64,000 nucleotides of DNA from an uncultured bacterium. GTDB lineage: Bacteria; Cyanobacteriota; Vampirovibrionia; Gastranaerophilales; Gastranaerophilaceae. Location of the stretch: positions 1-64,000 of the forward strand of contig ONOE01000018.1 of NCBI GenBank assembly GCA_900319365.1. The letters are read 5' to 3'. The notes under the pieces were generated by a model, which was not told the origin of the DNA, ran no database searches, and saw only the letters and a list, made by a program, of their open reading frames with translations. Below, in pieces: positions 1-64,000 of this stretch. Position 1 is the stretch's first letter; each line of letters starts with the position of its first letter. The translations under genes and the position numbers were made by a program.

Positions 1-148
1 TTTTTCAGCACAAAACCTTTCACACTACTTACATTTATATAAAGTTTTTTGTGTAGCCTGATTTGCCTGTTTTTTAATTTTTGTTACATTTGTTAAAAAA
101 TTTTTGCCCAAAAACTAAAAAATACTTGCAAAAATGCGAAAAATTCTA

Positions 149-168
149 TATACTATCTTTGTAGTATA
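149..168 (+). promoter_or_regulatory. Palindromic promoter region of the first small gene
   Basis: A 7-bp inverted repeat (TATACTA, 6-nt gap, TAGTATA) lies in an AT-rich stretch 18 bases before the small gene at 186. It overlaps the most plausible -10 sequence, so it may be an operator or part of the promoter. A comparable palindrome precedes the small gene at 30785. The assignment is by position and symmetry only. Confidence 0.35.
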
Positions 169-185
169 CGTGTGAGGGTAGAAAA

Positions 186-461
186 ATGTTAGTCAGTTTA
201 ATGGCAAGATTGAGTGCGATATCTCAGATGCATAATGCGCAATGGGCTATGATGCAAAACAGCCGCAATATGATGAATGTTGCAAGGAATTTGCCGTTTG
301 GCGGATATAATATGCAGACTTTGCATGATTTGGACACAAGATTTGCGCTTAACAACGCTCAAAGCAAAACGCTTTATATGATTGCAGCAGCGCAGGAAAA
401 AGCTGCCGCTAAAAATTCAGCGCAAGAAGCTAAAGAAAATAAAATTTCTTACATCGCATAA
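186..461 (+). CDS. Small hypothetical protein, 91 aa
   Basis: I do not recognise this protein. It is rich in Met, Asn, Gln and Ala, has no signal peptide or membrane segment, and its C-terminal third (about residues 58-85) is an Ala/Lys/Glu-rich probable helix. It ends in Ser-Tyr-Ile-Ala, close to the His-Ile-Ala end of the other small protein at 30785, and both genes have a palindrome just upstream. The ATG follows a purine-rich GAGGGTAGAAAA ribosome site, which supports this start. It stands alone ahead of pepA, about 200 bases away. It is probably a real lineage-specific gene of unknown role. Confidence 0.6.
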   Translation: MLVSLMARLSAISQMHNAQWAMMQNSRNMMNVARNLPFGGYNMQTLHDLDTRFALNNAQSKTLYMIAAAQEKAAAKNSAQEAKENKISYIA

Positions 462-659
462 TTTTTATAAAAACGTTTAAAATTTTTCTATATTTAATAT
501 TATTAACCGATTTTCTTTTAGGAGTGAATAATGCTATACTGCATAAGTGGTCGGATTAGGTTTTTAATCTGATAATATGCATGAATTGTAATTTTTAAAA
601 AGCATAAATGTTTTTCATTTTTGATTTTTAATTATCAATTTTAAAAACAGGAGGATTTT

Positions 660-2063
660 ATGGAAATTAAACTTGTGGAAAACGTAAAAGAAGTTCCATG
701 CGATGTCTTAATCATCAGTAAATTCAAAGACAAAGAAACGACAAGCGATCTTGCAAACAAATTTTTGCCCGAAGATTTTGAGTGCAAAAAAGGTGAAATT
801 TTTGTTATTCACACACATGGAGAACAGAATGCAAAATATATTTTGGTTGTCGGTCTTGGTGATGAAAAAGATTTAACAAACAACGTAATAAGAGAAAGCG
901 TTTCAAAGGCGATAAAGAAATGCGCATGCCTAAAAGCTAAAAAAGTTGCCGTCGAATTTAACACCGATTACAATTACGGCGGCCCTGCATTATTGGGAGC
1001 AAGCATTGCAAACTATCATTTTGACAAATATAAAACCAAAAAAGACCACAGAATTAATGAATTTTATTTGCCGTCTGATGTGGATGTTGAACTTGTTGAA
1101 AGAGCAGAAGTTGTATCAGAAGCTATGAGATTTTCAAGAAATCTTTCAAATGAACCCGCAGCTTTTGCAACCCCGACAAAACTTGCTGAAATTGCGCAAG
1201 GTCTTGAGGGTATTGAAACTGAAGTATTTAACAGCGCAAAAATTCAAGAACTCGGTATGGGGGCTTACCTTGCGGTTGCAAAAGGCAGCGTTGAGCCGCC
1301 TAAATTTATTCACATGAAATATACCCCTAAACATGCGAAGAAAAAAATTGCAATTATCGGTAAAGGCTTGTGCTTTGATTCGGGCGGACTTGATATTAAA
1401 CCGCCGTCCTCAATGCTTACTATGAGAGATGATATGTCGGCTGCGGCATCAGTTATTGCAATTATGAGGGCTATGGCAAAATTAAAACCGGATGTTGAGG
1501 TTCACGGCATAATCGCTGCATGCGAAAATATGCCGGGCGCAGGTGCTTATAAACCCGGCGACATTTTAACCGCAATGAACGGCAAAACAATTGAAGTTGA
1601 TAATACCGATGCAGAGGGTCGTTTGACTTTGGCTGATGCATTGTGCTTTGCTTGCAAACTCAAAGTTGATGAGGTGGTTGATATCGCAACATTGACGGGA
1701 GCTTGTATGGTTGCTTTGGGAACTGCTGCAACAGGTATTATGGGTAATGATGAAAAATTCATTCACGACATTATCGAAACAGGTAAAATTGCGGGTGAAA
1801 AATACTGGGAATTACCTATGTGGCAGGAATACAGAGATCAAATGGATTCTGAAATCGCCGATATGAAAAATACAGGTACACGATATGGCGGCGCATCGGC
1901 TGCAGGTATGTTCTTAAAAGAATTTGTTACTGATGACGTTAAATGGGCTCATTTGGACGTTGCGGGAACAGCATTCATTGAAAAACCGCAAAAAGAATTT
2001 TTATGCGGCGGTTCAACTGCAGCAGGCGTAAGAACAATGATTAAATATATCATTGAACAGTAA
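660..2063 (+). CDS. pepA: Leucyl aminopeptidase, M17 family
   Basis: Cytosolic metalloaminopeptidase that removes N-terminal residues from peptides for turnover. The 467-aa length is normal for the family. The C-terminal catalytic domain holds the metal and active-site motifs in order: GKGLCFDSGG near residue 234 (metal Lys and Asp), an Asp-Met-Ser-Ala stretch about 25 residues later (second metal Asp), and the M17 signature NTDAEGRLTLADAL from residue 315 (Asp317 and Glu319 as ligands). The N-terminal 160 residues are the variable macro-like domain. The start is supported by an AGGAGG site 6 bases upstream. The gene is monocistronic and ends at a strong hairpin terminator. Family membership is secure, but the exact peptide specificity is not visible. 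Confidence 0.95.
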   Translation: MEIKLVENVKEVPCDVLIISKFKDKETTSDLANKFLPEDFECKKGEIFVIHTHGEQNAKYILVVGLGDEKDLTNNVIRESVSKAIKKCACLKAKKVAVEFNTDYNYGGPALLGASIANYHFDKYKTKKDHRINEFYLPSDVDVELVERAEVVSEAMRFSRNLSNEPAAFATPTKLAEIAQGLEGIETEVFNSAKIQELGMGAYLAVAKGSVEPPKFIHMKYTPKHAKKKIAIIGKGLCFDSGGLDIKPPSSMLTMRDDMSAAASVIAIMRAMAKLKPDVEVHGIIAACENMPGAGAYKPGDILTAMNGKTIEVDNTDAEGRLTLADALCFACKLKVDEVVDIATLTGACMVALGTAATGIMGNDEKFIHDIIETGKIAGEKYWELPMWQEYRDQMDSEIADMKNTGTRYGGASAAGMFLKEFVTDDVKWAHLDVAGTAFIEKPQKEFLCGGSTAAGVRTMIKYIIEQ

Positions 2064-2092
2064 AAAAATAATTTGAATAAAATTAATAAATT

Positions 2093-2130
2093 GCAGCGGA
2101 AGTTTTTATAAAACTTCCGCTGCTTTTTTT
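2093..2130 (+). terminator. Rho-independent terminator of pepA
   Basis: A 14-bp GC-containing stem (GCAGCGGAAGTTTT, 4-nt loop, exact complement) is followed by a run of seven T residues, 30 bases after the pepA stop codon. The minus-strand dnaN ends about 55 bases further on, so this separates two convergent genes. Confidence 0.9.
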
Positions 2131-2183
2131 ATAATATTTTAACAAAAATGCAGGCTGGGCATACTTGCTCAACAATGCACTTA

Positions 2184-3305
2184 TTATCTTATTTGAACGG
2201 GCATAATCAAACAGATGAAATCATCTTCGCTGTTCGGTCTTAAAACCGTTGCGGATAACGGAGCGTTCAAACCGATAATTACTTCGTCGCTTTCGATAAT
2301 TCTCAATGCATCGAGCACAAATTTATAATTGAATGCGATGAGCAATTCTTCGTCTGTGTATTGAATATCGATTGTATCTTCGGATTTTCCCGCATCGGGA
2401 GTATCGGCGCTCAGGGTCAATTCATTATCGGCAAATTTCATTTTAACAATGCTTGTTTTGTCGTTAACCATGACCGAAACTCTTTCAAGAGCCGCAATCA
2501 ATTGAGAAACATTTACAACGGCTTTTTTCGGACTTTCTGACGGGATAAGCTGATTGTATCTCGGGAACTGCCCTTCTAAAAGTCTTGAAATGACGAGAAT
2601 TTTTTCGGTTTTAAATATAATTGTTGATTTGTCTTTGCAAATTTTTATTGAAGATTCGTCAATAAACGTGCTCATTTTTAATAATTCGTTCAAGGTTCTT
2701 GACGGGATTATGAGCTGCGTTTGTTCTGTAATGGTGCTTGAGATTTTTTCTCTTACTCTTGCCAAACGGTTTCCGTCTGTAGATGCGATTTCGAGGATAC
2801 CATTATTAAAATCGCATACAATACCTGATAAAAGGTTGCTGACTTCGTAGCTTGCGGCAGCGAAACCTGCTTGTCTGATACCTTTGAGGAACGGGGTTAA
2901 TTCAACGTCAAAACATTTTGTATCGTCAATTTCGTAGTTGAATATATCCATGGGAAATTCACTTGCAGAGATTCCTATTATGTCGAATTTTGATTTCCGG
3001 CATGTGATAATAACGTTGGGGCTGTCTTGTTCTGTTTCGACGGTAATAAGATCGTTGCCGAGCTTGGAAACGATTTCGTTCAATTTTTTGGCAGGCAGGG
3101 TAATTTTGCCTTGTTCCTGAACTTGAGCATCGAGTTTTGTAATAACGGTCAGGACTAAATCAGTAGCGCTTAAGCGGATTTGATTGTTGTCGAGAGTTTC
3201 GATTAAGATGTTGTACAAAACAGGTTGAACGGCTTTTTGAGATGTAGCTCTTTCTACAATTCTGATACCGTTTAATAAATCATCTCTGTTAATTATGAAT
3301 TTCAT
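2184..3305 (-). CDS. dnaN: DNA polymerase III sliding clamp, beta subunit
   Basis: The ring-shaped processivity clamp that tethers DNA polymerase III to DNA. At 373 aa it has the normal length, with three repeated clamp domains (about 1-125, 126-250, 251-373). Recognisable elements are the N-terminus MKFIINRDDLLNGI, the SGIVCDF-type middle-domain segment and the C-terminal end I-M-P-V-Q-I-R, which closes the third domain and lines the hydrophobic partner pocket. The ATG is preceded on the minus strand by AAGGAG. No dnaA or recF is adjacent, so the classical dnaA-dnaN order is not kept here. It is convergent with pepA. Confidence 0.96.
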   Translation of the reverse strand: MKFIINRDDLLNGIRIVERATSQKAVQPVLYNILIETLDNNQIRLSATDLVLTVITKLDAQVQEQGKITLPAKKLNEIVSKLGNDLITVETEQDSPNVIITCRKSKFDIIGISASEFPMDIFNYEIDDTKCFDVELTPFLKGIRQAGFAAASYEVSNLLSGIVCDFNNGILEIASTDGNRLARVREKISSTITEQTQLIIPSRTLNELLKMSTFIDESSIKICKDKSTIIFKTEKILVISRLLEGQFPRYNQLIPSESPKKAVVNVSQLIAALERVSVMVNDKTSIVKMKFADNELTLSADTPDAGKSEDTIDIQYTDEELLIAFNYKFVLDALRIIESDEVIIGLNAPLSATVLRPNSEDDFICLIMPVQIR

Positions 3306-3411
3306 ACCCTACTCCTTATGTTTTTTATTATTATAAGACAAACACGCAAAAAAATAAAATAATGTTAAGCGAGATTGAAACATTTGGATTTTAATGGCGA
3401 TAAGACAAAAA

Positions 3412-3600
3412 ATATTGTCTCTCCCCGACATATACGGGGTCTTGACCCGCAAGGGAAAGAAACATCGCCGTTCGAGTCATTCAGAGCCGCAAAGCGGCGA
3501 AAAATCTATCAATGCAGACCCTCGACGTTAAAGCAACAAATTCTGTCATTCTGAGCGATAGCGAAAAATCTCCTAAATTAACCAAAACAACGGTTCAAAA
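3412..3600. repeat. Composite REP-like intergenic repeat reaching into a gene
   Basis: Contains fragments also found in the other intergenic islands: a CCCCGACATATACGGGGT palindrome, GAGTCATTCAGAG, and near 3544 the CATTCTGAGCGATAGCGAA block that recurs around 15785, 28460 and 31470. The second half lies inside the open reading frame that starts at 3512. Confidence 0.7.
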
Positions 3601-4075
3601 AGTACATAAGACTCAAGACCTTGCAAGCGGCACTAAGTCTGCAGAGGTTGTTTCGATTGCCAAAACTGAGCAAAAAGTTAATAACGTAAAAGCAAAAACA
3701 GCACAAAAACCTGCTACCCAAACAAATAACAAGGTTTTAAACAATCTGTCGGCTGTTGCTGTTACTCAAGTTACAAGCGTTAATACAACAAAGGCAACCG
3801 TACAAAAGACAAAGAAAGCATCAACAAAGGTTAAAAAAGCAAAACGCAACAACGGATTTATCGCAAGACTTAAAAGTTTAACTAACCGCCATAATACGGC
3901 TAAAGTTAACTCTGCACGTCCTGTTGCACAGGTTCAGCCTGTTGCACCTATTCAAACATCATCAGGCGCAAGGGTAATCAAACAGTTGACCCCGAACCAA
4001 AAACAACACCTTGAATACACGATCAAAACTCAAATGAAAGCAGTTGTAAAGTACTATGAGAATTACTTTTGGTAA
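3512..4075 (+). CDS. Basic Lys/Thr-rich hypothetical protein with a repeat-derived N-terminus
   Basis: A 187-aa protein extremely rich in Lys, Thr, Ala, Val and Gln. Residues 1-140 are of low complexity with a very basic stretch around residues 90-115 (KKASTKVKKAKRNN), and the C-terminal 40 residues look folded (QKQHLEYTIKTQMKAVVKYY). The only in-frame ATG lies inside a dispersed REP-like repeat, and residues 9-20 (TNSVILSDSEKS) are that repeat translated. Either the repeat supplied a new N-terminus or the true start is a missed non-ATG codon further in. The basic tail could bind nucleic acid, but there is no direct evidence. It is convergent with the next gene, 8 bases away. Confidence 0.5.
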   Translation: MQTLDVKATNSVILSDSEKSPKLTKTTVQKVHKTQDLASGTKSAEVVSIAKTEQKVNNVKAKTAQKPATQTNNKVLNNLSAVAVTQVTSVNTTKATVQKTKKASTKVKKAKRNNGFIARLKSLTNRHNTAKVNSARPVAQVQPVAPIQTSSGARVIKQLTPNQKQHLEYTIKTQMKAVVKYYENYFW

Positions 4076-4082
4076 TTATATA

Positions 4083-4574
4083 TTATTTCTCTTGTTTATG
4101 TTTTAAAAATGTACACAACATAATTATTCCAGCAACAGCAAACCATATACATATCAATAAAGAATAATCTTCATTTATTTCGTAGTCTTTAATATCGGGA
4201 CTATTTAAAAATTTTATTATTTCCTCTGCCCTTTCATGTGCAATCATATCGAATTTAGTGCAATTATTTAGAGCATTTTCAATAATTTCCCCATGTTTCA
4301 TAATAAAATTTAAATCATAACATTCGAAGGATTCTGTATGCCGATTGTATTTGCCTCCGCGAATCTCTTTTTTGATATGTTTGTCAACTTTAATATCTTT
4401 AATCTCAGAAAGTTTAAAAGTGTTTTTATGCTCAGATATTCCAATGATATTTCGGTTGTTTACCACACAAATGTCTTTATTTTTGTGACATTCAAAAGAG
4501 TATTTACATGGTTGTAAAAGCCCTATTGAAAATAATATAACTACAAGTGTTAATTCAAATAGATATTTTTTCAT
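4083..4574 (-). CDS. Small membrane protein with two transmembrane segments
   Basis: 163 aa of unknown function. A hydrophobic N-terminal segment (about residues 5-20, LFELTLVVILFSIGLL) and a second one near the C-terminus (about 138-156, LLICIWFAVAGIIMLCTF) flank a soluble central domain with beta-rich character (VVNNRNIIGISEHKNTFKLSEIKDIKV), reminiscent of PH-like domains of small bacterial membrane proteins. That comparison rests on general pattern only. It is a single gene convergent with the basic protein to its left, and no recognisable partner sits nearby. Confidence 0.6.
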   Translation of the reverse strand: MKKYLFELTLVVILFSIGLLQPCKYSFECHKNKDICVVNNRNIIGISEHKNTFKLSEIKDIKVDKHIKKEIRGGKYNRHTESFECYDLNFIMKHGEIIENALNNCTKFDMIAHERAEEIIKFLNSPDIKDYEINEDYSLLICIWFAVAGIIMLCTFLKHKQEK

Positions 4575-4618
4575 ATTCGGATTATATCAGAAACTTTTGT
4601 ATTTAACAATTCTTATTG

Positions 4619-4745
4619 CGGTTATTTTGTTACCAAAATCAGACATTCTGGACATTTAAACTCAGACTATTTCCGACCTTGTCAAATCGGCAAAAGCTTG
4701 ATTGTTTCGGGCTTTCGCCCTCACAATGGCATGAAAAGCTTCCGA
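4619..4745 (-). repeat. Dispersed GGTCGGAA-type repeat (copy 1)
   Basis: Read on the minus strand it runs: gagggcgaaagcccgaa, AAGCTTTTGCCGATTT, GGTCGGAA, then AATGTCC-type words. The same order of blocks appears on the plus strand at 44995-45110, and parts recur at 41062-41180 and in reverse at 54519-54600. All four copies sit beside scars or gene-content breakpoints. Confidence 0.7.
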
Positions 4746-4794
4746 CCAAAAGTCCTGTTAAAAGGTAGCAGTTGTAAACAAATTATAAAATAAT

Positions 4795-4827
4795 AAAACC
4801 CAAAAACTTAAATCGTTTTTGGGTTTT
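4795..4827 (-). terminator. Hairpin downstream of the tRNA relic
   Basis: A perfect 13-bp inverted repeat (AAAACCCAAAAAC / GTTTTTGGGTTTT, 7-nt loop) lies immediately 3' of the tRNA relic on the minus strand. The T tract is short, so termination strength is uncertain. Confidence 0.6.
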
Positions 4828-4831
4828 AAAA

Positions 4832-4876
4832 TGGAGGAGGAAGTGGGATTCGAACCCACGGAACGGGCATTCCTCC
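4832..4876 (-). pseudogene. Internally deleted tRNA-Ser relic (acceptor stem plus T arm)
   Basis: On the minus strand a perfect 7-bp acceptor stem (GGAGGAA with TTCCTCC) encloses TGCCCG and a complete T arm (GTGGG, TTCGAAT loop, CCCAC), and ends in TCCA. The 5' block GGAGGAATGCCCG and the 3' block match the ends of a bacterial tRNA-Ser, but the D arm, anticodon arm and long variable arm are missing, leaving 45 nt instead of about 90. It retains a hairpin downstream. It cannot decode a codon. It is either a deletion scar, possibly an old integration site, or a mini-tRNA-like transcript. The plus-strand open frame across it (protein beginning MEEEVGFEPTERAF) is a known type of tRNA artefact. 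Confidence 0.75.
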
Positions 4877-4934
4877 ATTACTTGTTGTTTCGTGTAATTC
4901 CATTGTATCAATTAAATCTCTTGTGTCAAGTTTA

Positions 4935-5019
4935 CTGTCATTTTTTTTATGCAATGGCTAATATGTCCCTTTGCTTTAAAATCATAAAAAAAATGACAGC
5001 CGTTTAAAAAGCTGTCATT
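4935..5019 (-). terminator. Terminator of the 775-aa gene with an outer inverted repeat
   Basis: AATGACAGC and GCTGTCATT (4992-5000 and 5011-5019) form a 9-bp stem followed on the minus strand by eight T residues, a good terminator for the large gene ending at 5057. In addition a 17-bp block at 4935-4951 is repeated in perfect inverted form at 4983-4999, so the terminator tail has been duplicated in reverse. Confidence 0.75.
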
Positions 5020-5056
5020 AAATTGCACTTATTTGCTCATAGTATCTTGCTATTTA

Positions 5057-7384
5057 TCAGTTAGAAAACATTGAGAATGTTTTCTCGATTGACTTAGAAA
5101 TGATATTTTGTACAGAACTCATCTCTGTAGTCAATTCTGCTATTTCGGCATCCAATTTCTTGGTTTTGATATCTATACTGTCTTCTTTGTAGGTGATTTC
5201 GGATTTCTTACGGGTATATTCAACTTCTGCTCTTGAAATTGCATCGTTATCGGTTTCTTCTGACATATAGCTGATATCGTTGTATCTCTGTTGATAGAAG
5301 TAACCGTCATTATTCAATGCCATCAATGAATATCTGCCGTCTTTAATTGCACTTTCAAAGTATTCGCTGTCCTGAACCATATCATCATATCTCCAGCCGT
5401 GAGCACAGATATTGTTATATAATTCGTTCCAGAAATCGGCAACTTTTTCATCGTTTGTAATTTCATCAGAGCTGTTAGTTACATAAGTGTAATTCGGATC
5501 ATCTGTTACGAAAGATGTTTTGGTTCCGTCTGCATCAATACCTTTGCCGACTACGTAATTTGATTTGGTTCCTCTCAAATAGTTATCATAGTAAGTTAAG
5601 AATGCTGATACCATATTTGATAAGTTGATTGCAGAAGTTCCGCCGTTGTTGATACAAATTCTGTTATAAGAATTTGATTTGTTATAAGCATTGTTATCTT
5701 TCATTGAGCTGTCGCTGTTTCTGCCGCCGTTACGGAACATCGTCTGGAAAAATCCCGTAAATCCGCCGCAATCTTTTACGGCATTCTTTGCCTGAAGCAT
5801 TTTCTTTTCGGTCATTGCTAAGGCCTGATTTAATGCGGCATCACTTGTTTCATCAACGTTTAAGCCTGTTCCGATGCTGCCGTAACCAAAGATTTTTGCA
5901 ACATATTCCAACATTGCCTTTGATGCTGCTTCGATTTCAGAACCGTCTTCGTCGCCTTTAACCATTAAAACAACGTTGCTTTTTAATAAATCAGCTATTG
6001 TCATTCCTTTAAGGTCTTCGGCATCTTTGTTGATTACATCGTTTACTACAACGGTTAACTGTTTGTGAGTTTTATCACCGTCTTGGGTCGTTGTTGTATA
6101 TGTGCCCGAACCGAGTACGGCTTTATTACCGCTTGCCTGCAACAATGCATCAATTGAAATCCGGTTATCGGTGTTTCCTTCGGTATCTTTACCGCCTATA
6201 GTTTTATCTCCCGTGCTTGATGACCAGCTGATTGTTTGGTTTGCTTTTTTAGCTTCAGCTCTTGCCTGATCATAAATAGCCCAGTAGATAGGAAATTCAT
6301 ATTCCGATAAATATTTTCCGCCGGAAGTTTGAACATTGCTTCCGTCAGCGGGAACTGTTTTGGTAGTATCGTTTCCGTCGTATTTGAAACCTGATTTGAG
6401 TAATTCAAGTTCTTTTGTATATCTTGCTTTCTGGTTTTCGTTTTCAGCATGAGAAATCTTATGTTCCAAATCGCTGAATTTTTTCATTACACTTGAAATA
6501 GCGCTGCCGTCGCCTGATTTTAACGTCGGAGGATTTTCAGACCAATCCCAATCTGCTGCTGCGGTACCTTTATTTTCGCCGAGCGCATTTTGAGCATTTT
6601 TAACAACATCATCTATTGTATCAACGGATACTTTGTTAGAAATTGAATAATTGTTGCCGTTAAAGAAAGTACCTGCATTGATATAAGCTAATTTTGCATT
6701 CTTTGTTCTATTCGTATATGCTTGAATAACTGCATCATATTCGGTTGAAGTCATACCTGTTGAGCCGATTTCTGATTTTACTATTTGAAGCCAATCAAGT
6801 GATTGTTTACCGATATTTTTATCGTTTACCAAATCGCTCAAAGTCGTAGCATCTGCAACGCCTTTATTTTTAGGAACAGCGCCCATACCTGCCGAATAAT
6901 GCCAACCTACATCGGCACTTTTATAAGAAGAAGTTTGACCTGTTAAAACTTTATAAGTTTGTTCTGTTATTACGTTATCATTAGTACCTGAAGTCGGAGT
7001 AGCAAGTGATTTAAGGAAAGCGTTTCTTCCGCTTTCTGAAGCTGTACCGCCTGCCATGCCGATACCTGCAGCTTTAGCGGCTGCCGCATATTTTGAATTT
7101 AATACGATGGCACCTGATTTTGTTGAAACCATATAAGGGTTATAATCATTTGTAGCAGACGGCATCATAAGTAAACTGTAAGTAACGCCGTAATCACCGT
7201 CAGTTGCATCATTTTTCCAAACAAGTTTGGTAGAATTCATGGCATTAGCATATTCTTGCGAAATATCAGTCATTTGATCGGTCAGCTCAAGTTTTTGTTG
7301 AGCCAACTGGGTAGATTGAAATTCACAATTAGCTTTTCTCAGGGTAATACCCAGAAATCTTGCTTGTGATGCCGCTAATCCCAT
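5057..7384 (-). CDS. Large coiled-coil protein of unknown function (MGLAASQARFLG family)
   Basis: A 775-aa protein starting MGLAASQARFLGITLRK, an opening I associate with a lineage-specific family of Gastranaerophilales in which several paralogues per genome share this N-terminus. Helical, coiled-coil-prone segments lie at residues 20-55 and 715-770 (ITYKEDSIDIKTKKLDAEI and following), with a Thr/Ser/Asp-rich middle that looks like a surface-exposed domain. No Sec signal peptide or membrane span is evident. The ends resemble rod or hook-like subunits of export machines, but that is only an impression. It is monocistronic, with a good ribosome site (GAAAGGAATTACG) and its own terminator. Confidence 0.75.
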   Translation of the reverse strand: MGLAASQARFLGITLRKANCEFQSTQLAQQKLELTDQMTDISQEYANAMNSTKLVWKNDATDGDYGVTYSLLMMPSATNDYNPYMVSTKSGAIVLNSKYAAAAKAAGIGMAGGTASESGRNAFLKSLATPTSGTNDNVITEQTYKVLTGQTSSYKSADVGWHYSAGMGAVPKNKGVADATTLSDLVNDKNIGKQSLDWLQIVKSEIGSTGMTSTEYDAVIQAYTNRTKNAKLAYINAGTFFNGNNYSISNKVSVDTIDDVVKNAQNALGENKGTAAADWDWSENPPTLKSGDGSAISSVMKKFSDLEHKISHAENENQKARYTKELELLKSGFKYDGNDTTKTVPADGSNVQTSGGKYLSEYEFPIYWAIYDQARAEAKKANQTISWSSSTGDKTIGGKDTEGNTDNRISIDALLQASGNKAVLGSGTYTTTTQDGDKTHKQLTVVVNDVINKDAEDLKGMTIADLLKSNVVLMVKGDEDGSEIEAASKAMLEYVAKIFGYGSIGTGLNVDETSDAALNQALAMTEKKMLQAKNAVKDCGGFTGFFQTMFRNGGRNSDSSMKDNNAYNKSNSYNRICINNGGTSAINLSNMVSAFLTYYDNYLRGTKSNYVVGKGIDADGTKTSFVTDDPNYTYVTNSSDEITNDEKVADFWNELYNNICAHGWRYDDMVQDSEYFESAIKDGRYSLMALNNDGYFYQQRYNDISYMSEETDNDAISRAEVEYTRKKSEITYKEDSIDIKTKKLDAEIAELTTEMSSVQNIISKSIEKTFSMFSN

Positions 7385-7526
7385 TTTTTCGTAATTCCTT
7401 TCGGTTAAAATATTCCTTTACTATTCATGTTTACGGCATATTTATATAAAAACTTGAAACATGTTCAAACATGTTAACAAAAATCTTTACATAAATTAAC
7501 ATAAGCTCTAAAATGCCGTAATCAGA

Positions 7527-7757
7527 TTATTTTGTAATAATTAAACAGTCGTAAATTTTATCGATTTTATCTTTCATTTCGCTAAATTGAGATTTCAAAT
7601 CTTCGTGGCTGTTGAGGGTAACAAATCGTTCTTCTATGTCATGTAAAATTTCACGGTGCTTTTTTTCTAATTCTTCAGGGGTAACAACTATTCGCTGTTG
7701 GATTAAAAACACCAGAATAACTATTATCACGGGTGAATAATATAATAATGTGTCCAT
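7527..7757 (-). CDS. Small membrane protein with coiled coil, probably phage-derived
   Basis: 76 aa: an N-terminal membrane anchor (residues 5-22, LYYSPVIIVILVFLIQQR), then VTPEELEKKHREIL and a charged helical tail. Short single-span proteins with a VTPEELEKKH-like stretch are common in tailed-phage late regions. This gene lies at the downstream end of the phage block on the same strand, so I assign it to that block. It could be an accessory lysis (spanin- or holin-like) or packaging protein; the sequence does not decide. GGAGAACC upstream supports the start. Confidence 0.6.
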   Translation of the reverse strand: MDTLLYYSPVIIVILVFLIQQRIVVTPEELEKKHREILHDIEERFVTLNSHEDLKSQFSEMKDKIDKIYDCLIITK

Positions 7758-7800
7758 GAAAGGTTCTCCTATGTAAAAGCGGATAAGTTTATTTATTAAA

Positions 7801-8055
7801 AGATACTAGGATACTAAGACACTAGGGCACTAAGAGATTTCGGTATTTATTTTCCGGAAGATGTAACAGCCGCACGAACATAAGTGAACTGCGGCTACGG
7901 GCGAAGGTTGATTTAATTGACAATTGAAAGTAAGTAGGTCTGCATTGTGCCCATATTCTCATGATTAACTTGTAGATATCGGTATAGCAATACCGACCTT
8001 GCTTTCTTATTGGCTTTCTTAGTATCATAGTGCCTTAGTGCCCCGGCATCTCTTT
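7801..8055. repeat. Octamer repeats in inverted orientation around a 170-bp spacer
   Basis: 7803-7834 is a run of degenerate 8-mers (ATACTAGG, ATACTAAG, ACACTAGG, GCACTAAG). 8018-8053 contains the same 8-mer family on the opposite strand. The two arrays face each other and bracket a spacer without a convincing gene. A short open frame in the spacer has no ribosome site. Confidence 0.65.
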
Positions 8056-8059
8056 AATC

Positions 8060-9355
8060 CTACATCACAATCGGCCAATAAAAATCCACAAGATAGCTTG
8101 CTGCATCAAACGGATGTGATAAAAATTTCAATTCTTTTGACTGCTTAATTTGCTGATAGGTCGGAACATCTATTTTTGAGCTGCCTTCAACATATTTTAA
8201 ATTTCTGATATTGTACAAAAGTTTTTCGCATTTTGGCGATACATACAAACCGATTTCGCCTTTTGCGTTGCGGATTTTCGCATTGAATGCCGCAATTCTG
8301 TTTTTTATCGGCGGGTTGAAAGCTTTAATTCTTATTTGCGGGTCGTAGCCGTGAGATTGAAACCTTTTTTTGATGATTACATAATTTGTGTATTCGCTTG
8401 TGCAGCTGCGATTATCGCCCGATGCATCGCCGTTAATTATGATATTTGCTTTGTGGTGCGGGTAACGGGCGCAAACTTCGTCGCATGCTTTGGCGGTTGT
8501 GGTATTTTCCATTGCTATTTCATCAAAATAAAACACTTTGTCCTGCGTTTTGTGCGCAAGTACCCAACACATCGGATCAACGTTAAAATCGCAGCTTATG
8601 TATAAATCAAAATCTTCGTGGTATTTAATTTCTTTAATATTTTTATCGCTAAAATCTTTGACCACGAGATTTTCACTATAGTGCCCCGTCTGCCCGAGTA
8701 CAAAAGTATTGTAATAACTTTTGTCGTAGAGTTTTTTTAATTCGTCGCAAAACCCGTCGGGCAGGTATATGTTTTGAGTTGTGGGCGCTGTGATATGGCG
8801 GTAATTGGGGGCGGGGTTGATGAAAAATGTTTTGTAAATCCAACCTTGTCGGATTTCGGGGTTTGTATGCCCGAAAATTCTGTAGCGAAAATCTTTTAAC
8901 TTCCAGTTGTCATAAATTTTTTGTCTTAATCTTGCAAGCAGCATTTTGAAAGTATCGTAAGGAATATCGGACATTTCTTCAATTTCGACAAAGCCAAGGT
9001 TTAAAGATTTCAACTTGTTCGGTTCATCAAAATGCCTGAAAAGGATTTCCGATCCGTTGTAGAAAGAGAGTTTCTGCTCGGAGGTTGACCAAAAATAATC
9101 TTCATCCTGCGTAAATCCCATACTTTCCAAATGCTCAAAATACGTTTGCAGCGTTGTATCACGCACGAGCGTATAAGTTTGTGCACCGACCAATCCTTTT
9201 ATTTTGGGGTATTTGAGGGCAAGCAAAATGCCTAACAATGCTCCCGCAAAGGTTTTGCCCGAGCCGTAACCGCCCTGGTATACGGCAACATCAAGCGTGT
9301 AGTCGTGCGGAATTTCCAAAAATTTCCGCTGCGCATCAAGTAAATTGTATTTCAT
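8060..9355 (-). CDS. Phage terminase, large subunit
   Basis: ATPase-nuclease that pumps phage DNA into the prohead. At 431 aa it has a normal length. The N-terminal ATPase domain carries a Walker A box GGYGSGKT at about residues 28-35 and a Walker B-like LGFVEIEEM near residue 120, the usual hydrophobic strand plus acidic pair. The C-terminal RNase H-like nuclease domain starts around residue 245 with CDFNVDPMCW (first catalytic Asp) and continues with INGDASGDNRS. It is the last large gene of the minus-strand phage block, 0.2 kb after the portal gene, with host repeats filling the gap. The frame is intact and no active-site residue is obviously lost. Confidence 0.92.
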   Translation of the reverse strand: MKYNLLDAQRKFLEIPHDYTLDVAVYQGGYGSGKTFAGALLGILLALKYPKIKGLVGAQTYTLVRDTTLQTYFEHLESMGFTQDEDYFWSTSEQKLSFYNGSEILFRHFDEPNKLKSLNLGFVEIEEMSDIPYDTFKMLLARLRQKIYDNWKLKDFRYRIFGHTNPEIRQGWIYKTFFINPAPNYRHITAPTTQNIYLPDGFCDELKKLYDKSYYNTFVLGQTGHYSENLVVKDFSDKNIKEIKYHEDFDLYISCDFNVDPMCWVLAHKTQDKVFYFDEIAMENTTTAKACDEVCARYPHHKANIIINGDASGDNRSCTSEYTNYVIIKKRFQSHGYDPQIRIKAFNPPIKNRIAAFNAKIRNAKGEIGLYVSPKCEKLLYNIRNLKYVEGSSKIDVPTYQQIKQSKELKFLSHPFDAASYLVDFYWPIVM

Positions 9356-9372
9356 GGTGTACTCCGTTGATA

Positions 9373-9560
9373 AAAGTTTATAGGTGCATAAGTTTATAAG
9401 TTCATAAGTGTATTACAAATTCATTTTCCTCCACCCCTTGGGGGGAGGATGTTCGCAGGACAGGAGAGGGGCTACAAAAAATAGGGTGCGCTTGCACTTC
9501 GCACCGATAAAAACTGTAGGTTGGGTGAAACCCAACAATAAAATTAGCAGTCAGGCAAGA
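9373..9560. repeat. Octamer array plus composite repeat between portal and terminase genes
   Basis: 9379-9412 is an array of degenerate 8-mers (TTTATAGG, TGCATAAG, TTTATAAG, TTCATAAG). It is followed by the CCTCCACCCCTTGGGG block and the GCGCTTGCACTTCGCACCG block that recur in islands at 12.2, 15.6, 28.3 and 31.6 kb. No gene is visible here. Confidence 0.75.
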
Positions 9561-9569
9561 TATGTTTTT

Positions 9570-11222
9570 TTACGTTTCTTCTTTATCTTTTAAAAATTTA
9601 TTTGAATTTTCAACGCCGTATTGTTCAAGTGCAAATTTGAAACATTCACTCCAGTTTATGCGCTTTGCAATCTCATCAATTTGAGTAAATGCGCTTACTA
9701 CGTCAAACAATTCTTTGAATTTTGATTTCTTTTCAAAAATTGCACGTCTGTCGCCATAGCGGTATACGTAATTTGAATTTCTGATTTTATCATCTATATC
9801 AACAAAATTTGTCCTGCCGTGATCGTTTATCAATATGCATTCTTTCCCGATTTTAAAATATGAAATCAATTGAGCGGTTTTTTCAACCATTGGGATAATA
9901 ATTTTGCGGTTTATGGATTCTAAAATCATATTGAGCCTTGCTTCCTGACCGTTTACGGAATAATTAATCTCTGTTGCTGTACGCTCTTGCGATTGAATAT
10001 TTCCTGCCATATTTTTAAAAATCCCCGTAGCACTTTCAATAGTGTTTTTAAAATAGCTCAAAAAATCCCAGCCCGTCATTGCTTTGTCAAAAGATAACGG
10101 TGTGGGCGGGGTGGTCATAAGAGTAGAATCGTATTCGATGACTTTGCCTGGGTATACTTCCTGCCTGCCCGTAAAACAGCCTTTCGGGGCAAGATACGGC
10201 GGATTCATCATAAGCGCCAGCGCATCAAGCTGCTTATTCAAAATGGTTGAAGATATGTTATTCAAAATCAGCGCAACCCTTAAAGGCGAAATCCCCCTGC
10301 CCGTAATCGGGTTTTCGATAATATTTGCGTGAATAAACGGGTTTATTATAAACGGATTGTCTTCAAAACGAATAATTACGCTTCTGCCTGCCGTGCAGAT
10401 AAGTTGATTTTTCAGTATTTCACCTGACGGAAGTTCTATATCGCCCCAGTATTCAAGCACTTCAATTGTCGGGGTCGAATATTTTTCATCTTTGGTTTTG
10501 CTGTTTTTTGCCACCACTCCTTTCAAAATTTCCAGTTTTTCTTCATTTAGCATGTTGTTTGATTTGTTTGATTTAATTTCGTCTAATGTTTGGTACGTTT
10601 TATAAATCTTCGGGCATGAATCCCAGTTGTTGACGGAATTTCTGTCAAAAACAAAATCCTCGTAGTTTATGAATTTTACCTTTGCATTGTCATAAACGGT
10701 TTTGTCCTCGATTATGAACCCTGCGTTTGTTCCTGATGCGATTTGTTCTTCAAGGGTAAGACTTCTGCGCACTTTCTCGGTTTTGGTTTCCCAACCGACA
10801 AAAAGCGTTACTTCGCCCGTTTCGACAACGGAATCAATAATTTTTTCCATTTCGTTTTCGATTTTCATTTCTTCAAAAGTATTTACAAGCATCGCTTTTT
10901 GACTGTTTGCGAATTTTTGGGATTGATAATCTGTTCCGGATACGTCAAACATTCCGTCAGGGTGTGAATAAAGGTTTTGCACGATGTGGGATTTGAGGGT
11001 TTGTGCAAGCTCATAAATTTCGGGCAGCTGCACGTGGCAATCCCAATCGTTAATTTTGGGGATTCCCGTATTGTAGATGGAATACGAAATTGCTCTGTTG
11101 TCAGATTTTTGCGAACTCCGCTCATCGTCAAACCTCTCGTATTTAGAAATAATGTTGCCGATTATAACCTGCTCGCTGTCGTAAGCTTCAGGTGTAAAAG
11201 CTTGAATTTGTGTGTTTTGCAT
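9570..11222 (-). CDS. Phage portal protein
   Basis: The 550-aa dodecameric ring subunit at the capsid vertex through which DNA passes. The pattern fits portal proteins of podoviruses: an N-terminal alpha/beta wing, the stretch HANIIENPITGRGISPLRVALIL near residues 300-320 followed by the long helical stem, and a QERTATEINYSVNGQEARL segment near residues 405-425 typical of the portal clip and crown region (ATEI...). It lies between the GNAT-like gene and TerL in the same orientation. It was identified by pattern and context, without a search. The frame is intact over its full length. Confidence 0.85.
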   Translation of the reverse strand: MQNTQIQAFTPEAYDSEQVIIGNIISKYERFDDERSSQKSDNRAISYSIYNTGIPKINDWDCHVQLPEIYELAQTLKSHIVQNLYSHPDGMFDVSGTDYQSQKFANSQKAMLVNTFEEMKIENEMEKIIDSVVETGEVTLFVGWETKTEKVRRSLTLEEQIASGTNAGFIIEDKTVYDNAKVKFINYEDFVFDRNSVNNWDSCPKIYKTYQTLDEIKSNKSNNMLNEEKLEILKGVVAKNSKTKDEKYSTPTIEVLEYWGDIELPSGEILKNQLICTAGRSVIIRFEDNPFIINPFIHANIIENPITGRGISPLRVALILNNISSTILNKQLDALALMMNPPYLAPKGCFTGRQEVYPGKVIEYDSTLMTTPPTPLSFDKAMTGWDFLSYFKNTIESATGIFKNMAGNIQSQERTATEINYSVNGQEARLNMILESINRKIIIPMVEKTAQLISYFKIGKECILINDHGRTNFVDIDDKIRNSNYVYRYGDRRAIFEKKSKFKELFDVVSAFTQIDEIAKRINWSECFKFALEQYGVENSNKFLKDKEET

Positions 11223-11271
11223 AATTTATCTCCTGTGTTTAGTTTTTAATTTGCCTGACATACTTATAAAC

Positions 11272-11781
11272 TTAAAAATTTATAAACCTGTTTTTCAGCG
11301 AATAAACATCAATATCTTGCAATTTGCCGTTGCGGATTGTTTCGTCAGGCATGGTCGTTTCGTATTTAAACCCCGAGGTTTTAAGCAGGGTTATGACCCT
11401 GAAATTGTCGGGGAAAACAAGCGCTTTAATCTTGTAAAATCCGTAAATTTCAAAGCATTTTTTAAAGAAAATTTTTGCGCAATTTTTTGTGAATTTTCCC
11501 CAGAATTTGCGCTCAAAACATGTGCTTACTTCGGCACTGAAATTTGTAGTATTGTTGCCCGTAAAATTATCTAAAGCGACAAATCCCGCAAATTCATCGT
11601 CAAAATCAGTTATGCTCCACAGGTTCGGTGCTGTGTTTAGAATGTGGCGCAGAGCGCTTTTGGGCGCAAAATCATCTTGCAAAAATTTTGAATATTTTTC
11701 GTATAATTTTGTGATTTGCGGAAGGTAATTTAAATTTTGGCTGCCGTGCGGCGGGAGGATAATTCGTTTGAATTTGCACAT
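11272..11781 (-). CDS. GNAT-like acetyltransferase fold protein in the phage block
   Basis: 169 aa. The middle reads as a GNAT core: DEFAGFVALDNFTGNN (beta strand pair), then FWGKFTKNCAKIFFKKCFEIYGFYKIKALVFPDNFRVITLLKTSGFKYE in segments, with the N-x-x-x-x-x-L-x-x-x-G-F signature (NFRVITLLKTSGF) that closes the acetyl-CoA binding site. Such GNAT-like proteins occur next to portal genes in several podovirus genomes, where their role is not established. It could acetylate a host or virion protein. The stop is 49 bases before the portal gene. Confidence 0.65.
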   Translation of the reverse strand: MCKFKRIILPPHGSQNLNYLPQITKLYEKYSKFLQDDFAPKSALRHILNTAPNLWSITDFDDEFAGFVALDNFTGNNTTNFSAEVSTCFERKFWGKFTKNCAKIFFKKCFEIYGFYKIKALVFPDNFRVITLLKTSGFKYETTMPDETIRNGKLQDIDVYSLKNRFINF

Positions 11782-11784
11782 AGT

Positions 11785-12132
11785 TTAGCCTTCGTATTTT
11801 CGAAATTTTATGTACAAATTTTGAGATACAAAATAGTCCGTAATTCTTTTTAAAAATTTTTCTTTTTCACAGCTTGAAGCAAGGTAGGCTTCTGCCTGCA
11901 TGCCGTTAATGTATGAGGTGGTTTTGCTGTTTCTGTTTATGACAAAATATGTGGAATTTTTGCAAAAAAGTTTGTCTTTGGGGACATTTTTAATGTCTGT
12001 TATGACGGATTTTTTGCGGCTTTGAGATTCTTGCAAGATTTGTTTAAAATCGTTTTCGGTTTTCTTGCGAATGAAGTTTTCATAATTTTCATCGTTTAGC
12101 AGAATTTTTTCAACATCTTTGTCGTTGTTCAT
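11785..12132 (-). CDS. Phage-block hypothetical protein, 115 aa
   Basis: I start this gene at MNNDKDVEKILL (12132) because AAAGGAAA lies 6 bases upstream and everything before it in the longer open frame (to 12282) is dispersed-repeat DNA. The first half is charged and helical (ENFIRKKTENDFKQILQESQ). The second half is a small alpha/beta segment ending FVSQNLYIKFRKYEG. No family is recognised. It ends 4 bases before the GNAT-like gene, so the two are probably co-transcribed. Confidence 0.6.
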   Translation of the reverse strand: MNNDKDVEKILLNDENYENFIRKKTENDFKQILQESQSRKKSVITDIKNVPKDKLFCKNSTYFVINRNSKTTSYINGMQAEAYLASSCEKEKFLKRITDYFVSQNLYIKFRKYEG

Positions 12133-12174
12133 TTTTATTTCCTTTCGTTGTTTTGTTTGGTTATAAATTTTGAA

Positions 12175-12450
12175 AAATAAGGCATTTTGTTGGGCAAGTA
12201 TGCCTAACCTACTTGTTTTTGCGAAAGTCAGAAATTCGAGTGAGGGGCTATTAGTAAAGTAGGGTGCGTTTGCCCTCCGCACCGTTATTATTTGTGGAAC
12301 AAGGCGAATCTTCGGCTTTCAGTCTCAGAATGACAATTTTTATAGCCCCTCTCCTGCCTTTCAGGCATCCTCCCACCAAGGGGTGGAGGAAAATGGTAAC
12401 TCTCTTATGAACTTATGAACTTATGAACTTATAAACTTATAGACCTATAT
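12175..12450. repeat. Composite repeat island with a clean octamer array
   Basis: Includes GGGCAAGTATGCCTAACCTACTT, the CGCACCGTTATTATTTGTGG block, CAGAATGACAATTTTTATAG, CCACCAAGGGGTGGAGG, and then 12403-12446, five to six head-to-tail copies of TTATGAAC (TTATGAAC x3, TTATAAAC, TTATAGAC). The array ends at the 3' end of the TerS gene. Confidence 0.8.
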
Positions 12451-12882
12451 CTTTTTATCGTCGAGGTTTGAAATGGTAATGATTTTGGCTTCTTTGCGGT
12501 TTTTATCTTCGTCTTTGGTTTGGAAACCCAAATATTTGCACAGGGCTTCAAGCGCTTTTAAGCCTGCTGATGCATCACGCAATTTCTTTTTACCCGTATA
12601 GTTGCCATCTTTGTCCGTAATTTCTTCTTCTTCCAAAGAAAATTCTGCAATCTGTAAAAGCTTTTGAATTACATAGCCTTTCGGAACGTTCAGGCTGTCT
12701 ATACGACGTTTGAGTCGGGCTTTTATTCCTCGAATAATAATATCTTTTGACAAAAATTCGGAAGCGATTTTTGCTTTGTCCGCATCGTCCGGAAATCCCG
12801 CAAAAGTTACGGCTTTTATGGGATCGAGGGATTTTATGTATTCGCTTATAAAGAGTTTTTGAGTTCTTGTTAATTGTTTCAT
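12445..12882 (-). CDS. Phage terminase, small subunit
   Basis: 145-aa DNA-recognition subunit of the packaging motor. The N-terminus LTRTQKLFISEYIKSLDPIKAVTFAGF (read in two parts) is the usual terminase_2-type helix-turn-helix, in which the phage protein resembles 'T.kq..F..ey..d.n.tkAa..aGy'. The middle (residues 40-75) is a helical oligomerisation region, and residues 75-130 include the acidic EEEEITDKDGNYTGKKKLRDASAGLKALEALCKYLG, typical of the C-terminal arm. It sits unusually far from TerL (3 kb away, with portal in between). The ATG has only a weak ribosome site. Confidence 0.8.
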   Translation of the reverse strand: MKQLTRTQKLFISEYIKSLDPIKAVTFAGFPDDADKAKIASEFLSKDIIIRGIKARLKRRIDSLNVPKGYVIQKLLQIAEFSLEEEEITDKDGNYTGKKKLRDASAGLKALEALCKYLGFQTKDEDKNRKEAKIITISNLDDKKI

Positions 12883-12971
12883 CTTGTTTACATTTCTTAT
12901 AATAATTTGTATTTTTACGCAAAAAATTGTATAATAATCATGCTATTTATATTTCGGCTAGTGTAAATCTT

Positions 12972-13007
12972 AACAGGGGGGAATGAAAACGACTTCCTGT
13001 TTTTTTT
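12972..13007 (+). terminator. Plus-strand terminator-like hairpin inside the minus-strand phage block
   Basis: AACAGG and CCTGTT (12972-12977, 12996-13001) form a short stem followed by a T run on the plus strand. No plus-strand gene precedes it. It lies in the 140-base gap between two minus-strand phage genes and may end an antisense transcript, or be fortuitous. Confidence 0.35.
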
Positions 13008-13021
13008 GCCATGATTTACGT

Positions 13022-13663
13022 TTATTGCCTGTGCAAGATTACGTGCGGTGAATAGTGTGAATCTATGCAGGTCTTGGATTTGAGGTTTACAAGCGCCTCT
13101 TTGTACATGCTCATCCAGTAGCTGAATCTGATATATGACGGGTTGGCTTTTAACCTTAAACATGCACCGTATGTCAATAGCTGCTGCGCAAACGGCATGG
13201 GTATAAGCGAACAATCGTCGGGGTCTGTCAAATCTTCTTTTTCCGTTCCGTTTTTTGATACGGCGCAATTTTTGCTGTAATAGATTACCTGCGCTGTTTT
13301 TTCGGTTTTGAATTTTGGGAAGAACAATTTATCGTTGCATATTGAATACGTAAAGTCGTGCCCTTGTCCGAGCAGAAATTGTTCAAAATTTTCGACGAAT
13401 TTGTACTTTTTATTGTCGATAATCAAATGTAAAATCCTGCCGTTTACGGGGTTTTGAACCCCTTTTGAAGATTTTTTCGGTATGGTAATTGTTTGGTTTC
13501 GCAGCAAAAAGTTCCAATTGTGCGCCGAGCATATTTCTTTATTAATAATATTTATTATAGAAATAAGTTTTTTGTGGTCGTTTTTGATAAGTTCCGAAAA
13601 ATTATTTACCTGCCTGTAGTTTAGTTCAAGCAGACAGTTGTTTATAATCTCAAAAAAATTCAT
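13022..13663 (-). CDS. Head-tail adaptor-like phage protein
   Basis: 213 aa. The start MNFFEIINNCLLELNYRQV and the body ending FAQQLLTYGACLRLKANP...YKEALVNLKSK resemble the tail-accessory/adaptor proteins of podoviruses (P22 gp4- and T7 gp11-like): a helical N-terminus that docks under the portal, a beta-rich middle with NPVNGRILHLI and a C-terminal helix pair with a conserved small-residue stretch. I assign the role from pattern and location between scaffold-like and TerS genes. GGAGATTTT upstream supports the start. Confidence 0.6.
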   Translation of the reverse strand: MNFFEIINNCLLELNYRQVNNFSELIKNDHKKLISIINIINKEICSAHNWNFLLRNQTITIPKKSSKGVQNPVNGRILHLIIDNKKYKFVENFEQFLLGQGHDFTYSICNDKLFFPKFKTEKTAQVIYYSKNCAVSKNGTEKEDLTDPDDCSLIPMPFAQQLLTYGACLRLKANPSYIRFSYWMSMYKEALVNLKSKTCIDSHYSPHVILHRQ

Positions 13664-13751
13664 AAATAAAATCTCCTCTATTTAAAGAAAAGCTTGAGGT
13701 AAAAGGTTTGTTGACCTTTCCCCCAAACTTTCTTTTTTGCCTTTGTAAAAA

Positions 13752-14348
13752 CTATTGTAATAATCCTTGTTTCAGTTGTTCAAAGATAATTTTTTCGTTT
13801 TTGGCAAATTCATCATCGCTCATTTTGCCGAGATCCGCACGGGTGAAGATCCTGTTATTGTTGCTGTCAAATTTCGCATTTTGGGCATAAGAAGTCAATT
13901 TGCTTTTTGCAGCTGTGTTTTCGTCATTTTTTATCTTGTCGTGCTCGGATTGTTTCAAATAGCCGTCGATTGCTGCTTTTTCAATGTTTTCAACAATTTT
14001 GGCAATTTTGGGAATTTCATCTTTGTCCACATCAGAATTTTTAATATAATCAAGAACTTCTTTTCTGCCGTCTTTGGCGAAAAAATCAATTGCCGCCTGA
14101 AAATCGACAGGTTTTTCATCTTGGTGAACAGATGTATTAATGCCCATGGAATTTCCTTTATACATCTCATTTATGCTGTCCATAAAACCAAGTGCTTGAT
14201 CATTTGTAATAACACCTTGATTTTTTAGTAAGAGCATTTGTAACATGTTGTTCATCATGGATTGTTTGAGTTGTTGAATTATATTGATATAATTCGGCTG
14301 CGGATTCACGGCTGTCGGTGAAATCCCGCTTAAAATTTGATTTTGCAT
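13752..14348 (-). CDS. Scaffold-like helical phage protein
   Basis: 198 aa, started at MQNQILSGISPTAV because AAGGAG lies 8 bases upstream; an earlier ATG (14381) would overlap the preceding gene. It is almost entirely helical and charged, with a Gln/Met-rich segment (IIQQLKQSMMNNMLQMLLL), two DVDKDEIPK-type loops and a C-terminal EEF-like acidic-basic helix (FAKNEKIIFEQLKQGLLQ). It lies just after the holin-like gene and two genes from the capsid gene, a position where podoviruses carry scaffolding protein. No catalytic motif is seen. The assignment rests on composition and context. Confidence 0.5.
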   Translation of the reverse strand: MQNQILSGISPTAVNPQPNYINIIQQLKQSMMNNMLQMLLLKNQGVITNDQALGFMDSINEMYKGNSMGINTSVHQDEKPVDFQAAIDFFAKDGRKEVLDYIKNSDVDKDEIPKIAKIVENIEKAAIDGYLKQSEHDKIKNDENTAAKSKLTSYAQNAKFDSNNNRIFTRADLGKMSDDEFAKNEKIIFEQLKQGLLQ

Positions 14349-14352
14349 TGTT

Positions 14353-14601
14353 TTATTCTCCTTGAATTTGCTGCATTTCATGCAGTCCGGCTACGGAAGT
14401 TTCAATAAGTTCATCAATAATATTTGAAAGGGTAAACCCGATAATTTTATTAATAAAGGGTGAAAAAGGCAAATGCTCGATTATGTAAGCGATGGCTTTT
14501 TGCTTTTTAATTTTGCCCTGCCCCGAACCGTATTCTTCTTCTGCTGCGATTACCGCATTTTTTGCAAGATTTGCAATAATATTTTTAAAGGTTTTTATCA
14601 T
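14353..14601 (-). CDS. Holin-like (LLH-type motif) small protein
   Basis: 82 aa containing AVIAAEEEYGSGQGKIKKQK at residues 16-35, which matches the conserved part of phage LL-H-type holins (A-x-x-A-E-x-x-x-G-S-G-x-G-K-x-K-K). Unlike those holins it lacks an N-terminal membrane span. The following stretch FSPFINKIIGFTLSNIID is amphipathic at best. It may be a truncated or diverged holin, or an accessory protein that keeps the motif. It stops 4 bases before the scaffold-like gene. Confidence 0.55.
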   Translation of the reverse strand: MIKTFKNIIANLAKNAVIAAEEEYGSGQGKIKKQKAIAYIIEHLPFSPFINKIIGFTLSNIIDELIETSVAGLHEMQQIQGE

Positions 14602-14659
14602 AAATACTCCTTGTTAATTCAGACAAAACTATTCTTTATTTTGCCGTTGAACGGATGCT

Positions 14660-15529
14660 TTAAGCCGCCGTTGTTTGAGATGTGCCGATTATCATTTTCG
14701 CCAGAGCTTTGGGCTGAACGGTTTTAGCGCCGTACAAATACAACCCTCTGACTAAATCGGAAAATGAATCTTTATCTCTTAAACTTTCGATTTTTGCTAA
14801 TTGGGAAGCGAACGTGATTGCATCGTTTGTACCCGCAAGAACATAGTATTTGCCGTCGGTTGCGGTTAAATTTGTGCTTACCAAAACGTCTAATCCCGCA
14901 ATTCTGCCTATGGCACCTTCTCTTAAAGTTCTATCGGCAACATTGTATGCGCTTATAAATTCGGGACTTTGAAGCAAACAGGCTTCAATTTCGGGGTTAA
15001 TTACAACCCAAGGTTTTGCGCCGTTATAAACTGCGTTTGAATTTTTCAAAGCAAGGGCCAAACGAACAAAATGTTCATATATCGTGCTTTTGTCTAAAGT
15101 AATCGGGGATTCTTCGCTGCCGACGGTGTTTTGAGTTGTTACGTCGGTATGTTTTGATAAAAGGAACGAATCTTGAACTTCTTCGATTGCTTTTTTCGCA
15201 TTGGTCAAATGTGCGGTCATAATATCTTCATTTGCCTGAGCTTTGGCTACATCGTCAATTTTGAATGCGAAAAATTTCTTCTGGTCAATTTCTAATTCCT
15301 GAGATTCAGGGTTAAGCGTATCGTAAGTGATATTGTCATTTGTCAGGGTAGAAACGGAAACTTCGGCAGGAGTAATTATTTTAACTTTATCGCCTTGATG
15401 CGCAATTTCGCCCTCCCAATTTCTGTTCACGCATTGCATCATAACGCAGCTTTTTTTAAGCATTTGGTTAAGTTTCAAACTCCACAAAGTCGGAATAAAT
15501 GCAGAGTAAGAGGTTTTGTAATCGTCCAT
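14660..15529 (-). CDS. Phage major capsid protein
   Basis: The 289-aa coat protein. The features fit the HK97-fold coat proteins of the P22-coat group: an N-terminal arm (SYSAFIPTLWSLKLNQMLKK), NRNWEGEIAHQGDKVKI (E-loop side), a spine helix region (residues 105-135), an A-domain with KPWVVINPEIEACLL and GRIAGLDVLVSTNL, and a C-terminal stretch RDKDSFSDLVRGLYLYGAKTVQP typical of coat proteins. It is shorter than P22 coat (about 430 aa), which has an inserted domain. The frame is intact and the ribosome site AAAGGAAA is good. Capsid identity is the firmest structural call in the block after TerL. Confidence 0.85.
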   Translation of the reverse strand: MDDYKTSYSAFIPTLWSLKLNQMLKKSCVMMQCVNRNWEGEIAHQGDKVKIITPAEVSVSTLTNDNITYDTLNPESQELEIDQKKFFAFKIDDVAKAQANEDIMTAHLTNAKKAIEEVQDSFLLSKHTDVTTQNTVGSEESPITLDKSTIYEHFVRLALALKNSNAVYNGAKPWVVINPEIEACLLQSPEFISAYNVADRTLREGAIGRIAGLDVLVSTNLTATDGKYYVLAGTNDAITFASQLAKIESLRDKDSFSDLVRGLYLYGAKTVQPKALAKMIIGTSQTTAA

Positions 15530-15589
15530 TTGTTTTTTCCTTTCGTGTTTTTTGTGTTAAACCGTATATGAGTGATGATGTAGTTTTAA

Positions 15590-15850
15590 AATTAAATATA
15601 AGTTTATAAGTGGGTTACAATTTCATTTTCCTCCACCCCTTGGGGGCGGATGCCTGAAAGGCAGGGGAGGTGCTACAAAAAACCTGACAAATTTGACTAA
15701 TAGACCCTCACCCGAATTCCTGACTTTCGCAAAAGCTCAAGTCGAAATTCTACCCTGCTCCCCAAGGGGGCGAGGGTTATAAAAATTGTCATTCTGAGCG
15801 AAGCTATTCCACAAATAATAACGGTGCGGAGGCACACCCTACTTTTTTAA
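15590..15850. repeat. Composite repeat island between capsid and tail genes
   Basis: A short octamer run (15597-15616), CCTCCACCCCTTGGGGGC, CTGACTTTCGCAAAAGCTC, CTCCCCAAGGGGGCGAGGG, CATTCTGAGCGAAGC and GGTGCGGAGGCACACCCTAC follow in the same order and spacing as in the islands at 31.4-31.6 kb (reverse). No gene is present. Confidence 0.8.
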
Positions 15851-15854
15851 TTAA

Positions 15855-17375
15855 TCAGTCGTCATTATAGATTTCTCTGAATTGCAGACCGATTATTGCG
15901 CAATTGTCGTCTTTTTCGGTTCCTTCAACACACAGCTGCACGCTGTAGCAGCTCCCGCAAATTTCGGCTTTTTCCAGAACGTCTGAATTAATTGTCCAAA
16001 CGGGCGTATTTTCATCATCCGAGCACCATTTTGAAATATTTGAGTCATCCTCATCGTCTTTTGCCCAGATTAACTGGTTTAAATTTCTGGAGTAAATAAG
16101 TTCCTTATCTTCGGGGCAATTGCCGTCATAGTCTTTGTAAACCGAGAATTTGAATTTGTTGTCGTGCTCATCGTCAAGTACGAAATAAAATTCGTCTATA
16201 ATTTTTCTGTGGTGAACGTTATTTAGCGACAGAAACGGTGATTTCCAATAAAAATCGATAACCTGTCCGTCAAAAGAGGTTCCCGTGTCCTCTTTGTAAA
16301 TCTTTCCGTCTGAATCCGCACTAAGCAAATCTCCGTTAAATTCGCACAGATACGTAATATTTTGCGGCAAAACTCTTTTGTACCAGATTTTGTTTACATA
16401 ATCGTTTATCCATATCGTTTTAAAATATTTTTGGTTCTCATAAGGGAACAAAAACCACATCTGATGCTTCTTTTGGTAGTGAACGGTCAGGGTATTTTTC
16501 AGCCTTTTTGAATCGAAATTTTCAAATTCGGGGGTAATGTTATTGGAAATCGAACTGCCGAGCCTGATTTGGTTTAATTCTCCGACCTGTTCGAGCGCAT
16601 AAATCCCGTTGCTCAAAAAATACTGCTTGTTATCGACGTTTACGACGGTATTTGCTGCGTTTGTGCCTTTATCGGCAAACGGAACAATGGAAAAATCGTC
16701 AGGACTTGAGCCTGTCAAAAGATAAACTTTGTTTTTCTTGTATATGGAAAGATTGCCTTTGTAATTGTGCATTGCGGCTATATCGTCGGTATCGGTGTGA
16801 AAATTGTTGATATACCCGGCATCGTTTTCGGTTTGGAAATCGTTGTATGTTCCGAGCGCCGAATAGTAAATCGTTGATTTGTCGGCGCACCAAACTCTGC
16901 CTTGATAAATTTCTATACATTCGGGGAAAATCGTGTTGCCGCTCAAATCAAGCAGGTTGCAATCTTCTATTGTGTAATTGCTGTCGTCTTTAATGTAAAA
17001 CATTGAATCGGTTTCTGTTGCAACGAGTATGCCGTTTAGAAAGCATTTGAATTTGACACTTCTGCCTTTCAGGGTTTTATCAAGAAGGGTTAATTTTTTG
17101 TCATAATCACGATAAATATAAATTTTTCCTGAAACGGTCGTAATTACGAGTTTGTAGGAGTCTTGGGATTCCATTTCGCACATTCCCGAAATCTCATCTT
17201 TTATCGGAAGTTCCAAAAACAAAGAGTTGCCTTTTTGCCTGATAAGTCCTCTGTTTGAATATATTTCAATATTTTGCGCATCAGCCCAGAACAGTTTGCC
17301 ATTATTTATCCCGAGTTCGGTTTTTGTTGAATTAAGATTTATTCCGCCTGATAAGTCAAAGTAATTGATTTCCAT
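15855..17375 (-). CDS. P22 gp10-like tail stabilisation / beta-propeller protein
   Basis: 506 aa, started at MEINYFDLSGGINL (17375) because GGGAGA sits 9 bases upstream. The opening F-x-G-G-[IL]-N and the succession of blades with ...IYIYRDYDKKLTLLD, NGILVATETDSMFYI, GRVWCADKSTIYYSALG, NGIYALEQVGE and SADSDGKIYKED match podovirus tail-hub proteins of the P22 gp10 type, which form a beta-propeller capping the portal tail. The C-terminal 90 residues are a separate beta domain. It directly precedes the amidase gene in the operon (2-base gap to the amidase stop). No tailspike or needle gene follows. Confidence 0.7.
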   Translation of the reverse strand: MEINYFDLSGGINLNSTKTELGINNGKLFWADAQNIEIYSNRGLIRQKGNSLFLELPIKDEISGMCEMESQDSYKLVITTVSGKIYIYRDYDKKLTLLDKTLKGRSVKFKCFLNGILVATETDSMFYIKDDSNYTIEDCNLLDLSGNTIFPECIEIYQGRVWCADKSTIYYSALGTYNDFQTENDAGYINNFHTDTDDIAAMHNYKGNLSIYKKNKVYLLTGSSPDDFSIVPFADKGTNAANTVVNVDNKQYFLSNGIYALEQVGELNQIRLGSSISNNITPEFENFDSKRLKNTLTVHYQKKHQMWFLFPYENQKYFKTIWINDYVNKIWYKRVLPQNITYLCEFNGDLLSADSDGKIYKEDTGTSFDGQVIDFYWKSPFLSLNNVHHRKIIDEFYFVLDDEHDNKFKFSVYKDYDGNCPEDKELIYSRNLNQLIWAKDDEDDSNISKWCSDDENTPVWTINSDVLEKAEICGSCYSVQLCVEGTEKDDNCAIIGLQFREIYNDD

Positions 17376-17377
17376 TT

Positions 17378-17875
17378 TTAATCTCCCGAATTTTGATTTT
17401 TGTACCAACGAATTTTAGAGCGGATAAAGCTCCCCGCATCAGAGGGCGGAACCCAGGAATACGGCGGAATATACGTGATATCGATTTTGCCTGCGCTTGA
17501 AGTTTTGGGGTGTGTTTTGCCAAATTCGTAATGGGTCATGACGTTGTTCGGGTTAATTTCAATGGAATATTTTTTGCATAAATCTGCGCAAAGTTTCATA
17601 CAGGCTTCAAATTGGGTTGCTTTTATCGGATAGTTTCCGCAATTTTGTTTATTTTTAAATCCGGCCATTGCGCACATAGCTACCCCGATAGAACCCGTAT
17701 TGCCGCCACCTGTATGGTGCGCATACAAACCGTCTTTGCAGTTTTCGTTGTCCTCGGGTTTAAAAATGCCTTTATAAATTTTGCCGTTTTTGTCTACAAG
17801 ATAATGGTAAAATTGTTTTTCGTATAATGTCGGAAAATAGCTCCCTGCCGTCCAATGAATAATTATTCTTTTCAT
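17378..17875 (-). CDS. N-acetylmuramoyl-L-alanine amidase (endolysin)
   Basis: The 165-aa Amidase_2-type zinc enzyme that cuts the lactyl-peptide bond in peptidoglycan at the end of phage infection. It opens MKRIIIHWTAG (His7, first zinc ligand), continues with YHYLVDKNGKIYKG (substrate Tyr/Val strand) and AHHTGGGNTGSIGVAMC (His cluster and the N-x-x-S-I-G-V motif), and ends with HYEFGKTHPKTSSAGKIDI, which carries the third zinc site (THPK...KID). It has no signal peptide or extra cell-wall domain. It is sandwiched between the LuxR-HTH gene and the tail gene with near-zero spacing, so all three should be one transcript. Confidence 0.93.
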   Translation of the reverse strand: MKRIIIHWTAGSYFPTLYEKQFYHYLVDKNGKIYKGIFKPEDNENCKDGLYAHHTGGGNTGSIGVAMCAMAGFKNKQNCGNYPIKATQFEACMKLCADLCKKYSIEINPNNVMTHYEFGKTHPKTSSAGKIDITYIPPYSWVPPSDAGSFIRSKIRWYKNQNSGD

Positions 17876-17876
17876 T

Positions 17877-18089
17877 TTATGTTAAACCTGCTTTCTGTTC
17901 TTTCAGGATCTTTTGATAATGAATGGCAACGGCGTGGGCTCTTGTTCTGGCATTCATCTTGCTCAATATCGAGCGGATATATGCGTGAACGGTATGGGTG
18001 GAAATGCCCAGTTTTGCGCTTATTTCCTTATCAATCAATCCTTTTGCTATACACATAAGGACATTATTTTCTCTTTCCGATAATTTCAT
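17877..18089 (-). CDS. Stand-alone LuxR-type DNA-binding protein
   Basis: 70 aa consisting only of a GerE/LuxR HTH: LSERENNVLMCIAKGL, DKEISAKLGISTHTVHAYI (recognition helix) and RSILSKMNARTRAHAV. There is no receiver or ligand domain. It heads the phage late operon, 1 base before the amidase start, so it is a likely candidate for switching that operon on. A similar HTH forms the C-terminus of the response regulator at 27489. The dimerisation residues of the fourth helix are kept. Confidence 0.8.
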   Translation of the reverse strand: MKLSERENNVLMCIAKGLIDKEISAKLGISTHTVHAYIRSILSKMNARTRAHAVAIHYQKILKEQKAGLT

Positions 18090-18251
18090 ATACTTCCTGT
18101 CTTTGTCTTAATATTACATTAAGCTCATGGACGAATGCTTAATAATATTTCCAAGTCAAAAAAATAAAGGGGAATAAATAGGGTTATTCCCCATGCGAGT
18201 TATAGAGTAAATGGAATGTGAATGAAAAATATAAGTAAGAGAGTTTTTTAG

Positions 18252-18641
18252 TTACGGTGTAAATTGTCCTTGTTTCAGATTACTGATGTTTGAATAACAT
18301 CGTTTTTTGACTCCGTATTCGTTATAGTAGAGAAATAGTTTGCCTCCTTTATATTTTTGGTAATTGATAAATTTTTCTTCGTACAAAATCTTGGATTCAA
18401 TCGCTTTCCAAAATTTTTGCGCACGAGAGTTTGTGTACCTGACGGTTGAAATGTTGTCTTTGTCGTCAATTCGTGTGAGCTGAATAATATAATTTCCGCA
18501 TCGGGGACATTTATTTAAACAATCCAGTTCGCAAATGACAAAATTTTTAACGGGAACGAGCACGAAACTCCGTGTTTTGCGCAGTCCTCCGCAGCAGTGA
18601 ATATACCCCACAGATACAACCTCCATGCATTCAATCGGCAA
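18252..18641 (-). CDS. Zinc-ribbon-like phage-block protein, possibly 5'-truncated
   Basis: 129 aa with a TTG start at 18641; an ATG exists at 18626. One C-x-x-C pair (CPRCGNYI, residues 44-51) follows CELDCLNKC, so a zinc site is likely, and CCGGLRKTRSFV is a striking Cys/Gly motif. The frame stays open upstream to 18716 and still looks protein-like (RFTPEGTKALKEFSFDGKF), but contains no ATG or GTG. The gene has therefore either lost its 5' end or uses an unusual start. It is the outermost gene of the phage block, and function is unknown. Confidence 0.5.
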   Translation of the reverse strand: MPIECMEVVSVGYIHCCGGLRKTRSFVLVPVKNFVICELDCLNKCPRCGNYIIQLTRIDDKDNISTVRYTNSRAQKFWKAIESKILYEEKFINYQKYKGGKLFLYYNEYGVKKRCYSNISNLKQGQFTP

Positions 18642-18794
18642 ACGGAATTTACCATCAAAAGAAAATTCTTTAAGAGCTTTTGTGCCCTCGGGTGTGAACC
18701 TTAACCGATTACATAATCAGTATAAACAATTTAAAAAATAATAAAAGCCGCCATTTTTATCTAGCCTAAACAGGTTAGGACAGATGGCTAATAT

Positions 18795-19150
18795 ATGCAG
18801 ATGGGTTTAAGTCTATAAGTGATTTACGGTCATTCTGAGTTAGTAAGTAGGTTGGGTGGAACCCAACAATAACAAACGCAGAGTGCGTTTACTCCCCGCA
18901 CCGCTAAAGATATCGTCATTGGTGAGGCTGAAAGCCGAAGAATCGCCTTGCCAAACGAATAATAATGGTGCGCCGGCAAGCACACACTACTATAAGTCTA
19001 TAAGTGCATAAGTTTATAAGTTTATAAGTTTTTATCTGTGCTATCGCACATTAAGGGACGTCCCATTATGCCTGAAAGGCTGAAATCAACTTATGAACTT
19101 ATCAACTTATATGCATAAAACTCAAGTAAGTCGGGGTTCTTACCCCGACA
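18795..19150. repeat. Composite repeat island bounded by octamer arrays
   Basis: The outer borders are octamer runs at 18804-18820, 18981-19035 (TATAAGTC, TATAAGTG, CATAAGTT, TATAAGTT) and, inverted, 19085-19112. Between them are GTAGGTTGGGTGGAACCCAAC, CAGAGTGCGTTTACTCCCCG, GGCTGAAAGCCGAAGAATCG and GTGCTATCGCAC. The 500 bases from the phage block to the TPR gene hold no gene. Confidence 0.8.
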
Positions 19151-19173
19151 CAAAATATCATCAATCCGAGCCG

Positions 19174-20346
19174 TTAATAATTTGTAAGTGATTTTATTGC
19201 GTATGTGCGCAGTTCGGCTGCGTAATGATTATTTTTATTGAGTTTGAGCGCAATGTTAAAATCATCTATTGCGGGCAGGTACATATTGAGTTTGCAGTAA
19301 ATAATACCTCTTGTTAAATATTTATCCGTGTCCTTAGAATCCTTTTTTATCGCCGTATCCATATCATCAAGCGCTTTATGCAAATCTCCGTCAGTTTTAC
19401 TTATCAATGCGCCCCTTTTAGCATAATAGCCTGCCGATTTCGGATTTAATTCGATTGCTTTTGAATAATCTTCAAGCGCTGCTTTGTAATGGTTTGTAAT
19501 TTCTTGCGCAAGCCCTCTGTTATAATATGCCAGATCGTTTTTGGGGTTGTATTCTATTGCTTTTGTAAAATCAAGAATTGCATTTTCGTATTTCTTGAGC
19601 CCGAAATCCGCAAGTCCTCTGTTATAATACACTTTTTTCAGCCCGATATTTTGCTCGATTACCTTGTTGTAATCGTTTATGGCGCTTTCATAATTTTTCA
19701 AATAATATTGCGCAACTCCTCTGTTTAAATAGGCTTCGTAGTTTTTCGGATTTAGCGAAAGGACTTCATTATAATCTTCGATTGATGCTTTATAATCCCC
19801 TTTCAGCCTGTTTGCAAGTGCACGGTTAAAATACGCCTGTTCGTTTTTGGGGTCAAGCTCAATAAGCTTGTTAAAATCTTCAATTGCCGCATCGTAATTC
19901 TTCAAAACAACTTCTGTTGTCCCTCGATTTAAGTATGCGTTTGTGTTTTTGTTATTTATTTCTATTTCTTTGGTGTAATCTTCAATAACTTCATCATAGG
20001 CTTGCAAATGGGATTTTGCCGTTCCTCGATTGTAGTATAAATTTTCTTTGTTCGGATTTATTTCGATAGCTTTTGAATAATCGTTAATCGCCTCTTTGTA
20101 TTTGCCTTCATTATAGTAGGCATTCCCTCTCTGGTTGTAGGCTTCCACGCTTTCAGGGTTTAGCTGAAGCGCTTTGTTGCAAAATTCAATCGCATTTTCA
20201 AACTGCTTATCCTGAATGCTTTGTTTAGCCGATTCAATATAGTTTGCAACGGTTCGGTCTTTTCGTGAAACATTTTTGGCATATCCGCTGCAACTAAATA
20301 AAATCAGCATTGAGAGTATGAGAGTAGTTTTTTTTCTTATATCCAT
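19174..20346 (-). CDS. TPR-repeat lipoprotein
   Basis: 390 aa, started at MDIRKKTTLILSMLILFSC (20346) because it gives a clean lipoprotein signal peptide with the cysteine at residue 19 (LFSC); a longer frame to 20427 lacks a ribosome site. After the signal, about ten 34-residue tetratricopeptide repeats fill the rest, each with the W/Y-x-x-x-G/A-x-x-x-Y-x-x-A pattern (for example AYNQRGNAYYNEGKYKEAIN, AYLNRGVAQYYLKNYESAIN). The protein should sit in a membrane facing the periplasm and scaffold protein-protein contacts, as TPR lipoproteins of the NlpI type do. Its partner is unknown. Confidence 0.85.
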   Translation of the reverse strand: MDIRKKTTLILSMLILFSCSGYAKNVSRKDRTVANYIESAKQSIQDKQFENAIEFCNKALQLNPESVEAYNQRGNAYYNEGKYKEAINDYSKAIEINPNKENLYYNRGTAKSHLQAYDEVIEDYTKEIEINNKNTNAYLNRGTTEVVLKNYDAAIEDFNKLIELDPKNEQAYFNRALANRLKGDYKASIEDYNEVLSLNPKNYEAYLNRGVAQYYLKNYESAINDYNKVIEQNIGLKKVYYNRGLADFGLKKYENAILDFTKAIEYNPKNDLAYYNRGLAQEITNHYKAALEDYSKAIELNPKSAGYYAKRGALISKTDGDLHKALDDMDTAIKKDSKDTDKYLTRGIIYCKLNMYLPAIDDFNIALKLNKNNHYAAELRTYAIKSLTNY

Positions 20347-20479
20347 AATCAACGTAAACTTCGTTATCAATAAAGCAAGACTATTATAAATATTGCCAAA
20401 TGTCAAATTTCCACCAGTTTTATTCAAATCATCTTTTTGTACAGTTGCTTTGATTGCGTAAGTATTTTAAAATACTTGT

Positions 20480-21445
20480 ATGGCTTTATTGGAAACAGAT
20501 AATTTATACGTTACTTATTCCGAGAAAAAAGGATTTTCGGGCAAAGAACAGGTTATAAACGCCGTAAACGGGGTTAACCTTGAAATAAGAAAGGGCGAAA
20601 TTCTGTCAATTGCAGGAGAATCAGGCTGCGGAAAATCAACTCTTGCCAAAGCGATAATGAAACTTGTCAAAATAAAAAGCGGCGATATCCTTTTTGAAGG
20701 GAAAAGTATTGTTAATCTCAAGTCGCAAAAGGATTTGCGTATTTTTTATCAAAAGGTGCAAATGATTTTTCAAAATCCTTATGCCTCTTTAAATCCGAAA
20801 ATGAAAATCGGCGAAATTCTCAAAGAACCGCTTGAAATAAATACCAAATTTTCCAAAAAAAATATGAATGAAATCGTAACAAAAAGGCTTAATGATGTCG
20901 GGCTTGATTCGTCGGTGGTTGATTTGTACCCTCATGAGTTCTCGGGCGGTCAAAGGCAGAGAATTGCCATAGCAAGGGCGCTTGTATTAAAACCCGAACT
21001 TATTATCGCAGATGAACCCGTAAGCGCTTTAGATGCGAGTATTCAGGCGCAAATAATCAATCTGATAAAGGATTTAAAACAAAATCTTAATTTAACTTTT
21101 TTGTTCATTTCGCACGATTTGAGCGTAATTCGCTATATATCAGACAGGGTGGCTGTTATGTACCTTGGTGAAATCGTGGAAATCGGGTTAACGCAGGAAA
21201 TTTTCAATTCCCCCAAACACCCGTATACCGCAGCATTGTTAAGTGCCGTTCCAAAAATTGGCGAAAACAATATCAAAATGCAGGCGCTCAAAGGCGAATT
21301 GCCCTCGCCGCAAAATCTTCCCAAAGGCTGCAAATTCCATACCAGATGTCCTTATGCAATGGATAAATGCGCAACAAATACTCCGCCCGAAGTTATATTT
21401 TCGGATTTTCATGTTTGCAAATGTTTTTTGTATTCGGATAAATAA
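20480..21445 (+). CDS. Oligopeptide/dipeptide ABC transporter ATP-binding protein (OppF/DppF type)
   Basis: The 321-aa cytoplasmic ATPase of a peptide importer. Walker A is GESGCGKST (residues 45-53), the Q-loop QMIFQNPYASLNP, the signature FSGGQRQR, Walker B LIIADEPVSALD and the H-loop SHDLSV. After residue 250 comes the oligopeptide transporter C-terminal extension with KGCKFHTRCPYAMDKC, whose cysteines bind an Fe-S cluster in some members. No permease or solute-binding gene is adjacent, so it serves a transporter encoded elsewhere. smpB follows 24 bases later. Confidence 0.92.
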   Translation: MALLETDNLYVTYSEKKGFSGKEQVINAVNGVNLEIRKGEILSIAGESGCGKSTLAKAIMKLVKIKSGDILFEGKSIVNLKSQKDLRIFYQKVQMIFQNPYASLNPKMKIGEILKEPLEINTKFSKKNMNEIVTKRLNDVGLDSSVVDLYPHEFSGGQRQRIAIARALVLKPELIIADEPVSALDASIQAQIINLIKDLKQNLNLTFLFISHDLSVIRYISDRVAVMYLGEIVEIGLTQEIFNSPKHPYTAALLSAVPKIGENNIKMQALKGELPSPQNLPKGCKFHTRCPYAMDKCATNTPPEVIFSDFHVCKCFLYSDK

Positions 21446-21468
21446 AAACTCTGTGTTATAATTCGGTT

Positions 21469-21924
21469 ATGGATAGAAAAATAGTAACAACCAACAGAAA
21501 AGCATTTCACGACTACAATATATTTGACAAATATGTTGCGGGTATTGTTTTGACCGGAACTGAAATTAAATCCGTCAGAAATAACGCCATAAATTTGAAA
21601 GACAGTTTTTGCAGAATAGAAGACGGCGAAGTATTTCTGTATAACTGCCACATTTCCCCCTATGAAAACGGCAACAGATACAACCACGAGGCAAAACGGG
21701 TCAGAAAGCTTTTACTTACGAAAAAAGAAATCCTCAAAATCAGCCAGAAAATAAAAAAAGACGGGTATACCGTAATTCCTTTGGAAGTGTTTTTTGTAAA
21801 AGGTTATGCCAAAATGGAAATAGGTCTTGCCAAAGGTAAAAAGCTTTACGACAAACGTGATGATATGATTAAAAAAGAACAAAAATTGACCATGAACAGA
21901 TTGTCGAAAAACAGAGGTATGTAG
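21469..21924 (+). CDS. smpB: SsrA-binding protein SmpB
   Basis: The 151-aa partner of tmRNA in trans-translation, the rescue of stalled ribosomes. Typical features are NRKAFHDYNIFDKYVAGIVL near the start, TGTEIKSVRNNAINLKDSF, the YENGNRYNHEAKRVRKLLL core and the C-terminal tail with YDKRDDMIKKEQ, whose basic residues enter the mRNA channel. The length is normal. tmRNA itself (ssrA) is not visible in this window. It may be co-transcribed with the ABC ATPase gene. Confidence 0.96.
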   Translation: MDRKIVTTNRKAFHDYNIFDKYVAGIVLTGTEIKSVRNNAINLKDSFCRIEDGEVFLYNCHISPYENGNRYNHEAKRVRKLLLTKKEILKISQKIKKDGYTVIPLEVFFVKGYAKMEIGLAKGKKLYDKRDDMIKKEQKLTMNRLSKNRGM

Positions 21925-21970
21925 GAATTGGTTCATAAGTGCATAAGTTTATAAGTTCATAAGTGAGTTA
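21925..21970 (+). repeat. Octamer array after smpB
   Basis: TTCATAAG, TGCATAAG, TTTATAAG, TTCATAAG run head to tail immediately after the smpB stop codon, followed by TGAGTTACGG, the same tail as in other arrays. Confidence 0.8.
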
Positions 21971-22032
21971 CGGTTAAGTTTTCTGTCGGGCAAGTATGAA
22001 GTGAATCCTGCTTAATATTTAATCCGCAAAAC

Positions 22033-23163
22033 TTACTTCTGACCGCCTAAGAATTTTGCCATAACGGGTCTTGAAAAAGCTGCGATATCATTATCTTCAA
22101 CCTGTTGAGTTTTATCATCATTTTTTACTGCTGCGGGTTCTTTGTCAGTTGTTTTATCAGCTGCTTTGTTATCTGCTTTATCGGTTGCTGCTGTCTGTTT
22201 TTCACCTTTTGACTGGTGAATGAATTTATCGGCAATCCAACTTGCAACAGGGGTTACGGCAACGGGGCCGATAAATCTGAATACTGATGTGAAGATTAAT
22301 AATGACTTAAAGATATTCAAGCCTTTTAATTCTTTTCCTAAATTACCGAGGTTTTTGCCTGCTTTTTCTAAGTTTATATCGGCGCTGTTAACTTCTTTTT
22401 CTACATAAGCAACCAAGTTCGGAAGTTTGTAGTTCTTATAGCCTTTATTTTTATTAAATTTAGCTTTTGTAGTCAGAATTTTTAAAGCTTCTTCTTCAGG
22501 GTGAGCTTTAATATATTCTGCTAATTTTGTATCGGTTTTCAAATATTCATCAAATTGTGCTTTATATTGTTTCAAGGCATCATAGTCTTGGTGTCTGTTA
22601 TAGTATGATTTTGCATCTTTGATTTGATATTGTTTCAGTTTTTCTGCAACTTCTTGTTTTGTAAACCCTAATCTCCAGCCAGCATATTTCATTGAGATAT
22701 TTTTATCCCATTGATTTTCAAGTTTTCTTGAGAATACGTGAGCAATGATGTTTGATACAACAAGAGTTAAGCCCTGATTGATTGCAAGGGTCTTTTTCCT
22801 GTCGCTATCCATTTCTTTGTTTCTCAAAGTCTGGGTCATATACATACCGGTAACAACGCAAGATCCGAGTGTTTGCATGTGGTCAACAATATGTCCTGCA
22901 TCTTCTCTGTTGTCAAGCCATTTTCCTGCTTTTGACGACATAAGAGGTTCAAGAAAATAATGCGCAATTCCATCGGTAACTTTTCCCATTCCTCTTTTAA
23001 ACGGTTCAAGGAATTTTGAATCTTTGGGGAATAAACCCGTGAAAGCGGGAGTGTTAGCTGCATTATTGCTATTGTTATTGTTTTTGTAAACGTTGTCAGC
23101 GTTAAATTTGTTTCTGTAAAAGTTATAGTTATTTGCGGGATAAGAGGTATTTAATGTAAGCAT
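22033..23163 (-). CDS. Membrane-associated hypothetical protein, 376 aa
   Basis: Unknown function. The N-terminal 40 residues are an Asn-rich unstructured leader ending NTPAFTGLFP, a leader style seen on many proteins of this lineage. One or two hydrophobic stretches follow (residues 95-150, MQTLGSCVVTGMYMTQTL and LTLVVSNIIAHVF), and another at about 295-325 (LLIFTSVFRFIGPVAVTPVA). The tail (325-376) is a low-complexity Lys/Asp/Ala linker with a short end. Its ATG overlaps the stop of the 336-aa gene upstream by one base, so the two are translationally coupled and probably act together. Confidence 0.7.
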   Translation of the reverse strand: MLTLNTSYPANNYNFYRNKFNADNVYKNNNNSNNAANTPAFTGLFPKDSKFLEPFKRGMGKVTDGIAHYFLEPLMSSKAGKWLDNREDAGHIVDHMQTLGSCVVTGMYMTQTLRNKEMDSDRKKTLAINQGLTLVVSNIIAHVFSRKLENQWDKNISMKYAGWRLGFTKQEVAEKLKQYQIKDAKSYYNRHQDYDALKQYKAQFDEYLKTDTKLAEYIKAHPEEEALKILTTKAKFNKNKGYKNYKLPNLVAYVEKEVNSADINLEKAGKNLGNLGKELKGLNIFKSLLIFTSVFRFIGPVAVTPVASWIADKFIHQSKGEKQTAATDKADNKAADKTTDKEPAAVKNDDKTQQVEDNDIAAFSRPVMAKFLGGQK

Positions 23164-24173
23164 TATTTTGTACCTCCTTCCGTTTTAACTTCATTGTCTT
23201 TTTTGTCGTCGGCTTTTACCTGTGCGGGTTGTTGAGTCTGTGCAGGTTTTTGAGCGGGTTTATTTTTTTCTACACCGAATACATATTTCAAAATCGGTGG
23301 AATCAATGCGATTGTAAGCATTGATTTCAAAATACCGAATACGAATGTATCAGGCGCCATAACAGCTGCCGACATAACATGATCTATATTATGGAAGCGT
23401 TTTCTGTTCAAGGCTTTGAACGTACCGTCCTCATTAAATTCCATAAACATTTTTAAGAATTTATCTTTAATAAATTTTGTACCCTCTTTGAGGTTTTCCA
23501 ATGAAAGATGAGTTTTGCCGTATTCTTTATATGCTTTTTCAAAAGCTTGTGCATCTTTTGTTTTCAGGTTAACGAGTTTGCCGTCTTTTTCTTCCCCGAA
23601 TTGTTTCAAGAAATTCATAACTTCATCTTTATTAACGGTATCTTCTGCCAGGGATTGAATAGACATTTTATCTTCAGGCATGCCCTTTTTAGCCAAATCT
23701 TCCAATCTTCTTGCTGCAAGTTTGATATCATCTCGTTTATTGATTTTATTTGAAACTATAGCAAAATCCTTTCCGATTTTCTGTGAAGCTAAACCTATCG
23801 GATAAGTAACAATGCAAGAGAACATAAATCCGATTAAACCTGATGCAATTGAATGACCTGATGCATAGATTTTATCCTCTTTATTTTTCTTTCCGGGTAA
23901 AGATAAGATAGCCAACGGTCTGGGACCTAAAGCCAATCCGAGTGCAATTAAGTTCTGAATAATAGTTTGCTGGTGATTGCATCCTATTAAAAACTTAGGC
24001 AATTTGCTTGAAAGTTTAGCGGCAGATCCGAAACTCACTGAACTGCCGCTATAATATCCTCTATTCACACTTTTATCTTCACACAATTGCCCCTCTTTTT
24101 TACTCTCAAGCCCGTTCTTAGGCTTATATAGAGGAACCAAACTATGATAATCAGTAATATTATCTACTTTCAT
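23163..24173 (-). CDS. Membrane-associated hypothetical protein, 336 aa
   Basis: Unknown function. A short leader ends in GSSVSFGSAAKL. Then come hydrophobic helices (residues 66-90, TIIQNLIALGLALGPRPLA, and 110-130, ASGLIGFMFSCIVTYPIGLA), a charged helical middle, and a last membrane span near 283-305 (FVFGILKSMLTIALIPPILK). The tail is a Pro/Gln/Ala/Lys linker (NKPAQKPAQTQQPAQVKADD). The layout (leader, spans, charged tail) parallels the 376-aa gene it overlaps, and the 698-aa protein at 28504, suggesting a family of inner-membrane proteins specific to this lineage. Confidence 0.7.
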   Translation of the reverse strand: MKVDNITDYHSLVPLYKPKNGLESKKEGQLCEDKSVNRGYYSGSSVSFGSAAKLSSKLPKFLIGCNHQQTIIQNLIALGLALGPRPLAILSLPGKKNKEDKIYASGHSIASGLIGFMFSCIVTYPIGLASQKIGKDFAIVSNKINKRDDIKLAARRLEDLAKKGMPEDKMSIQSLAEDTVNKDEVMNFLKQFGEEKDGKLVNLKTKDAQAFEKAYKEYGKTHLSLENLKEGTKFIKDKFLKMFMEFNEDGTFKALNRKRFHNIDHVMSAAVMAPDTFVFGILKSMLTIALIPPILKYVFGVEKNKPAQKPAQTQQPAQVKADDKKDNEVKTEGGTK

Positions 24174-24369
24174 GCTTCACCTTAATTAGTAATTGATACA
24201 TTTATCTTAAAACAAATAAAAATATTTGTTGTCAGTTTTTTAAAATTTTGTTACAATTAATTTCAGATAATCGAATATGTCTGTAAAACGGGTGATTATC
24301 AGGCGTTAAGGCGTTAAAAAGCGGCTCGGGTGAAACTCGACAATAACTTTTAAATGCATAATTGAGGAA

Positions 24370-25350
24370 TTGATGTTGGCTTCAAAACAAAATCTAAATC
24401 TTGAAGATATAGCGCAATCGTGCGGCATTTATGACGTGCAGGATATTAACGGCGTAATTTCCAAAATTGATTCTTTGAGGATAAAATATCAACCGTCGGA
24501 TTTGATAAATATTTTCAACTATCTGCTTTCAAAATCTCAAAACCCTGATGTAACAATGTATTTGATAAGATGCTGCGATGAATACAGGGATTCTTCTTCT
24601 CTGCCGTTTCTGGTTGATATCTTGCTTTTAGACCATGCCGATAATGAAAGCGAAGATTTAAAAGAAAAGTATACTAACGTTCGAATAATGAGCGCAAAAG
24701 CCATAGGCAACCTCAAAAATACGGATGCGGTTACGTCTTTATTATATTGCCTTAATAATAAAAATGAAAACTACAGGGTAAGGCTGGCATGCGCCGATTC
24801 ATTGGGACATATCGGGGATAAATATGCCGTAGCGCCATTGATCGAACTTGCAAAAGACGAAAACGAAAAATCGGTTTATTTAAGGGAGGGTGCTGTTTCG
24901 GCGCTCGGAGTGCTCGGTGATTTGAGGGCGGTTGATCCTCTGGTTTCCATTCTTGAAACAAAACAGGGTATTATGAGTAAGTTTTCGTTCTTAAAAGAAT
25001 GCGTAATAGAAGCGCTAAACAAAATGGGTATCGGGAAAAATGACAGGGTTTTTCGTGCATTAAAAAGTTCGTTGCTTGATGAATCGCCTCAGGTCAGAAT
25101 TAATGCGATTGAAGCCCTGATGAACGGCGATTATCCGCAAGCTTACGAGATAATTAAAAATGTGCTTGAAAATGATTCGGACAAAGAAGTTAAGAAAAAC
25201 GCTTTGATAGCGCTGTATAATTTATCTGGCAGAGGGATACTTGATGAAGTTATAGCATCTGATAAGTATTCCGATGCATTAAAAATGAGCGCTGTAAAAA
25301 TTCTTGATGAATACGAAAACGATTCTAAAGAGGGGGAAGATAATGATTAA
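24370..25350 (+). CDS. HEAT-repeat protein (phycobilin-lyase-like repeats)
   Basis: 326 aa. From residue 95 to the end, about six HEAT-like helical pairs are visible, each with the DxR.RA..ALG.I.D...V..L pattern (VRIMSAKAIGNLKNTDAVTS, YRVRLACADSLGHIGDKYAV, YLREGAVSALGVLGDLRAVD, VRINAIEALMNGDYPQ). Such repeats form scaffolds that bind proteins. The closest familiar group is the PBS-lyase HEAT-like repeat of cyanobacteria and relatives, but no enzymatic role can be inferred. It overlaps queC by 8 bases and leads a four-gene operon. Confidence 0.8.
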   Translation: MMLASKQNLNLEDIAQSCGIYDVQDINGVISKIDSLRIKYQPSDLINIFNYLLSKSQNPDVTMYLIRCCDEYRDSSSLPFLVDILLLDHADNESEDLKEKYTNVRIMSAKAIGNLKNTDAVTSLLYCLNNKNENYRVRLACADSLGHIGDKYAVAPLIELAKDENEKSVYLREGAVSALGVLGDLRAVDPLVSILETKQGIMSKFSFLKECVIEALNKMGIGKNDRVFRALKSSLLDESPQVRINAIEALMNGDYPQAYEIIKNVLENDSDKEVKKNALIALYNLSGRGILDEVIASDKYSDALKMSAVKILDEYENDSKEGEDND

Positions 25351-26029
25351 ATCCATAATTTTACTTTCTGCGGGGCTTGATTCTCTTGTAAGCCTCGGAT
25401 TAACAAAAGACAAGCTCAATATCACGCTTGCCCTTACTTTTGATTACGGACAAAAATCCGCTCAAGATGAAATCAATGCATCAGAAAAGATTTGCAAATA
25501 TTATAATATAGAGCACAAAGTTATAAAGTTGGATTTTTTAAAAGAGATTACTCAAACATCAATTGTATCGGATAAAAACCTGCCCTCAGGACATGAACTT
25601 GACAATCCGCAAGAAAGCGCAAAATCCGTATGGGTTCCGAATCGTAACGGTTTGTTTTTAAATATTGCGGGGAGTTATGCGGATTCTTACGGGTTTGATA
25701 ATATTATAATCGGTGCAAACAAAGAGGAGGGGCAGACATTCCCTGATAATACGCAGGATTTTATTGATGCCGTTAATAACGAATTTTTGTATTCGACAAT
25801 GGAAAATAAAAATTCCGCTCATCCGAAAATTGTTGCGCCCTTGATAAATTATGTCAAAAATGATATAGTCATGTTGGCTCTGTCTGAGAAAATACCGCTT
25901 GAAATGGTAATGAGCTGTTACAGGGGCGGCGGCAGACATTGCGGGATTTGTGAATCTTGTACAAGATTGAGGCATGCTCTTGAATACAATCATGCCGACA
26001 AGTATATAAAACTACTGTTTGATAACTAA
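25343..26029 (+). CDS. queC: 7-cyano-7-deazaguanine synthase QueC
   Basis: Converts 7-carboxy-7-deazaguanine to preQ0 with ATP and ammonia, a step in queuosine tRNA modification. I start it at MIKSIILLSAGLDSLV (25343) after the AGGGGGAAG site. The ATP-pyrophosphatase P-loop is SAGLDS rather than the usual SGGxDS, one substitution. Other hallmarks are FDYGQKSAQDEI, VWVPNRNGLFLNIA, IIGANKEEG and the zinc site CYRGGGRHCGICESC near residue 198. It is 228 aa, normal for the family. No queD, queE or queF lies beside it. Confidence 0.93.
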   Translation: MIKSIILLSAGLDSLVSLGLTKDKLNITLALTFDYGQKSAQDEINASEKICKYYNIEHKVIKLDFLKEITQTSIVSDKNLPSGHELDNPQESAKSVWVPNRNGLFLNIAGSYADSYGFDNIIIGANKEEGQTFPDNTQDFIDAVNNEFLYSTMENKNSAHPKIVAPLINYVKNDIVMLALSEKIPLEMVMSCYRGGGRHCGICESCTRLRHALEYNHADKYIKLLFDN

Positions 26030-26036
26030 AAAGGAT

Positions 26037-26591
26037 ATGAAAACACTATTTATTGATAAAGAAATTAAATATATCGGTTCTCAGCTTGCACCGCATTGGA
26101 TTTATAAGAATTTTAAAATTCAGAGTGATGCGATAGTTGCTTTTTGCGGAGAATGTGATGTTAAATTAACCGAAATGGTTGATATTGAAGATGTTATTAA
26201 TAACGAACCCATATACAGCAAGTATATGCTGAGCTTTATAAGCGAACAGTTTAACGTTAATCTGGTTGAGGGTGTTTTCAGACAAAGACTTTTGATGTGC
26301 ACGATTAAAGAAGCGCTTGAAAAAAGAGGGTTTAAGATTAAACGTGATGGCGATGATTTATTTGTAGACGGCAGAAAATTATCCGTATCTATTGCGACTA
26401 AATCTGCAACCTCGGTTTTAATTCATACGGGCATAAACATTTTATCAGACAATGCTCCGATACCTGTTTCGGCTCTTGAAACGGATCTTGGGATAAAGGA
26501 TGTAAAAGATTTTGCGCAAGAAATTATGAAAAATTATGCCGATGAAATTGAAGATATCGAACTTGCAAGTACAAAGGTCAGGGGGGTGTAA
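26037..26591 (+). CDS. DUF366-family protein
   Basis: 184 aa started at MKTLFIDKEIKYIGSQL, the usual N-terminus for the family; a TTG 18 bases upstream is the alternative. Features: HWIYKNFKIQSDAIVAFCG, CDVKLTEMVDIEDV and the GINILSDNAPIPVSALETDLGI block. DUF366 is known mostly from archaea and deep-branching bacteria and has no proven function. Its place between queC and a SPOR protein (it starts 7 bases after the queC stop and its own stop overlaps the next ATG) hints at a shared operon but not at a reaction. Confidence 0.75.
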   Translation: MKTLFIDKEIKYIGSQLAPHWIYKNFKIQSDAIVAFCGECDVKLTEMVDIEDVINNEPIYSKYMLSFISEQFNVNLVEGVFRQRLLMCTIKEALEKRGFKIKRDGDDLFVDGRKLSVSIATKSATSVLIHTGINILSDNAPIPVSALETDLGIKDVKDFAQEIMKNYADEIEDIELASTKVRGV

Positions 26592-27337
26592 TGCTTAAAA
26601 ACAATAACCGCCCGCAAAACCCCGAAGATAATTCCGCAATGGAAAAAACTCATTTTACTTCATACAACGATTACCGCAAAAAAACGGGTAAACGTACTCA
26701 TAAGGATTTATCGGTGTTTATTTCCGTACTTGTAATAGGTATTTTGATATTTTTAGGGTTTGCAAAAATCCTGTCCCCGAATGTTGATGTAGGGATTGCC
26801 GATAATGACGATGAAGAAGTTTCACAGTTTGATGATGAAAACGAAAATTCTTCGTCGGTAGATGAAAGATTGCAGAATCTTCAGGATGAAGATGGCGGAA
26901 AATCAAGTGATGACAGTATGTTTTCACCGGAATTGGACGAAAAAGTTGTTTTGCCAAGACAAAAAAGAAAGACAGTCGGCGAAATGGAAGCAGAAATGCA
27001 GAATGCACAGCTTCAGCAAAACAAAGCCGATGCGCCTGACAGTACGCTTGTAAAACAGAATAAAACTAATCCTAAACCTCAAGAAACTACGAAAAAGACT
27101 CCCGCCCCTGCCGCACCCGTTAACGTAAGAGTTGTTGTAGGTTCTTATGCAACGGAAAAACAGGCAGAAGTTGCAAAATCCATTATGCAGGATGCAGGGC
27201 TCGGAATTGTTCCCGTTGTAAAAAATATCAACGGAACTTACACTTTGCAGGTCGGTTCATATTCATCAGTTGAAAAAGCGCAACAATCCGTAAATAATTT
27301 GTTGAGAAGTAATTTCCCCGCTCGAATTATTGAATAA
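26591..27337 (+). CDS. SPOR-domain membrane protein
   Basis: 248 aa. A short cytoplasmic N-terminus, a single transmembrane helix (residues 40-60, LSVFISVLVIGILIFLGFA), an acidic and Gln/Pro/Lys-rich periplasmic linker (60-175) and a C-terminal SPOR domain (about 176-248, VRVVVGSYATEKQAEVAKSI, then TYTLQVGSYSSVEKAQQSV). SPOR domains bind denuded glycan strands at the division septum, as in FtsN and DamX, so this is probably a division-associated protein. The start codon overlaps the DUF366 stop (TAATG). Confidence 0.88.
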   Translation: MLKNNNRPQNPEDNSAMEKTHFTSYNDYRKKTGKRTHKDLSVFISVLVIGILIFLGFAKILSPNVDVGIADNDDEEVSQFDDENENSSSVDERLQNLQDEDGGKSSDDSMFSPELDEKVVLPRQKRKTVGEMEAEMQNAQLQQNKADAPDSTLVKQNKTNPKPQETTKKTPAPAAPVNVRVVVGSYATEKQAEVAKSIMQDAGLGIVPVVKNINGTYTLQVGSYSSVEKAQQSVNNLLRSNFPARIIE

Positions 27338-27488
27338 AATTTTTTTTAATATTAAATATTTTTTTTGCCGATTACCCGCAAAGCGTTGCTGCGATTAGCC
27401 TGTTGGGTAATGGTTTTGCCCTTATGACGTAATACGATATATGTGCAAGTAAGTTGTCTGATATACTAACAGTTATAGAGGGAGAAAT

Positions 27489-28166
27489 ATGCACATGATT
27501 AAAGAAAAATGTATTAAAGTTGCTATTATCGAGGATTTTAAATTAACAAGAGTCGGTTTAAGATGCGCCCTGAATGCCAATGATGATATTGATGTTGTAA
27601 CTGAAGCAGAGAATGCCGCATCGGGTATTGCCGAAATCGAAAAAACTAAACCCGATGTAGTCCTGATGGATTTGGGACTTCCCGGCATGAATGGTATTGA
27701 GGCTATAATCAGCCTAAGAAAACTTTCAAAAACTATGAAAATTATCGTTTTGACTTCTCACGACAGGGAAGAAGAAGTCTTGGCGGCTTTGAGTTCGGGA
27801 GCAAATGCTTATTGCCTGAAAGATATTGATCCCGAAAAATTAGCCTCCGTAATAAGAGATGTAAATAACGGGGTATGCTGGCTTGACCCTCTGGTTGCAG
27901 GATATGCGCTGAGATCGCTGCCAAAAATCGAGAACCCCGCACTTGTGGGTGAAAATGCCGCACATCATACGCAGGTTCCTTTGACAGAAAGAGAATGCGA
28001 AGTCTTGAAACATCTTGTTGAGGGAAAAAGCAATACCGAAATCGCAAAAGAATTGATTGTAAGTGTTCATACGGCAAAAGCGCATGTTTGCTCGATTTTG
28101 CAAAAGATGAGCGTAAATGACAGAGTACAGGCTGCAGTAAAAGCGGTACGAGAAGGAATGGTCTGA
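27489..28166 (+). CDS. NarL/FixJ-family response regulator
   Basis: 225 aa: a receiver domain (residues 10-125) with the acidic pair EDF near residue 16, phospho-acceptor Asp in VVLMDLGLPGMNGIEA (about residue 59) and the conserved Thr and Lys (IIVLTSHD, YCLKDI), followed by a LuxR/GerE HTH (165-225; LTERECEVLKHLVEGKSNTE, VHTAKAHVCSILQKM). Two-component activator of transcription; no histidine kinase is adjacent. AGAGGGAGAAA gives a strong ribosome site for the ATG at 27489. In cyanobacterial relatives such regulators respond to nutrient or light stress, which is only background here. Confidence 0.92.
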   Translation: MHMIKEKCIKVAIIEDFKLTRVGLRCALNANDDIDVVTEAENAASGIAEIEKTKPDVVLMDLGLPGMNGIEAIISLRKLSKTMKIIVLTSHDREEEVLAALSSGANAYCLKDIDPEKLASVIRDVNNGVCWLDPLVAGYALRSLPKIENPALVGENAAHHTQVPLTERECEVLKHLVEGKSNTEIAKELIVSVHTAKAHVCSILQKMSVNDRVQAAVKAVREGMV

Positions 28167-28174
28167 ATATTTAA

Positions 28175-28500
28175 ATTCCTCCCCGATATGGGGAGGTGAG
28201 AAGGGGTCTTATCCCGTAAGGGTATCGTTGTTGTGATAGAAACCCCGACCTACAATCTACTTTCATCGGTGCGAAGTGCAAGCGCACCCTACATTATTGC
28301 CATCTTTCGCTATCGCTCAAGATTGCCTTATGTGCGCATGGTGATATTTTCCCTCCCCCCCCAAGGGGCGGAGTAAAATGAATTTGTAACTCACTTATGA
28401 ACTTATAAACTTATAAACCTATAAACTTATTGCTACGACAAGGTGATTCTTCGGCTCTGCCTCAGAATGACCGTAATCAACTTATAAACTTATAAACCAT
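28175..28500. repeat. Composite repeat island after the response regulator
   Basis: Begins with a perfect CCTCCCC/GGGGAGG hairpin (28178-28196) that may end transcription, then CGGTGCGAAGTGCAAGCGC, CCCCCCCAAGGGGCGGAG, octamer arrays at 28388-28433 and 28474-28497 and CAGAATGACCGTAATC. No gene in these 330 bases. Confidence 0.8.
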
Positions 28501-28503
28501 TCC

Positions 28504-30600
28504 CTACGATTTCTTCAATGTTGCCATGATTTGAGATATCTCCTGCTCTGCTTTGTCTGCGTTTGCTAATGCGGCATTGGCAGCGCTTGCATCAGGCATC
28601 CGGTCAACATAACCTACCGGGGACGGAATATATGTTCTGACAGGTTCCATTGTCCCGTTTTGGTTTTGAGTATTGTTGTTTTGATTATTTACCGTTGTTG
28701 TGGTTGTCGTGGTGGTTGTTGTATTTTGAGTATTATTTTGCGTATTCGGAGTTTGACCGTTTACGGTTTGTTTAATCAGGTTTGAATCGGGCAATTTGTT
28801 CGGATTTGTTTGTGCGGGCGCAGCATTATTTATGGGATTTTGTGCCGTCTGAGTTTGAGTATTTTGCGGCTGCTGCGGTGCGTTTTGAGTTTGCTGATTT
28901 GCCGTTTCGTCTTCTTTATCTTCATCAAGTACGGAATTTGTCGGTTTGCCGAAGATTAAATGAGCCGTTTTGGTTGCTGCTTTAACAATAATCGGCGTTG
29001 CAACTCCAAGAACCAGCCACAATCTTAACGGAACACCTACAAGGTTTGTATTGGCAATTCTGCGTAAGATATTCAGGTTGCCTTTTTTAGGTGATAAATA
29101 CGGTTTGAAATGATCGTTGCCCATATTTATAATGCAGCCGAGTTTTTGTAAAGGTTTTTCGTACCATTTTAAACCTTTGGTATTCAAAAGTGCATCTACG
29201 CCTTTTTTCGCATTTTTCCAATCGGTTTTTGATGCAAAACCTTTCATAGCATTTTTAGCGTTTACTTTTGCCTGCTCTGCAAGGTATTTTGCTTTTCCTG
29301 CGGCATCTGTTCCGAGGTATTTCAAACCGCCTGCTTTGTAAACGCCGACAAGCCCTAAAGTCATTGCGATAAAGTATGAAAAATCATTGACAAATCTTTC
29401 CGCAAACGTTTTAACATGTTCGCCTTTAGGAGCTTTTGCCGTGTGATAGAGCATATCTGCAAAAATCATTGCTTGCATAAACGGAGCCAATTTGCCGCCT
29501 GCAAATCTGTTTGTCGTACCTTCAACAAGCCAGCCGAAATATTTGGGAAGAATTTTCCCCAGATGTGTTGCGTTGCCTGTGCCTGTTGCGGCTTTGTATT
29601 TATTTAAGTATTCGCTTAAACTTGCTTTTCTTCCGAAGAAATGGTTTTTCAATTTGCCTAATTTGTCTGAACTTCTCCAGATTGAAACGTGCAAATCTTT
29701 ACCGTTTGCGGTTGCTTTTTCAAGCGCACTCATAACTTCTTTGGTATGCTCACTCAAGTCTTTCATAATGGTATCAAACTGTTTGACGGAATTAAATCCG
29801 AGTTTTTTTACCTTTAAGACTTTTGCATATTTTTGTAATTTATCTAAAGAATTACCGTATCTTTTTATGGTATTTTCGGGCAAACCGAGGCAGCGAAGTT
29901 CTTCTTTTTGAAGCTCAAGAGCAACTTCTGCCGGTGTTTTGCCTTTCAGACCGTTTTTGAAATTCTCGATAAATTCTGGGTGTCCGCTGTATTTGTCGTA
30001 TTGTTCAAGTTTTTCAAAATGGTTTGCTTTGCCTGTGGGAATAAATTTGAGGAATTTACCGTCGGCACCCGAAATCGGTTTTGTGTATTCTTCAAAGATA
30101 TTTTGCATATCCATTGATACAAATCCGGGAAGTCCCTGCCAAGGCATTCTTGCAAAGTTCCACGGAAATCCTTTAGACGGAGATGCGGAGTGATTTTTCA
30201 AGGTATAAGCAAGTTTGCTTGTTTGAGCTTTTTTATTAAACCATGTATCAAATGCGGTTAATTTTTTTTCAATGAATTTGCCGAGTTTGGTGTTGCGTGA
30301 GAATTTATCGCCCCAACCGCCGAGTTTTCCGAGGATAGTTTTATCGTATTGACCTTCGCATTTCGGGCCGAAATAATCCATAGCCTGCCCGATACCGTAG
30401 CCGATACCTGTTGTCAAAGCAAGGGTAGTCAACGGGTCTGCATCTTTTGAAGCGTTTAATCTGTTATTTACATAACTGTTGCCCGCAGTTTGTTTAGCCT
30501 GTTGCAGGGCTTCATTTCCGCCTTGCATAGCAGGGTTTTGAGGTTGGTAATACTGCCCGTTGTTATAATTATTAAATGGATTAATCTGTTGTCCGGTCAT
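28504..30600 (-). CDS. Large membrane-associated protein with a Gln/Thr/Asn-rich tail
   Basis: 698 aa, function unknown. A Gln/Asn-rich leader (1-45) precedes a hydrophobic stretch (TLALTTGIGYGIGQAM). The body (100-420) is soluble and helical with many aromatic-Lys motifs (AFDTWFNKKA, PWQGLPGFVSMDMQ). Membrane spans occur near residues 400-420 (FSYFIAMTLGLVGVYKAGG) and 525-545 (VPLRLWLVLGVATPIIVKAA). The C-terminal 140 residues are low complexity, including a run of ten threonines and Asn/Gln repeats, then a short helix (AANAALANADKAEQEISQIM). It shares the leader-span-linker layout with the pair at 22033-24173. It is a single gene. Confidence 0.7.
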   Translation of the reverse strand: MTGQQINPFNNYNNGQYYQPQNPAMQGGNEALQQAKQTAGNSYVNNRLNASKDADPLTTLALTTGIGYGIGQAMDYFGPKCEGQYDKTILGKLGGWGDKFSRNTKLGKFIEKKLTAFDTWFNKKAQTSKLAYTLKNHSASPSKGFPWNFARMPWQGLPGFVSMDMQNIFEEYTKPISGADGKFLKFIPTGKANHFEKLEQYDKYSGHPEFIENFKNGLKGKTPAEVALELQKEELRCLGLPENTIKRYGNSLDKLQKYAKVLKVKKLGFNSVKQFDTIMKDLSEHTKEVMSALEKATANGKDLHVSIWRSSDKLGKLKNHFFGRKASLSEYLNKYKAATGTGNATHLGKILPKYFGWLVEGTTNRFAGGKLAPFMQAMIFADMLYHTAKAPKGEHVKTFAERFVNDFSYFIAMTLGLVGVYKAGGLKYLGTDAAGKAKYLAEQAKVNAKNAMKGFASKTDWKNAKKGVDALLNTKGLKWYEKPLQKLGCIINMGNDHFKPYLSPKKGNLNILRRIANTNLVGVPLRLWLVLGVATPIIVKAATKTAHLIFGKPTNSVLDEDKEDETANQQTQNAPQQPQNTQTQTAQNPINNAAPAQTNPNKLPDSNLIKQTVNGQTPNTQNNTQNTTTTTTTTTTVNNQNNNTQNQNGTMEPVRTYIPSPVGYVDRMPDASAANAALANADKAEQEISQIMATLKKS

Positions 30601-30731
30601 TCTACTTCCTTGTTTCCCTTACCTTATATAATAATAAAAACATTTTGAGCGCAAAATTTGCCTAGAAATAAAGTTTTAAGTAGATATGTAAAGTTTTGTA
30701 ACGAAAAACCTTAAATGTGGAATTTCGGAAG

Positions 30732-30754
30732 TTGTATATACTTTATATATACAA
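30732..30754 (+). promoter_or_regulatory. Palindromic promoter/operator of the 57-aa gene
   Basis: A perfect 9-bp inverted repeat (TTGTATATA, 5-nt gap, TATATACAA) 31 bases upstream of the ATG overlaps the likely -10 element. It is comparable to the palindrome at 149-168 in front of the other small gene. Confidence 0.45.
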
Positions 30755-30784
30755 GAGAGCAATAAAGACGAGAGAGGCAATAAG

Positions 30785-30958
30785 ATGGCTTTAAAGAATT
30801 TAAAAAAGATTGATAAAAAATTGCAAGACATCTATAAAGATCAGGTTACAACAACAGTTGCTGTTCAGCCTCAACCTTTTGTAGACAAATCAGAATTATT
30901 GTTAGATCAAATGAATTTTATCGCAGCATATAACAAATCGTTGCTGCACATCGCATAA
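30785..30958 (+). CDS. Small hypothetical protein, 57 aa
   Basis: ATG at 30785 after AGAGAGGCAATAAG. The product is charged at the N-terminus (LKNLKKIDKKLQDIYKDQV) and ends NKSLLHIA. There is no membrane span or known domain. A clear upstream palindrome and a strong terminator 50 bases after the stop argue that this is a real, independently transcribed gene, although it is short. The C-terminal Ile-Ala is shared with the 91-aa protein at 186. The role is unknown. Confidence 0.65.
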   Translation: MALKNLKKIDKKLQDIYKDQVTTTVAVQPQPFVDKSELLLDQMNFIAAYNKSLLHIA

Positions 30959-31010
30959 AAAGTTTTTTATTATATTATTCCAATTTAATTTTTCCCCTAC
31001 AAATTTTATC

Positions 31011-31041
31011 CCTGATTTCATCACGAAATCAGGTTTTTTTT
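31011..31041 (+). terminator. Terminator of the 57-aa gene
   Basis: A 9-bp stem (CCTGATTTC / GAAATCAGG, 5-nt loop) followed by eight T residues. Confidence 0.9.
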
Positions 31042-31755
31042 AGCCCGAGCAGAGGAATGAGCGTATGCGAAAGGTGAGCAATTATGGCTGTAATGAATAT
31101 TCAGCCTAATTGCGAACGGTTCTGTTTAATGCGAGGGCGTAGCGTGAGCCGATGTGGAGCAACGGGTAGACCTGCGATGAGCAGGGCAAGCAGGTTGCGT
31201 AACATAATATACCGCCGTTGCAAGTGTAGCGATAAGCGGAACGAGCGAAGCAATCTTTGATTGCACAGGCGGAAAAGCCCGAGCAGAGCCATGAGCCCCG
31301 TAAGGGGCGAAAGTCCGACAATTATGTCAAAATGAAGATTACACAGGCGGGGAGAGCGAGAGTCGATGAGGGCAGCATAATACCACCGCTGTTCCAAATC
31401 TATGTACTGTTTGGCAAGTATGCCCAACCTACTTTCTGATGTGCGCATGACAAGGCGATTCTTCGCTTACGCTCAGAATGACGATTTCTGTTTCCCTCGC
31501 CCCCTTGGGGAGCAGGGAAGAATTTCAACTTGAGCTTTTGCGAAAGTCAAAAATTCGGAAGAGGGGCTATTAGTTAAACTTGTCCGCATTTTGTAGCCCC
31601 TTTCCTGTCCTGCGGACATCCTCCCCCCAAGGGGTGGAGGAAAATGGTAACTCACTTATAAACCTATACTTTTGTCGGTGCGAAGTGCAAGCGCACCCTA
31701 CTCTTTTTTCATAGGTGCGTTAGCGAACGCACCCTACTGAAAATCACTTATAAAC
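31042..31755. repeat. Large composite repeat island (about 700 bases)
   Basis: Contains no convincing gene. It has GCAAAGCGGAACGAGCGAAGC-type blocks, GCCCGAGCAGAGCCATGAGCC, GGCAAGTATGCCCAACCTACTT, CAAGGCGATTCTTCGCTTACG, CCCCCTTGGGGAGCAGGG, CCTCCCCCCAAGGGG, octamers at 31650-31670 and 31742-31775 and two copies of a GCGCACCCTACT block. Several blocks are in the reverse of the order at 15.6-15.85 kb. Short open frames here have no ribosome sites and encode repeat sequence. Confidence 0.8.
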
Positions 31756-32337
31756 TTATGAACCTGTAAACTTATCAAGCAATTTGAGAACGACATTTGA
31801 GGGTAAGCCGATAACATTATCAATATCGCCGTAGACCGATTTTACATACCAGTCGGGCAATTCCTGTATGCCGTAGCTGCCTGCTTTGTCAAACGGTTTG
31901 AAATTATCAAGGTAATACTTTATTTGCTCATCTGTCAGTTTTTCAAAAGTTACATAGGTTGTATCAGTTTCAACTTCCGATTTCAAATCTTTAGAACTAA
32001 CCACGGCAACCGCCGTTACAACAAAATGTGTTCTGTCAGAAAGCATTTTCAAGTCGTCATAAGCGTTTTGGTAATCTTTCGGTTTGCCTAAAATCTTATT
32101 ATCAATGACAACTATTGTATCTGCCCCGATAACAAGCTTTTCGATGTGTTTTTCGTGCAATTTTTTTGCAACGTCAAGTGCTTTATTATAAGCAAGTTTT
32201 TTGACAAAATCATAAGAGAAAACCGTCTGCGTATGAGGTTCATCATATTCAGACGGTATTGTGTCAAAATCCAATTTCATTTCTTTCAAAATTTCTGTTC
32301 TTCTGGGAGAAGAAGAAGCCAGAACGATTTTTCCCAT
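31756..32337 (-). CDS. maf: Maf-family nucleoside triphosphate pyrophosphatase
   Basis: 193 aa. Hydrolyses non-canonical or canonical dTTP/UTP-type nucleotides to monophosphates, a house-cleaning enzyme once linked to septum formation. The signature SSSPRRTEIL (residues 8-17) forms the phosphate site, and GADTIVVID (near 72) plus KPKDYQNA provide the catalytic Asp and surrounding loop. FDKAGSYGIQ (about 149-158) is the conserved K-A-G-[SA]-Y-x-I-Q block. It follows its ribosome site GGAGAAC by 5 bases. The exact nucleotide preference (YhdE or YceF type) cannot be read with certainty. Confidence 0.95.
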   Translation of the reverse strand: MGKIVLASSSPRRTEILKEMKLDFDTIPSEYDEPHTQTVFSYDFVKKLAYNKALDVAKKLHEKHIEKLVIGADTIVVIDNKILGKPKDYQNAYDDLKMLSDRTHFVVTAVAVVSSKDLKSEVETDTTYVTFEKLTDEQIKYYLDNFKPFDKAGSYGIQELPDWYVKSVYGDIDNVIGLPSNVVLKLLDKFTGS

Positions 32338-32396
32338 TTTGTTCTCCTTATTTTTGATAAATTCATTTTACCAAAAACAAAAGAGAAAAACTTTTT

Positions 32397-32636
32397 TTAA
32401 CTTTGACCCAGCGACCTTTGATATCTTGCTGTTCGTGCATTTATTGCATAACATGCGATATTCAATCGTTGTCTTAAATTAACCATATTTCTCATTGTTG
32501 CAGCATAATCATCCATTGCTTCCATCATTTTTTCCGGATCAACCATTGATTCTGTTGCATCGTGATTATCAACTTTTTCTTCCTGATACTTTTGAACTAA
32601 CATCCTATCGATGTAATCTTCGGCACCTATACTCAT
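32397..32636 (-). CDS. Conserved-looking hypothetical protein, 79 aa
   Basis: 79 aa of acidic, helical character: MSIGAEDYIDRMLVQKYQEEK, then MVDPEKMMEAMDDYAATMRN and LRQRLNIACYAINARTARYQ. There is no membrane span. GGGAGGATACC upstream gives a strong ribosome site, and codon use matches its neighbours, so I take it as real. It lies immediately upstream of maf in the same direction (60-base gap), so they may be co-transcribed. No family recognised. Confidence 0.65.
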   Translation of the reverse strand: MSIGAEDYIDRMLVQKYQEEKVDNHDATESMVDPEKMMEAMDDYAATMRNMVNLRQRLNIACYAINARTARYQRSLGQS

Positions 32637-32821
32637 ATACGGTATCCTCCCTATTGATTTTGACTATACTTGTGTTTTTTAAATCATCCTATCCCTTAAG
32701 ATACAATCCCAAGGTTTCCTATATTTTAATAAAGTATTTTGCGATGCGAAAATTGCCTTTTTTTCTCATGTTTTGCTTAATATAAGTTAACAATTAAACT
32801 GAAAGCATTATTAATACTAAA

Positions 32822-32857
32822 AAAGAAAGGCTTGAATAACAAACCTTTCTTTTTTTT
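32822..32857. terminator. Hairpin with T tracts on both sides
   Basis: AAAGAAAGG and CCTTTCTTT form a 9-bp stem with a 13-nt loop and T-rich flanks on either strand. Placed just after the 44-aa gene (minus strand) and before the 79-aa gene, it most likely ends the former. Confidence 0.7.
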
Positions 32858-32880
32858 AATTTGTGAAAATCATTAGCTGC

Positions 32881-33015
32881 TTAGTTTTCAAAACTTGCAA
32901 CCGAGATAAAACTCAGACACTCGTCGAACAAATCTTTGATAGGTTTTTCAATTGAAACCTTGTTGGGGGTAAACTTCATCTCTTTCGTGTCCATGACTTT
33001 TGCTTTGTTGTCCAT
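32881..33015 (-). CDS. Very small protein, 44 aa
   Basis: An ATG at 33015 follows AAGGAG by 10 bases. The product reads MDNKAKVMDTKEMKFTPNKV, then SIEKPIKDLFDECLSFISVA and a short end. It is acidic-amphipathic, without a membrane span. A dedicated ribosome site and a terminator 25 bases downstream support a real gene. Function unknown. Confidence 0.55.
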   Translation of the reverse strand: MDNKAKVMDTKEMKFTPNKVSIEKPIKDLFDECLSFISVASFEN

Positions 33016-33328
33016 GCTTAAATACTCCTTATTTAATTTTTCACAATGTAAATCTGAATTGTCTTTGTTTGGTTGTTCAACAAGTAATATGTCGGTTTTT
33101 TTTCGTAAAACTTTAAAGTTTTGATTTCTTTTTTTACAATAAATTTACAAACCCCCGCTATCATGAGGTTTTGAGAGTTTACAAAGCTTAATATTTATGG
33201 AAATGCTTGTTGTGGCGCATATCCTGCTTGATTGTCATCTTGTTTTGCTAAAGATAAACAGGGTATAGACTTATTTTATTTTTTGTGTCATATTAATTAC
33301 TGATGTACAGAATATAGGAGATAGGACA

Positions 33329-33877
33329 ATAGCTATACCAAATACCAGATCAAAGGACAGAAATATTTTAAACGAATACATAAGAGTAAGAGAAGTAAGA
33401 TTAATTGATGATAAAGGGGAAAATCACGGAGTTATTCCGACGTCAAAAGCTTTAAAGATGGCGCAAGAAGCAGATTTAGATTTGGTATTGATAAGTCCTA
33501 ACCAAAATCCTCCGGTTGCCAAAATTCTTGATTACGGCAAGTATAAATATGAATTGGCTAAAAAAGCGAAAGAAGCCAAGAAAAAACAGCATGTTGTAGA
33601 AATTAAAGAAGTCAAAATGCGCTATAAAATCGACACACATGATTATGAAGTTCGTTTAAAAGCCGCAAGAAAATTTATTTCACAGGGCAACAAGGTAAAA
33701 GGCGTGATAATGCTTAGAGGCAGGGAAATGCAGCATTCAAACCTTGCATTTGACTTGGCTCAAAAATTTATCAAAGATATGCTTGAAAATTCGGAAATGA
33801 CCGCTGTATTGGAGAAAAAACCTCAATTAGAGGGCAGAAACGTAACGTTTTTCCTTGTCGGTCAGGGTTCTAACTAA
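33329..33877 (+). CDS. infC: Translation initiation factor IF-3, with a non-AUG start
   Basis: Binds the 30S subunit, keeps it apart from 50S and checks the initiator tRNA. The reading frame gives the whole protein (182 aa) only if it starts at the ATA codon 33329 (AIPNTRSKDRNILNEYIRVRE, shown in part) behind AGGAG 8 bases away. The first ATG in frame (33458) would delete most of the N-terminal domain. ATA at 33335 is the alternative. Rare starts (AUU in E. coli) are the known basis of infC self-regulation. Domains: N (about 10-80, VREVRLIDDKGENHGV), Lys-rich linker, C (100-182; KMRYKIDTHDYEVRLKAA). rpmI and rplT, the usual partners, do not follow. Confidence 0.92.
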   Translation: MAIPNTRSKDRNILNEYIRVREVRLIDDKGENHGVIPTSKALKMAQEADLDLVLISPNQNPPVAKILDYGKYKYELAKKAKEAKKKQHVVEIKEVKMRYKIDTHDYEVRLKAARKFISQGNKVKGVIMLRGREMQHSNLAFDLAQKFIKDMLENSEMTAVLEKKPQLEGRNVTFFLVGQGSN

Positions 33878-33882
33878 AATCC

Positions 33883-33910
33883 TTGACATCCCGTATTGAG
33901 CGGATAAAAT
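33883..33910 (+). promoter_or_regulatory. Sigma-70-type promoter for tRNA-Phe
   Basis: TTGACA (33883-33888), 16-bp spacer, TAAAAT (33905-33910), directly after infC. The transcript would carry a roughly 165-base leader before the tRNA. Confidence 0.7.
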
Positions 33911-33979
33911 AGTTTATGTACTCTTTTTGAGTATGCGTTTTTAAGCTCAATAAAAGCTTTGAAATATAATTAAATAGAA

Positions 33980-34060
33980 ATATGCCGCAATAACTCCCGT
34001 CAAGTGGAGTGAAACGGAACGGAGTTAATAAAACGTAGAGCTTGCTCTACCAACTCCAAT
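33980..34060 (+). other. tRNA-Phe leader with a partial 5' duplicate and a reversed D-arm
   Basis: TATGCCGCAATAACTCC near 33981 repeats the first 15 bases of tRNA-Phe (one change), with the same preceding AATA. At 34037-34052 GTAGAGC/GCTCTAC makes a hairpin whose right arm (GCTCTACCAAC) is the reverse complement of the tRNA D-arm. These are rearranged pieces of the tRNA gene. Confidence 0.55.
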
Positions 34061-34081
34061 AAGACAATTTAATAAGAATAT

Positions 34082-34154
34082 GCCGCAATAGCTCAGTTGG
34101 TAGAGCAAGGGACTGAAAATCCCTGTGTCCTTGGTTCAATTCCGAGTTGCGGCA
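34082..34154 (+). tRNA. tRNA-Phe (anticodon GAA)
   Basis: 73 nt: acceptor GCCGCAA/TTGCGGC (7 bp), D stem GCTC/GAGC, anticodon stem AGGGA/TCCCT with loop CTGAAAA (anticodon GAA), variable GTGTC, T stem CTTGG/CCGAG around TTCAATT, discriminator A. CCA is not encoded. The 3' half, from the anticodon loop on, is the left attachment repeat of the element that follows. A weak terminator (GCCCTT/AGGGGTTTT) lies 8 bases after the end. Confidence 0.95.
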
Positions 34155-34174
34155 TATTTTTTTGCCCTTATATA
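34113..34174 (+). repeat. attL of the tRNA-Phe element
   Basis: A 62-bp block starting in the tRNA-Phe anticodon loop (CTGAAAATCCC...) is identical to 40681-40742. It restores the intact tRNA at this end. Confidence 0.9.
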
Positions 34175-34227
34175 ACAGGGGTTTTAGCCAATACAGGGAT
34201 TTTATATTTTTGCATTAGAAATTAAAA

Positions 34228-34249
34228 TGGTACAATTTTGGTACAGTAA
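34228..34249 (+). other. Left arm-type site of the integrase
   Basis: A 22-bp block (TGGTACAATTTTGGTACAGT and two more bases) is repeated exactly at 40543-40564 near the other end of the element. Each contains GGTACA twice, as expected for arm-type integrase or Xis sites. Confidence 0.65.
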
Positions 34250-34384
34250 TATTATAAAAGGTTGCAAAAATGATAAGCCATTTTTGTTTTTCCATAAATA
34301 AATATTAAGTATCATATACTTTTTGACTTTATATCTTTGTATGAATAATTATTAATATGTAAGTATTCATTATAAGGGGTTTTT

Positions 34385-35095
34385 ATGAAAAATTTTAAAA
34401 ATATTATTAAAGTTGTTTTTGTTGTCATGCTTTTGTCTGTAGGTATTACTGCATATAGCATAGAAGGGAAAACGGTTAAGGACTTTGGGTTTGATGTAAT
34501 TATGTATGATAATGACCCGATTATTGTAGGATTTATTCAGGATTCTCCTACGGATAAAAATTTTAAAAATATTAGTATGATAAATAAAGTTAATAAAAAA
34601 AATGTAAGTTTATACTCTAGAATGAGTCAATATAGGAGGATATTAGAAAATATCGATAGTGATGTAGTAACTTTTAATATTACAAGAAATGGTAAAAAAG
34701 AAGATATAACCCTAACAAAAGATGATATTTTTGTTAGCGATTATATCAAATTGAGCGATTTTGTTTATCTAAACAAGAATATAAAAACTGACGGAGCATA
34801 TGCGTATGTATGGGATAAAGCAATAAAAACTAAAGATTTTCCTATATCTAATGTTCCAAATGCAACTTATATAAAAACAGAATCAAAAATTGATTGTACA
34901 GAAAAGAAAATACTAGATTTAAAACAATTATACTATGGTGAAAATGATGTATTTTTGAAAGAAGAAAAGTTTTCTGAATATGCGCCAATGGAAAGTGTTG
35001 CTCCTGATACAATAGGTGCGGATAAAGTTTATTATGCTTGTTTGAAATATGAAACTCAAAAATACGATAGAGAACATCCTAATTGGTTTGAGTAA
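34385..35095 (+). CDS. Secreted PDZ-like protein, cargo of the tRNA-Phe element
   Basis: 236 aa. The N-terminus FKNIIKVVFVVMLLSVGITAYS is a Sec signal peptide with cleavage probably after Ala-Tyr-Ser. Residues 30-115 resemble a PDZ domain (GFDVIMYDNDPIIVGFI, SMINKVNKKNVSLY, VVTFNITRNGKKEDITL), the layout used to recognise C-terminal peptides. Residues 115-236 contain two cysteines and no known fold. It is plus-strand, alone, right after the left attachment repeat. It may be an exported accessory factor of the element. It differs from the rest in lacking a DNA-related role. Confidence 0.65.
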   Translation: MKNFKNIIKVVFVVMLLSVGITAYSIEGKTVKDFGFDVIMYDNDPIIVGFIQDSPTDKNFKNISMINKVNKKNVSLYSRMSQYRRILENIDSDVVTFNITRNGKKEDITLTKDDIFVSDYIKLSDFVYLNKNIKTDGAYAYVWDKAIKTKDFPISNVPNATYIKTESKIDCTEKKILDLKQLYYGENDVFLKEEKFSEYAPMESVAPDTIGADKVYYACLKYETQKYDREHPNWFE

Positions 35096-35168
35096 AAAAA
35101 TATTAAATACAGTTTACATGCCTGTAATATTACGGTTATAAGCAATAAAAAAGAGGGTATATTCCCCC

Positions 35169-35375
35169 TTATGTTTGAATCTTATTTATATTTTCTTTTA
35201 TTGCTTTCATTCTTTCGCAAATACATTCAAGTCTTTTGTTAATTTCGTGTATTTCTTGATTGTTTTCGATATTTTGCTCTCTTTCAGTTTTGAGCATAAA
35301 ATTCAATGTTACGAGAGGATATTTTTCCCCGAGTTCTAATAATTTTGAAATACTGTCTTTGCTTGTTTCTGTCAT
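35169..35375 (-). CDS. Small coiled-coil protein of the element
   Basis: 68 aa, almost wholly helical: MTETSKDSISKLLELGEKYP, then KTEREQNIENNQEIHEINKR and LECICERMKAIKENINKI. There is no membrane span. It is divergent from the plus-strand module, with the operator-like repeats between them, so it could be a repressor or antirepressor partner, but no HTH is visible. Unknown. Confidence 0.5.
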   Translation of the reverse strand: MTETSKDSISKLLELGEKYPLVTLNFMLKTEREQNIENNQEIHEINKRLECICERMKAIKENINKIQT

Positions 35376-35429
35376 TTTAAATACTCCTATATTGCTGATT
35401 ACATAACAATTATGGCATATTTTGATATC

Positions 35430-35490
35430 GCAAAAGTTTAAATTTTTTGCGCAAAAGTGTAAACTTTTTAAGAAATATTTATGATATAAT
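35430..35490 (+). promoter_or_regulatory. Promoter with direct-repeat operator for the plus-strand module
   Basis: GCAAAAGT occurs at 35430 and 35451, exactly 21 bases (two helical turns) apart, each followed by TTAAA or GTAAAC. A good -10 TATAAT is at 35485-35490, 50 bases before the 177-aa gene. Confidence 0.6.
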
Positions 35491-35539
35491 TCGCACTTAA
35501 TTTTACAAGCCGATTGCCAAAAATCTTACTATTAAAGAT

Positions 35540-36073
35540 ATGAGAGGGAAAACGGCAAACAAAAAGCGAATAAGGTATAAAATCCCGACATATAAAAAGG
35601 TTTATTCTGTTTATCAGTATCACCGCAATAAATATTCAAGCATATTTAAGAAAATTCAAGCCCTTGCCCTGAAATATAATGAAAACATTTTTTATAAAAC
35701 GAATCCTTACAGGGTTCTAGATTTATGCTATAAGCGAGATAATCAAGGCAAATTGCAACATTTAGGGGATGAAAAACAGATATTCAGATATAAAGCCCTT
35801 GAAAGTGTCTTAAAAGAAATTGCCGATTATATTCTAATTGCTTATGAAATTATGCCTTGCCCTGATGTTTTACGATATTTATTCAACCGAACTCATTTAA
35901 TAATTTATAAGGATGAAAACCAAGCCGAATTACTTGAAACAATAGGGAAACCGATAGGAATAAGACTCAAAACTCATATAACATTATTAAAATGCTTGCA
36001 TACAGGCATGGAAATTGAAAATGCTATAAAAATAGCAAGGGAAAAATGTAATGTTGATTTCATAAAATCTTAA
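35540..36073 (+). CDS. Element protein of unknown function, 177 aa
   Basis: A basic N-terminus (MRGKTANKKRIRYKIPTYKK), then a helical body with YKALESVLKEIADYILIAYE and CPDVLRYLFNRTHLIIY, and a C-terminal helix with IENAIKIAREKCNVDF. There is no membrane span or recognised motif. The basic start suggests contact with nucleic acid. It leads the short plus-strand operon (next gene 20 bases away), controlled by the 21-bp spaced repeats upstream. Confidence 0.6.
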   Translation: MRGKTANKKRIRYKIPTYKKVYSVYQYHRNKYSSIFKKIQALALKYNENIFYKTNPYRVLDLCYKRDNQGKLQHLGDEKQIFRYKALESVLKEIADYILIAYEIMPCPDVLRYLFNRTHLIIYKDENQAELLETIGKPIGIRLKTHITLLKCLHTGMEIENAIKIAREKCNVDFIKS

Positions 36074-36093
36074 AATGTATTTATGGAGGATTT

Positions 36094-36444
36094 ATGCCGA
36101 ATATCAAAAATTTAAAATCGAACTCCGAGCGAACTCCGAAACAAAGGAAAGAACTTGCAAAAAAGGCGGGTATAATATCAGGGGAAAAACGCCGAGAGAG
36201 AAGAAAACTCAAAGATGAATTATTGATTTTACTATCAGAAAATGACACTCAAAAGAGAATTAGCGTTGCGCTTATACAGAAGGCATTACAAGGGGATGTA
36301 AAAGCATTTGTAACCATAAGAGATACAATAAATGAAGCCCCTGCGCAAAAGATTGAAATATCAGAAAATGAACTTATTGAAAACGGCTTAAAGAAAATCA
36401 AGGCAATGTTTCCCGATTATGAAAGCGAGGTTTACAATGTCTAA
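36094..36444 (+). CDS. Small phage-type KGG-like protein
   Basis: 116 aa. Opens NLKSNSERTPKQRKELAKKA, continues GIISGEKRRERRKLKDELLI (a G-x-x-S-G-E-x-R-R stretch) and ends with KALQGDVKAFVTIRDTINEAP. This pattern is typical of short phage and satellite proteins encoded just before terminase genes, with a KALxGDxKAFxxIRDT block. Its function is unproven; a role in DNA packaging or as a small-terminase-like factor is an inference. GGAGGA gives the start. It overlaps the next gene by 8 bases. Confidence 0.6.
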   Translation: MPNIKNLKSNSERTPKQRKELAKKAGIISGEKRRERRKLKDELLILLSENDTQKRISVALIQKALQGDVKAFVTIRDTINEAPAQKIEISENELIENGLKKIKAMFPDYESEVYNV

Positions 36445-36727
36445 AGTAGGCAAAAATAGACAAAAAACAGGCGGTAGGCAAAAGGGTACACCGAATAAAA
36501 AAACAAAAGAACTTATTGAAATTTTAGGGGCTTTCAATCCTGTTGAAAAACTCAAAGATATATTTGCAAATACTAAAGATGATTGCTTAAAAGCGAAAAT
36601 ATGCCTTGATTTATTGAAATATATCTATCCTCAAAGGAAAGCAATAGACTTTCAGGCAAGCGAAAATAACGGATTTACTGTAATTGTACAGGATGAAAAA
36701 ACGAAAAAAATGCTTGATGAACTATAA
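36437..36727 (+). CDS. Small DNA-binding-like protein, DUF5681-type
   Basis: 96 aa started at MSKVGKNRQKTGGRQKGTPN (36437), since the earlier in-frame codon at 36419 has no ribosome site. G-G-R-x-K-G-x-P-N-K is a motif of short phage proteins often listed as DUF5681. The next part (KELIEILGAFNPVEKLKDIF) is helical, and the end FTVIVQDEKTKKMLDEL resembles the small-terminase tail. Possibly a packaging specificity factor; uncertain. It is the last gene of the plus-strand module and convergent with the zinc-ribbon gene. Confidence 0.55.
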   Translation: MSKVGKNRQKTGGRQKGTPNKKTKELIEILGAFNPVEKLKDIFANTKDDCLKAKICLDLLKYIYPQRKAIDFQASENNGFTVIVQDEKTKKMLDEL

Positions 36728-36848
36728 AATAAAAGAGGTATCTCATACAGTATAAAAAGCCCTATTTTGAAAGTTTGTTACTTCTTATATGTATTTATAC
36801 CTCTTATATATAAAACTCTTAAATTTGAGCATTATTTTTGCATAATTA

Positions 36849-37091
36849 TCAAGTTTTTTCTTTTGCTTGTTTCTGTTTTCTATAATTCAAAAGATTATTT
36901 CTTAATTCGCTTTTTCTTTTATCAGATAATTTGCTTTTGTAGGTTTGGGAATCAAACTCAATTCCTAAACTCTTACAACATTCTTTGCAATACTTCCATT
37001 GAGGAGGGATTGTTTTTGCATTAGTAATATCTAAATCAGTCCAAGCATTATTACACTTTTTATTTTTACAATAATGTACTACATAAGACAT
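36849..37091 (-). CDS. Zinc-ribbon-like small protein of the element
   Basis: 80 aa: C-x(4)-C at residues 8-13 (HYCKNKKCNNAW) and C-x-x-C about 22 residues later (KYCKECCKSLG), a pattern for a single zinc ribbon, then a basic Lys/Arg-rich C-terminal tail. It could bind DNA or RNA. It follows the DUF1376 gene by about 150 bases and lies on the minus strand like the replication genes. Confidence 0.6.
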   Translation of the reverse strand: MSYVVHYCKNKKCNNAWTDLDITNAKTIPPQWKYCKECCKSLGIEFDSQTYKSKLSDKRKSELRNNLLNYRKQKQAKEKT

Positions 37092-37240
37092 TGTTTTTAC
37101 CTCCCTTATATGTTGTTTTACTGTTATCTAATATTGTGGATATTTCTATTTGCATTTTTATTTCTTCTTTCATTTTTATTTTTATTTTTATTTCTATTTT
37201 CCATAAGAAAAACACTTGATATTCACTTGAAAAACAAGTG

Positions 37241-37552
37241 TTATTTTATTTTTTTTGTTTTACCTAGTCTGTTTTTCCTGCGACTTTCAGTAAATGCCTT
37301 GCGTTTTATGATGATTTCTTCAAGCCATACACTATATAAGTGTCCTTTTTCATCACTTGTAAAAAGTTTTAAAACATCATCACTAATACCCGAACTGCTA
37401 AATTGTAGGCTTAATGTTTTTTGGTCTAAATGCCCCCTTTGATGTTGGAGGGATAAGAGGGTTATATATTCCCCTCTTTCCTCCATTGTTAAGGATGTGC
37501 ATTGAGCAAGAAAATCGCTTGTATAAAACAATATAGCGGGGTCTTTACTCAT
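37241..37552 (-). CDS. DUF1376 (YdaU-like) replication-linked protein
   Basis: 103 aa beginning DPAILFYTSDFLAQCTSLTM and EERGEYITLLSLQHQRGHLD, the hallmark of DUF1376 proteins encoded next to phage primases and replication initiators, where it binds DNA or partners. The full-length family is 150-250 aa; here only the N-terminal winged-helix-like part remains, followed by a basic tail. The start overlaps the primase-polymerase stop by 4 bases (ATGA type), so the two are translated together. Confidence 0.75.
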   Translation of the reverse strand: MSKDPAILFYTSDFLAQCTSLTMEERGEYITLLSLQHQRGHLDQKTLSLQFSSSGISDDVLKLFTSDEKGHLYSVWLEEIIIKRKAFTESRRKNRLGKTKKIK

Positions 37553-38499
37553 TGTTTATCCCCCTTTTGTAATGCTTTTTCAATGGTTTTTCTTAAATAG
37601 TCTTTCCGTTTAAGGCATTTATCTTTATGCGTTTGGTCTTTTTGCATAAAATAGGGGCTATTTAAGAAATATTCTTTTATTAAGCCATAATCTTTAAACC
37701 AATGAGCAAGTTTTGAGCAAAATCCTAAATCGTTTGCACTTTCATCATTTATAGGTCTTATGCCGTTGTAATATTTTTGCAAAGGTTCATCAACACTTAA
37801 TGCAAATTGAAAATGCTCTTTATAGCCCTGTAATTGTTTATCTGAAAATATCTTTTTTATAGGTTCTTGTAATGTTTCTGTTTTACATTCTATTTTTGAA
37901 AAATACTTATCATAAACAGTATCGCAAGCATTTTGCCTATGCATTATGCCTTTATCATTTATGACATTCCCCGACAAAGTAAAATAATGGTCTTTATCGT
38001 ACATTTCAAGGCATTTACACCATTTTAGATTATTGTTTTTGCATACATTCCCTTTTTTATGTGCATAGAATAAAATATGAATCCCCTTGCCGTTAATTGA
38101 TATTTCTGTATAACTATCAATTATATTTATGATTTCCAATGCTTCAGGGGTAATATTGCCGTTTTCGTCAATACATTCATCAATATCAATCCCGCATAAA
38201 TGCCCTTTATTTGTATCAGTAAAAACAATTCCGACACCTTTATATAGTTTGCATTTTTTGGAATAAGATAATGCTTGTTCTAAACTTCCCCAAGTGTTTG
38301 GATTATTTGTTTTTGCATACCCAAAGGCAAAAGGCAAACAAGGGGCTTTTTTTGAGTTGAAACAAACAAATATTTTTTGCTCTTTAAATACATCCTCAAT
38401 TATCTTTATTCCCTTGTTTATCGTTTCTTTATCTGTTATAATATTGTCATAAATGTTATTTTTGCTCTCAGCAATGAGGGCTTTTGTTTTTTGCGTCAT
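37549..38499 (-). CDS. Primase-polymerase (AEP superfamily, phage/plasmid type)
   Basis: 316 aa. The N-terminal domain has the three AEP motifs in order: CGIDIDECID (D-x-D, near residue 110), SINGKGIHILF (second motif) and LEMYDKDHYFTLSG (third, acidic residue and SG), a match to replicative prim-pols of satellite phages and plasmids. Residues 210-316 are a helical C-terminal half with YKEHFQFALSVDEPLQKYYN, of unclear role (a helicase domain is absent). It should prime or copy the element's DNA. It belongs to an operon with the DUF1376 gene downstream and the HTH gene upstream. Confidence 0.8.
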   Translation of the reverse strand: MTQKTKALIAESKNNIYDNIITDKETINKGIKIIEDVFKEQKIFVCFNSKKAPCLPFAFGYAKTNNPNTWGSLEQALSYSKKCKLYKGVGIVFTDTNKGHLCGIDIDECIDENGNITPEALEIINIIDSYTEISINGKGIHILFYAHKKGNVCKNNNLKWCKCLEMYDKDHYFTLSGNVINDKGIMHRQNACDTVYDKYFSKIECKTETLQEPIKKIFSDKQLQGYKEHFQFALSVDEPLQKYYNGIRPINDESANDLGFCSKLAHWFKDYGLIKEYFLNSPYFMQKDQTHKDKCLKRKDYLRKTIEKALQKGDKQ

Positions 38500-38518
38500 A
38501 AATTTTTCCTCTCTTTCC

Positions 38519-38746
38519 TTACTTGTTGTTTTGTTCTTCTAACCATTTAAAAAATTCTGCGACTTTTACATAAATCCTGCCACCTATACGGCTTATACAT
38601 CTTTCAATGCCGTATTTCTTGTAAAAAATCATTTGTCGTAAAGTTCCAACGCAAGGATAGGCAAAATATTTATTCCATTGAGATAATGGAATAATGCCTG
38701 AATTTTGAACATTCTCTGGAATAGATAATGTTTGAATGTTTTGCAT
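38519..38746 (-). CDS. AlpA/excisionase-like DNA-binding protein
   Basis: 75 aa. IIPLSQWNKYFAYPCVGTLR and QMIFYKKYGIERCISRIGGR then IYVKVAEFFKWL form the winged helix-turn-helix arrangement of AlpA/Xis-type regulators. Such proteins turn on excision or regulate the integrase. Location between primase and integrase genes fits. An operator-like set of CTTTTACAAAG/CTTTTGTAAAAG words lies 45-70 bases upstream. Confidence 0.65.
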   Translation of the reverse strand: MQNIQTLSIPENVQNSGIIPLSQWNKYFAYPCVGTLRQMIFYKKYGIERCISRIGGRIYVKVAEFFKWLEEQNNK

Positions 38747-38870
38747 TTTGTTTCCTCCTGTATTATGTAATTACTTGTAATAGACTTTTACAAAGTTAAT
38801 CCTTTTGTAAAAGATTACAAAAACAATCTAACAAGAGGTTTAAAATAAAACTGTTATGATTTATAACAGG

Positions 38871-39404
38871 TTATAGATTTTGAAATATTTTGTTAATAAA
38901 TCGGTAAACATCTTTTATAGAAATAATTGTTTCCGAATCCTTGGATTTTGATTTTTTTTCAACAAAGAAATATTTGCATTTTTTATCATTATAATAGTAT
39001 TTTTGTATAAATTTGTTATCGCAAAGTTTGTCGCCTATTCTATCAATGTATGTAGTTAAGTTGTTTTTTGGAATCCCTATTATATTGCAAATACTATCTT
39101 TTTCAAAACCTTGAATAATTAAGTAAATTATTGCTTTTTGCATTTTACTATGATTGTTTGATGTTATTTGTTTGAATAAATGTATAAATCTATCTTTTCC
39201 GCATAATTCAAAATCTATGTTGGCGAATACTTGAAATCTATTTTTTTCGCATAATTGATAAATCGAATTTTTACTATAATTTTCAGGAAATTCCTTTTTT
39301 ATTTCATTCTGAATCTTATTAAGTTCTTCAAAATACTTCTTGCTTACATTCAATATTTGAGTTGTATATTTATCAAATTCCGTTTGATTTTCCTGCATAA
39401 ACAA
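38871..39404 (-). CDS. Element protein of unknown function, 177 aa
   Basis: 177 aa, acidic-basic helical throughout. It includes a helix-turn-helix-like part near residues 95-125 (AIIYLIIQGFEKDSICNIIG, IPKNNLTTYIDRIGDKL). The start MFMQENQTEFDKY lies directly after the integrase stop (3-base gap) on the same strand, so it is co-transcribed with it. It may be a regulator of the integrase or excision. No family recognised. Confidence 0.55.
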   Translation of the reverse strand: MFMQENQTEFDKYTTQILNVSKKYFEELNKIQNEIKKEFPENYSKNSIYQLCEKNRFQVFANIDFELCGKDRFIHLFKQITSNNHSKMQKAIIYLIIQGFEKDSICNIIGIPKNNLTTYIDRIGDKLCDNKFIQKYYYNDKKCKYFFVEKKSKSKDSETIISIKDVYRFINKIFQNL

Positions 39405-39407
39405 TCC

Positions 39408-40514
39408 TTATAAGTTATTTTCTACCTTGCTAAACATTTCATCAGTTGTATTTTGTAATAATTCAGCCGTATGCTTTTGGGTTAAATGCGAGTATCTTTT
39501 AACCATTTGCATAGTTTTATGCCCTGTTACTTGCGCAATATCGAGCAAACTCCCTCCATTCATAGCAATATGGCTTGCGACTGTATGCCTTAAATCGTGA
39601 AATCTGCAATCAATACCGGCACTTTCAAGAACTTTATAAAACCTTACCCGCATATCAATAAGTTTTTTGCCGTCTTTAGTTGTAAACAGATAATCGCTTT
39701 TAATGTTACGAATCTTTTGAAATTCTTTTAACTCTTTATAAACCTTATCCGACATAGGCACACCCCTATTTTCCCCGTTTTTAGTGTTCATAAAGTAAAA
39801 TTGTTTATTCTTAAAATCAATATATTGCCACCTTAATTTATGGATTTCTGAATACCTTGCCCCCGTTGATAATGCTATCAATACAAATAAATGTGTTTCC
39901 TTGTTGTAGTTTTCCCCTTTTATTTCGTAATTCAAGCAAGCATTTAACAATTTATTGATTTCATCAGGCATTAGGAATCTATCCTGTTTTGCCGTTTCCG
40001 TAAATTTGCGAACTTTCAACATAGGATTTTCTTCAATCCAGCCCCATTCTTTGCACCCGAAAGACAAAACTATTGATAAACAAGCCATATATCTATTAGC
40101 CGTTGCCCCTGTTCTTGTTGTTCTTCCCCCCTTTGGTTTGGGGCTTGTTTCCGTAACTAATTTTTCTTTACATTCAGATAATAAAGCGGGAGTAATATTT
40201 GAAAGCAAATACATTCCTATATGTTGTTTCCACCATTCTAATTGCATTTTATATTTCTTATGGTCTGTTTCCTTGCGTTTTGGCAATTCTATTTCAATAT
40301 AACGGTCTATAAGGTCATTAAGTGTATGTTTTTTTGCTTCATAGTCGTTAATATGCTTTCCCTCTTTCATTAAGGGTTCATTCTGTCCTATCCATTTACG
40401 AGCGGATGTAATTTTATCAAAACTTGCCGTCATTGTAGGATATCCTTTTACCCTTATAACGGCTTTATATGTAATAGTTCCGTCTTTTTTAGTTCGCTTT
40501 TGAATAGTTGCCAT
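39408..40514 (-). CDS. Tyrosine integrase of the tRNA-Phe element
   Basis: 368 aa. An N-terminal Arm-DNA-binding domain (residues 1-65, TIQKRTKKDGTITYKAVIR), a SAM-like core-binding domain (66-165) and the catalytic domain with Arg in STGARYSEIHKLRW (about 218), HDLRHTVASH (His-x-x-Arg) and the GHKTMQMVKRYSH box with the active-site Tyr of RYSH near residue 342. It cuts at the 62-bp tRNA-Phe repeats. It is transcribed leftwards from the right attachment repeat, which is 170 bases upstream. Complete and with all catalytic residues. Confidence 0.94.
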   Translation of the reverse strand: MATIQKRTKKDGTITYKAVIRVKGYPTMTASFDKITSARKWIGQNEPLMKEGKHINDYEAKKHTLNDLIDRYIEIELPKRKETDHKKYKMQLEWWKQHIGMYLLSNITPALLSECKEKLVTETSPKPKGGRTTRTGATANRYMACLSIVLSFGCKEWGWIEENPMLKVRKFTETAKQDRFLMPDEINKLLNACLNYEIKGENYNKETHLFVLIALSTGARYSEIHKLRWQYIDFKNKQFYFMNTKNGENRGVPMSDKVYKELKEFQKIRNIKSDYLFTTKDGKKLIDMRVRFYKVLESAGIDCRFHDLRHTVASHIAMNGGSLLDIAQVTGHKTMQMVKRYSHLTQKHTAELLQNTTDEMFSKVENNL

Positions 40515-40542
40515 AATGCTTTACACCTCTTTTATAATTTTT

Positions 40543-40564
40543 TGGTACAATTTTGGTACAGTAA
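40543..40564 (+). other. Right arm-type site of the integrase
   Basis: Exact copy of the 22-bp sequence at 34228-34249, located between the integrase start and the right attachment repeat. Confidence 0.65.
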
Positions 40565-40680
40565 ATTTATAAAAATCTATAAAATTATATAAAAAAGTAT
40601 AAAGGATAAAATGCTTAAAGTCAAGCAATATCAAGAAAATTCTTATTACAAGTTTTTATAAGGTTTTATAAAAACACCGT

Positions 40681-40742
40681 CTGAAAATCCCTGTGTCCTT
40701 GGTTCAATTCCGAGTTGCGGCATATTTTTTTGCCCTTATATA
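40681..40742 (+). repeat. attR of the tRNA-Phe element
   Basis: 62 bases identical to 34113-34174 (CTGAAAATCCC through the T-arm and acceptor to CCCTTATATA). Only the 3' part of the tRNA is present here, so this copy is not a gene. It keeps the terminator-like GCCCTT/AAGGG hairpin just after. Confidence 0.9.
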
Positions 40743-40843
40743 GCAAGGGTTTTGGCGATTTAATCAAAATTAAAAATTCTTGTTAGTTTTAAAATTCTTG
40801 TTATTTATATTTTAATGACCGTTTTGACTTGTACGGGTAGTGT

Positions 40844-41015
40844 TACTGTATTAGTTCAATCACTTTGACAGGAACGGTTAGTTTGATATTTTTTTGTAAA
40901 GTCCGCATGTTGTTTGAGTTTTAGCGGTCGGAAGTTGTTTAATTATAGAATTATCAAACTAATCTTTCTTGCACTTTATCTGCATTTTAACTGCTCGCAC
41001 TTTCACTTTATTTTC
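40844..41015 (+). repeat. 172-bp direct repeat, left copy
   Basis: Aligns without gaps with 46201-46372 with 7 differences in 172 bases by my count (about 96%). It contains an internal inverted repeat (TTAGTTTGATA at about 40878 and its complement at about 40952). The pair encloses the helicase/J-domain/PspA operon and the membrane protein gene. Confidence 0.85.
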
Positions 41016-41061
41016 GATATTTTGCGGTCATTTGAAATTATTATTGAACATATTTTGACAC

Positions 41062-41180
41062 AATGGTCGGAAGTCGGTTGATTCATAATGTCAGAAATGT
41101 CCAATTTTGGTACCCAAAATGTCCGGAAAAAGACTTTAAAAAGAGTTAATATAATGCTCAAAGCCGACAATATTTGAATC
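41062..41180 (+). repeat. GGTCGGAA-type repeat (copy 2), left of the helicase operon
   Basis: GGTCGGAAGTCGGTTGATTC, ATGTCCAATTTTGGTACCC, GTCCGGAA and AATATTTGAAT follow in the same order as in 45049-45155 at the right side. The similarity is partial. Confidence 0.65.
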
Positions 41181-41209
41181 ACACAAAAGGACAAAAATCG
41201 AACTTTTGC

Positions 41210-41962
41210 TTATGAATCTAAATCTTTCTTTAAATCATCTATGTTATCGTTATTTATATTATCCGGATTTGCTAACAATTTTTGTTTCATTTCTGCTAAT
41301 GATTTTTGAACATCTAAATCAGTACCTATTGCTTTATTTATTTCATCATCAACCGACGTTTCAACTAATGCAACTTCTCCATATGCTTCTGCTAAATTTT
41401 CTTCCGCACTTATTCTTGTTTTCATGTCCTCTATCATTGCCATTGTTGAATCAGAACCAATTGTTGAAAGCTGTTGATTTACTTTTTTAGTTGTTTTCGC
41501 AACAGTAGCCCTAGCTTTTAGTGAATTGTATTCATTTTCGGATTCTTTAATTTTATTTTTTAATTCCAGTATTTTTTTACTCATTTGTTCTAAAGAAGCA
41601 TCATAATTTTTAGCATCATTAGTTAATCTTTCTACTTCTTTCAATGCTTCTTGTCTTTTTTTGAGAGCTTCTGATGCAAGTCTGTCAGCTTCTGATTCAT
41701 CAAGTTCTCCGTTTTTCGCTTTTTGTAGAAGAATCATAGCTTTTTGTTCATAATCTGCAGCAATTTGTTTTTTTGTTTCCAATTCTTTCTTTGTACCAAT
41801 TGCAATTGCTTTTATTTGAGCAACACTTTTCATTGAGTCATCAAAATCTTTTTTCAAATCACGAATTCCTTGCTCGATAAGTTTTACAGGGTCTTCAAAT
41901 CTTGATAAAAGAGCATGTGCTTCTGATTGAAAAAACTTTAAAATTCTAATTAGTAAATTCAT
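41210..41962 (-). CDS. PspA/IM30 (Vipp1) family protein
   Basis: 250-aa ESCRT-III-like membrane-remodelling protein: an amphipathic N-terminal helix (NLLIRILKFFQSEAHALL), RFEDPVKLIEQGIRDLKKD, the long helical hairpin (residues 30-190) with LAEAYGEVALVETSVDDEIN near the end. PspA proteins polymerise on stressed inner membranes. Here it is the last gene of an operon with a J-domain protein (4-base overlap) and a helicase, which is unusual: stress PspA is normally with pspF/pspBC. This suggests a membrane-guarding arm of a defence-type operon, an inference. Confidence 0.85.
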   Translation of the reverse strand: MNLLIRILKFFQSEAHALLSRFEDPVKLIEQGIRDLKKDFDDSMKSVAQIKAIAIGTKKELETKKQIAADYEQKAMILLQKAKNGELDESEADRLASEALKKRQEALKEVERLTNDAKNYDASLEQMSKKILELKNKIKESENEYNSLKARATVAKTTKKVNQQLSTIGSDSTMAMIEDMKTRISAEENLAEAYGEVALVETSVDDEINKAIGTDLDVQKSLAEMKQKLLANPDNINNDNIDDLKKDLDS

Positions 41963-42294
41963 AAAAACTTCCTTTCAAAATATGTATATGCTTCATTGAT
42001 TTGTCTTGTTACTTCTTGTGCTGACTTTAATTTCTCAGGTTTATTTTGAAATAAATCAGGATGGTATTTTTTTAGCAATTTTTTATATGCTTTTTTGATA
42101 CTGTTAAAATCACTTCCATATTCTAATTCTAAAATTTTGTAATATTTTTTTTCAAGTTGATTTTCTTCACTTGGAATTGTTTTTGAATCACTATAATAAA
42201 TGTCATCATATGAATCCATATCTATATTAATATTTTCTTCTTTATGATTTATATTGCTTTTTATAATATTTTCAATTCTTTTGAATAAACTCAT
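41959..42294 (-). CDS. J-domain protein
   Basis: 111 aa. Residues 50-105 form a J-domain with YYKILELEYGSDFNSIKKAY and LLKKYHPDLFQNKPEKL (the HPD tripeptide that stimulates Hsp70 ATPase) and QEVTRQINEAYTYFE. The N-terminus SLFKRIENIIKSNINH echoes the PspA amphipathic helix, so it may bind membrane or PspA. No G/F region, zinc fingers or client domain. Translationally coupled on both sides: 1 base after the helicase stop and overlapping the PspA start by 4 bases. Confidence 0.85.
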   Translation of the reverse strand: MSLFKRIENIIKSNINHKEENINIDMDSYDDIYYSDSKTIPSEENQLEKKYYKILELEYGSDFNSIKKAYKKLLKKYHPDLFQNKPEKLKSAQEVTRQINEAYTYFERKFL

Positions 42295-42295
42295 C

Positions 42296-44845
42296 TTATA
42301 TCCATACTCTGCATTGTTTTAAGAAACCATAATCAAGAACATTGAATTTAGCTTTTAACAGTTCTTTGTATCCATTAGGATTTCTTGTGTATATTATATC
42401 AAAATATCCGTTATTTTGTTCAAGGTATTTTACGAAAGTTTTTACATTTTTATTATGTCCTGCTATACATTCAGGCACGGCAATATATTTTTCGCCTTGT
42501 TTTAATATATACCTATTTTTATCATTAATACTGAAAATTTCACTAAAAGCATTCATAAAAATATTTCTTTCGTAGTTATTGCAACCGGAAAGTGTTATAT
42601 AAAATTTAGAATTTAATTCTGTGTTGAACACCAAGTTCATATTATAAAAATTTGTCTTTATTATTGATAAGTCGTACATTGTATATAATAGACTTTGTGC
42701 CAAATTTTTAAGATTATTTTCTTGCTCATATATTAAATAATTGTTACTTATTATGTTTTCATAATCATCAGATATAAAGTTAAAATGATGACAAATTTTT
42801 AAAAACAATTTTTCAATGTAATTCAGATTTACTTTTTTTCTTGACGTACTGCATTTTTCTATCACTGGAATTAATCCGTTGCACCACGTCGGTATAATAT
42901 TGCAAATAATTGTTTGTTGTGTATTTTCACCTAACATGACGTCATAAACTTGAGGAGCCATTTTACTTTCTGTAATATTACTTTTACCGAAGACTTGATT
43001 CCACATGTTTATTAAGTTATTTCGATTTTTTGCATAACTCATTATTTTTTTATCTATTGTTTCACAGTTCAGAGAATAAATATCATTTTGTTTAATTCCT
43101 AATCTTTCTATACCATTTTGTATTTTGTTATCTTTATAACTTATACCTTCAAATGTATTAAATCTTTTTTCCGCTGTTTGTAAATCTGGGGATTGTTCAT
43201 TATTTGTAAGAGATACCAAGTGCCAAATATTAGAAGTTTTATTCGGATTATTTTTGTCTATTCTTAAAGCTCTACCTCGCATTTGATTTGATAACATGAA
43301 AGAACCGACAACGGATGCTATTATAAGAGTATTTACACAAGGAGAGTCCCAACCCTCACCTAAAAGTGCAGACGTACCGATTAAAATATTCATATAACCT
43401 TTTTCAAAAAGTTCGGTAATAATAGATACAATATCAATATTTCCATAGGTTTCAACTCTCACATAGTTTGCATTAAATTCTGTAGTTAAAACTTTTGAAG
43501 ATTCAATATTTCTATTATTTAAAATTGAATACAATTCCTCTTTAGCAGTTTTTGGTATAACAATAAGAGAGCCTGTTAATATTCCGCAATTAATTTTTAT
43601 ATCTTGGAGTTTATCAAAAACTGATAAAATATTTACACCTTCACTATCACCTTTACCTATATAATCCAGCAGTATAACTTCTCTTAATTGATTTTCAAGA
43701 TTTTTAAACTCGCAATCAGTAATATTATATATGGCCTCTAATTTATTTTTACTTCTTGCAAAAAGTTTTTTAAAATCCACCTTGCCTGTAAAATCTACCA
43801 TTTTGCCATTTATTAAGTTATACTCTTTTAATTTACCTTTTATTATAGGTACATTTTTGAATTGTCCGCTAAATTCTCCGATTATTCCGTTGAATAAAAT
43901 TTCTGCCTGTTCATAATCAAATTTAGGAATTTGTTCAAGTGTTAATCCTAAAAATTCCGTTAGTATTCTTGCGTTCATATTCAGTTCATCTTCATGTAAA
44001 AGGTATGAAATAAGTGCAACTGTAAAGTTCGTATTTTTATAGATTATATCGACATTATTATCCAAATTTGTTATAAAAGGGGAACCTTCTATTGCATATA
44101 AAATATCAGAATGTTCATTAATATCTTTAAAAAAAGCATTTCTTTTTTCTTCAAAATCAAAAATGATTTTTTGCTCTTCTTCTGTTAAATTTGAAAAATA
44201 GATTAAATCTTGGTGCGGACATAAATCACCCGCTTTTACAAGTTCAGGAATTGATATTTCTGCATCAACAGGCCCGCATAAAGATTGATAATTATTCCAC
44301 TCGGCAGGTGAAACGTCATATGGAGGAGTTCCTGTCAATGAAACAATTTTAAAATTCTCATTATTTAATTCTTTGTATAAACTATTTAAAGTAGCCCACC
44401 ATTCTGTCCTTAAATGATGAGCTTCATCAAGAACCAATGTGTTTATTTTTAAATCTTTTAATTGTTTTATAAATTTTTCACGTTCTTCAATATTTTTATA
44501 AAGTGAATGCAAGCCTTGATAAGTAGAAACAGTTATTTCTGAAATATTTTTGATATCTGTACTTATTAAATCAGAATTAAAATCAGAGGGTAAAAAATTA
44601 TCCAGAATTCGTTGTTTCCATTGATTTTTTATAGTAATTGTCGGTGCTAAAATAAACGCAGGATTTTTTAATCTTAAAATAACTTCAATCCCTAACGTAG
44701 TTTTACCCGCTCCGGGGGCTGCAACAACATTCAGTTTATTGTCATCTAAATGATATTCTAATTCATTAAGGACTCTTTGCTGATAAGAACGCCAACAACC
44801 TTTGAATTTAAGTTGGGATATTATAAAACTATTTTTTAATTCCAT
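42296..44845 (-). CDS. DEAD/DEAH-box SF2 helicase, 849 aa
   Basis: Double-RecA helicase: Q-like start WRSYQQRVLNEL, Walker A VAAPGAGKTT (residues 40-49), Walker B VLDEAHHL (about 137-144), motif III SLTGTPPYD, a large inserted region (200-440), then motif V GTSALLGEGWDSP and VI QMRGRALRID (about 530-545). Residues 600-849 form a C-terminal domain of unknown fold. It resembles restriction-type helicases (type III/ DISARM-like) by motif spacing but has no nuclease motif that I can see. First gene of a three-gene operon with J-domain and PspA proteins. A DNA or RNA translocase feeding a membrane response is the working idea. Confidence 0.85.
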   Translation of the reverse strand: MELKNSFIISQLKFKGCWRSYQQRVLNELEYHLDDNKLNVVAAPGAGKTTLGIEVILRLKNPAFILAPTITIKNQWKQRILDNFLPSDFNSDLISTDIKNISEITVSTYQGLHSLYKNIEEREKFIKQLKDLKINTLVLDEAHHLRTEWWATLNSLYKELNNENFKIVSLTGTPPYDVSPAEWNNYQSLCGPVDAEISIPELVKAGDLCPHQDLIYFSNLTEEEQKIIFDFEEKRNAFFKDINEHSDILYAIEGSPFITNLDNNVDIIYKNTNFTVALISYLLHEDELNMNARILTEFLGLTLEQIPKFDYEQAEILFNGIIGEFSGQFKNVPIIKGKLKEYNLINGKMVDFTGKVDFKKLFARSKNKLEAIYNITDCEFKNLENQLREVILLDYIGKGDSEGVNILSVFDKLQDIKINCGILTGSLIVIPKTAKEELYSILNNRNIESSKVLTTEFNANYVRVETYGNIDIVSIITELFEKGYMNILIGTSALLGEGWDSPCVNTLIIASVVGSFMLSNQMRGRALRIDKNNPNKTSNIWHLVSLTNNEQSPDLQTAEKRFNTFEGISYKDNKIQNGIERLGIKQNDIYSLNCETIDKKIMSYAKNRNNLINMWNQVFGKSNITESKMAPQVYDVMLGENTQQTIICNIIPTWCNGLIPVIEKCSTSRKKVNLNYIEKLFLKICHHFNFISDDYENIISNNYLIYEQENNLKNLAQSLLYTMYDLSIIKTNFYNMNLVFNTELNSKFYITLSGCNNYERNIFMNAFSEIFSINDKNRYILKQGEKYIAVPECIAGHNKNVKTFVKYLEQNNGYFDIIYTRNPNGYKELLKAKFNVLDYGFLKQCRVWI

Positions 44846-44908
44846 TATGAAGTTATTTTATTTATATAAAATATAGCATTCATCCTGCAAATAAAGGATT
44901 TTTTTATT

Positions 44909-44940
44909 CGTGGGTTCAAATTCCACAATGCGGGCTTATA
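44909..44940 (+). other. tRNA 3'-end-like fragment
   Basis: GTGGGTTCAAATTCCAC is a complete T arm (5-bp stem, TTCAAAT loop) followed by AATGCGGGC, an acceptor-like 3' strand with no 5' half upstream. It is a possible attachment scar beside the helicase operon, and does not encode a tRNA. Confidence 0.5.
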
Positions 44941-44994
44941 ATTATCAAGCCTAGTGTTCAAAATAGTCAAACGGCATGTTCTTTTACAGTCGGG

Positions 44995-45155
44995 AGGGTT
45001 TTACGTCATTGCGAGGGCGAAAGCCCGAAGCAATCCAGCTTTTGCCGATTTTAAAAGGTCGGAAGTGGGTTGAATAAAAAAGTCCGGAAAGTCCGGTTTG
45101 GGTAAAATAAATGTCCACTCATTTACACTTTGTGTCCTAATATTTGAATTAAAAA
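44995..45155 (+). repeat. GGTCGGAA-type repeat (copy 3), right of the helicase operon
   Basis: GAGGGCGAAAGCCCGAAGCAA, CAGCTTTTGCCGATTTTAAA, GGTCGGAAGTGGGTTGAA, GTCCGG pairs and AATATTTGAAT. The first 80 bases match the reverse complement of 4650-4740, the second half parallels 41062-41180. Confidence 0.7.
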
Positions 45156-45267
45156 GTATGGTTAATTCCCATCAAGTATAATGTGTCCACAGATTAAAGT
45201 CTGCATTCTACAAGTTTATTATTTTAAATTCTTGACTTCAAAACTTATACTATCATATAATCATTAT

Positions 45268-46116
45268 ATGAGAGTATATAACATTTCAAGTAAAACAACA
45301 TCAATTAATTATATAGTTGGATTAATATTTTTTATATTTTTGATTTTAATAAATTTTTTAGCTTACGGGTATTCTGTTGAATGGCATTTATCGTTTGAAA
45401 GCTTTGTTGACTGGTATTTTAGTATTATAAAATTAATTTTTAACTCTAATAATGAATTAAGATGGGTTTATGCTCTATTAATTTTTTCGCCCATTCTATT
45501 TTTTATTTTATTTATATATGAATTTTTTGTGCGAAAACTAGAAATTGATAAACTTAACAAAGAACTAAATTTAATATATATTGATTTCAAAGATGACGGA
45601 ATCCTCTTTAAATTCAATAGAGAAGATAATGATTTTAGTTGTAATTATGCTCAAATATCAAGTACAAATTTAGAAATATGCACAAGGCAAGCATATAGTC
45701 GTTATGGCTGGCATTCTATAGTATATGAGATAATAGTTGAATTTAATATTCTTGATAAAGGTAAATACAAATTGAATAATATACCAAAAGATATATATGC
45801 AATTATAAAGTATCTTGCTAAATCTAAAAATTTCAAATATGAAATTACCGGCTCCGGATATGATATTAAAGATAGGTTAAGTAAAAATATTGATGAATTT
45901 TTATCTAATGGGTTTAAAAAACCTAATATACACAGGCAAATGTCCTCTTTTTATTTAGTATTTGCTATTATATTTTTAGTTTTGGGGGTTATCACATCAT
46001 TTAATGGGCTATTTTCTTTAATTTTGGATAGTCACATGTGGGGATTATTAGTATTACCAATAATATTTTTTGGAGTTCCGATTATTTTGCTATTAACAAT
46101 TTTAAATAACAGATAA
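45268..46116 (+). CDS. Multi-pass membrane protein, 282 aa
   Basis: Start at MRVYNISSKTTS (45268), chosen because the longer frame from 45181 starts in non-conserved sequence. Two spans near the N-terminus (YIVGLIFFIFLILINFLA; WVYALLIFSPILFFILFIY), a soluble beta-rich domain (110-215, FKDDGILFKFNREDNDFSCN) like a PH-type domain, and two C-terminal spans (FYLVFAIIFLVLGVITSF; LLVLPIIFFGVPIILLL). Function unknown. It lies between the helicase operon and the right 172-bp repeat, facing the opposite way, so it belongs to the same bounded segment. Confidence 0.65.
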   Translation: MRVYNISSKTTSINYIVGLIFFIFLILINFLAYGYSVEWHLSFESFVDWYFSIIKLIFNSNNELRWVYALLIFSPILFFILFIYEFFVRKLEIDKLNKELNLIYIDFKDDGILFKFNREDNDFSCNYAQISSTNLEICTRQAYSRYGWHSIVYEIIVEFNILDKGKYKLNNIPKDIYAIIKYLAKSKNFKYEITGSGYDIKDRLSKNIDEFLSNGFKKPNIHRQMSSFYLVFAIIFLVLGVITSFNGLFSLILDSHMWGLLVLPIIFFGVPIILLLTILNNR

Positions 46117-46200
46117 AATTCTACAATATTTTGCACAAATATATTCTTTTTGTCCCAATACTTGCACTCAAAAGATATTGTTGGGGTAGAAACCTCAACC

Positions 46201-46372
46201 TACTGTATTAGTTCAATCACATTGATAGAAATGGTTAGTTTGATATTTTTTTGTAAAGTTCGCTTGTTGTTTGAGTTTTAGCGGTCGGAAGTTGTTTAAT
46301 TATGGAATTATCAAACTAATCTTTCTTGCACTTTATCTGCATTTTAACTGCTCGCACTTTCACTTTATTTTC
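46201..46372 (+). repeat. 172-bp direct repeat, right copy
   Basis: Ungapped match to 40844-41015. It runs directly into a short tandem duplication of TAGTTTGATATTTTACG (46386-46420), which lies in the 3' end of the small pseudogene that follows. Confidence 0.85.
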
Positions 46373-46649
46373 AATGCTTTTCGGTAGTTTGATATTTTAC
46401 GATTAGTTTGATATTTTACGTCGATGTGAAAATAAAAAAAACATTTTTCATTATCAATAAAAAATACATTTAATAAATCTGCGTTTTGTCTTAAATTTTT
46501 AATTACGGGTGCAAGGTTGTAACATTCTTCTATTTCAGGTTGTTTGCTAACGAAATAATCAACGATAACGGCTATATTATAAACATTTTCTGCCCATTTA
46601 CTAATTTGTTTAAATTCTTTTTCTGTAATATTGTATCCTGCTCTTCCAT
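46360..46649 (-). pseudogene. Frameshifted small gene
   Basis: GGAGGATATT precedes ATG at 46649, whose frame begins MEEQDTIL and then stops after 25 codons. The neighbouring frame continues with EKEFKQISKWAENVYNIAVI, VDYFVSKQPEIEECYNLAPV and LNVFFIDNEKCFFYFHIDV, a good protein-like sequence. A one-base loss around codon 9 would explain this. The 3' end runs into the duplicated TAGTTTGATATTTTACG units and the 172-bp repeat, so the repeat probably cut the tail. Function unknown. Confidence 0.6.
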
Positions 46650-46735
46650 AATATCCTCCACATATCAGGAAACACAATACATGAAAGAAAACAGAAAAGC
46701 GAAAAAATAGGAAAGATTTTACATAGGAACACAAT

Positions 46736-49024
46736 TTAATCTATGTATTCCCAGTCATCTGGTTTGTTTAAGAAAGAATTATAAATCTCTTTTTTGTTGA
46801 TTCTTAATTTATTATTTGTATCGACAATAATAATACCGCCTACAATATTCTTTCCTTTTGTATTTTCTTCCTTTATATATTTTTGCAATGCTTCAGCTTT
46901 GATTTTATTATCATCTTCTTGAAATCCTGCATCTTTTGTATCATAAATGCCAAGAGAGTTGTCAGTATGCATTACGATAAAATCAGGTTGAAATGTTGTT
47001 GTATCAGGTTTTTGAACACCAAAATTGTCACGCATGTGTTCATCTCCATTTTTCCACCACCATTTTACATTAACAGACTCTTCCAAATACTTAATAAATG
47101 CCTTTTCTGGGTTGCTTCTTGCTTTTTCAAGATAGCAAGGCATGGTTATGCTTTTAATAGCATCAATTTTTTCAAATGTTTCAGGATTATAACTGCGACT
47201 TTCCGGGATTTCCCATTGCAAATCCCAATTTACTAAATTTTGAGCTTTAATTTTTAGTTCTTCATCTTTTATTGGTTTATATGATTCAGTAGATTGTGCA
47301 AGAATTAGTCCAAATATTCTGTAATTATTTAATATGACAGATTGTATGTATACCATTTCGTTTTCAAGTTCCCTGGTACATAAATACTCTCTGAAAAATC
47401 TATATAAAGACTCTTTAACTGGAGATAAAGATCTTTTATATGCAAATCCGCTTAAATTATCTTTTATAAGTTTATTTACCAGTAGCAATTTATCATCTTC
47501 AGATAATGAAGTCTCTATCGTTTCTTCCGCTCGAATTTCTTTCAATCCATCTATTAATTGAGGCTGTATTGTTTCGTTTAGCATGATTTTATCATTATCA
47601 GTTAAATTCGCTAAAGTAATTTTATTTGATATAATTTTAGCATTTTTATCTTTATAAAAAGCTCCTTTTTCTGAATTATTTAATTCAAAATATTCACAAC
47701 ATACTTTTTCCAAAATAGGATAGAATTTTAATGAATTTGTTATATCACCATAATCCAGTCTTTGTCTATAATATGACTTCAATTTTAATAATTGATACTT
47801 TTCACTGTTTCTTCTGGAATGTAAATTTTTAAGAATATTGGGATTATAATCTTCTTTTTTCACATTTATACTTTCAATATTAGAAAATACATAACCTCTA
47901 TTCAGAATTTCATTATCGTAATGTTTTCCTTCAGGCATTCTTAGAATTCTACCGACCGTTTGGATTTCAAAAACAATACTCTGAGTTTCTCTAAATTTTA
48001 CTAATATTTGTGCCCTTGGACAGTCCCAACCTGTATCAATAGCTTGTTTAAAAATCAAAAAATCCACATTACTATCATTTGGAATTATATATGGACTTTC
48101 TGTATTTTGTTTTTCTTCCGATAACCATATTGCCAAATTACCATCGATTGTAGAAATCCCTTTATCTTGTAAAAATTTTTTAACAAACTCTCTTTTTACG
48201 TCGCCTTCGTCACTATTTGGCAATTGTATTAAAACTAAAGGATTTATATTTACTCCATTATCTTCATATGCTTCTTTTAATTCCAAGCGTTTTTTATAAG
48301 CACATTCCATAACTAATTCTTGTGAGTCAATATCTTCTTCGCTTATTTCATCAATATCTTGATTTATAATAATTTCTTTTTTAATTAACCCTTCTGATAT
48401 CGGATCATTCGGATTTACTTTTACTAATTTATCATATTGATTTAATGCAGGTGTTGCACTCATTTCAAGAGTTATCGTCGGTTTTATAATTTCATCTCTT
48501 AACTCTGTAGCCCTATCCGTCGTCGTACCTTGATGGCTCTCATCAATAATTAAAATAATTTTTCTTCCTTCTTGACGAGTGTTTTCAAGAATTTCTGGGA
48601 AATTATATGTTTCCTTATCTTTCATTAAAACATTTTTCCACTCACCACTTAAACTATCTTTTTGATTGATTTTATCCCAATTGACTACAACCACTTCGTT
48701 TTTACCAATATAGCTTCGAGTACCAAAAAACTCTTGTTCTAACAAATATACACTAGGAGCTCCTTTAAAATATTTTATTAGTGATTTGTAACTTTGCTTA
48801 TGTAATTCGCCTTTTCCAATACTAACCCACACAAAACAAAAATCTTCGTTTGAAAAATCTATATCTAATGCTAATTTTTGAATTATATTAGACATAGTAT
48901 ATGTTTTACCAGAACCAGTTGGTGACTGAAAAACAATTGAACCTTCTCTCTTTTCTTCAAGAATTTCTTTAACTTCATTTAAAATTTTATTTATTGCTTT
49001 TTCTTGGAAAAGTTTTAAATCCAT
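46736..49024 (-). CDS. Type III restriction enzyme, Res subunit
   Basis: 762 aa. Helicase-nuclease subunit that translocates between two inversely oriented recognition sites and cuts with its partner methylase. Walker A SPTGSGKTYTMS (near residue 33), Walker B IILIIDESH (about 157-165), SATPALN, IDTGWDCPRAQILVKF and VGRILRMPEG are the SF2 motifs. The C-terminal PD-(D/E)XK nuclease is visible as FQPDFIVMHTD...LGIYDTKDAG (about 670-700). The frame is complete. Its methylase partner next door is truncated, so the enzyme likely lacks specificity and may be inactive. Confidence 0.92.
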   Translation of the reverse strand: MDLKLFQEKAINKILNEVKEILEEKREGSIVFQSPTGSGKTYTMSNIIQKLALDIDFSNEDFCFVWVSIGKGELHKQSYKSLIKYFKGAPSVYLLEQEFFGTRSYIGKNEVVVVNWDKINQKDSLSGEWKNVLMKDKETYNFPEILENTRQEGRKIILIIDESHQGTTTDRATELRDEIIKPTITLEMSATPALNQYDKLVKVNPNDPISEGLIKKEIIINQDIDEISEEDIDSQELVMECAYKKRLELKEAYEDNGVNINPLVLIQLPNSDEGDVKREFVKKFLQDKGISTIDGNLAIWLSEEKQNTESPYIIPNDSNVDFLIFKQAIDTGWDCPRAQILVKFRETQSIVFEIQTVGRILRMPEGKHYDNEILNRGYVFSNIESINVKKEDYNPNILKNLHSRRNSEKYQLLKLKSYYRQRLDYGDITNSLKFYPILEKVCCEYFELNNSEKGAFYKDKNAKIISNKITLANLTDNDKIMLNETIQPQLIDGLKEIRAEETIETSLSEDDKLLLVNKLIKDNLSGFAYKRSLSPVKESLYRFFREYLCTRELENEMVYIQSVILNNYRIFGLILAQSTESYKPIKDEELKIKAQNLVNWDLQWEIPESRSYNPETFEKIDAIKSITMPCYLEKARSNPEKAFIKYLEESVNVKWWWKNGDEHMRDNFGVQKPDTTTFQPDFIVMHTDNSLGIYDTKDAGFQEDDNKIKAEALQKYIKEENTKGKNIVGGIIIVDTNNKLRINKKEIYNSFLNKPDDWEYID

Positions 49025-49025
49025 A

Positions 49026-49616
49026 TCATCCTCTTACGTTTTCTTTTATAATTTTTTTATAAATATCTAATATTTTCTGCGGAATAGTTTTAATTTTATA
49101 GTTGTTAATTTCTTCAAACAATTCATTGTCTATTTTATCATCCATTGAAAACATATAAATTATTTTTTGCCCTTCTAATTTTTTCAAAGAGTTCAAAAAA
49201 TCTTCAAAACTGTCATTTATAAAATTATAATAAACACATAAATATTTATCTTTTTTGTTAGATTCAAAAATTTTATAATCTTCTTGTTCTTCCTTTAAAT
49301 TATAAATATTTTCTTTTAAACATAACATTTCAGTACATTTGTATGTTAAATTCACCTTTAATTGTTCAGTATTTTCAGAATTTTTAATAAAGTCAGTTTT
49401 GAAATATTGAAGATTTCCACCCAATCCTTCTATAAATTCACCACTTCCATTTTTATTGTATCCATTTATCACTTTTTCAATTCTTGGATAACATACTTCT
49501 GTACAAATATTATTTTCATTATTTGTGCAAAGTATAAAATTTCTATTGCCATGATCTTTTTTGTTTAATGTTAAGACTGCTTGTGCTGTAGTCCCTGAGC
49601 CTGCCATAAAATCCAA
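49026..49616 (-). pseudogene. Type III methylase (Mod), C-terminal fragment
   Basis: The frame opens abruptly in LDFMAGSGTTAQAVLTLNKK (methyltransferase motif I, SAM binding), followed by the C-terminal domain with KDKYLCVYYNFINDSFEDFL. In beta-class type III Mods the catalytic DPPY motif and recognition domain come before this part, and both are absent; a stop codon lies 4 codons upstream. So the 5' two thirds are gone at about 49620. Its 3' end is 1 base before the Res start, the normal mod-res order, so it was once an intact system. Confidence 0.85.
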
Positions 49617-49628
49617 TATGCCTTAAAA

Positions 49629-50070
49629 TTGTTCTGCATGAGAACTACAAACAATATAACAATCAAAAGGAATGGCATTTTTGATTCTCAATTGCAAATT
49701 TCTTATTGGGCAGAGTGGATGATTACCGAAAAAGGAAGAAAGGTTTATATCCGCAGAGATATTAACGCTTATCAAGAAGCTTGGGTATTTGATGCTCAAA
49801 CAGATGAATATTTAGGCAAAGCAAATGCAAATCAGCCTGCATCGTTCTTAGCAAATACGGATATCGAAAAGAGCGAATACCAAAAACAAGTTGCGATTAA
49901 GAATAAAGAAAAGAAAATTTTAAAATCATATATTAAGACAAAATATAATCCTACAAACGAGGATATTGTTGAAAATCTGATTAATAGTCTTGATAAAGTT
50001 GATTTCAAATCAAACGTAAAAGTATCAAAAATATCTAATACAAAGATGGATATGGTTGTAAAAGAGGAAA
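49629..50070 (+). pseudogene. Mu-type transposase fragment (C-terminal part)
   Basis: The frame encodes the beta-barrel C-terminal domain of Mu-family DDE transposases: ITIKRNGIFDSQLQISYWAE, GRKVYIRRDINAYQEAWVF and DAQTDEYLGKANANQP, then a Lys/Asn-rich tail. The catalytic DDE core is missing. The 5' boundary abuts the truncated methylase and the 3' boundary joins rsmD at about 50070 (the last 12 codons of the open frame are antisense rsmD). It is a broken element left after insertion or deletion. Confidence 0.75.
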
Positions 50071-50074
50071 AGAA

Positions 50075-50461
50075 TAACAATTCTATTCCTGAAAAATATG
50101 GAGGATCAATATAAATAACATTAAATTTTTTATTCAATTTTGCACAAGTTTTTAAACTATCACCCAATATTAACTTTAAATCATTCTCTTTTTCATATTT
50201 TTTGAAATTAGATTTAGCGATAGAATAAACTTTTTTATTTTTCTCAATAGAAACAACCGTAGAAAACCCTCTAGATAAAGCTTCTAAACCCATAATTCCA
50301 GAACCTGCATACATATCAAGAAAACTTGAGCCCTCAAAATCGACAAGACATTGAAGAGTATTGAAAACGCTCATACGAACCTTTGATAATGTTGGGCGAG
50401 TGATATTTTCATCTGGAGCAGTAATTTTCTGCCCTTTGTATTTTCCTGCGGTAATATTCAT
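50075..50461 (-). pseudogene. rsmD: 16S rRNA m2G966 methyltransferase RsmD, 3'-truncated
   Basis: The first 129 residues are textbook RsmD: MNITAGKYKGQKI, TRPTLSKVRMSVFNTL, FLDMYAGSGIMGLEALSRG (SAM site) and IYIDPPYFSG (N-P-P-Y-type catalytic motif). The sequence then leaves the family and continues as the antisense of the transposase fragment (to 49832 in the raw frame). Normal length is about 180-190 aa, so the C-terminal 55 residues are lost. The catalytic motif is kept, but the fold should be incomplete. A second intact copy elsewhere is possible. coaD, a common downstream neighbour, is absent. Confidence 0.85.
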
Positions 50462-50487
50462 ATGTGAATATTTTACTACAAAATATC

Positions 50488-50706
50488 CTATATAATAAAA
50501 TTAAATAACTCTTGAATCGGTAATTTTAAAGCATTGGCAATATTTTCGACATTTTTGATAGTAACATTAGTTTCTCCTCGCTCAATCATGCCAATAAAAT
50601 TTCTATTCAAATTGGATAATTCCGCAAGTTTTTCTTGAGAAATCTTGGCTTTTTGCCTTTCTATCCTTATTTTTATACCTAACTTTGATACCGTATCCTT
50701 ATTCAT
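50488..50706 (-). CDS. XRE-family transcriptional regulator
   Basis: 72 aa, a single Cro/C1-type HTH: LGIKIRIERQKAKISQEKLA, ELSNLNRNFIGMIERGETNV (recognition helix) and IKNVENIANALKLPIQELFN. The size fits controller (C) proteins of restriction-modification systems and small phage repressors. Given the type III remnants nearby it may be a former RM controller, or regulate the divergent prepilin gene. AATAACTATTATAT and AATAACTAATATAATAG in the shared promoter region are candidate operators. Confidence 0.8.
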   Translation of the reverse strand: MNKDTVSKLGIKIRIERQKAKISQEKLAELSNLNRNFIGMIERGETNVTIKNVENIANALKLPIQELFNFII

Positions 50707-50730
50707 ATAAATATTTTAATAACTATTATA

Positions 50731-50760
50731 TTGACTTTCTACCTAATATATGAATATAAT
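50731..50760 (+). promoter_or_regulatory. Promoter of the prepilin gene
   Basis: TTGACT (50731-50736), 18-bp spacer, TATAAT (50755-50760), 28 bases before the ATG. Two AATAACTA-type words flank it, so the XRE protein may act here. Confidence 0.65.
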
Positions 50761-50788
50761 AACTAATATAATAGTCTTGGAGGATTAT

Positions 50789-51505
50789 ATGAAAAAAGCC
50801 TTTACGTTGGCAGAAGTATTGATAACATTAGGAATCATTGGGGTTGTTGCGGCAATAACAATACCTTCGCTTATCACAAAATACCAAAAGAAGGTAATAG
50901 AAACAACCTTAAAAGAAGATTACTCTATAATGGCTCAAGTTAACAGAATGATGATTGCCAATGAAGTAGATTTTGATATGTCGGCCGCTGACGGAAGTGA
51001 TGCCGCAATTCAAGCATGGTTTAAAGAAAATATGCTCCCTTATATGCAAATATCCAATGTATGTTACAACGGTAAAAAAGGTTGTTGGAGTAACGGCTCC
51101 CAAACAAAAATGCTAAATGGAGCAGCTTTTGGAGATTGCAGAGCAGGATATGGCTGTGGAGCAAACTGGGTTTCATATATAATGAATAATGGAACAAAAG
51201 TAGCCTTAGATATTGGAAATAATAGCCAATTAAAAACAATTTTCGGGATTGATTCAGAAGCTGAAACATGTTTAAAAATATACGTAGATGTCAACGGAGA
51301 TAAACCACCAAATAAATTTGGAATAGATATATTTTTAATGACATTCACCGATGAAGGATTTGTTCCCGCAGGAGTGAATAAAAATATGAGTCAATTAAAA
51401 CAAAGTTGTTCTAAAGGCGGAAATGGTTACTGGTGTATGACATATGTAAAAAACAATGGCTGGAGCATTCCTGAAGATGTATGGAAATTAAGAAACAGTA
51501 AATAA
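50789..51505 (+). CDS. Type IV prepilin-like protein
   Basis: 238 aa, started at MKKAFTLAEVLITLGIIGVV (50789; ribosome site TTGGAGGA). The class III signal with KKA/FTLAEVL cleavage and the hydrophobic N-terminal helix is characteristic of pseudopilins processed by PilD. The rest is a large globular Cys-containing domain (CYNGKKGCWSNG, CGANWVSYIMNNGTKVALDI) found repeatedly in Gastranaerophilales, where many paralogues occur. It could be a minor pilin, pseudopilin or surface protein. No other pilus gene is adjacent. Confidence 0.85.
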   Translation: MKKAFTLAEVLITLGIIGVVAAITIPSLITKYQKKVIETTLKEDYSIMAQVNRMMIANEVDFDMSAADGSDAAIQAWFKENMLPYMQISNVCYNGKKGCWSNGSQTKMLNGAAFGDCRAGYGCGANWVSYIMNNGTKVALDIGNNSQLKTIFGIDSEAETCLKIYVDVNGDKPPNKFGIDIFLMTFTDEGFVPAGVNKNMSQLKQSCSKGGNGYWCMTYVKNNGWSIPEDVWKLRNSK

Positions 51506-51613
51506 TTTTATCCATTAGATTATAGCTTACAGGGCAATCATCTTCCTTGCTTAAATTTTTTGTTTAATATAAAATACCCGTGTAGAAGTGGTACTATAAA
51601 AGGAGATTTTATT

Positions 51614-51722
51614 ATGTCAAGAAAACCAATTATCGCAGGAAACTGGAAAATGAATTTACTTCAATCAGATGCTAAAGCATTGTATGAAGGAATCAAAGCA
51701 TTTGTAGATAAATTCAGTGCAA
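51614..51722 (+). pseudogene. tpiA: Triosephosphate isomerase 5' fragment
   Basis: ATG at 51614 after AAAAGGAGATTTT; SRKPIIAGNWKMNLLQSDAK is the TpiA start (the N-x-K catalytic Lys motif GNWKMN) and continues ALYEGIKAFVDKFSAI. It breaks at about 51722, where the serine-recombinase element begins, leaving 36 of about 250 residues. No downstream half is present in the window. Confidence 0.85.
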
Positions 51723-51726
51723 TACG

Positions 51727-51760
51727 CCCCTTATTTGTGATATAATACGCAGATAAGGGG
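51727..51760 (+). promoter_or_regulatory. Promoter inside an inverted repeat, upstream of the serine recombinase
   Basis: CCCCTTAT (51727-51734) and ATAAGGGG (51753-51760) flank a -10 TATAAT (51741-51746). The symmetrical position suggests an operator or recombinase site at the element end. Confidence 0.5.
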
Positions 51761-51768
51761 TGTTTATT

Positions 51769-53304
51769 ATGCCAAAGAAAAAAGCTAGTATTATTGATAC
51801 TAACAAGGCAGTAGCATATATTCGGGTATCATCGCAAGAACAAGAGAAGGGTTATTTTCTTTCTGCACAAGAAAAGCTGTTGCGTAAGTATGCGGAAGAT
51901 GAAGGATATGAAATTGTAGAATTTTTCAGAGAGGCGATGAGTGCTAAAACTTCTGGTCGAAAGCAATTTAACCTTATGCTTAAATACTTAAAAGCCCATA
52001 ACGATGTAAATAAACTACTTGTAGAAAAAACAGACCGTATAACTCGTAATTTTAAAGATGTTGTTACTTTGGATTCTATCGAGGGGTTAGAATTACACTT
52101 TGTTAAAGAAGGTTCTATCATTTCCGAAAAATCAAAGAGCCAAGATAAAATGATATATGGTCTAAGAGTGGTACTGTCAAAACAATAAATTGATAACTTT
52201 AAGGAAGAAGCTGAAAAAGAAATTTTGGCGAAGATTGAAGAAGGTGTTTATCCATCAATAGCTCCTGTCGGTTATTACAATACTATGGATAAGAGAGGTA
52301 GGCATATAATAGCTGTTGATGAAGATAAGCGAAGGGTCGTACAAAAAGCCTTTTCACTGTATGCTTCTGGTGATTATTCAGCAAAAACCATCAATGACAT
52401 GCTTTATCCAGAAGGGCTAACAAATAGAAATGGGAATAAACTAGCAAAATCAACAGTAGAAAGAATGTTTAAGAACATTTTCTATATTGGGCAATTTGAA
52501 TTTAAGGGGTTTGTATGCACAAATGCTCAACACGAAGGTATTATTGATATAGATACATTTAATGCTATACAAGAACGATTAGGTGGTGTTGTAAGAGCAA
52601 GAACTCACGATGTTCAATTCCCATATCAAGGGTTATTTAGATGTGGTATGTGTGGGGGGCTTGCTTACTCCAGAACTAAAGAAAAAGAAAAGTGGCAAAG
52701 AGTACATATATTATCATTGTAATGATACACACAAAAAGGGTTGTAAGAAATTATTTATATATCCCAAACTTCTATAGATGAAATTATAATTAAGTTATTA
52801 AAAAGCTTTAGTATATCGAAAGAGTTATTTGATTCCATAAAAAGCTTTATTAAAGAAATTCATGACGATAAGCACGATTATCAAGAAAAGACAGAGGCTA
52901 GTATTACTAGGAAGATAGAGCAAGTAAATAAACGTATAAGACAAGCCTATGAAGATAAATGTGATGGCACAATAGATGAGGATTTTTGGAGAGAGATTAA
53001 CAAATCATACCATGCCGAAAAGACAGAATTAATTGAAGCTCTACACAGAGTAAATGAGGCTGATGTTAGATTCTACGAAACATGTGAGAAGTTATTAAAG
53101 TTTGCAAGAAATGCACATCAGATGTTCTTAAACGGCTCAGTTGAAGATAAACGATTTATTACGCAAACAGTATTATCGAACGCTACATATTATGACGGAA
53201 ACTTTGATGTAGAGCTACATCCAGCATTTGATACCTTATTTAGGTTAGCCAAAGAAAGCAATCATCAAAATTCAACTATCGATGTAAAAGAACAAACAGT
53301 TTGA
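51769..53304 (+). pseudogene. Large serine recombinase, decayed
   Basis: The N-terminal resolvase domain has the catalytic Ser in VAYIRVSSQEQEKG and the EKTDRITRNFKD block. The recombinase domain (VYPSIAPVGYYNTM, AKSTVERMFKNIFYIGQFEF) and zinc-ribbon start (CGMCGGLAYSRT) follow, then a C-terminal coiled coil (to KEQTV). Reading requires one stop codon at 52186-52188 and a double frame change near 52690-52750. It was a large serine integrase that landed in tpiA, and is now dead. The zinc ribbon's second half (YYHCNDTHKKGC) is in another frame. Confidence 0.85.
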
Positions 53305-53314
53305 TTTTTTGTAA

Positions 53315-53410
53315 CAGGATGTTTGACCCCTCACCCCACCCCCCTCTCCGATTGGAGAGAGTAGAATTTCAATGTAAGCGAAATGCGAACATTAAAAATT
53401 CGGTGAGGGT
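53315..53410. repeat. Composite repeat after the recombinase
   Basis: CCTCACCCC, CCCCTCTCCGATTGGAGAGAG and AATTCGGTGAGGGT match blocks of the 15.6 and 31.5 kb islands. The host repeat sits at the scar. Confidence 0.65.
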
Positions 53411-53498
53411 AATATTTTGTAATATTGGGGTAAAAATTAGGCAATTTTTGATTAGAAAAATACTTTATATAAGCATAGGGGATAATAAGGAATTTTCT

Positions 53499-54296
53499 AT
53501 GGGAATAGCCAAAATAGCACTTAATTTTATGGTTAAAAATGGCAAGGGTGAACTTGTTAAAAGTTTGCTATGTCATACAAAACCACCTAAAATACCGAAT
53601 ATACAAGGATTGAAATATGCACCAAAACTAACTGAAGATGTAGTTCAAGTATCTCATTCTTTAAGTAATTTTAGTCAGAAATCAGTAGAGATACTAAAAG
53701 ATGGGACAAAAAAGGTTACTGGGCAATTAAAGTGGCTGACTAAAGATGGAAAACCGTTAGAATACACTCTTGAAAAACAATATAAAACGAGTAAAGATAG
53801 CACAGACATACTTTATAATGTTATGGACAAAGATGGAATCGCTGTTGGAGAATGGTTTGGTTATGTAAATTATACCAATGGTAAAAATACTTTACACGGA
53901 TACTCTCTATATACTAATTTATCAAGTAAAGATACTCGTGGACTTGGTACTGAATTAAAAAAATTAATACTAAAAGATGCAAAAGAATATAATTGTGAAA
54001 GTATAGACATTCTTGCTTCTTTTGAGTCTCACACATTCCATAATAAAATGGGCTATAAGTGCGATATTAATGAAACATATTTAGACCCTATTTTAGCAAT
54101 ATTAAAAAGAATGAGAAAAGTGGACACTTTTCCTATGTTTAATGAAAGAATTGATTTAGCTTTAAAGGATAAAAATATACCTCAATTAAATAAATTAATA
54201 GATGACATGTTAACCGAAGCAAACTCTCAAGGTTTAAGGTCAAGTGAAATAGGAATATCGCAAATTAAAATTCCAATGAAATTAGACTTGCGATAA
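53499..54296 (+). CDS. GNAT-like acetyltransferase-domain protein, 265 aa
   Basis: Started at MGIAKIALNFMVKNGKGELV (53499) behind AAGGA; the longer frame to 53301 covers repeat DNA. The middle (residues 120-190) reads as a GNAT core: IAVGEWFGYVNYTNGKNTLH, SLYTNLSSKDTRGLGTELKK (CoA pyrophosphate loop R-G-x-G) and IDILASFESHTFHNKMGYK. The first 100 and last 70 residues have no recognised fold. Function unknown; similar proteins are common lineage-specific genes here. Confidence 0.6.
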   Translation: MGIAKIALNFMVKNGKGELVKSLLCHTKPPKIPNIQGLKYAPKLTEDVVQVSHSLSNFSQKSVEILKDGTKKVTGQLKWLTKDGKPLEYTLEKQYKTSKDSTDILYNVMDKDGIAVGEWFGYVNYTNGKNTLHGYSLYTNLSSKDTRGLGTELKKLILKDAKEYNCESIDILASFESHTFHNKMGYKCDINETYLDPILAILKRMRKVDTFPMFNERIDLALKDKNIPQLNKLIDDMLTEANSQGLRSSEIGISQIKIPMKLDLR

Positions 54297-54381
54297 ATAC
54301 AATTTCAAGCAAGGTTCGAACCCTGAAAGCCCTTATCGTTCCTAACGAAAAAGCACCCGAAGGTGCTAATTCAGCTCGTAG

Positions 54382-54431
54382 GGTAGACTTCAGTCTACCG
54401 AATATCTTGAAAAGGTTGACTAAAGTCAACC
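54382..54431. repeat. Two adjacent REP-like hairpins
   Basis: GGTAGACT/AGTCTACC (54382-54399) and GGTTGACT/AGTCAACC (54414-54431), 8-bp stems with 2-base loops separated by 14 bases. The GTAGGG flank resembles the island motif CACCCTAC in reverse. Confidence 0.7.
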
Positions 54432-54441
54432 CTACTTTTGA

Positions 54442-54499
54442 GTGCAAATTTGTGCAAAAGTGTGCAAGAATAGTGCAAAAAATGAGTAAAAAAGTGCAA
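54442..54499 (+). repeat. Five phased GTGCAA boxes
   Basis: GTGCAA at 54442, 54452, 54462, 54473 and 54494: spacing 10, 10, 11 and 21 bases, one side of the helix. TTGCAC words at 46126 and 46162 resemble it. Confidence 0.65.
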
Positions 54500-54518
54500 A
54501 GAAAGTCACTTTTGGAGT

Positions 54519-54600
54519 AGTTTGAGTCAACTCATTTCCGACCTTGTTGTAAAAGAACACATGGAAAGGATAACTTTAACACCTAGTTTGACTCTTTCGG
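54519..54600 (-). repeat. GGTCGGAA-type repeat (copy 4)
   Basis: On the minus strand: CCATGTGTTCTTTTACAAC, AAGGTCGGAAATGAGTTGAC, matching parts of copies 1-3 including TGTTCTTTTACA. Confidence 0.55.
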
Positions 54601-54685
54601 GCAACTAAACATTTAGATTATCGTTTTAATGTACACATTTTTTACTAAAAATCCTGTCAATTCCTGTACAAAGTATAAAAATAAC

Positions 54686-54722
54686 AAAAGTGCCGAATTT
54701 ATCAATAAATCCGACACTTTTT
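54686..54722 (-). terminator. Terminator of hup
   Basis: A 17-bp stem with two G-T pairs (AAAAGTGYCGAATTTAT around a short loop) and a T tract on the minus strand, 20 bases after the HU stop. Confidence 0.8.
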
Positions 54723-54741
54723 AAGTATTTTTCAAAAAGAA

Positions 54742-55014
54742 CTATTTTACTAATTCTTTGAATTTTTTACCTGCTGAGAATGCAGGAACTTTTTTAGCGG
54801 CAATTTTTAAAGTAGCACCTGTTTGAGGGTTTCTGCCTGTTCTAGCAGCACGTTGTCTACGTTCAAAAGTACCGAAACCAACTAATGTTACTTTTTCACC
54901 TTTTTTAACTGTTTTTTCGATAGTATCGATTGTTGCAGTTAAAACTTCACCTGCTTCTTTTTTTGAAACTTTTGCTACCTTTGCAATTTCAGCAACTAAT
55001 TCTTCTCTGTTCAT
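54742..55014 (-). CDS. hup: DNA-binding protein HU
   Basis: 90 aa, normal length. MNREELVAEIAKVAKVSKKE, VLTATIDTIEKTVKKGEKVT, the core GFGTFERRQRAARTGRNPQT (the DNA-grasping beta arm with the family signature) and KIAAKKVPAFSAGKKFKELV. Nucleoid-associated dimer that bends DNA. A single-copy type with no IHF-like changes. GGAAAGGGG upstream gives the ribosome site. Confidence 0.97.
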   Translation of the reverse strand: MNREELVAEIAKVAKVSKKEAGEVLTATIDTIEKTVKKGEKVTLVGFGTFERRQRAARTGRNPQTGATLKIAAKKVPAFSAGKKFKELVK

Positions 55015-55091
55015 TATAGTCCCCTTTCTTATTTACTCCTCACCATGAGGATAATTAATTATATATAATAATAGCCAAATAAATCAATATC

Positions 55092-56309
55092 TTAATAAAT
55101 TAAAGTTGGTGAGGTCATAAATCCCTGTTTGTTTGGGACATCTTTATTAGTAAAACCAACCTTTATTTTATTACGACCGAACCGTTCTTCAATTCTGTCA
55201 ATTGCTTTACCAAGTCGTTCGCTTTTTTCTTTCTTAACCTGATCCTCAAAGAGATTAAGTTGTTCATTTGCAGTTATATTAAAATCTTCCAAAAGAATTC
55301 CTACACTCCTATAAAGGATACTCGGAGAATACATCATCTCTAAAAGTTCAAATGCCGTTTTAGATATGTTCAATTCAAAGTCAGTTGGGTTTTCAAGTTT
55401 AGCCTCTAAAAAGCCACATTTAAAATCTTTTGTTTTTACAATAACCCCAATCGTATTGCATTTACACCCTGCCTGACGAAGTCTCCGGCATGCAGAGTGA
55501 ATATGAACTTGCAGTTCATTCTTAATATAATCAAAGTCAGATGTAAATTCAGGAAACGATTGCGTGTCGCAGATAGATTTTGGAGGCGGCGGATTATTTA
55601 CGATTGGAATTATGGAATGACCTAATAATTCATATTTTGTCGTTAATCCGTTCTTGCCAAAGTTCCTCTTCATCCACTCGTCATCTTTGCTTACAAATTC
55701 GCTTGCAGTTCTTATACCGAACCTTTGAAGTCTTAAAGTTAATCTTCCGCCAATTCCCCACACCTCCGATGCATCTACATCTTGCAGGTATTTTTTAGAT
55801 TTTGATTTACCTAATAAAATAATCCTGTCTTTTGTTGTTTTGGCTCTATCAGATGCAAGTTTAGCGAGAGTTTTTGAACGGCTTATTCCAATACTAACCG
55901 GCATACCAACTTCATTCCAAATTCTATCCTGAATGTATTTTGCCATAGTATAGTAATTTTTATTATAAACTTTGACAAGTCCCGTTACATCAACGAAAGC
56001 CTCATCAATAGAATAAATCTCTACATTCGGGCTCAAATCTTTTAGAATATACATTATTTGTTTTGATATTGCTAAATAATTGTGGTGGTTTGCGACCATA
56101 TAAATACAATTCGGGTGTTCTTCAACGGCTTTGAATAGAGGATCGCCCATCTTAATCCCCATTGCTTTTGCCTCTTTGGAGCGAGCAATAACACACCCTC
56201 TCTCACTTGATACAACACAAAGAGGTTTGCAGTTTAATTCAGGATTTAATTTTCTCTCGCAACTACAAAAGAAACTGTCGCAGTCAACGAGAGCAATATA
56301 TTTACTCAT
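55092..56309 (-). CDS. umuC: Y-family DNA polymerase, UmuC type
   Basis: 405-aa translesion DNA polymerase V-like catalytic subunit. IALVDCDSFFCSCER (first metal Asp), VEIYSIDEAFVDVTG (S-I-D-E catalytic acidic pair), VSIGISRSKTLAKLASD and VWGIGGRLTLRLQRFGI (HhH) mark fingers/palm and thumb. The C-terminal little-finger domain (about 230-370) and a clamp-binding-like end (EQLNLFEDQ, near 355) follow. It overlaps the small gene 56302 by 8 bases. The S24 repressor divergent upstream implies DNA-damage induction. Confidence 0.92.
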   Translation of the reverse strand: MSKYIALVDCDSFFCSCERKLNPELNCKPLCVVSSERGCVIARSKEAKAMGIKMGDPLFKAVEEHPNCIYMVANHHNYLAISKQIMYILKDLSPNVEIYSIDEAFVDVTGLVKVYNKNYYTMAKYIQDRIWNEVGMPVSIGISRSKTLAKLASDRAKTTKDRIILLGKSKSKKYLQDVDASEVWGIGGRLTLRLQRFGIRTASEFVSKDDEWMKRNFGKNGLTTKYELLGHSIIPIVNNPPPPKSICDTQSFPEFTSDFDYIKNELQVHIHSACRRLRQAGCKCNTIGVIVKTKDFKCGFLEAKLENPTDFELNISKTAFELLEMMYSPSILYRSVGILLEDFNITANEQLNLFEDQVKKEKSERLGKAIDRIEERFGRNKIKVGFTNKDVPNKQGFMTSPTLIY

Positions 56310-56523
56310 AAGAATATCTCACCGATTTTGTTCGCCAGTCGTAAATCTTCCTCAATAAAGAAACTTCTAATAAAAGTCCTCGTTTATATTTTCGGATATG
56401 CCATTGAAGATAACCAAGAGCAGAGTCTATGCTTGCAGTTTTGAATTTAACAATCCGCTCACAGTTTTTCATTTGTATGAGTTGATAAAGGGCATTAACT
56501 TTTTGTCCATGGGCATCAAACAT
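56302..56523 (-). CDS. Small protein encoded just before umuC
   Basis: 73 aa: FDAHGQKVNALYQLIQMKNC, then a basic stretch HIRKYKRGLLLEVSLLRKIY. There is no known fold. The overlap with umuC, and the operator and divergent S24 gene on the other side, imply one SOS operon. GAAAGGAAATAT precedes the ATG. It might help UmuC load or fold, which is a guess from position. Confidence 0.6.
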   Translation of the reverse strand: MFDAHGQKVNALYQLIQMKNCERIVKFKTASIDSALGYLQWHIRKYKRGLLLEVSLLRKIYDWRTKSVRYSYE

Positions 56524-56572
56524 ATATTTCCTTTCTTGATAGTCGAGATAGTTTGCAAAATTAAAATTAATA

Positions 56573-56604
56573 TAGTAAACTATTTATATAATAATAGTTT
56601 ACTA
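56573..56604. promoter_or_regulatory. Operator palindrome of the SOS module
   Basis: A perfect 12-bp inverted repeat (TAGTAAACTATT, 8-base spacer TATATAAT, AATAGTTTACTA) midway between the divergent repressor and umuC-operon starts. A half-site, ATAGTTTGC, lies at about 56549. Length and symmetry fit a LexA/CI-like dimer; the spacer contains a -10-like TATAAT. Confidence 0.8.
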
Positions 56605-56632
56605 ATAATCTAAAAAATGTCAAGAGGTCATT

Positions 56633-57289
56633 ATGCCAAAGTACGCAAAAACAGAACAGACAAACACTACAGTCAAATATTGCTATGAAGAAATCCTGAA
56701 GTTTAATCCTAATTTTGAAAAGAAACAACTTGCAGTTATTATCGGAAGTACGAAACAAAACATAGGACAAAGGATTAACAGGGACAGTAAACTTTCAAAA
56801 AAGGAAAGCGATTTATTAAAAGTGTGGCTAGAGGATAACGGGCTTCCAACAAAGATGTTAAATGTTGCAGTTATAAATGACTCTACCGTTCAAGTTCCTG
56901 TAAGAAGTGAAGTTGAATTAAGTTGTGGCACAGGTACTTTTGCCAATGCTGATTTTGTATCTGATACAATCGGACTTGATATTAATTTTATAAGAAGTTT
57001 TGGAGGAAATCCTAAAACCATTTCCGTTGTATTTGCACGAGGTAATAGTATGGCAGATAGGATTGAATCCGGGGATGCCTTAATCGTTGATGAATCTAAA
57101 ACATATATTGTGAACGGCAAAGTTTATGCCTTTGTTTATGATTCTGAATTATATTGTAAGCAATTAAACAAAACTAAAGACAGTATTATGGCTATTTCAT
57201 TTAATAAAGAATATGAACCGTTTGAAATAGATAAAACAAAACAATTTGCAGTTGTTGGGCAAGTTATAAGTGCAATGAAAAAAATATAA
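56633..57289 (+). CDS. S24/LexA-family self-cleaving repressor
   Basis: 218 aa. N-terminal HTH-like part (about 25-70, KKQLAVIIGSTKQNIGQRIN) and a C-terminal peptidase S24 domain. The cleavage site is probably Cys-Gly in VELSCGTGTFANADFV (about residue 97), the catalytic Ser in ARGNSMADRIESGD and the Lys in YCKQLNKTKD. RecA filament-stimulated cleavage would release the 32-bp operator in front. Resembles phage CI and UmuD hybrid repressors. It controls umuC and its small partner. Confidence 0.85.
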   Translation: MPKYAKTEQTNTTVKYCYEEILKFNPNFEKKQLAVIIGSTKQNIGQRINRDSKLSKKESDLLKVWLEDNGLPTKMLNVAVINDSTVQVPVRSEVELSCGTGTFANADFVSDTIGLDINFIRSFGGNPKTISVVFARGNSMADRIESGDALIVDESKTYIVNGKVYAFVYDSELYCKQLNKTKDSIMAISFNKEYEPFEIDKTKQFAVVGQVISAMKKI

Positions 57290-57294
57290 GAAAA

Positions 57295-57346
57295 GTGGGA
57301 GAAACTGGTCTCCCACGAAATAACGAAATTAAGCATTTTTGCTTAA
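57295..57346. terminator. Two hairpins between the S24 gene and the TIR-like gene
   Basis: GTGGGAGA/TCTCCCAC (57295-57316) follows the S24 stop, and TTAAGC/GCTTAA (57329-57346) with A/T tails lies before the convergent TIR-like gene. Together they probably terminate both transcripts. Confidence 0.6.
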
Positions 57347-57384
57347 AAAAATTTTATTTATTTTAGTTCACCTAATATCGTATA

Positions 57385-57942
57385 CTAATATATATACGTG
57401 CCATTATCAGTTTTAGTTTGAACCATAAAATCAGAATCTTCTAATGCTTTTTTAATTAAATTCTTTTTGAATGGAATATGCAAAGTTGGAACATTTTCCA
57501 TATTATCTCTGAATACAGGTAATTTATCCCACAATTTTTTAATTTTTTCTTTTATATTTCCATCTTTAGCAATATCTTCTTTTTCTTCATAATCAGGATA
57601 AACAACTATAATTGGTAATTCACAATTATTTATTCCATATTCAATTTCTTCTCTTAATGCTCTGCTATTTGCAGTATTTTCACTTAAAAATAAAATTATA
57701 TTTTTGGAATTATTTAATCTTTGATGTAATCTCGGCTTTAATGTTTTTTCCCAATCGCTACCATCTCTTACATCATAAGTTTTATCGTGAGAATCATTAA
57801 AAGGAAACTCCGAATCTTTTGCTTTCCACGCTCTTAATAAATTGTAATAACAAAAATCTTTCGCCTGATTTGCCCCTAAATTACTCTCTTTAAAAGGTTC
57901 CTTGACATAAAAAGCTGAATAATTACCATTCCTGTACGACAT
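57385..57942 (-). CDS. TIR-like protein, Thoeris ThsB type
   Basis: 185 aa started at MSYRNGNYSAFYVKEPF (57942), with AAAGGAGA 7 bases upstream. Features of the Thoeris ThsB/TIR-like (DUF1863/MTH538) fold: an N-terminal strand and helix, DGSDWEKTLKPRLHQRLNNS, KNIILFLSENTANSRALREE (the acidic E-E-I-E helix that would supply the catalytic Glu) and LPIIVVYPDYEEKED. In Thoeris this enzyme senses phage and makes an NAD-derived nucleotide signal. It is 25 bases after the gene for a TM-Macro protein, the expected effector partner. Confidence 0.8.
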   Translation of the reverse strand: MSYRNGNYSAFYVKEPFKESNLGANQAKDFCYYNLLRAWKAKDSEFPFNDSHDKTYDVRDGSDWEKTLKPRLHQRLNNSKNIILFLSENTANSRALREEIEYGINNCELPIIVVYPDYEEKEDIAKDGNIKEKIKKLWDKLPVFRDNMENVPTLHIPFKKNLIKKALEDSDFMVQTKTDNGTYIY

Positions 57943-57967
57943 GATACATTCTCCTTTCTTTTTCATC

Positions 57968-58804
57968 TCATAACTCTATTATGTTGTTTACCAAGTTTAA
58001 ATCATCCCAAACTTCACTTTTTACAACAATTTTTATATCACTTTGAAATTGTTCTTTGCTAAATTTGAGCGTACAAATCATACACTTTAACAAATCTATA
58101 TTTGATTTTTCAGTTAAGTCAGTAAAAGAGGTAATTCCAGAACCAATCAGGGGTAATACAATGGTTTCACCATTATAAGTTCTTCTGAGTTCTTTCCACA
58201 TCGTAATTAAGCACTGTTCATATTCAATTCTTGTAATTTGTGCTACATTATCATCATCAAAATGAGAAAAAGATAATAGCAAATAATTTTTATATTTGAT
58301 TATTCGACCCAAAGGGAATTTAAAACCTCTGTTTGTTTTTTTACGAGGGAGGTTTTTGGGGTCTTTAGAATTCATTATTGCTTCATTTAAATCATCAATA
58401 TCAATATCAAAATTTTTTAATAATTTACCATTTAGTGAGTTGCTAGAAATAATAATATCATCTACTTTTGTATCATAATATTCATTAAAAGGAATTAAGA
58501 TTAAGCCTTTTTCATTGAAAATATCACCTGATTTTATTATTACATTGTTTTTTCTTGCCTTAATTGAATAAACTTGCTTTTTTGACAATAAATATCGAAT
58601 AATTAGAGTTAATAATAAATATAAGAATAACGTTATTATTAATAATATTATTATTGATAATGAACATATATTATGAAGAGAAACTCCAACTATTGTCATA
58701 AATGTAGAAATTGCAGCAATTATATAAGTAGCAATTGAAAATGATTTTTTCCAACTATAATTAATCGCATTCCATAATTCAATTACAAAATTATTATTTT
58801 TCAT
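57968..58804 (-). CDS. TM-Macro effector, type II Thoeris ThsA-like
   Basis: 278 aa. Two transmembrane helices (residues 21-43, FSIATYIIAAISTFMTIVGV; 48-72, LSIIILLIITLFLYLLLTLI) and a cytoplasmic Macro-type domain from about 83 to 278 (VIIKSGDIFNEKGLILIPFN, YDTKVDDIIISSNSLNGKLL, ETIVLPLIGSGITSF as the ligand-loop region). This TM-TM-Macro layout is the type II Thoeris ThsA, thought to sense a nucleotide signal and damage the membrane. Its ATG overlaps the ABC exporter stop (ATGA), so it is co-translated with that operon. Confidence 0.8.
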   Translation of the reverse strand: MKNNNFVIELWNAINYSWKKSFSIATYIIAAISTFMTIVGVSLHNICSLSIIILLIITLFLYLLLTLIIRYLLSKKQVYSIKARKNNVIIKSGDIFNEKGLILIPFNEYYDTKVDDIIISSNSLNGKLLKNFDIDIDDLNEAIMNSKDPKNLPRKKTNRGFKFPLGRIIKYKNYLLLSFSHFDDDNVAQITRIEYEQCLITMWKELRRTYNGETIVLPLIGSGITSFTDLTEKSNIDLLKCMICTLKFSKEQFQSDIKIVVKSEVWDDLNLVNNIIEL

Positions 58805-60582
58805 TTTCCTATAATCACCTCTTGCTTTTTAAATTGCATTTCATAAAGTGCTTTGTATGCTCCGTTTTCAATTTTTAATAGCTCTTCATGGGTTCCTCTT
58901 TCAACTATTTGCCCATTATTTATAACTGCGATTAAATCTGCATTTCTAATAGTTGATAATCTATGAGCAATTACAAAAACTGTTTTGTTTTGCATAAGAT
59001 TTTCTATTGCTTTTTGCACAACAGCTTCAGCTTTGTTGTCCAAAGCACTTGTAGCTTCATCTAATATTAAAATCGGTGCATTTTTTAAAAATGCTCTGGC
59101 TATAGCAACTCTCTGCTTTTGTCCTCCAGATAGTAAAATTCCTCGTTCTCCAATTTGAGTATTTATTCCATCTTTTAATGTAGAAATAAATTCATCTAGA
59201 TATGCCATTTGTAATGCTTTTTGGATCTCTGCATCAGTAGCACTTTCTCTACCTAAAAGTATGTTATCTTTTATAGAACCTGAAAACAAGAAATTATCCT
59301 GAAATACTACAGCAATATTTTCTCTTAATGATTCAAGAGTATAATCTCTTATATCAATGTCGTTTATTTTTATAGAACCACTAGTAATATCATAAAATCT
59401 CGGTAATAAATTTACAGTTGTTGTTTTTCCGCCACCGGAATTACCAACAAATGCAATAGTTTGCCCTTCATGTATAGTTAAATTAATATCTTTTAATACA
59501 GGTTTATTTTTGATATATTCAAAACTTACATTTTCATATTTAATAATATGTGGTTTTTCATCAAGTACAATTGCATTGTCTTTGTTTCTTATACTAGGAA
59601 TTGTGTCTAACAAACCAAATATTTTTTCTATTGCATAAAATGATAACTGTACTGAATTTAAGTTATTTCCGATATTTTTAACAGGAGTATAAAGTAAAAT
59701 AAGAGCGGTAATAAATGAAACAAAGTTTCCACTTGTAATTGTTCCTGTCATAATTAAGTGAGATCCATAACCAATAGCAGCTGCAATACCAACAGATACA
59801 ATTACATGCATCATAGGAGAAAGCCATTGAGTTCTTTGTACCATTTTTATTCTAAGGTCAAATATATTTTTCAATATCCAATGGAATTTGTTTATTTCAT
59901 GGTTTGCAAGATTATAAGAAGTAATAGTTTTATTTCCTGCAAATACTTCATTGTATTCTGTAATAATAGCTGAATCAGCTACTACCGTTTTATCCAAGAC
60001 TCCTTTTATACGTTTTTGCAACTTCGCAACAGGAAGAAAAGCACAACCTAATACCAATACAGCTATTAATGCTAAATGCCAAGAGTTATAAAACAATACG
60101 CAAACCAAAGAAATTGATGAAAATATTCTTTGAATAAATACACTTAAATTATTTAATAAACCAGAACAAGCATTATCAGCTTGATTATTAAATTGAAAAA
60201 CAATATCTCCAGATTTTTTTCTATCAAAAAATGCAGTCTGCAAGGTTAACAGTTTTTTAAATAATTCAAATTTTAAACCATTCGTGATTTTACCCCCGAC
60301 CCAAGTTGAAAGATATGCTGATAAATATTTTAATCCACCTTGTATAGAAGTAAAAGCAACAATCCCGAGTGGTATATACCAAGGGGAGTATAGTTGTTTT
60401 TCAACCATAACTAAATCCATATATGGCTTTAATGCCAGTGCAATAACAGCATCAAGTGAACCAATTGGAATACAGATAAGCATCGACATTAAAGCTCTGA
60501 ACCATATCGGTTTAACATACGGCCACATGCGTTTGTAATTATTATAAAAACGATTATTATTTATAAATTCATTTATTTTCAT
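58801..60582 (-). CDS. ABC exporter, MsbA-like half-transporter
   Basis: 593 aa, homodimeric type. Residues 15-310 form a six-helix transmembrane domain (type I exporter; PYVKPIWFRALMSMLICIPI onwards). Residues 335-590 are the ATPase domain with Walker A VGNSGGGKTTTVNLL, Q-loop VVFQDNF, signature LLSGGQKQR, Walker B ILILDEATSALDNKAE and H-loop IAHRLSTI. It probably flips a lipid-linked sugar or other amphipathic substrate. It overlaps both the sulfotransferase-gene stop and the Thoeris-like gene start by 4 bases. Confidence 0.92.
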   Translation of the reverse strand: MKINEFINNNRFYNNYKRMWPYVKPIWFRALMSMLICIPIGSLDAVIALALKPYMDLVMVEKQLYSPWYIPLGIVAFTSIQGGLKYLSAYLSTWVGGKITNGLKFELFKKLLTLQTAFFDRKKSGDIVFQFNNQADNACSGLLNNLSVFIQRIFSSISLVCVLFYNSWHLALIAVLVLGCAFLPVAKLQKRIKGVLDKTVVADSAIITEYNEVFAGNKTITSYNLANHEINKFHWILKNIFDLRIKMVQRTQWLSPMMHVIVSVGIAAAIGYGSHLIMTGTITSGNFVSFITALILLYTPVKNIGNNLNSVQLSFYAIEKIFGLLDTIPSIRNKDNAIVLDEKPHIIKYENVSFEYIKNKPVLKDINLTIHEGQTIAFVGNSGGGKTTTVNLLPRFYDITSGSIKINDIDIRDYTLESLRENIAVVFQDNFLFSGSIKDNILLGRESATDAEIQKALQMAYLDEFISTLKDGINTQIGERGILLSGGQKQRVAIARAFLKNAPILILDEATSALDNKAEAVVQKAIENLMQNKTVFVIAHRLSTIRNADLIAVINNGQIVERGTHEELLKIENGAYKALYEMQFKKQEVIIGK

Positions 60583-61712
60583 TTAATAATTTCCTCATAG
60601 TAACAATATTCTTTTAGTTCTTTTTCTATATATTGAATTTCATCCTGTTTTTCATAATTTTTATAAATACCTATATTTTTTCTTGAAATATCAGGATTAA
60701 AATACTGCTGTTTATAAGTGTGTTTTGATTCATCAATACCAACAAATTCATTTATCTGTTTAGAAACTTCATCGTAATTTAAAACAAAATCCTCAAATCT
60801 TATCAGAAGCCTGTTAGGATGAGGTTCAGCATGAAAATAAGCCGGAACTCCTCTATGTGCAAACCATTTTACAAAATCATGAGGATTTTTTGCCATCCAG
60901 TTTGTGTCATTTCTTGTTACGCCTGTTACATACATATCTCTTGGATCTCTATATACACATATTTGTTTAAAATCACCAAAGTAATCTAATAACCTATCTG
61001 TTTCAGGTTTTGAGAGTGTAAGCATTTGATCGCAAACTAAAAATTCTTTGGACTCAATAGATTTTAGAAATTTTGAAATATATTCTTTTGCAATAGAACG
61101 ATATTCTTTAACTGTAAGATTTTTTAAATAATAAATATATCTTGGCGAAGTTGTATCAACCAACAGAGGTGAGTGTAAATTTTTAAATTTTTTCCTAGCT
61201 GATAGTAAACGTAGAAAAAATAAACCTTCAAAACTATTTGGAGATTCTAATTTTATATCAACAATTTTATCTACAAATTCATTTGTGAGTTGCCAGAAAT
61301 AATCCGTATAAATTAGCCCTTTACGATAAAAGTGTTCTGCAATATGTAAAAATAATTTAACTGCTAAATCATCTTGAAAATATCCGGCAGTACCAAATAC
61401 TTTTTCCATATCCAAAACGCTTCCAGCAGCTCTGAATAAATCTATTTCACATATTGCAGTATTGCCATACTGTGTTGCATAGCCGCTACTATCAGGATCA
61501 TATCCACCTAAAACAGTCGTATTTGTAAATTCTGCAAAATAATCCAATAATGTACCTGAACCACTATGTCCAAACCCAGTAGGACAAATCAATGTTTTAT
61601 AAACAGTTTTTGGCTTTCTAAAAGGAACACAATAAATAGGTAAATTTATAGTATTATTTATATTTTTTCCTCTTATTATATCTATAAGCTTTTGACCTAA
61701 TTTAATATGCAT
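60579..61712 (-). CDS. Sulfotransferase-family protein
   Basis: 377 aa. CPTGFGHSGSGTLLDYFAEF (about 38-57) is the 5'-phosphosulfate-binding loop (G-x-x-x-S-G-S-G-T-L). CVYRDPRDMYVTGVTRNDTN (about 250-270) is the 3'-phosphate motif of sulfotransferases, and RFEDFVLNYDEVSKQINEFV is the downstream helix. It probably sulfates a surface glycan with PAPS. It overlaps the glycosyltransferase stop and the exporter start, so it belongs to one operon. Confidence 0.8.
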   Translation of the reverse strand: MHIKLGQKLIDIIRGKNINNTINLPIYCVPFRKPKTVYKTLICPTGFGHSGSGTLLDYFAEFTNTTVLGGYDPDSSGYATQYGNTAICEIDLFRAAGSVLDMEKVFGTAGYFQDDLAVKLFLHIAEHFYRKGLIYTDYFWQLTNEFVDKIVDIKLESPNSFEGLFFLRLLSARKKFKNLHSPLLVDTTSPRYIYYLKNLTVKEYRSIAKEYISKFLKSIESKEFLVCDQMLTLSKPETDRLLDYFGDFKQICVYRDPRDMYVTGVTRNDTNWMAKNPHDFVKWFAHRGVPAYFHAEPHPNRLLIRFEDFVLNYDEVSKQINEFVGIDESKHTYKQQYFNPDISRKNIGIYKNYEKQDEIQYIEKELKEYCYYEEIIK

Positions 61713-63706
61713 TATTTATTTCCTATGTTCTTATATAACACTCTTTCATACATGCCAGATTCTTTAGCATATTGCCAAAAAATATCACTTTTTGGAACAT
61801 CGGGGTTTTTCCAAGGTTTTAAATGCGTTAAATAATGTATAAAAATTGGTTCTTCCCTCCCTCTAAGAAATTCTTGCTTAAAATCTATAGGTAAACAATC
61901 TTTACGACAAGATTTTGTAAGCAAGTACTCATATACATAATTCACATTATTCTTAGTATCTAAAAACTTTATTTTATCCTCTGCTATTTTATTAATAATG
62001 CATTGATCGACATATAACGGTGTGAATTTATTAGCTAACTCTAATGTATTTTTGGTAAAATTATTTTCTAAAAGTTTTGGAATATTCATTATCATTACAC
62101 CTGAATTTACATAATTAAAAATATTTTTTAATTGAAGTTGCTGAAAATAATAATCAATATTTTGGTATGTAAATATTTCATTAAAAACAGCATAATCTTT
62201 AACTGCACCTAACCAATATTCGCCAATATCTGTACTGTAAATTTTGGAAACATCATCTTGGAATATACCATCACAATCCATATATAGAACTTTTTTATAA
62301 TTTTCGAAAATACATGGAATAAATAATCGGAAGTAATTTTCAAGTGCAAAGTGGAAATTTATTGTAAAATCTATATTTAAATAATTAATACAAGTATTAA
62401 TATTATAAAATCTAATTGATATGTTATTGTTTTCTAGACTCTTAAGTTGAGCTTTATTTAAATCTGTAATATCTTTTTCTAAAACGACAATATCATAAAA
62501 TTTATTTTTATTTGCATTCTTAATTAGAGAAAATATACAAATATATAAATACTCAAAAAAATCATTGTTTGAAGAAAAACATATTGTTACAGCATCTTCT
62601 TTAATGATATCAATGGTCTCAATATTTTCTTTATTAATAATAATGTCTTTAACTTGACCAATTTTTACGTTTTTAGGCTTTTTTTTAAATTTTATCTTTA
62701 ACCCTAATATGGTCAATACTTTGTGATTATTTTCATTTCTTATTGAAAATATTTGTTGCAATCTATTAGTATAATATGAATTACATAATGGTAACAAAAA
62801 TTTTAAATCTTCATTATGTTTGAATTTTTTCGCATATTCTGTATACAATTTTTTTAGTAATTTTTGAGATTTATTTTGTATATCTAAAATATAGTTATTA
62901 TGACGATAATTATACCATCTAAAATTAGATTCAAGAAGAAGAAAACGTAATTTCTTATCAATATCGGAATTAATTATAATATCATTAGAAATTTTAAAAG
63001 AACGAAAAATATCCCTATAATATTTACTGGATGATTTCGTTCCAGAGGAAGAAAATTCATTAATTACATAGTTATATAAAATATCGTCTATTATGATGCA
63101 CGCAGGGTTAGAGATTAATACTTTAATCCAAAAAGGAGTGTCTTCACTACCACGTGTATCAGAAAATTTTATATTATTAGAAATTATAAAATCTTTTTTA
63201 TAAATTTTATACCAAGACTCTCTGCTAAATTTTACAATGATTTCAAAAATTTCAGAAATATGAATTATTTTATTTTTGTAACATTTATCTATATAGTAAT
63301 ATTTTTTTTCAGATATTTTTATATTATTAATAATTCTATTATAGTCAAAGAATATAATATCTACATTACAATTATTTTTTATATTATTATATAAAATTTC
63401 GCAAGCATTGTTTTCATACCAGTCGTCTGCATCTGCAAACATTATATAATCACCTTTAGCAATAGATAAAGCATAATTTCTAACTGGGCCTTGACCTTGA
63501 TTTTTTACTCTTTTTATTGCGATAATTCTACTGTCTTTTTTCTCATATTCTTTTAATATATTAAAACTATTGTCAGATGAACAGTCATCTATACAAAGAA
63601 TTTCGATATTTTTATATGTTTGACTAACAAGAGTATCAAGACATCTATTTAATGTTTTTTCTGCATTATATACAGGTATTATTATTGATATCTTAGGTTG
63701 TTGCAT
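61712..63706 (-). CDS. Glycosyltransferase GT2-GT8 fusion
   Basis: Start at MQQPKISIIIPVYNAEKTLN (63706), with GGAGG 8 bases upstream inside the previous gene; the longer frame to 63742 is not needed. 664 aa. GT2 domain 1-110 (CIDDCSSDNSFNILKEYE, MFADADDWYE as D-x-D), a helical linker 110-370, and a GT8 domain 375-660 (AVTICFSSNNDFFEYLYICI, VLYMDCDGIFQDDVS as D-x-D, YVNSGVMIMNIPKLLENN, IFIHYLTHLKPW). It adds two sugars in sequence to a surface polysaccharide. Extremely AT-rich. Confidence 0.9.
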   Translation of the reverse strand: MQQPKISIIIPVYNAEKTLNRCLDTLVSQTYKNIEILCIDDCSSDNSFNILKEYEKKDSRIIAIKRVKNQGQGPVRNYALSIAKGDYIMFADADDWYENNACEILYNNIKNNCNVDIIFFDYNRIINNIKISEKKYYYIDKCYKNKIIHISEIFEIIVKFSRESWYKIYKKDFIISNNIKFSDTRGSEDTPFWIKVLISNPACIIIDDILYNYVINEFSSSGTKSSSKYYRDIFRSFKISNDIIINSDIDKKLRFLLLESNFRWYNYRHNNYILDIQNKSQKLLKKLYTEYAKKFKHNEDLKFLLPLCNSYYTNRLQQIFSIRNENNHKVLTILGLKIKFKKKPKNVKIGQVKDIIINKENIETIDIIKEDAVTICFSSNNDFFEYLYICIFSLIKNANKNKFYDIVVLEKDITDLNKAQLKSLENNNISIRFYNINTCINYLNIDFTINFHFALENYFRLFIPCIFENYKKVLYMDCDGIFQDDVSKIYSTDIGEYWLGAVKDYAVFNEIFTYQNIDYYFQQLQLKNIFNYVNSGVMIMNIPKLLENNFTKNTLELANKFTPLYVDQCIINKIAEDKIKFLDTKNNVNYVYEYLLTKSCRKDCLPIDFKQEFLRGREEPIFIHYLTHLKPWKNPDVPKSDIFWQYAKESGMYERVLYKNIGNK

Positions 63707-64000
63707 TATTTTTTTCCTCCAGTAATAAATCTTTAAGTTCATATTCTGACAATTTAACCGGATTATTATTTAATCTATCCAAGTTGACACTGTTTACAAT
63801 TAAATCAAGATCCAAAATTCCAAGTTTTCTTAAATCGTATTCTAAACCGATATTATTAAACAAATTTTTAAAATATTCTTCCGGTGTATTCGTTATAATT
63901 TTTGTTAATAGTTCAAATTTTCTATCTTTTGTATTGATTTTAAACAATTTGGCAATACTTAAAGCAACTGCATGTCCATGAGGAATGCCATATTCAGATG
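63693..64000 (-). CDS. Fe-alcohol dehydrogenase / DHQ-synthase-type enzyme, C-terminal part (cut by window edge)
   Basis: The frame enters from beyond 64000 with SEYGIPHGHAVALSIAKL, containing the H-G-H metal site of the superfamily, then NTPEEYFKNLFNNIGLEYDL and NNPVKLSEYELKDLL, the usual C-terminal N-P-x-x-L-[ST] block. The 5' part is outside the window, so substrate cannot be told. Phosphonoacetaldehyde reductases and sugar-related dehydroquinate synthases share this end, and both would fit a surface-decoration operon. Its stop overlaps the GT2-GT8 start. Confidence 0.7.
   Translation of the reverse strand, partial: SEYGIPHGHAVALSIAKLFKINTKDRKFELLTKIITNTPEEYFKNLFNNIGLEYDLRKLGILDLDLIVNSVNLDRLNNNPVKLSEYELKDLLLEEKNNATT

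What the first reader, a model, noticed from the sequence alone, without database searches (positions are those of the whole stretch)
34113..40742. A 6.57 kb tRNA-Phe element resembling a phage satellite in a Vampirovibrionia-like genome
Two identical 62-bp tRNA-Phe repeats, an intact tyrosine integrase at attR, an AlpA/Xis-like HTH, a DUF1376-primase pair and two short packaging-like proteins (KALxGDxKAF and GGRQKGTPNK types), yet no capsid genes. This is the architecture of PICI-like satellites, not known to me from this lineage. The podovirus-like block in the same genome is a possible relative of its helper.
Basis: partly seen in the sequence, partly recalled or inferred. Interest (0 to 1): 0.75.

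Follow-up and report, generated by a model that had tools for sequence, protein, structure and literature searches.

The report
PICI-like phage satellite, two small terminases
This is a 6.6 kb piece of mobile DNA, inserted at a transfer-RNA gene in a gut bacterium of the Gastranaerophilales, that appears to spread by borrowing the particles of other phages; unlike the phages themselves it carries two different versions of the protein that chooses which DNA is packaged.

Summary
A tRNA-Phe gene (34081-34155) is followed 6,568 bp later by an exact 62-bp copy of its 3' end and flank (34113-34174 and 40681-40742). Between them lie an intact tyrosine integrase, an AlpA-position HTH, an NrS-1-type primase-polymerase and no TerL, portal, capsid or tail gene. 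The satellite reading is strengthened. Both 'packaging-like' proteins belong to families that sit immediately upstream of the large terminase: 70 of 75 scorable IMG/VR contigs for the 116-aa protein (median gap -3 nt) and 50 of 75 for the 96-aa protein. In phages of the same bacterial family the 177-aa neighbour is the gene before them, so the element carries a phage o177a-TerS cassette without TerL. Related tRNA-bounded elements (6-14 kb) occur in many Gastranaerophilales genomes. Unexpected: no phage locus scanned had more than one of three alternative TerS types, but about ten satellite-like loci, including this one, have two. It is a PICI-like satellite in a lineage with none reported in the literature I could search. 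It is not a proven PICI: PICI-specific genes are not matched and induction, interference and transfer are untested. The TerS role rests on gene position; the predicted folds matched nothing.

The parts
34081..34155 (+). tRNA-Phe (GAA), the insertion site; its 3' part is the left end of the element (attL)
   Evidence: ARAGORN; lies after infC in this and related genomes
34113..34174 (.). left attachment repeat (62 bp identical to the right one)
34228..34259 (.). left inner repeat with two GGTACA boxes 11 bp apart, likely integrase arm-type site
   Evidence: 94% copy at 40543; paired GGTACA boxes just inside both ends also in L060, L080, L083, L111, L119 and L344, but not in L057-L059, L061, L113
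34385..35095 (+). exported protein with weak PDZ and Adhesin_E matches, likely cargo
   Evidence: Pfam 0.036 and 0.0019, both below cut-off; no relative in the compared elements
35169..35375 (-). 68-aa coiled-coil-like ORF, unknown
   Evidence: no significant family
35540..36073 (+). o177a: homologue of the gene that precedes TerS in phages of this host family
   Evidence: homologues just upstream of TerS and/or TerL in L076, L082, L090, L091, L092, L121, L122, L177, L206, L207, L208 and about 3 kb upstream in L115
36094..36444 (+). small-terminase-position protein 1 (KALxGD family, phrog_2412)
   Evidence: family abuts TerL in 70 of 75 IMG/VR contigs, in prophages L078, L081, L082, L087, L118, and in Streptococcus phage EJ-1 ORF38, before TerL ORF39
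36437..36727 (+). small-terminase-position protein 2 (GGRQKGTPNK family)
   Evidence: family abuts TerL in 50 of 75 IMG/VR contigs and in prophages L091, L092, L115
36849..37091 (-). 80-aa Cys-rich protein shared with other elements and phages
   Evidence: homologues in L068, L119, L330, L333, L345 and phages L078, L091
37241..37552 (-). DUF1376-like primosomal partner
   Evidence: next to the primase also in L066 and L068
37549..38499 (-). NrS-1-type primase-polymerase with helicase-binding domain, no helicase domain
38519..38746 (-). AlpA-position HTH regulator/excisionase candidate
   Evidence: HTH_17 0.024; family recurs in about 25 related loci
38871..39404 (-). 177-aa ORF between integrase and AlpA-like gene, possible regulator
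   Evidence: position only; weak sigma/HTH-type matches; no homologue in the compared elements
39408..40514 (-). tyrosine integrase
   Evidence: phrog_1 5e-71; strong relatives in 36 of 288 family genomes (this one included) and in named Gastranaerophilales MAGs
40543..40574 (.). right inner repeat, partner of 34228
40681..40742 (.). right attachment repeat (attR)

Best explanation
It is a small phage satellite of the PICI-like type. Shown: it is bounded by tRNA-Phe att repeats, encodes an integrase and its own replication-initiation gene, carries a phage o177a-TerS cassette with two TerS-position proteins, and lacks TerL and all virion genes. Inferred: when a helper phage grows, the HTH protein (with the integrase) drives excision and the primase-polymerase, with a borrowed helicase, replicates the circle. 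The element's TerS proteins then load element DNA onto the helper's large terminase, so that it is packaged in helper particles and injected into a new cell, where the integrase inserts it at tRNA-Phe. Two TerS proteins most likely let it use helpers with different TerS-TerL pairings; a decoy role against the helper's TerS is the alternative.
For: Exact 62-bp tRNA repeats plus inner arm-like repeats. Six of 46 genomes of the genus, this one included, have a second tRNA-Phe 3' copy 6.4-9.3 kb away, and the five others each contain a 51-70% identical integrase and an AlpA-like gene. TerS position: 70/75 and 50/75 IMG/VR contigs, prophages and phage EJ-1, with TerL identity confirmed by PHROGs. 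o177a precedes TerS in phages with several different TerL types. Other TerL-less elements with int, AlpA, replication genes and TerS have tRNA repeats: L119, L111, L113, L080, L083, L088, L344. One TerS per phage locus against two in about ten satellite-like loci; Fisher p = 9e-12, or 2e-6 when near-copies are grouped by hand.
Against: No reads, so excision and transfer are not shown. TerS assignment is by gene order; the AlphaFold models (pLDDT 74 and 76) match no PDB fold. The TerS-family PHROGs are annotated 'unknown function'. In 25 of 75 GGRQ contigs no TerL was found starting within 300 nt. No close copy of the whole element was found. No phage with a matching TerS was found in this genome.
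Confidence: 0.8

Rival explanations
1. It is a decayed prophage that kept its integrase, early genes and the TerS end of its packaging operon by chance.
For: o177a and the TerS genes are clearly of phage origin and in phage order.
Against: All named ORFs are open, TerL-less elements with the same modules recur at tRNA-Phe, Lys, Glu, Arg and Met genes in many genera, and the element carries two TerS families where phage loci have one.
Confidence: 0.08
2. It is an integrative element that moves by other means (natural uptake, conjugation, generalised transduction), and its TerS genes serve mainly as anti-phage factors that poison packaging.
For: Some tRNA-Phe elements with the same integrase family lack a detected TerS (L058-L061). 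Satellites are known to interfere with helper packaging (own knowledge).
Against: TerS plus own replication genes is the usual satellite signature; no conjugation gene was seen; PADLOC found no known defence gene.
Confidence: 0.1
3. It is a satellite, but its helper is the podovirus-like locus fixed in this genus (window about 5-18 kb), i.e. it rides a resident, perhaps domesticated, particle.
For: That TerL is 60-64% identical to the TerLs that use KALxGD (L082) or GGRQ (L092) TerS, and it is present in 45 of 46 genomes.
Against: The locus has its own Terminase_2-type TerS, and no sign of particle production is available.
Confidence: 0.1

Closest known systems
Phage-inducible chromosomal islands (PICI; SaPI and Gram-negative types)
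   Same: Fixed att site, integrase, HTH regulator in the AlpA position, primase-type replication gene, TerS without TerL, no virion or lysis genes (defining features from PMC6092414).
   Different: 6.6 kb instead of about 15 kb; two TerS-position proteins of different families; integrase and replication genes on one strand, TerS cassette convergent; NrS-1-type primase; no recognised AlpA, Stl, Ppi or capsid-size gene. Several related elements carry a tail tape-measure gene (L057, L080, L344).
PICMI satellites of Vibrionaceae
   Same: Very small, with an integrase, AlpA-like and primase core (PMC10803314).
   Different: PICMIs insert by fis, and no terS, sid or ppi homologue was identified in PICMI115; this element inserts at tRNA-Phe and carries a TerS pair.
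Tycheposons of marine cyanobacteria
   Same: tRNA-inserted elements in the wider cyanobacterial phylum, proposed as a satellite family (PMC11389934; tRNA insertion and phylum from own knowledge).
   Different: Not compared by sequence here.

Membership tests
PICI | Specific att site not occupied by prophages | tested here: met
   In 46 genomes of the genus the six second tRNA-Phe copies lie 6.4-9.3 kb away, too near for a full prophage; other tRNA-Phe elements showed no TerL or capsid by homology search. Contig ends limit the test.
PICI | No structural or lytic phage genes | tested here: met
   Element ORFs gave no convincing hit in PHROGs or Pfam; some relatives do carry a tape-measure gene.
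PICI | Integrase plus excision/regulator (AlpA or Stl) | tested here: inconclusive
   Integrase clear; the HTH gene is only a weak HTH_17 match and not Phage_AlpA, assigned by position and recurrence.
PICI | Divergent regulatory pair separating int from the pri-rep module | tested here: not met
   int, o177b, AlpA-like, primase and DUF1376 are all on the - strand.
PICI | Size about 15 kb | tested here: not met
   6,568 bp between repeats.
PICI | TerS homologue (optional) without TerL | tested here: met
   By gene position of two families; fold comparison inconclusive.
PICI | Helper-dependent induction, interference and transfer in phage particles | not testable with these tools
   No reads or experiments.
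PICMI | int-alpA-prim core at fis, no packaging genes | tested here: not met
   Inserted at tRNA-Phe and carries a TerS pair.

The most novel reading that the evidence does not exclude
A satellite family of gut bacteria in the Cyanobacteriota phylum keeps two anciently separate small terminases per element on purpose, to be packaged by helpers with incompatible TerS-TerL pairs; and since the genus carries a fixed podovirus-like locus whose TerL is 60-64% identical to TerLs paired with just these TerS families, that resident locus could itself be a built-in helper.
Probability: 0.12. Interest if true: 0.8.

Novelty: new variant of a known kind. Interest (0 to 1): 0.55.

Why it matters
Phage satellites are known from few, mostly cultured, lineages, and my literature searches found no report in Vampirovibrionia. 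The elements give a concrete, minimal packaging cassette (o177a-TerS-TerS) and a clear contrast, one TerS type per phage but often two per satellite, which makes helper range and TerS-TerL compatibility directly testable. The KALxGD and GGRQ families, annotated as unknown, can be named candidate small terminases in many gut and environmental phages.

Tried and rejected
Fold search to prove TerS: helical models, no PDB match. Single-protein search for the primase in IMG/VR: no relative. GGRQ tblastn in deposited phages: none. A Pfam scan of TerLs failed on one wrong coordinate and was replaced by PHROGs. First TerL tally for KALxGD (44 of 75) was too low because my seeds missed other TerL types; reading the next genes and adding seeds gave 70 of 75. 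Resident helper: the genome has a Mu-like myovirus prophage on another contig, but it has no matching TerS. Tree of the KALxGD family: satellites are not one clade (9 changes, at least 4 forced), so TerS was probably acquired several times; few columns, rough support. The downstream chromosomal flank varies, so no clean empty-site alignment across both flanks was possible; the tRNA and the upstream infC flank do align.

Full report
What is there. A tRNA-Phe gene at 34081-34155 sits just after infC. Its last 43 bases and the following flank recur exactly (62 bp) at 40681-40742, 6,568 bp on; 76 bp match at 96%. Just inside each end lies a second repeat pair (34228-34259 and 40543-40574, 94%) with two GGTACA boxes 11 bp apart. 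Paired GGTACA boxes just inside both ends are also found in six related elements, including ones at tRNA-Lys, but not in five others. They look like integrase arm sites. Element G+C is 29.1% against 33.8% for the rest of the window.

Genes. On the - strand from the right end: integrase, a 177-aa ORF, an HTH protein, a primase-polymerase of the NrS-1 type with helicase-binding domain, a DUF1376-like partner and an 80-aa Cys-rich protein. Further left come the + strand genes: an exported protein with weak PDZ and Adhesin_E matches, then o177a (177 aa), the KALxGD protein (116 aa) and the GGRQKGTPNK protein (96 aa). No convincing TerL, portal, capsid, tail or lysis match; no known defence gene.

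What the 'packaging-like' genes are. Homologues of the 116-aa protein stand directly before a large terminase in prophages of the same bacterial family (L078, L081, L082, L087, L118) and in Streptococcus phage EJ-1, where ORF38 precedes ORF39 'terminase, large subunit' and a portal gene. In IMG/VR, 80 contigs with a homologue were fetched: of 75 with enough sequence, 70 have TerL starting within -150 to +300 nt, median gap -3. For the 96-aa family the figure is 50 of 75, with TerL a little further away in some others; in prophages it precedes TerL in L091, L092 and L115. TerL identities were confirmed with PHROGs for eleven of the twelve tested; the exception, L154, had no TerL match and was not used as a seed. 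o177a homologues precede TerS and/or TerL in a dozen phage loci with several TerL types. So the element carries the phage order o177a-TerS, with a second TerS type where TerL would follow. The role is inferred from position; AlphaFold models of both were of middling confidence and matched no PDB fold.

A family of elements. In 46 genomes of the genus, 43 give a match to the tRNA region, and six, this one included, have a second tRNA-Phe 3' copy 6.4-9.3 kb away; each of the five others holds a related integrase (51-70%) and an AlpA-like gene. In 288 genomes of the family, 36 have a strong integrase match. Most close named relatives are Candidatus Gastranaerophilales or Melainabacteria MAGs. The nearest, L344, is labelled an Acinetobacter MAG but has tRNA-Phe repeats at 7228 and 18026, an 85% integrase, a 65% AlpA-like protein, a DnaB-like helicase, a tape-measure gene and a 58% TerS; I suspect misbinning. 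Elements with repeats at other tRNAs carry the same modules with other primases or helicases: L111 and L080/L083 (Lys), L113 (Glu), L088 (Arg), L067 (Met). TerL was not found in them by homology search. Some tRNA-Phe-type elements have no detected TerS but a tail chaperone-like gene and tape measure (L057, L315, L317) or only replication and cargo genes, so the integrase-AlpA module carries varied payloads.

Two TerS. With profiles for the KALxGD, GGRQ and Terminase_2 types, 159 of 160 IMG/VR contigs and 11 of 13 prophage loci had exactly one hit and none had two. About eleven of 24 satellite-like loci had two: KALxGD+GGRQ here, KALxGD+Terminase_2 in L084, L085 and L119, GGRQ twice in L113, KALxGD twice in L066, L067, L080, L083, L086 and L088. 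Fisher p = 9e-12, or 2e-6 after grouping near-copies by hand. Caveats: phage loci reach at most 10 kb to each side, the phage contigs were fetched with KALxGD and GGRQ queries, only three TerS types were modelled, the second copies in L080, L083 and L088 are weak or short, one extra hit in L086 is doubtful, and in L084 and L119 the two genes are not adjacent. In the KALxGD tree the two copies of L066, L067 and L086 fall in two different groups, one on a long well-supported branch, so they are not recent duplicates (few columns).

Mechanism. Shown: att boundaries, integrase, replication gene, TerS cassette, no TerL or virion genes. Inferred: helper-triggered excision, own replication with borrowed helicase, TerS-directed packaging by helper TerL, reinsertion at tRNA-Phe. 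The helper is unknown. TerS relatives point to phages like L078, L082, L092 and L206. The resident podovirus-like locus has a TerL 60-64% identical to those of L082 and L092 but another TerS. The genome also holds a Mu-like myovirus prophage without a matching TerS.

Classification. It works like a PICI-type satellite. Against the published PICI features the att site, lack of virion genes and TerS are met; size and divergent layout are not; AlpA is inconclusive; induction, interference and transfer cannot be tested. I therefore file it as a new variant of a known kind, not as a PICI. Searches of the held literature found no satellite report for this lineage and nothing on paired small terminases; most subscription papers are not covered.

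Noticed in passing
window 5057-18089: Podovirus-like block with TerL, portal, Terminase_2-type TerS and major capsid; its TerL is found in 45 of 46 genomes of the genus, mostly one copy at 77-85% identity, which suggests a fixed, perhaps domesticated, phage-derived locus.
   Followed up: partly
L386-L387 (contig C33 of the same genome): Mu-like transposable myovirus prophage with its own TerL and a different TerS type.
   Followed up: partly
window 33985-34094: A second partial copy of the tRNA-Phe 5' end just upstream of the tRNA; similar 5' fragments lie upstream of tRNA-Phe in other genomes such as G240, G283 and G300.
   Followed up: no
L057, L315, L317, L339, L340: Elements with a tRNA-Phe-type integrase that carry a tail chaperone-like gene and a tape-measure gene, with no TerL, portal or capsid found: possible satellites that act on helper tails.
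   Followed up: partly
L065: tRNA-Met element with the same primase family, a GGRQ protein and what looks like a type III restriction-modification pair.
   Followed up: no
L344 (CAMORE010000012.1): Contig filed under an Acinetobacter MAG that carries the closest integrase and AlpA-like relatives, and a close TerS relative, at tRNA-Phe; probably misbinned Gastranaerophilales DNA.
   Followed up: partly
window 51769-53304: Serine recombinase of the resolvase type that appears split into several ORFs.
   Followed up: no

Follow-up and report, generated by a model that had tools for sequence, protein, structure and literature searches.

PspA and Vipp1 are relatives of ESCRT-III that are found across life, and PspA binds membranes through its amphipathic N-terminal helix. 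Partners of PspA and Vipp1 outside the proteobacteria are largely unexplored. In the chloroplast, the J-domain co-chaperone CDJ2 and HSP70B assemble and disassemble VIPP1 oligomers (PMC6882379), which provides a precedent for chaperone control of such a polymer. The binding of PspA to stressed membranes and its membership in the ESCRT-III superfamily are established (PMC8281802). A survey of Psp partners published in 2024 lists AAA+, CesT/Tir, band-7 and polyamine genes (PMC11237479), and its main text contains neither the word "helicase" nor the word "DnaJ". As nothing relevant to a PspA-helicase-DnaJ operon was found in the open-licence literature, we provisionally regard the operon described here as new.

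The window, by which we mean the whole stretch of 64,000 nucleotides that was analyzed, contains such an operon. ORF calling places a helicase gene (helA), a J-protein gene and a PspA gene head to tail on the minus strand, with a 1-base gap between the first two and a 4-base overlap between the last two (Table 1), and thus confirms the ORFs, the helicase size and the spacing given in an earlier sequence-only reading of the same DNA. Public records identify the relatives of the window DNA as Candidatus Gastranaerophilales or uncultured cyanobacterium; the host lineage consists of gut bacteria related to cyanobacteria. Promoter and terminator scans gave matches at chance level.

Table 1. Features of the window in and around the helA operon.
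Feature	Position	Strand	Remarks
HelA, SF2 translocase/helicase	42296..44845	-	849 aa, operon gene 1
J-domain protein	41959..42294	-	111 aa, HPD at residues 78-80
PspA/IM30 family protein	41210..41962	-	250 aa
Left copy of direct repeat	40844..41039		196 nt, flanks operon block
Right copy of direct repeat	46201..46396		196 nt, 93% identical to left copy
ORF with hydrophobic stretches	45181..46116	+	311 aa, inside repeats, no family match
Integrative element	34113..40756		tRNA-Phe 3'-end repeats 34113-34188 and 40681-40756; separate from operon
Tyrosine integrase	39408-40514		within tRNA-Phe element
Type III R-M locus	46736-49616	-	Res-like protein, Mod piece
Thoeris pair	57385-58804	-	ThsB, ThsA

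Judged by its retained motifs and by Pfam scores above cut-off (ResIII 2.5e-20, DEAD 3.8e-11, Helicase_C 2.9e-5), HelA is a predicted SF2 helicase of the XPB-like type. It carries a Walker A motif GAGKT (residues 45-49), a DEAHH box (140-144) and a motif VI QMRGRALR (521-528), and in an alignment of 41 sequences the Walker A motif, the DEAH box and the motif VI arginines are invariant or nearly so. A helical insert separates the two RecA domains, and residues ~694-849 form an orphan alpha/beta domain at the C-terminus. HelA falls outside the XPB repair helicase equivalog NF045503, against which it scores 48 bits (cut-off 610). The predicted structure is a good model (pLDDT 85, pTM 0.81), and its core aligns with an XPB chain (Z 24.9, 377 residues, 4.5 A), with FANCM (Z 22.5, 389 residues, 4.6 A), with RIG-I (Z 22.0, 420 residues, 9.8 A) and with RadD (Z 21.3, 325 residues, 4.3 A); these matches of a model name a fold class and not a function. 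Modelled alone, the C-terminal domain folds well (pLDDT 90). Foldseek returned no match for it below E 0.8, and the best VIA Z of 5.3 is not meaningful; such an absence of structural matches does not show that the fold is new.

The two smaller proteins are readily assigned to families. The product of the second gene matches the Pfam DnaJ domain (1.7e-12, 47.7 bits versus a cut-off of 27.8), which makes it a J-domain protein, and the HPD motif is invariant across the aligned J set. Its N-terminal helix, MSLFKRIENIIKSNIN, had already been called PspA-like, and this is borne out by comparison with shuffled sequences, as residues 1-20 fit the profile of the PspA N-terminus in this lineage better than the shuffles do (p about 0.0007). 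The same fit was obtained for 22/22 J proteins of the window's N-terminal type (p <= 0.016); the divergent J protein of genus g25 lacks the PspA-like N-terminus in the same profile test, and in its amphipathic character alone the helix does not differ significantly from shuffles (p 0.08). The third gene encodes a PspA_IM30 domain (2.4e-37, 129 bits versus a gathering score of 33.9) and therefore a member of the PspA family, the sole PspA of this 1.95-Mb genome. With 56 bits against a cut-off of 243, it lies outside the classical Psp-response equivalog TIGR02977, and no PspF, PspB or PspC partners were recognized by eye beside the operon copies.

The three-gene order is not a chance neighbourhood. 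It recurs in 10 genomes from 5 genera (G000, G020 and G021; G318 and G197; G354; G295; G188, G245 and G296). Each protein was searched separately in 383 genomes of one Gastranaerophilales family. A helicase of the HelA type, with 47-72% identity over nearly the full length, was present in 21 of these genomes, and PspA in 32. All 21 HelA genomes contain PspA, against 1.8 expected (hypergeometric 6.5e-27, ignoring relatedness), and all 21 contain J proteins of the window's kind, linked or unlinked. The sequence-only reading had asked for a search for this gene order in other genomes and had named a lack of co-occurrence as a result that would speak against a defence or stress system; in fact, the order recurs and co-occurrence is strong genome-wide. 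On a species-marker tree of ClpX from 28 genomes, the informative independent pairs all point in the same direction but are few (5 for J, sign test 0.06; 4 for PspA, sign test 0.125).

Co-inheritance extends to genomes in which the genes are unlinked. The three genes are not together in 11 of the 21 HelA genomes. Ten of the 21 have HelA alone, with J and PspA close together elsewhere in the genome, and in G075 the J gene is a divergent neighbour of helA while PspA is found elsewhere with a CesT/Tir partner. Nearly every genome with a J gene has it close to PspA, and seven such genomes lack HelA. In the g6 genomes that were read, the two genes lie within a PspA - DUF4178 - DUF350 - spermidine synthase operon. 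J-PspA gene pairs with no linked helicase were also noted at loci L077, L078, L080 and L090. The constancy of the J-PspA pair, the separate location of HelA in 10/21 genomes and the resemblance of its XPB-like motor to repair helicases would all suit mere co-regulation, in which J serves PspA as its dedicated adaptor to DnaK, while the helicase does an unrelated cytoplasmic repair or RNA job under the same stress and no complex is formed. We consider this doubtful, as it leaves unexplained why each of the 21 HelA genomes also has PspA and J, and why J also tracks the helicase, as indicated by G075, where the neighbour of J is helA rather than PspA.

Two lines of phylogenetic evidence suggest a single origin of the operon and its transfer as a unit between genera. 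All ten PspAs encoded in the operon fall into one clade (support 99/97); 2 of the 10 operon genomes also carry a second, different PspA. In addition, the helicase tree joins G000 (g1) with G318 (g2) and G020 (g1) with G354 (g84) with good support, in contradiction to the ClpX tree, which separates g1, g2 and g84 (G020 itself is not in the ClpX tree, as its ClpX was not recovered). The groupings in the PspA tree are compatible with the helicase-tree joins. The possibility of a lineage housekeeping set, considered in the sequence-only reading, agrees with the ordinary chromosomal loci of the genes but not with their patchy, horizontally moved distribution.

Direct repeats flank the operon in the window, as had been noticed before, and they are real. 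Elsewhere in the genome, only two weak partial copies of the repeat were detected. The repeats also enclose the unrelated ORF at 45181, which was not found beside other operon copies and is therefore probably not part of the system; there is thus no support for reading the repeats as the ends of a mobile unit. An integrative element to the left could be rejected as the carrier of the operon, since its tRNA-Phe repeats stop at 40756, before the operon, and the recombinase gene previously listed as an operon neighbour turns out to be the integrase of this separate element. The element also holds small phage-like genes. Transfer between genera and the repeats around the window copy might suggest selfish or addiction-like cargo that mobile DNA spreads without any function for the host. 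This is very improbable, given that the unit contains neither a toxin nor a recombinase, that the ATPase motifs are kept, and that an unrelated ORF also lies within the repeats of the window.

HelA forms a branch within a widespread and uncharacterized XPB/RIG-I-like SF2 family. A genome scan with the helicase returned at least 574 relatives, and the 80 that were listed include Bacteroidota, Firmicutes, Planctomycetota, Omnitrophota and Proteobacteria. We refer to the uncharacterized proteins of about 900 aa that are annotated as "DEAD/DEAH box helicase family protein" in many phyla as family B. HelA shares its motor, its insert and its C-terminal domain with family B, at about 31-40% identity. 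What sets family B apart is a hydrophobic hairpin-like segment and, among the loci listed from the genome scan, the absence of J or PspA neighbours. A motif YTRN..GR..LLKAR in the orphan C-terminal domain is conserved in family B across many phyla (loci L230-L300). No recurrent neighbour of family B in other phyla was found among the 80 listed loci, beyond neighbours common to close species, and 122 proteins from family B flanks gave only scattered defence matches.

The hydrophobic stretch of family B lies between the motor and the C-terminal domain and is recognized as hairpin-like from hydropathy alone. Peak hydropathy of this linker has a median of 2.06 in the 69 family B relatives listed from the genome scan (61 of them at or above 1.6, 8 below), and reaches at least 1.76 in 12/12 family B members of the window's own order. 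The same measure is lower in 20 HelAs, with a median of 1.24 and no value above 1.51. The alignment likewise shows that the stretch is missing from most HelAs. Altogether, 20/21 helicases of the PspA-linked type lack the hairpin. The exception is again G075, with a HelA of 1273 aa (L034, 364-4185, minus strand) that has a large insertion in the C-terminal domain with about six hydrophobic segments. Apart from this genome, it is thus the helicase type co-inherited with a membrane-binding polymer that has lost its own hydrophobic segment. A HelA that has no built-in anchor but does have co-inherited partners suggests that J and PspA now hold it at the membrane; co-regulation alone would not explain why only HelA has lost the segment. 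The analysis also reveals, in family B, a large uncharacterized family of XPB-like helicases from many phyla that are probably membrane-anchored; nothing relevant to such a family was found in the open-licence literature.

Operon and family B can occupy the same chromosomal site. In G021, the operon is located between a response regulator gene and rpsP-tig-clpP-clpX, where other members of the genus have family B: in the nine that were read, a family B helicase (~915 aa) lies beside that response regulator, near rpsP in 8/9. The response regulator/rpsP site is free of a helicase in G001, G003 and G009, and so is the rpsP locus of the window's own genome. No genome among the 383 contains both HelA and family B, which does not amount to significant mutual exclusion, since only about 1.9 joint genomes would be expected.

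The surroundings of the HelA loci do not support the idea that the operon belongs to defence islands. Other HelA loci with visible flanks are mostly situated among lipid, tRNA, ribosome and cell-wall genes, and in 18 of the 19 outside the window no recognized defence gene was found. The exception is G318, the nearest relative of the window, with an AbiL-like ATPase on its short contig; this was also the one clear defence-type match in a PADLOC scan of 90 flanking proteins. Recurrence in defence islands, a point raised in the sequence-only reading, is therefore rejected as a general feature. The type III R-M, Thoeris (TIR) and integrase genes of the window do not recur near other HelA copies. 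The type III R-M locus is indeed next to the operon, yet it encodes a 762-aa Res-like protein and only a 196-aa C-terminal piece of the Mod methyltransferase, and looks decayed. The Thoeris pair, consisting of the TIR protein ThsB (PDLC00421, 4.4e-81) and the macro-domain protein ThsA (PDLC00413, 2.3e-68), is a strong match but about 13 kb away from the operon.

The operon proteins themselves could not be matched convincingly to a named defence system, as had been stated before. Searches of the three proteins against PADLOC-DB 2.0.0 gave only weak generic helicase and coiled-coil matches (best E 8.4e-6), nothing convincing, and Pfam shows no TerB domain, which Shango combines with a helicase and an ATPase, in any of the three. 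Viral origin was considered and rejected, because a scan of viral contigs with the helicase found no relatives and the J protein matched no phage record. Helicase relatives in four plasmid or secondary-replicon records are only 28-29% identical. It is thus unlikely, in our assessment, that the operon acts in anti-phage defence, with the helicase as the sensor of phage nucleic acid and with J/DnaK releasing PspA to seal or damage the membrane. Such a role would fit the patchy distribution (21/383) and the transfer between genera, the presence of RIG-I/MDA5 among the best structural matches of HelA, the location of the window copy near R-M and Thoeris genes, the AbiL-like neighbour in G318, and the mediation of phage sensing by DnaJ that is reported for another system (PMC12169576). 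Against the mostly non-defence neighbourhoods, the lack of viral or phage relatives and of convincing PADLOC matches, and the lack of a toxin-like domain in the operon, the defence reading is weak.

Together, the above observations are consistent with an operon for a membrane-recruited nucleic-acid translocase, in which J and PspA tether HelA in trans, a reading that we hold with slightly less than even confidence. PspA and the J protein would then replace the built-in membrane anchor that HelA is missing, in a complex in which J would bridge HelA and PspA. Recruitment of DnaK by J (a DnaK-like ORF, L196, was identified by eye in the window's genome) would build or strip the PspA polymer. Under envelope stress, the helicase would thereby be brought to membrane sites, where it may act on DNA or RNA, or be set free from them. 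More tentatively, different anchors may replace one another in holding the motor at the membrane: a built-in hairpin across many phyla, in one genome an insertion with several TM segments, and here a PspA polymer with a J adaptor in trans. If so, PspA would recruit DNA or RNA machinery in addition to sealing membranes. The conserved and mobile link between PspA, J protein and SF2 helicase offers a testable case for the coupling of membrane remodelling to nucleic-acid work.

Comparison with described systems shows partial likeness in each case. HelA has the core fold of XPB/RadD/FANCM/RIG-I-like SF2 translocases, but differs from them by an XPB family score far below the cut-off and by its extra orphan C-terminal domain. 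The CesT/Tir-PspA-DUF4178-DUF350-spermidine synthase operon described by Ravi et al. (2024, PMC11237479) is also present in the window's lineage, and in the g6 genomes the position upstream of PspA is filled by J instead of the CesT/Tir chaperone; the three-gene operon is distinguished from it by the absence of DUF4178, DUF350 and synthase, and by the presence of the helicase. With the chloroplast VIPP1/IM30 and CDJ2-HSP70B circuit (PMC6882379), the operon would share a J-domain co-chaperone acting on a PspA/IM30 polymer, a likeness suggested by gene adjacency and by the similar N-terminal helices, and we propose by analogy that J/DnaK may remodel PspA as CDJ2/HSP70B remodels VIPP1. The chloroplast circuit has no helicase, and the J protein described here is tiny (111 aa), with an N-terminal helix like that of PspA and a gene adjacent to the PspA gene.
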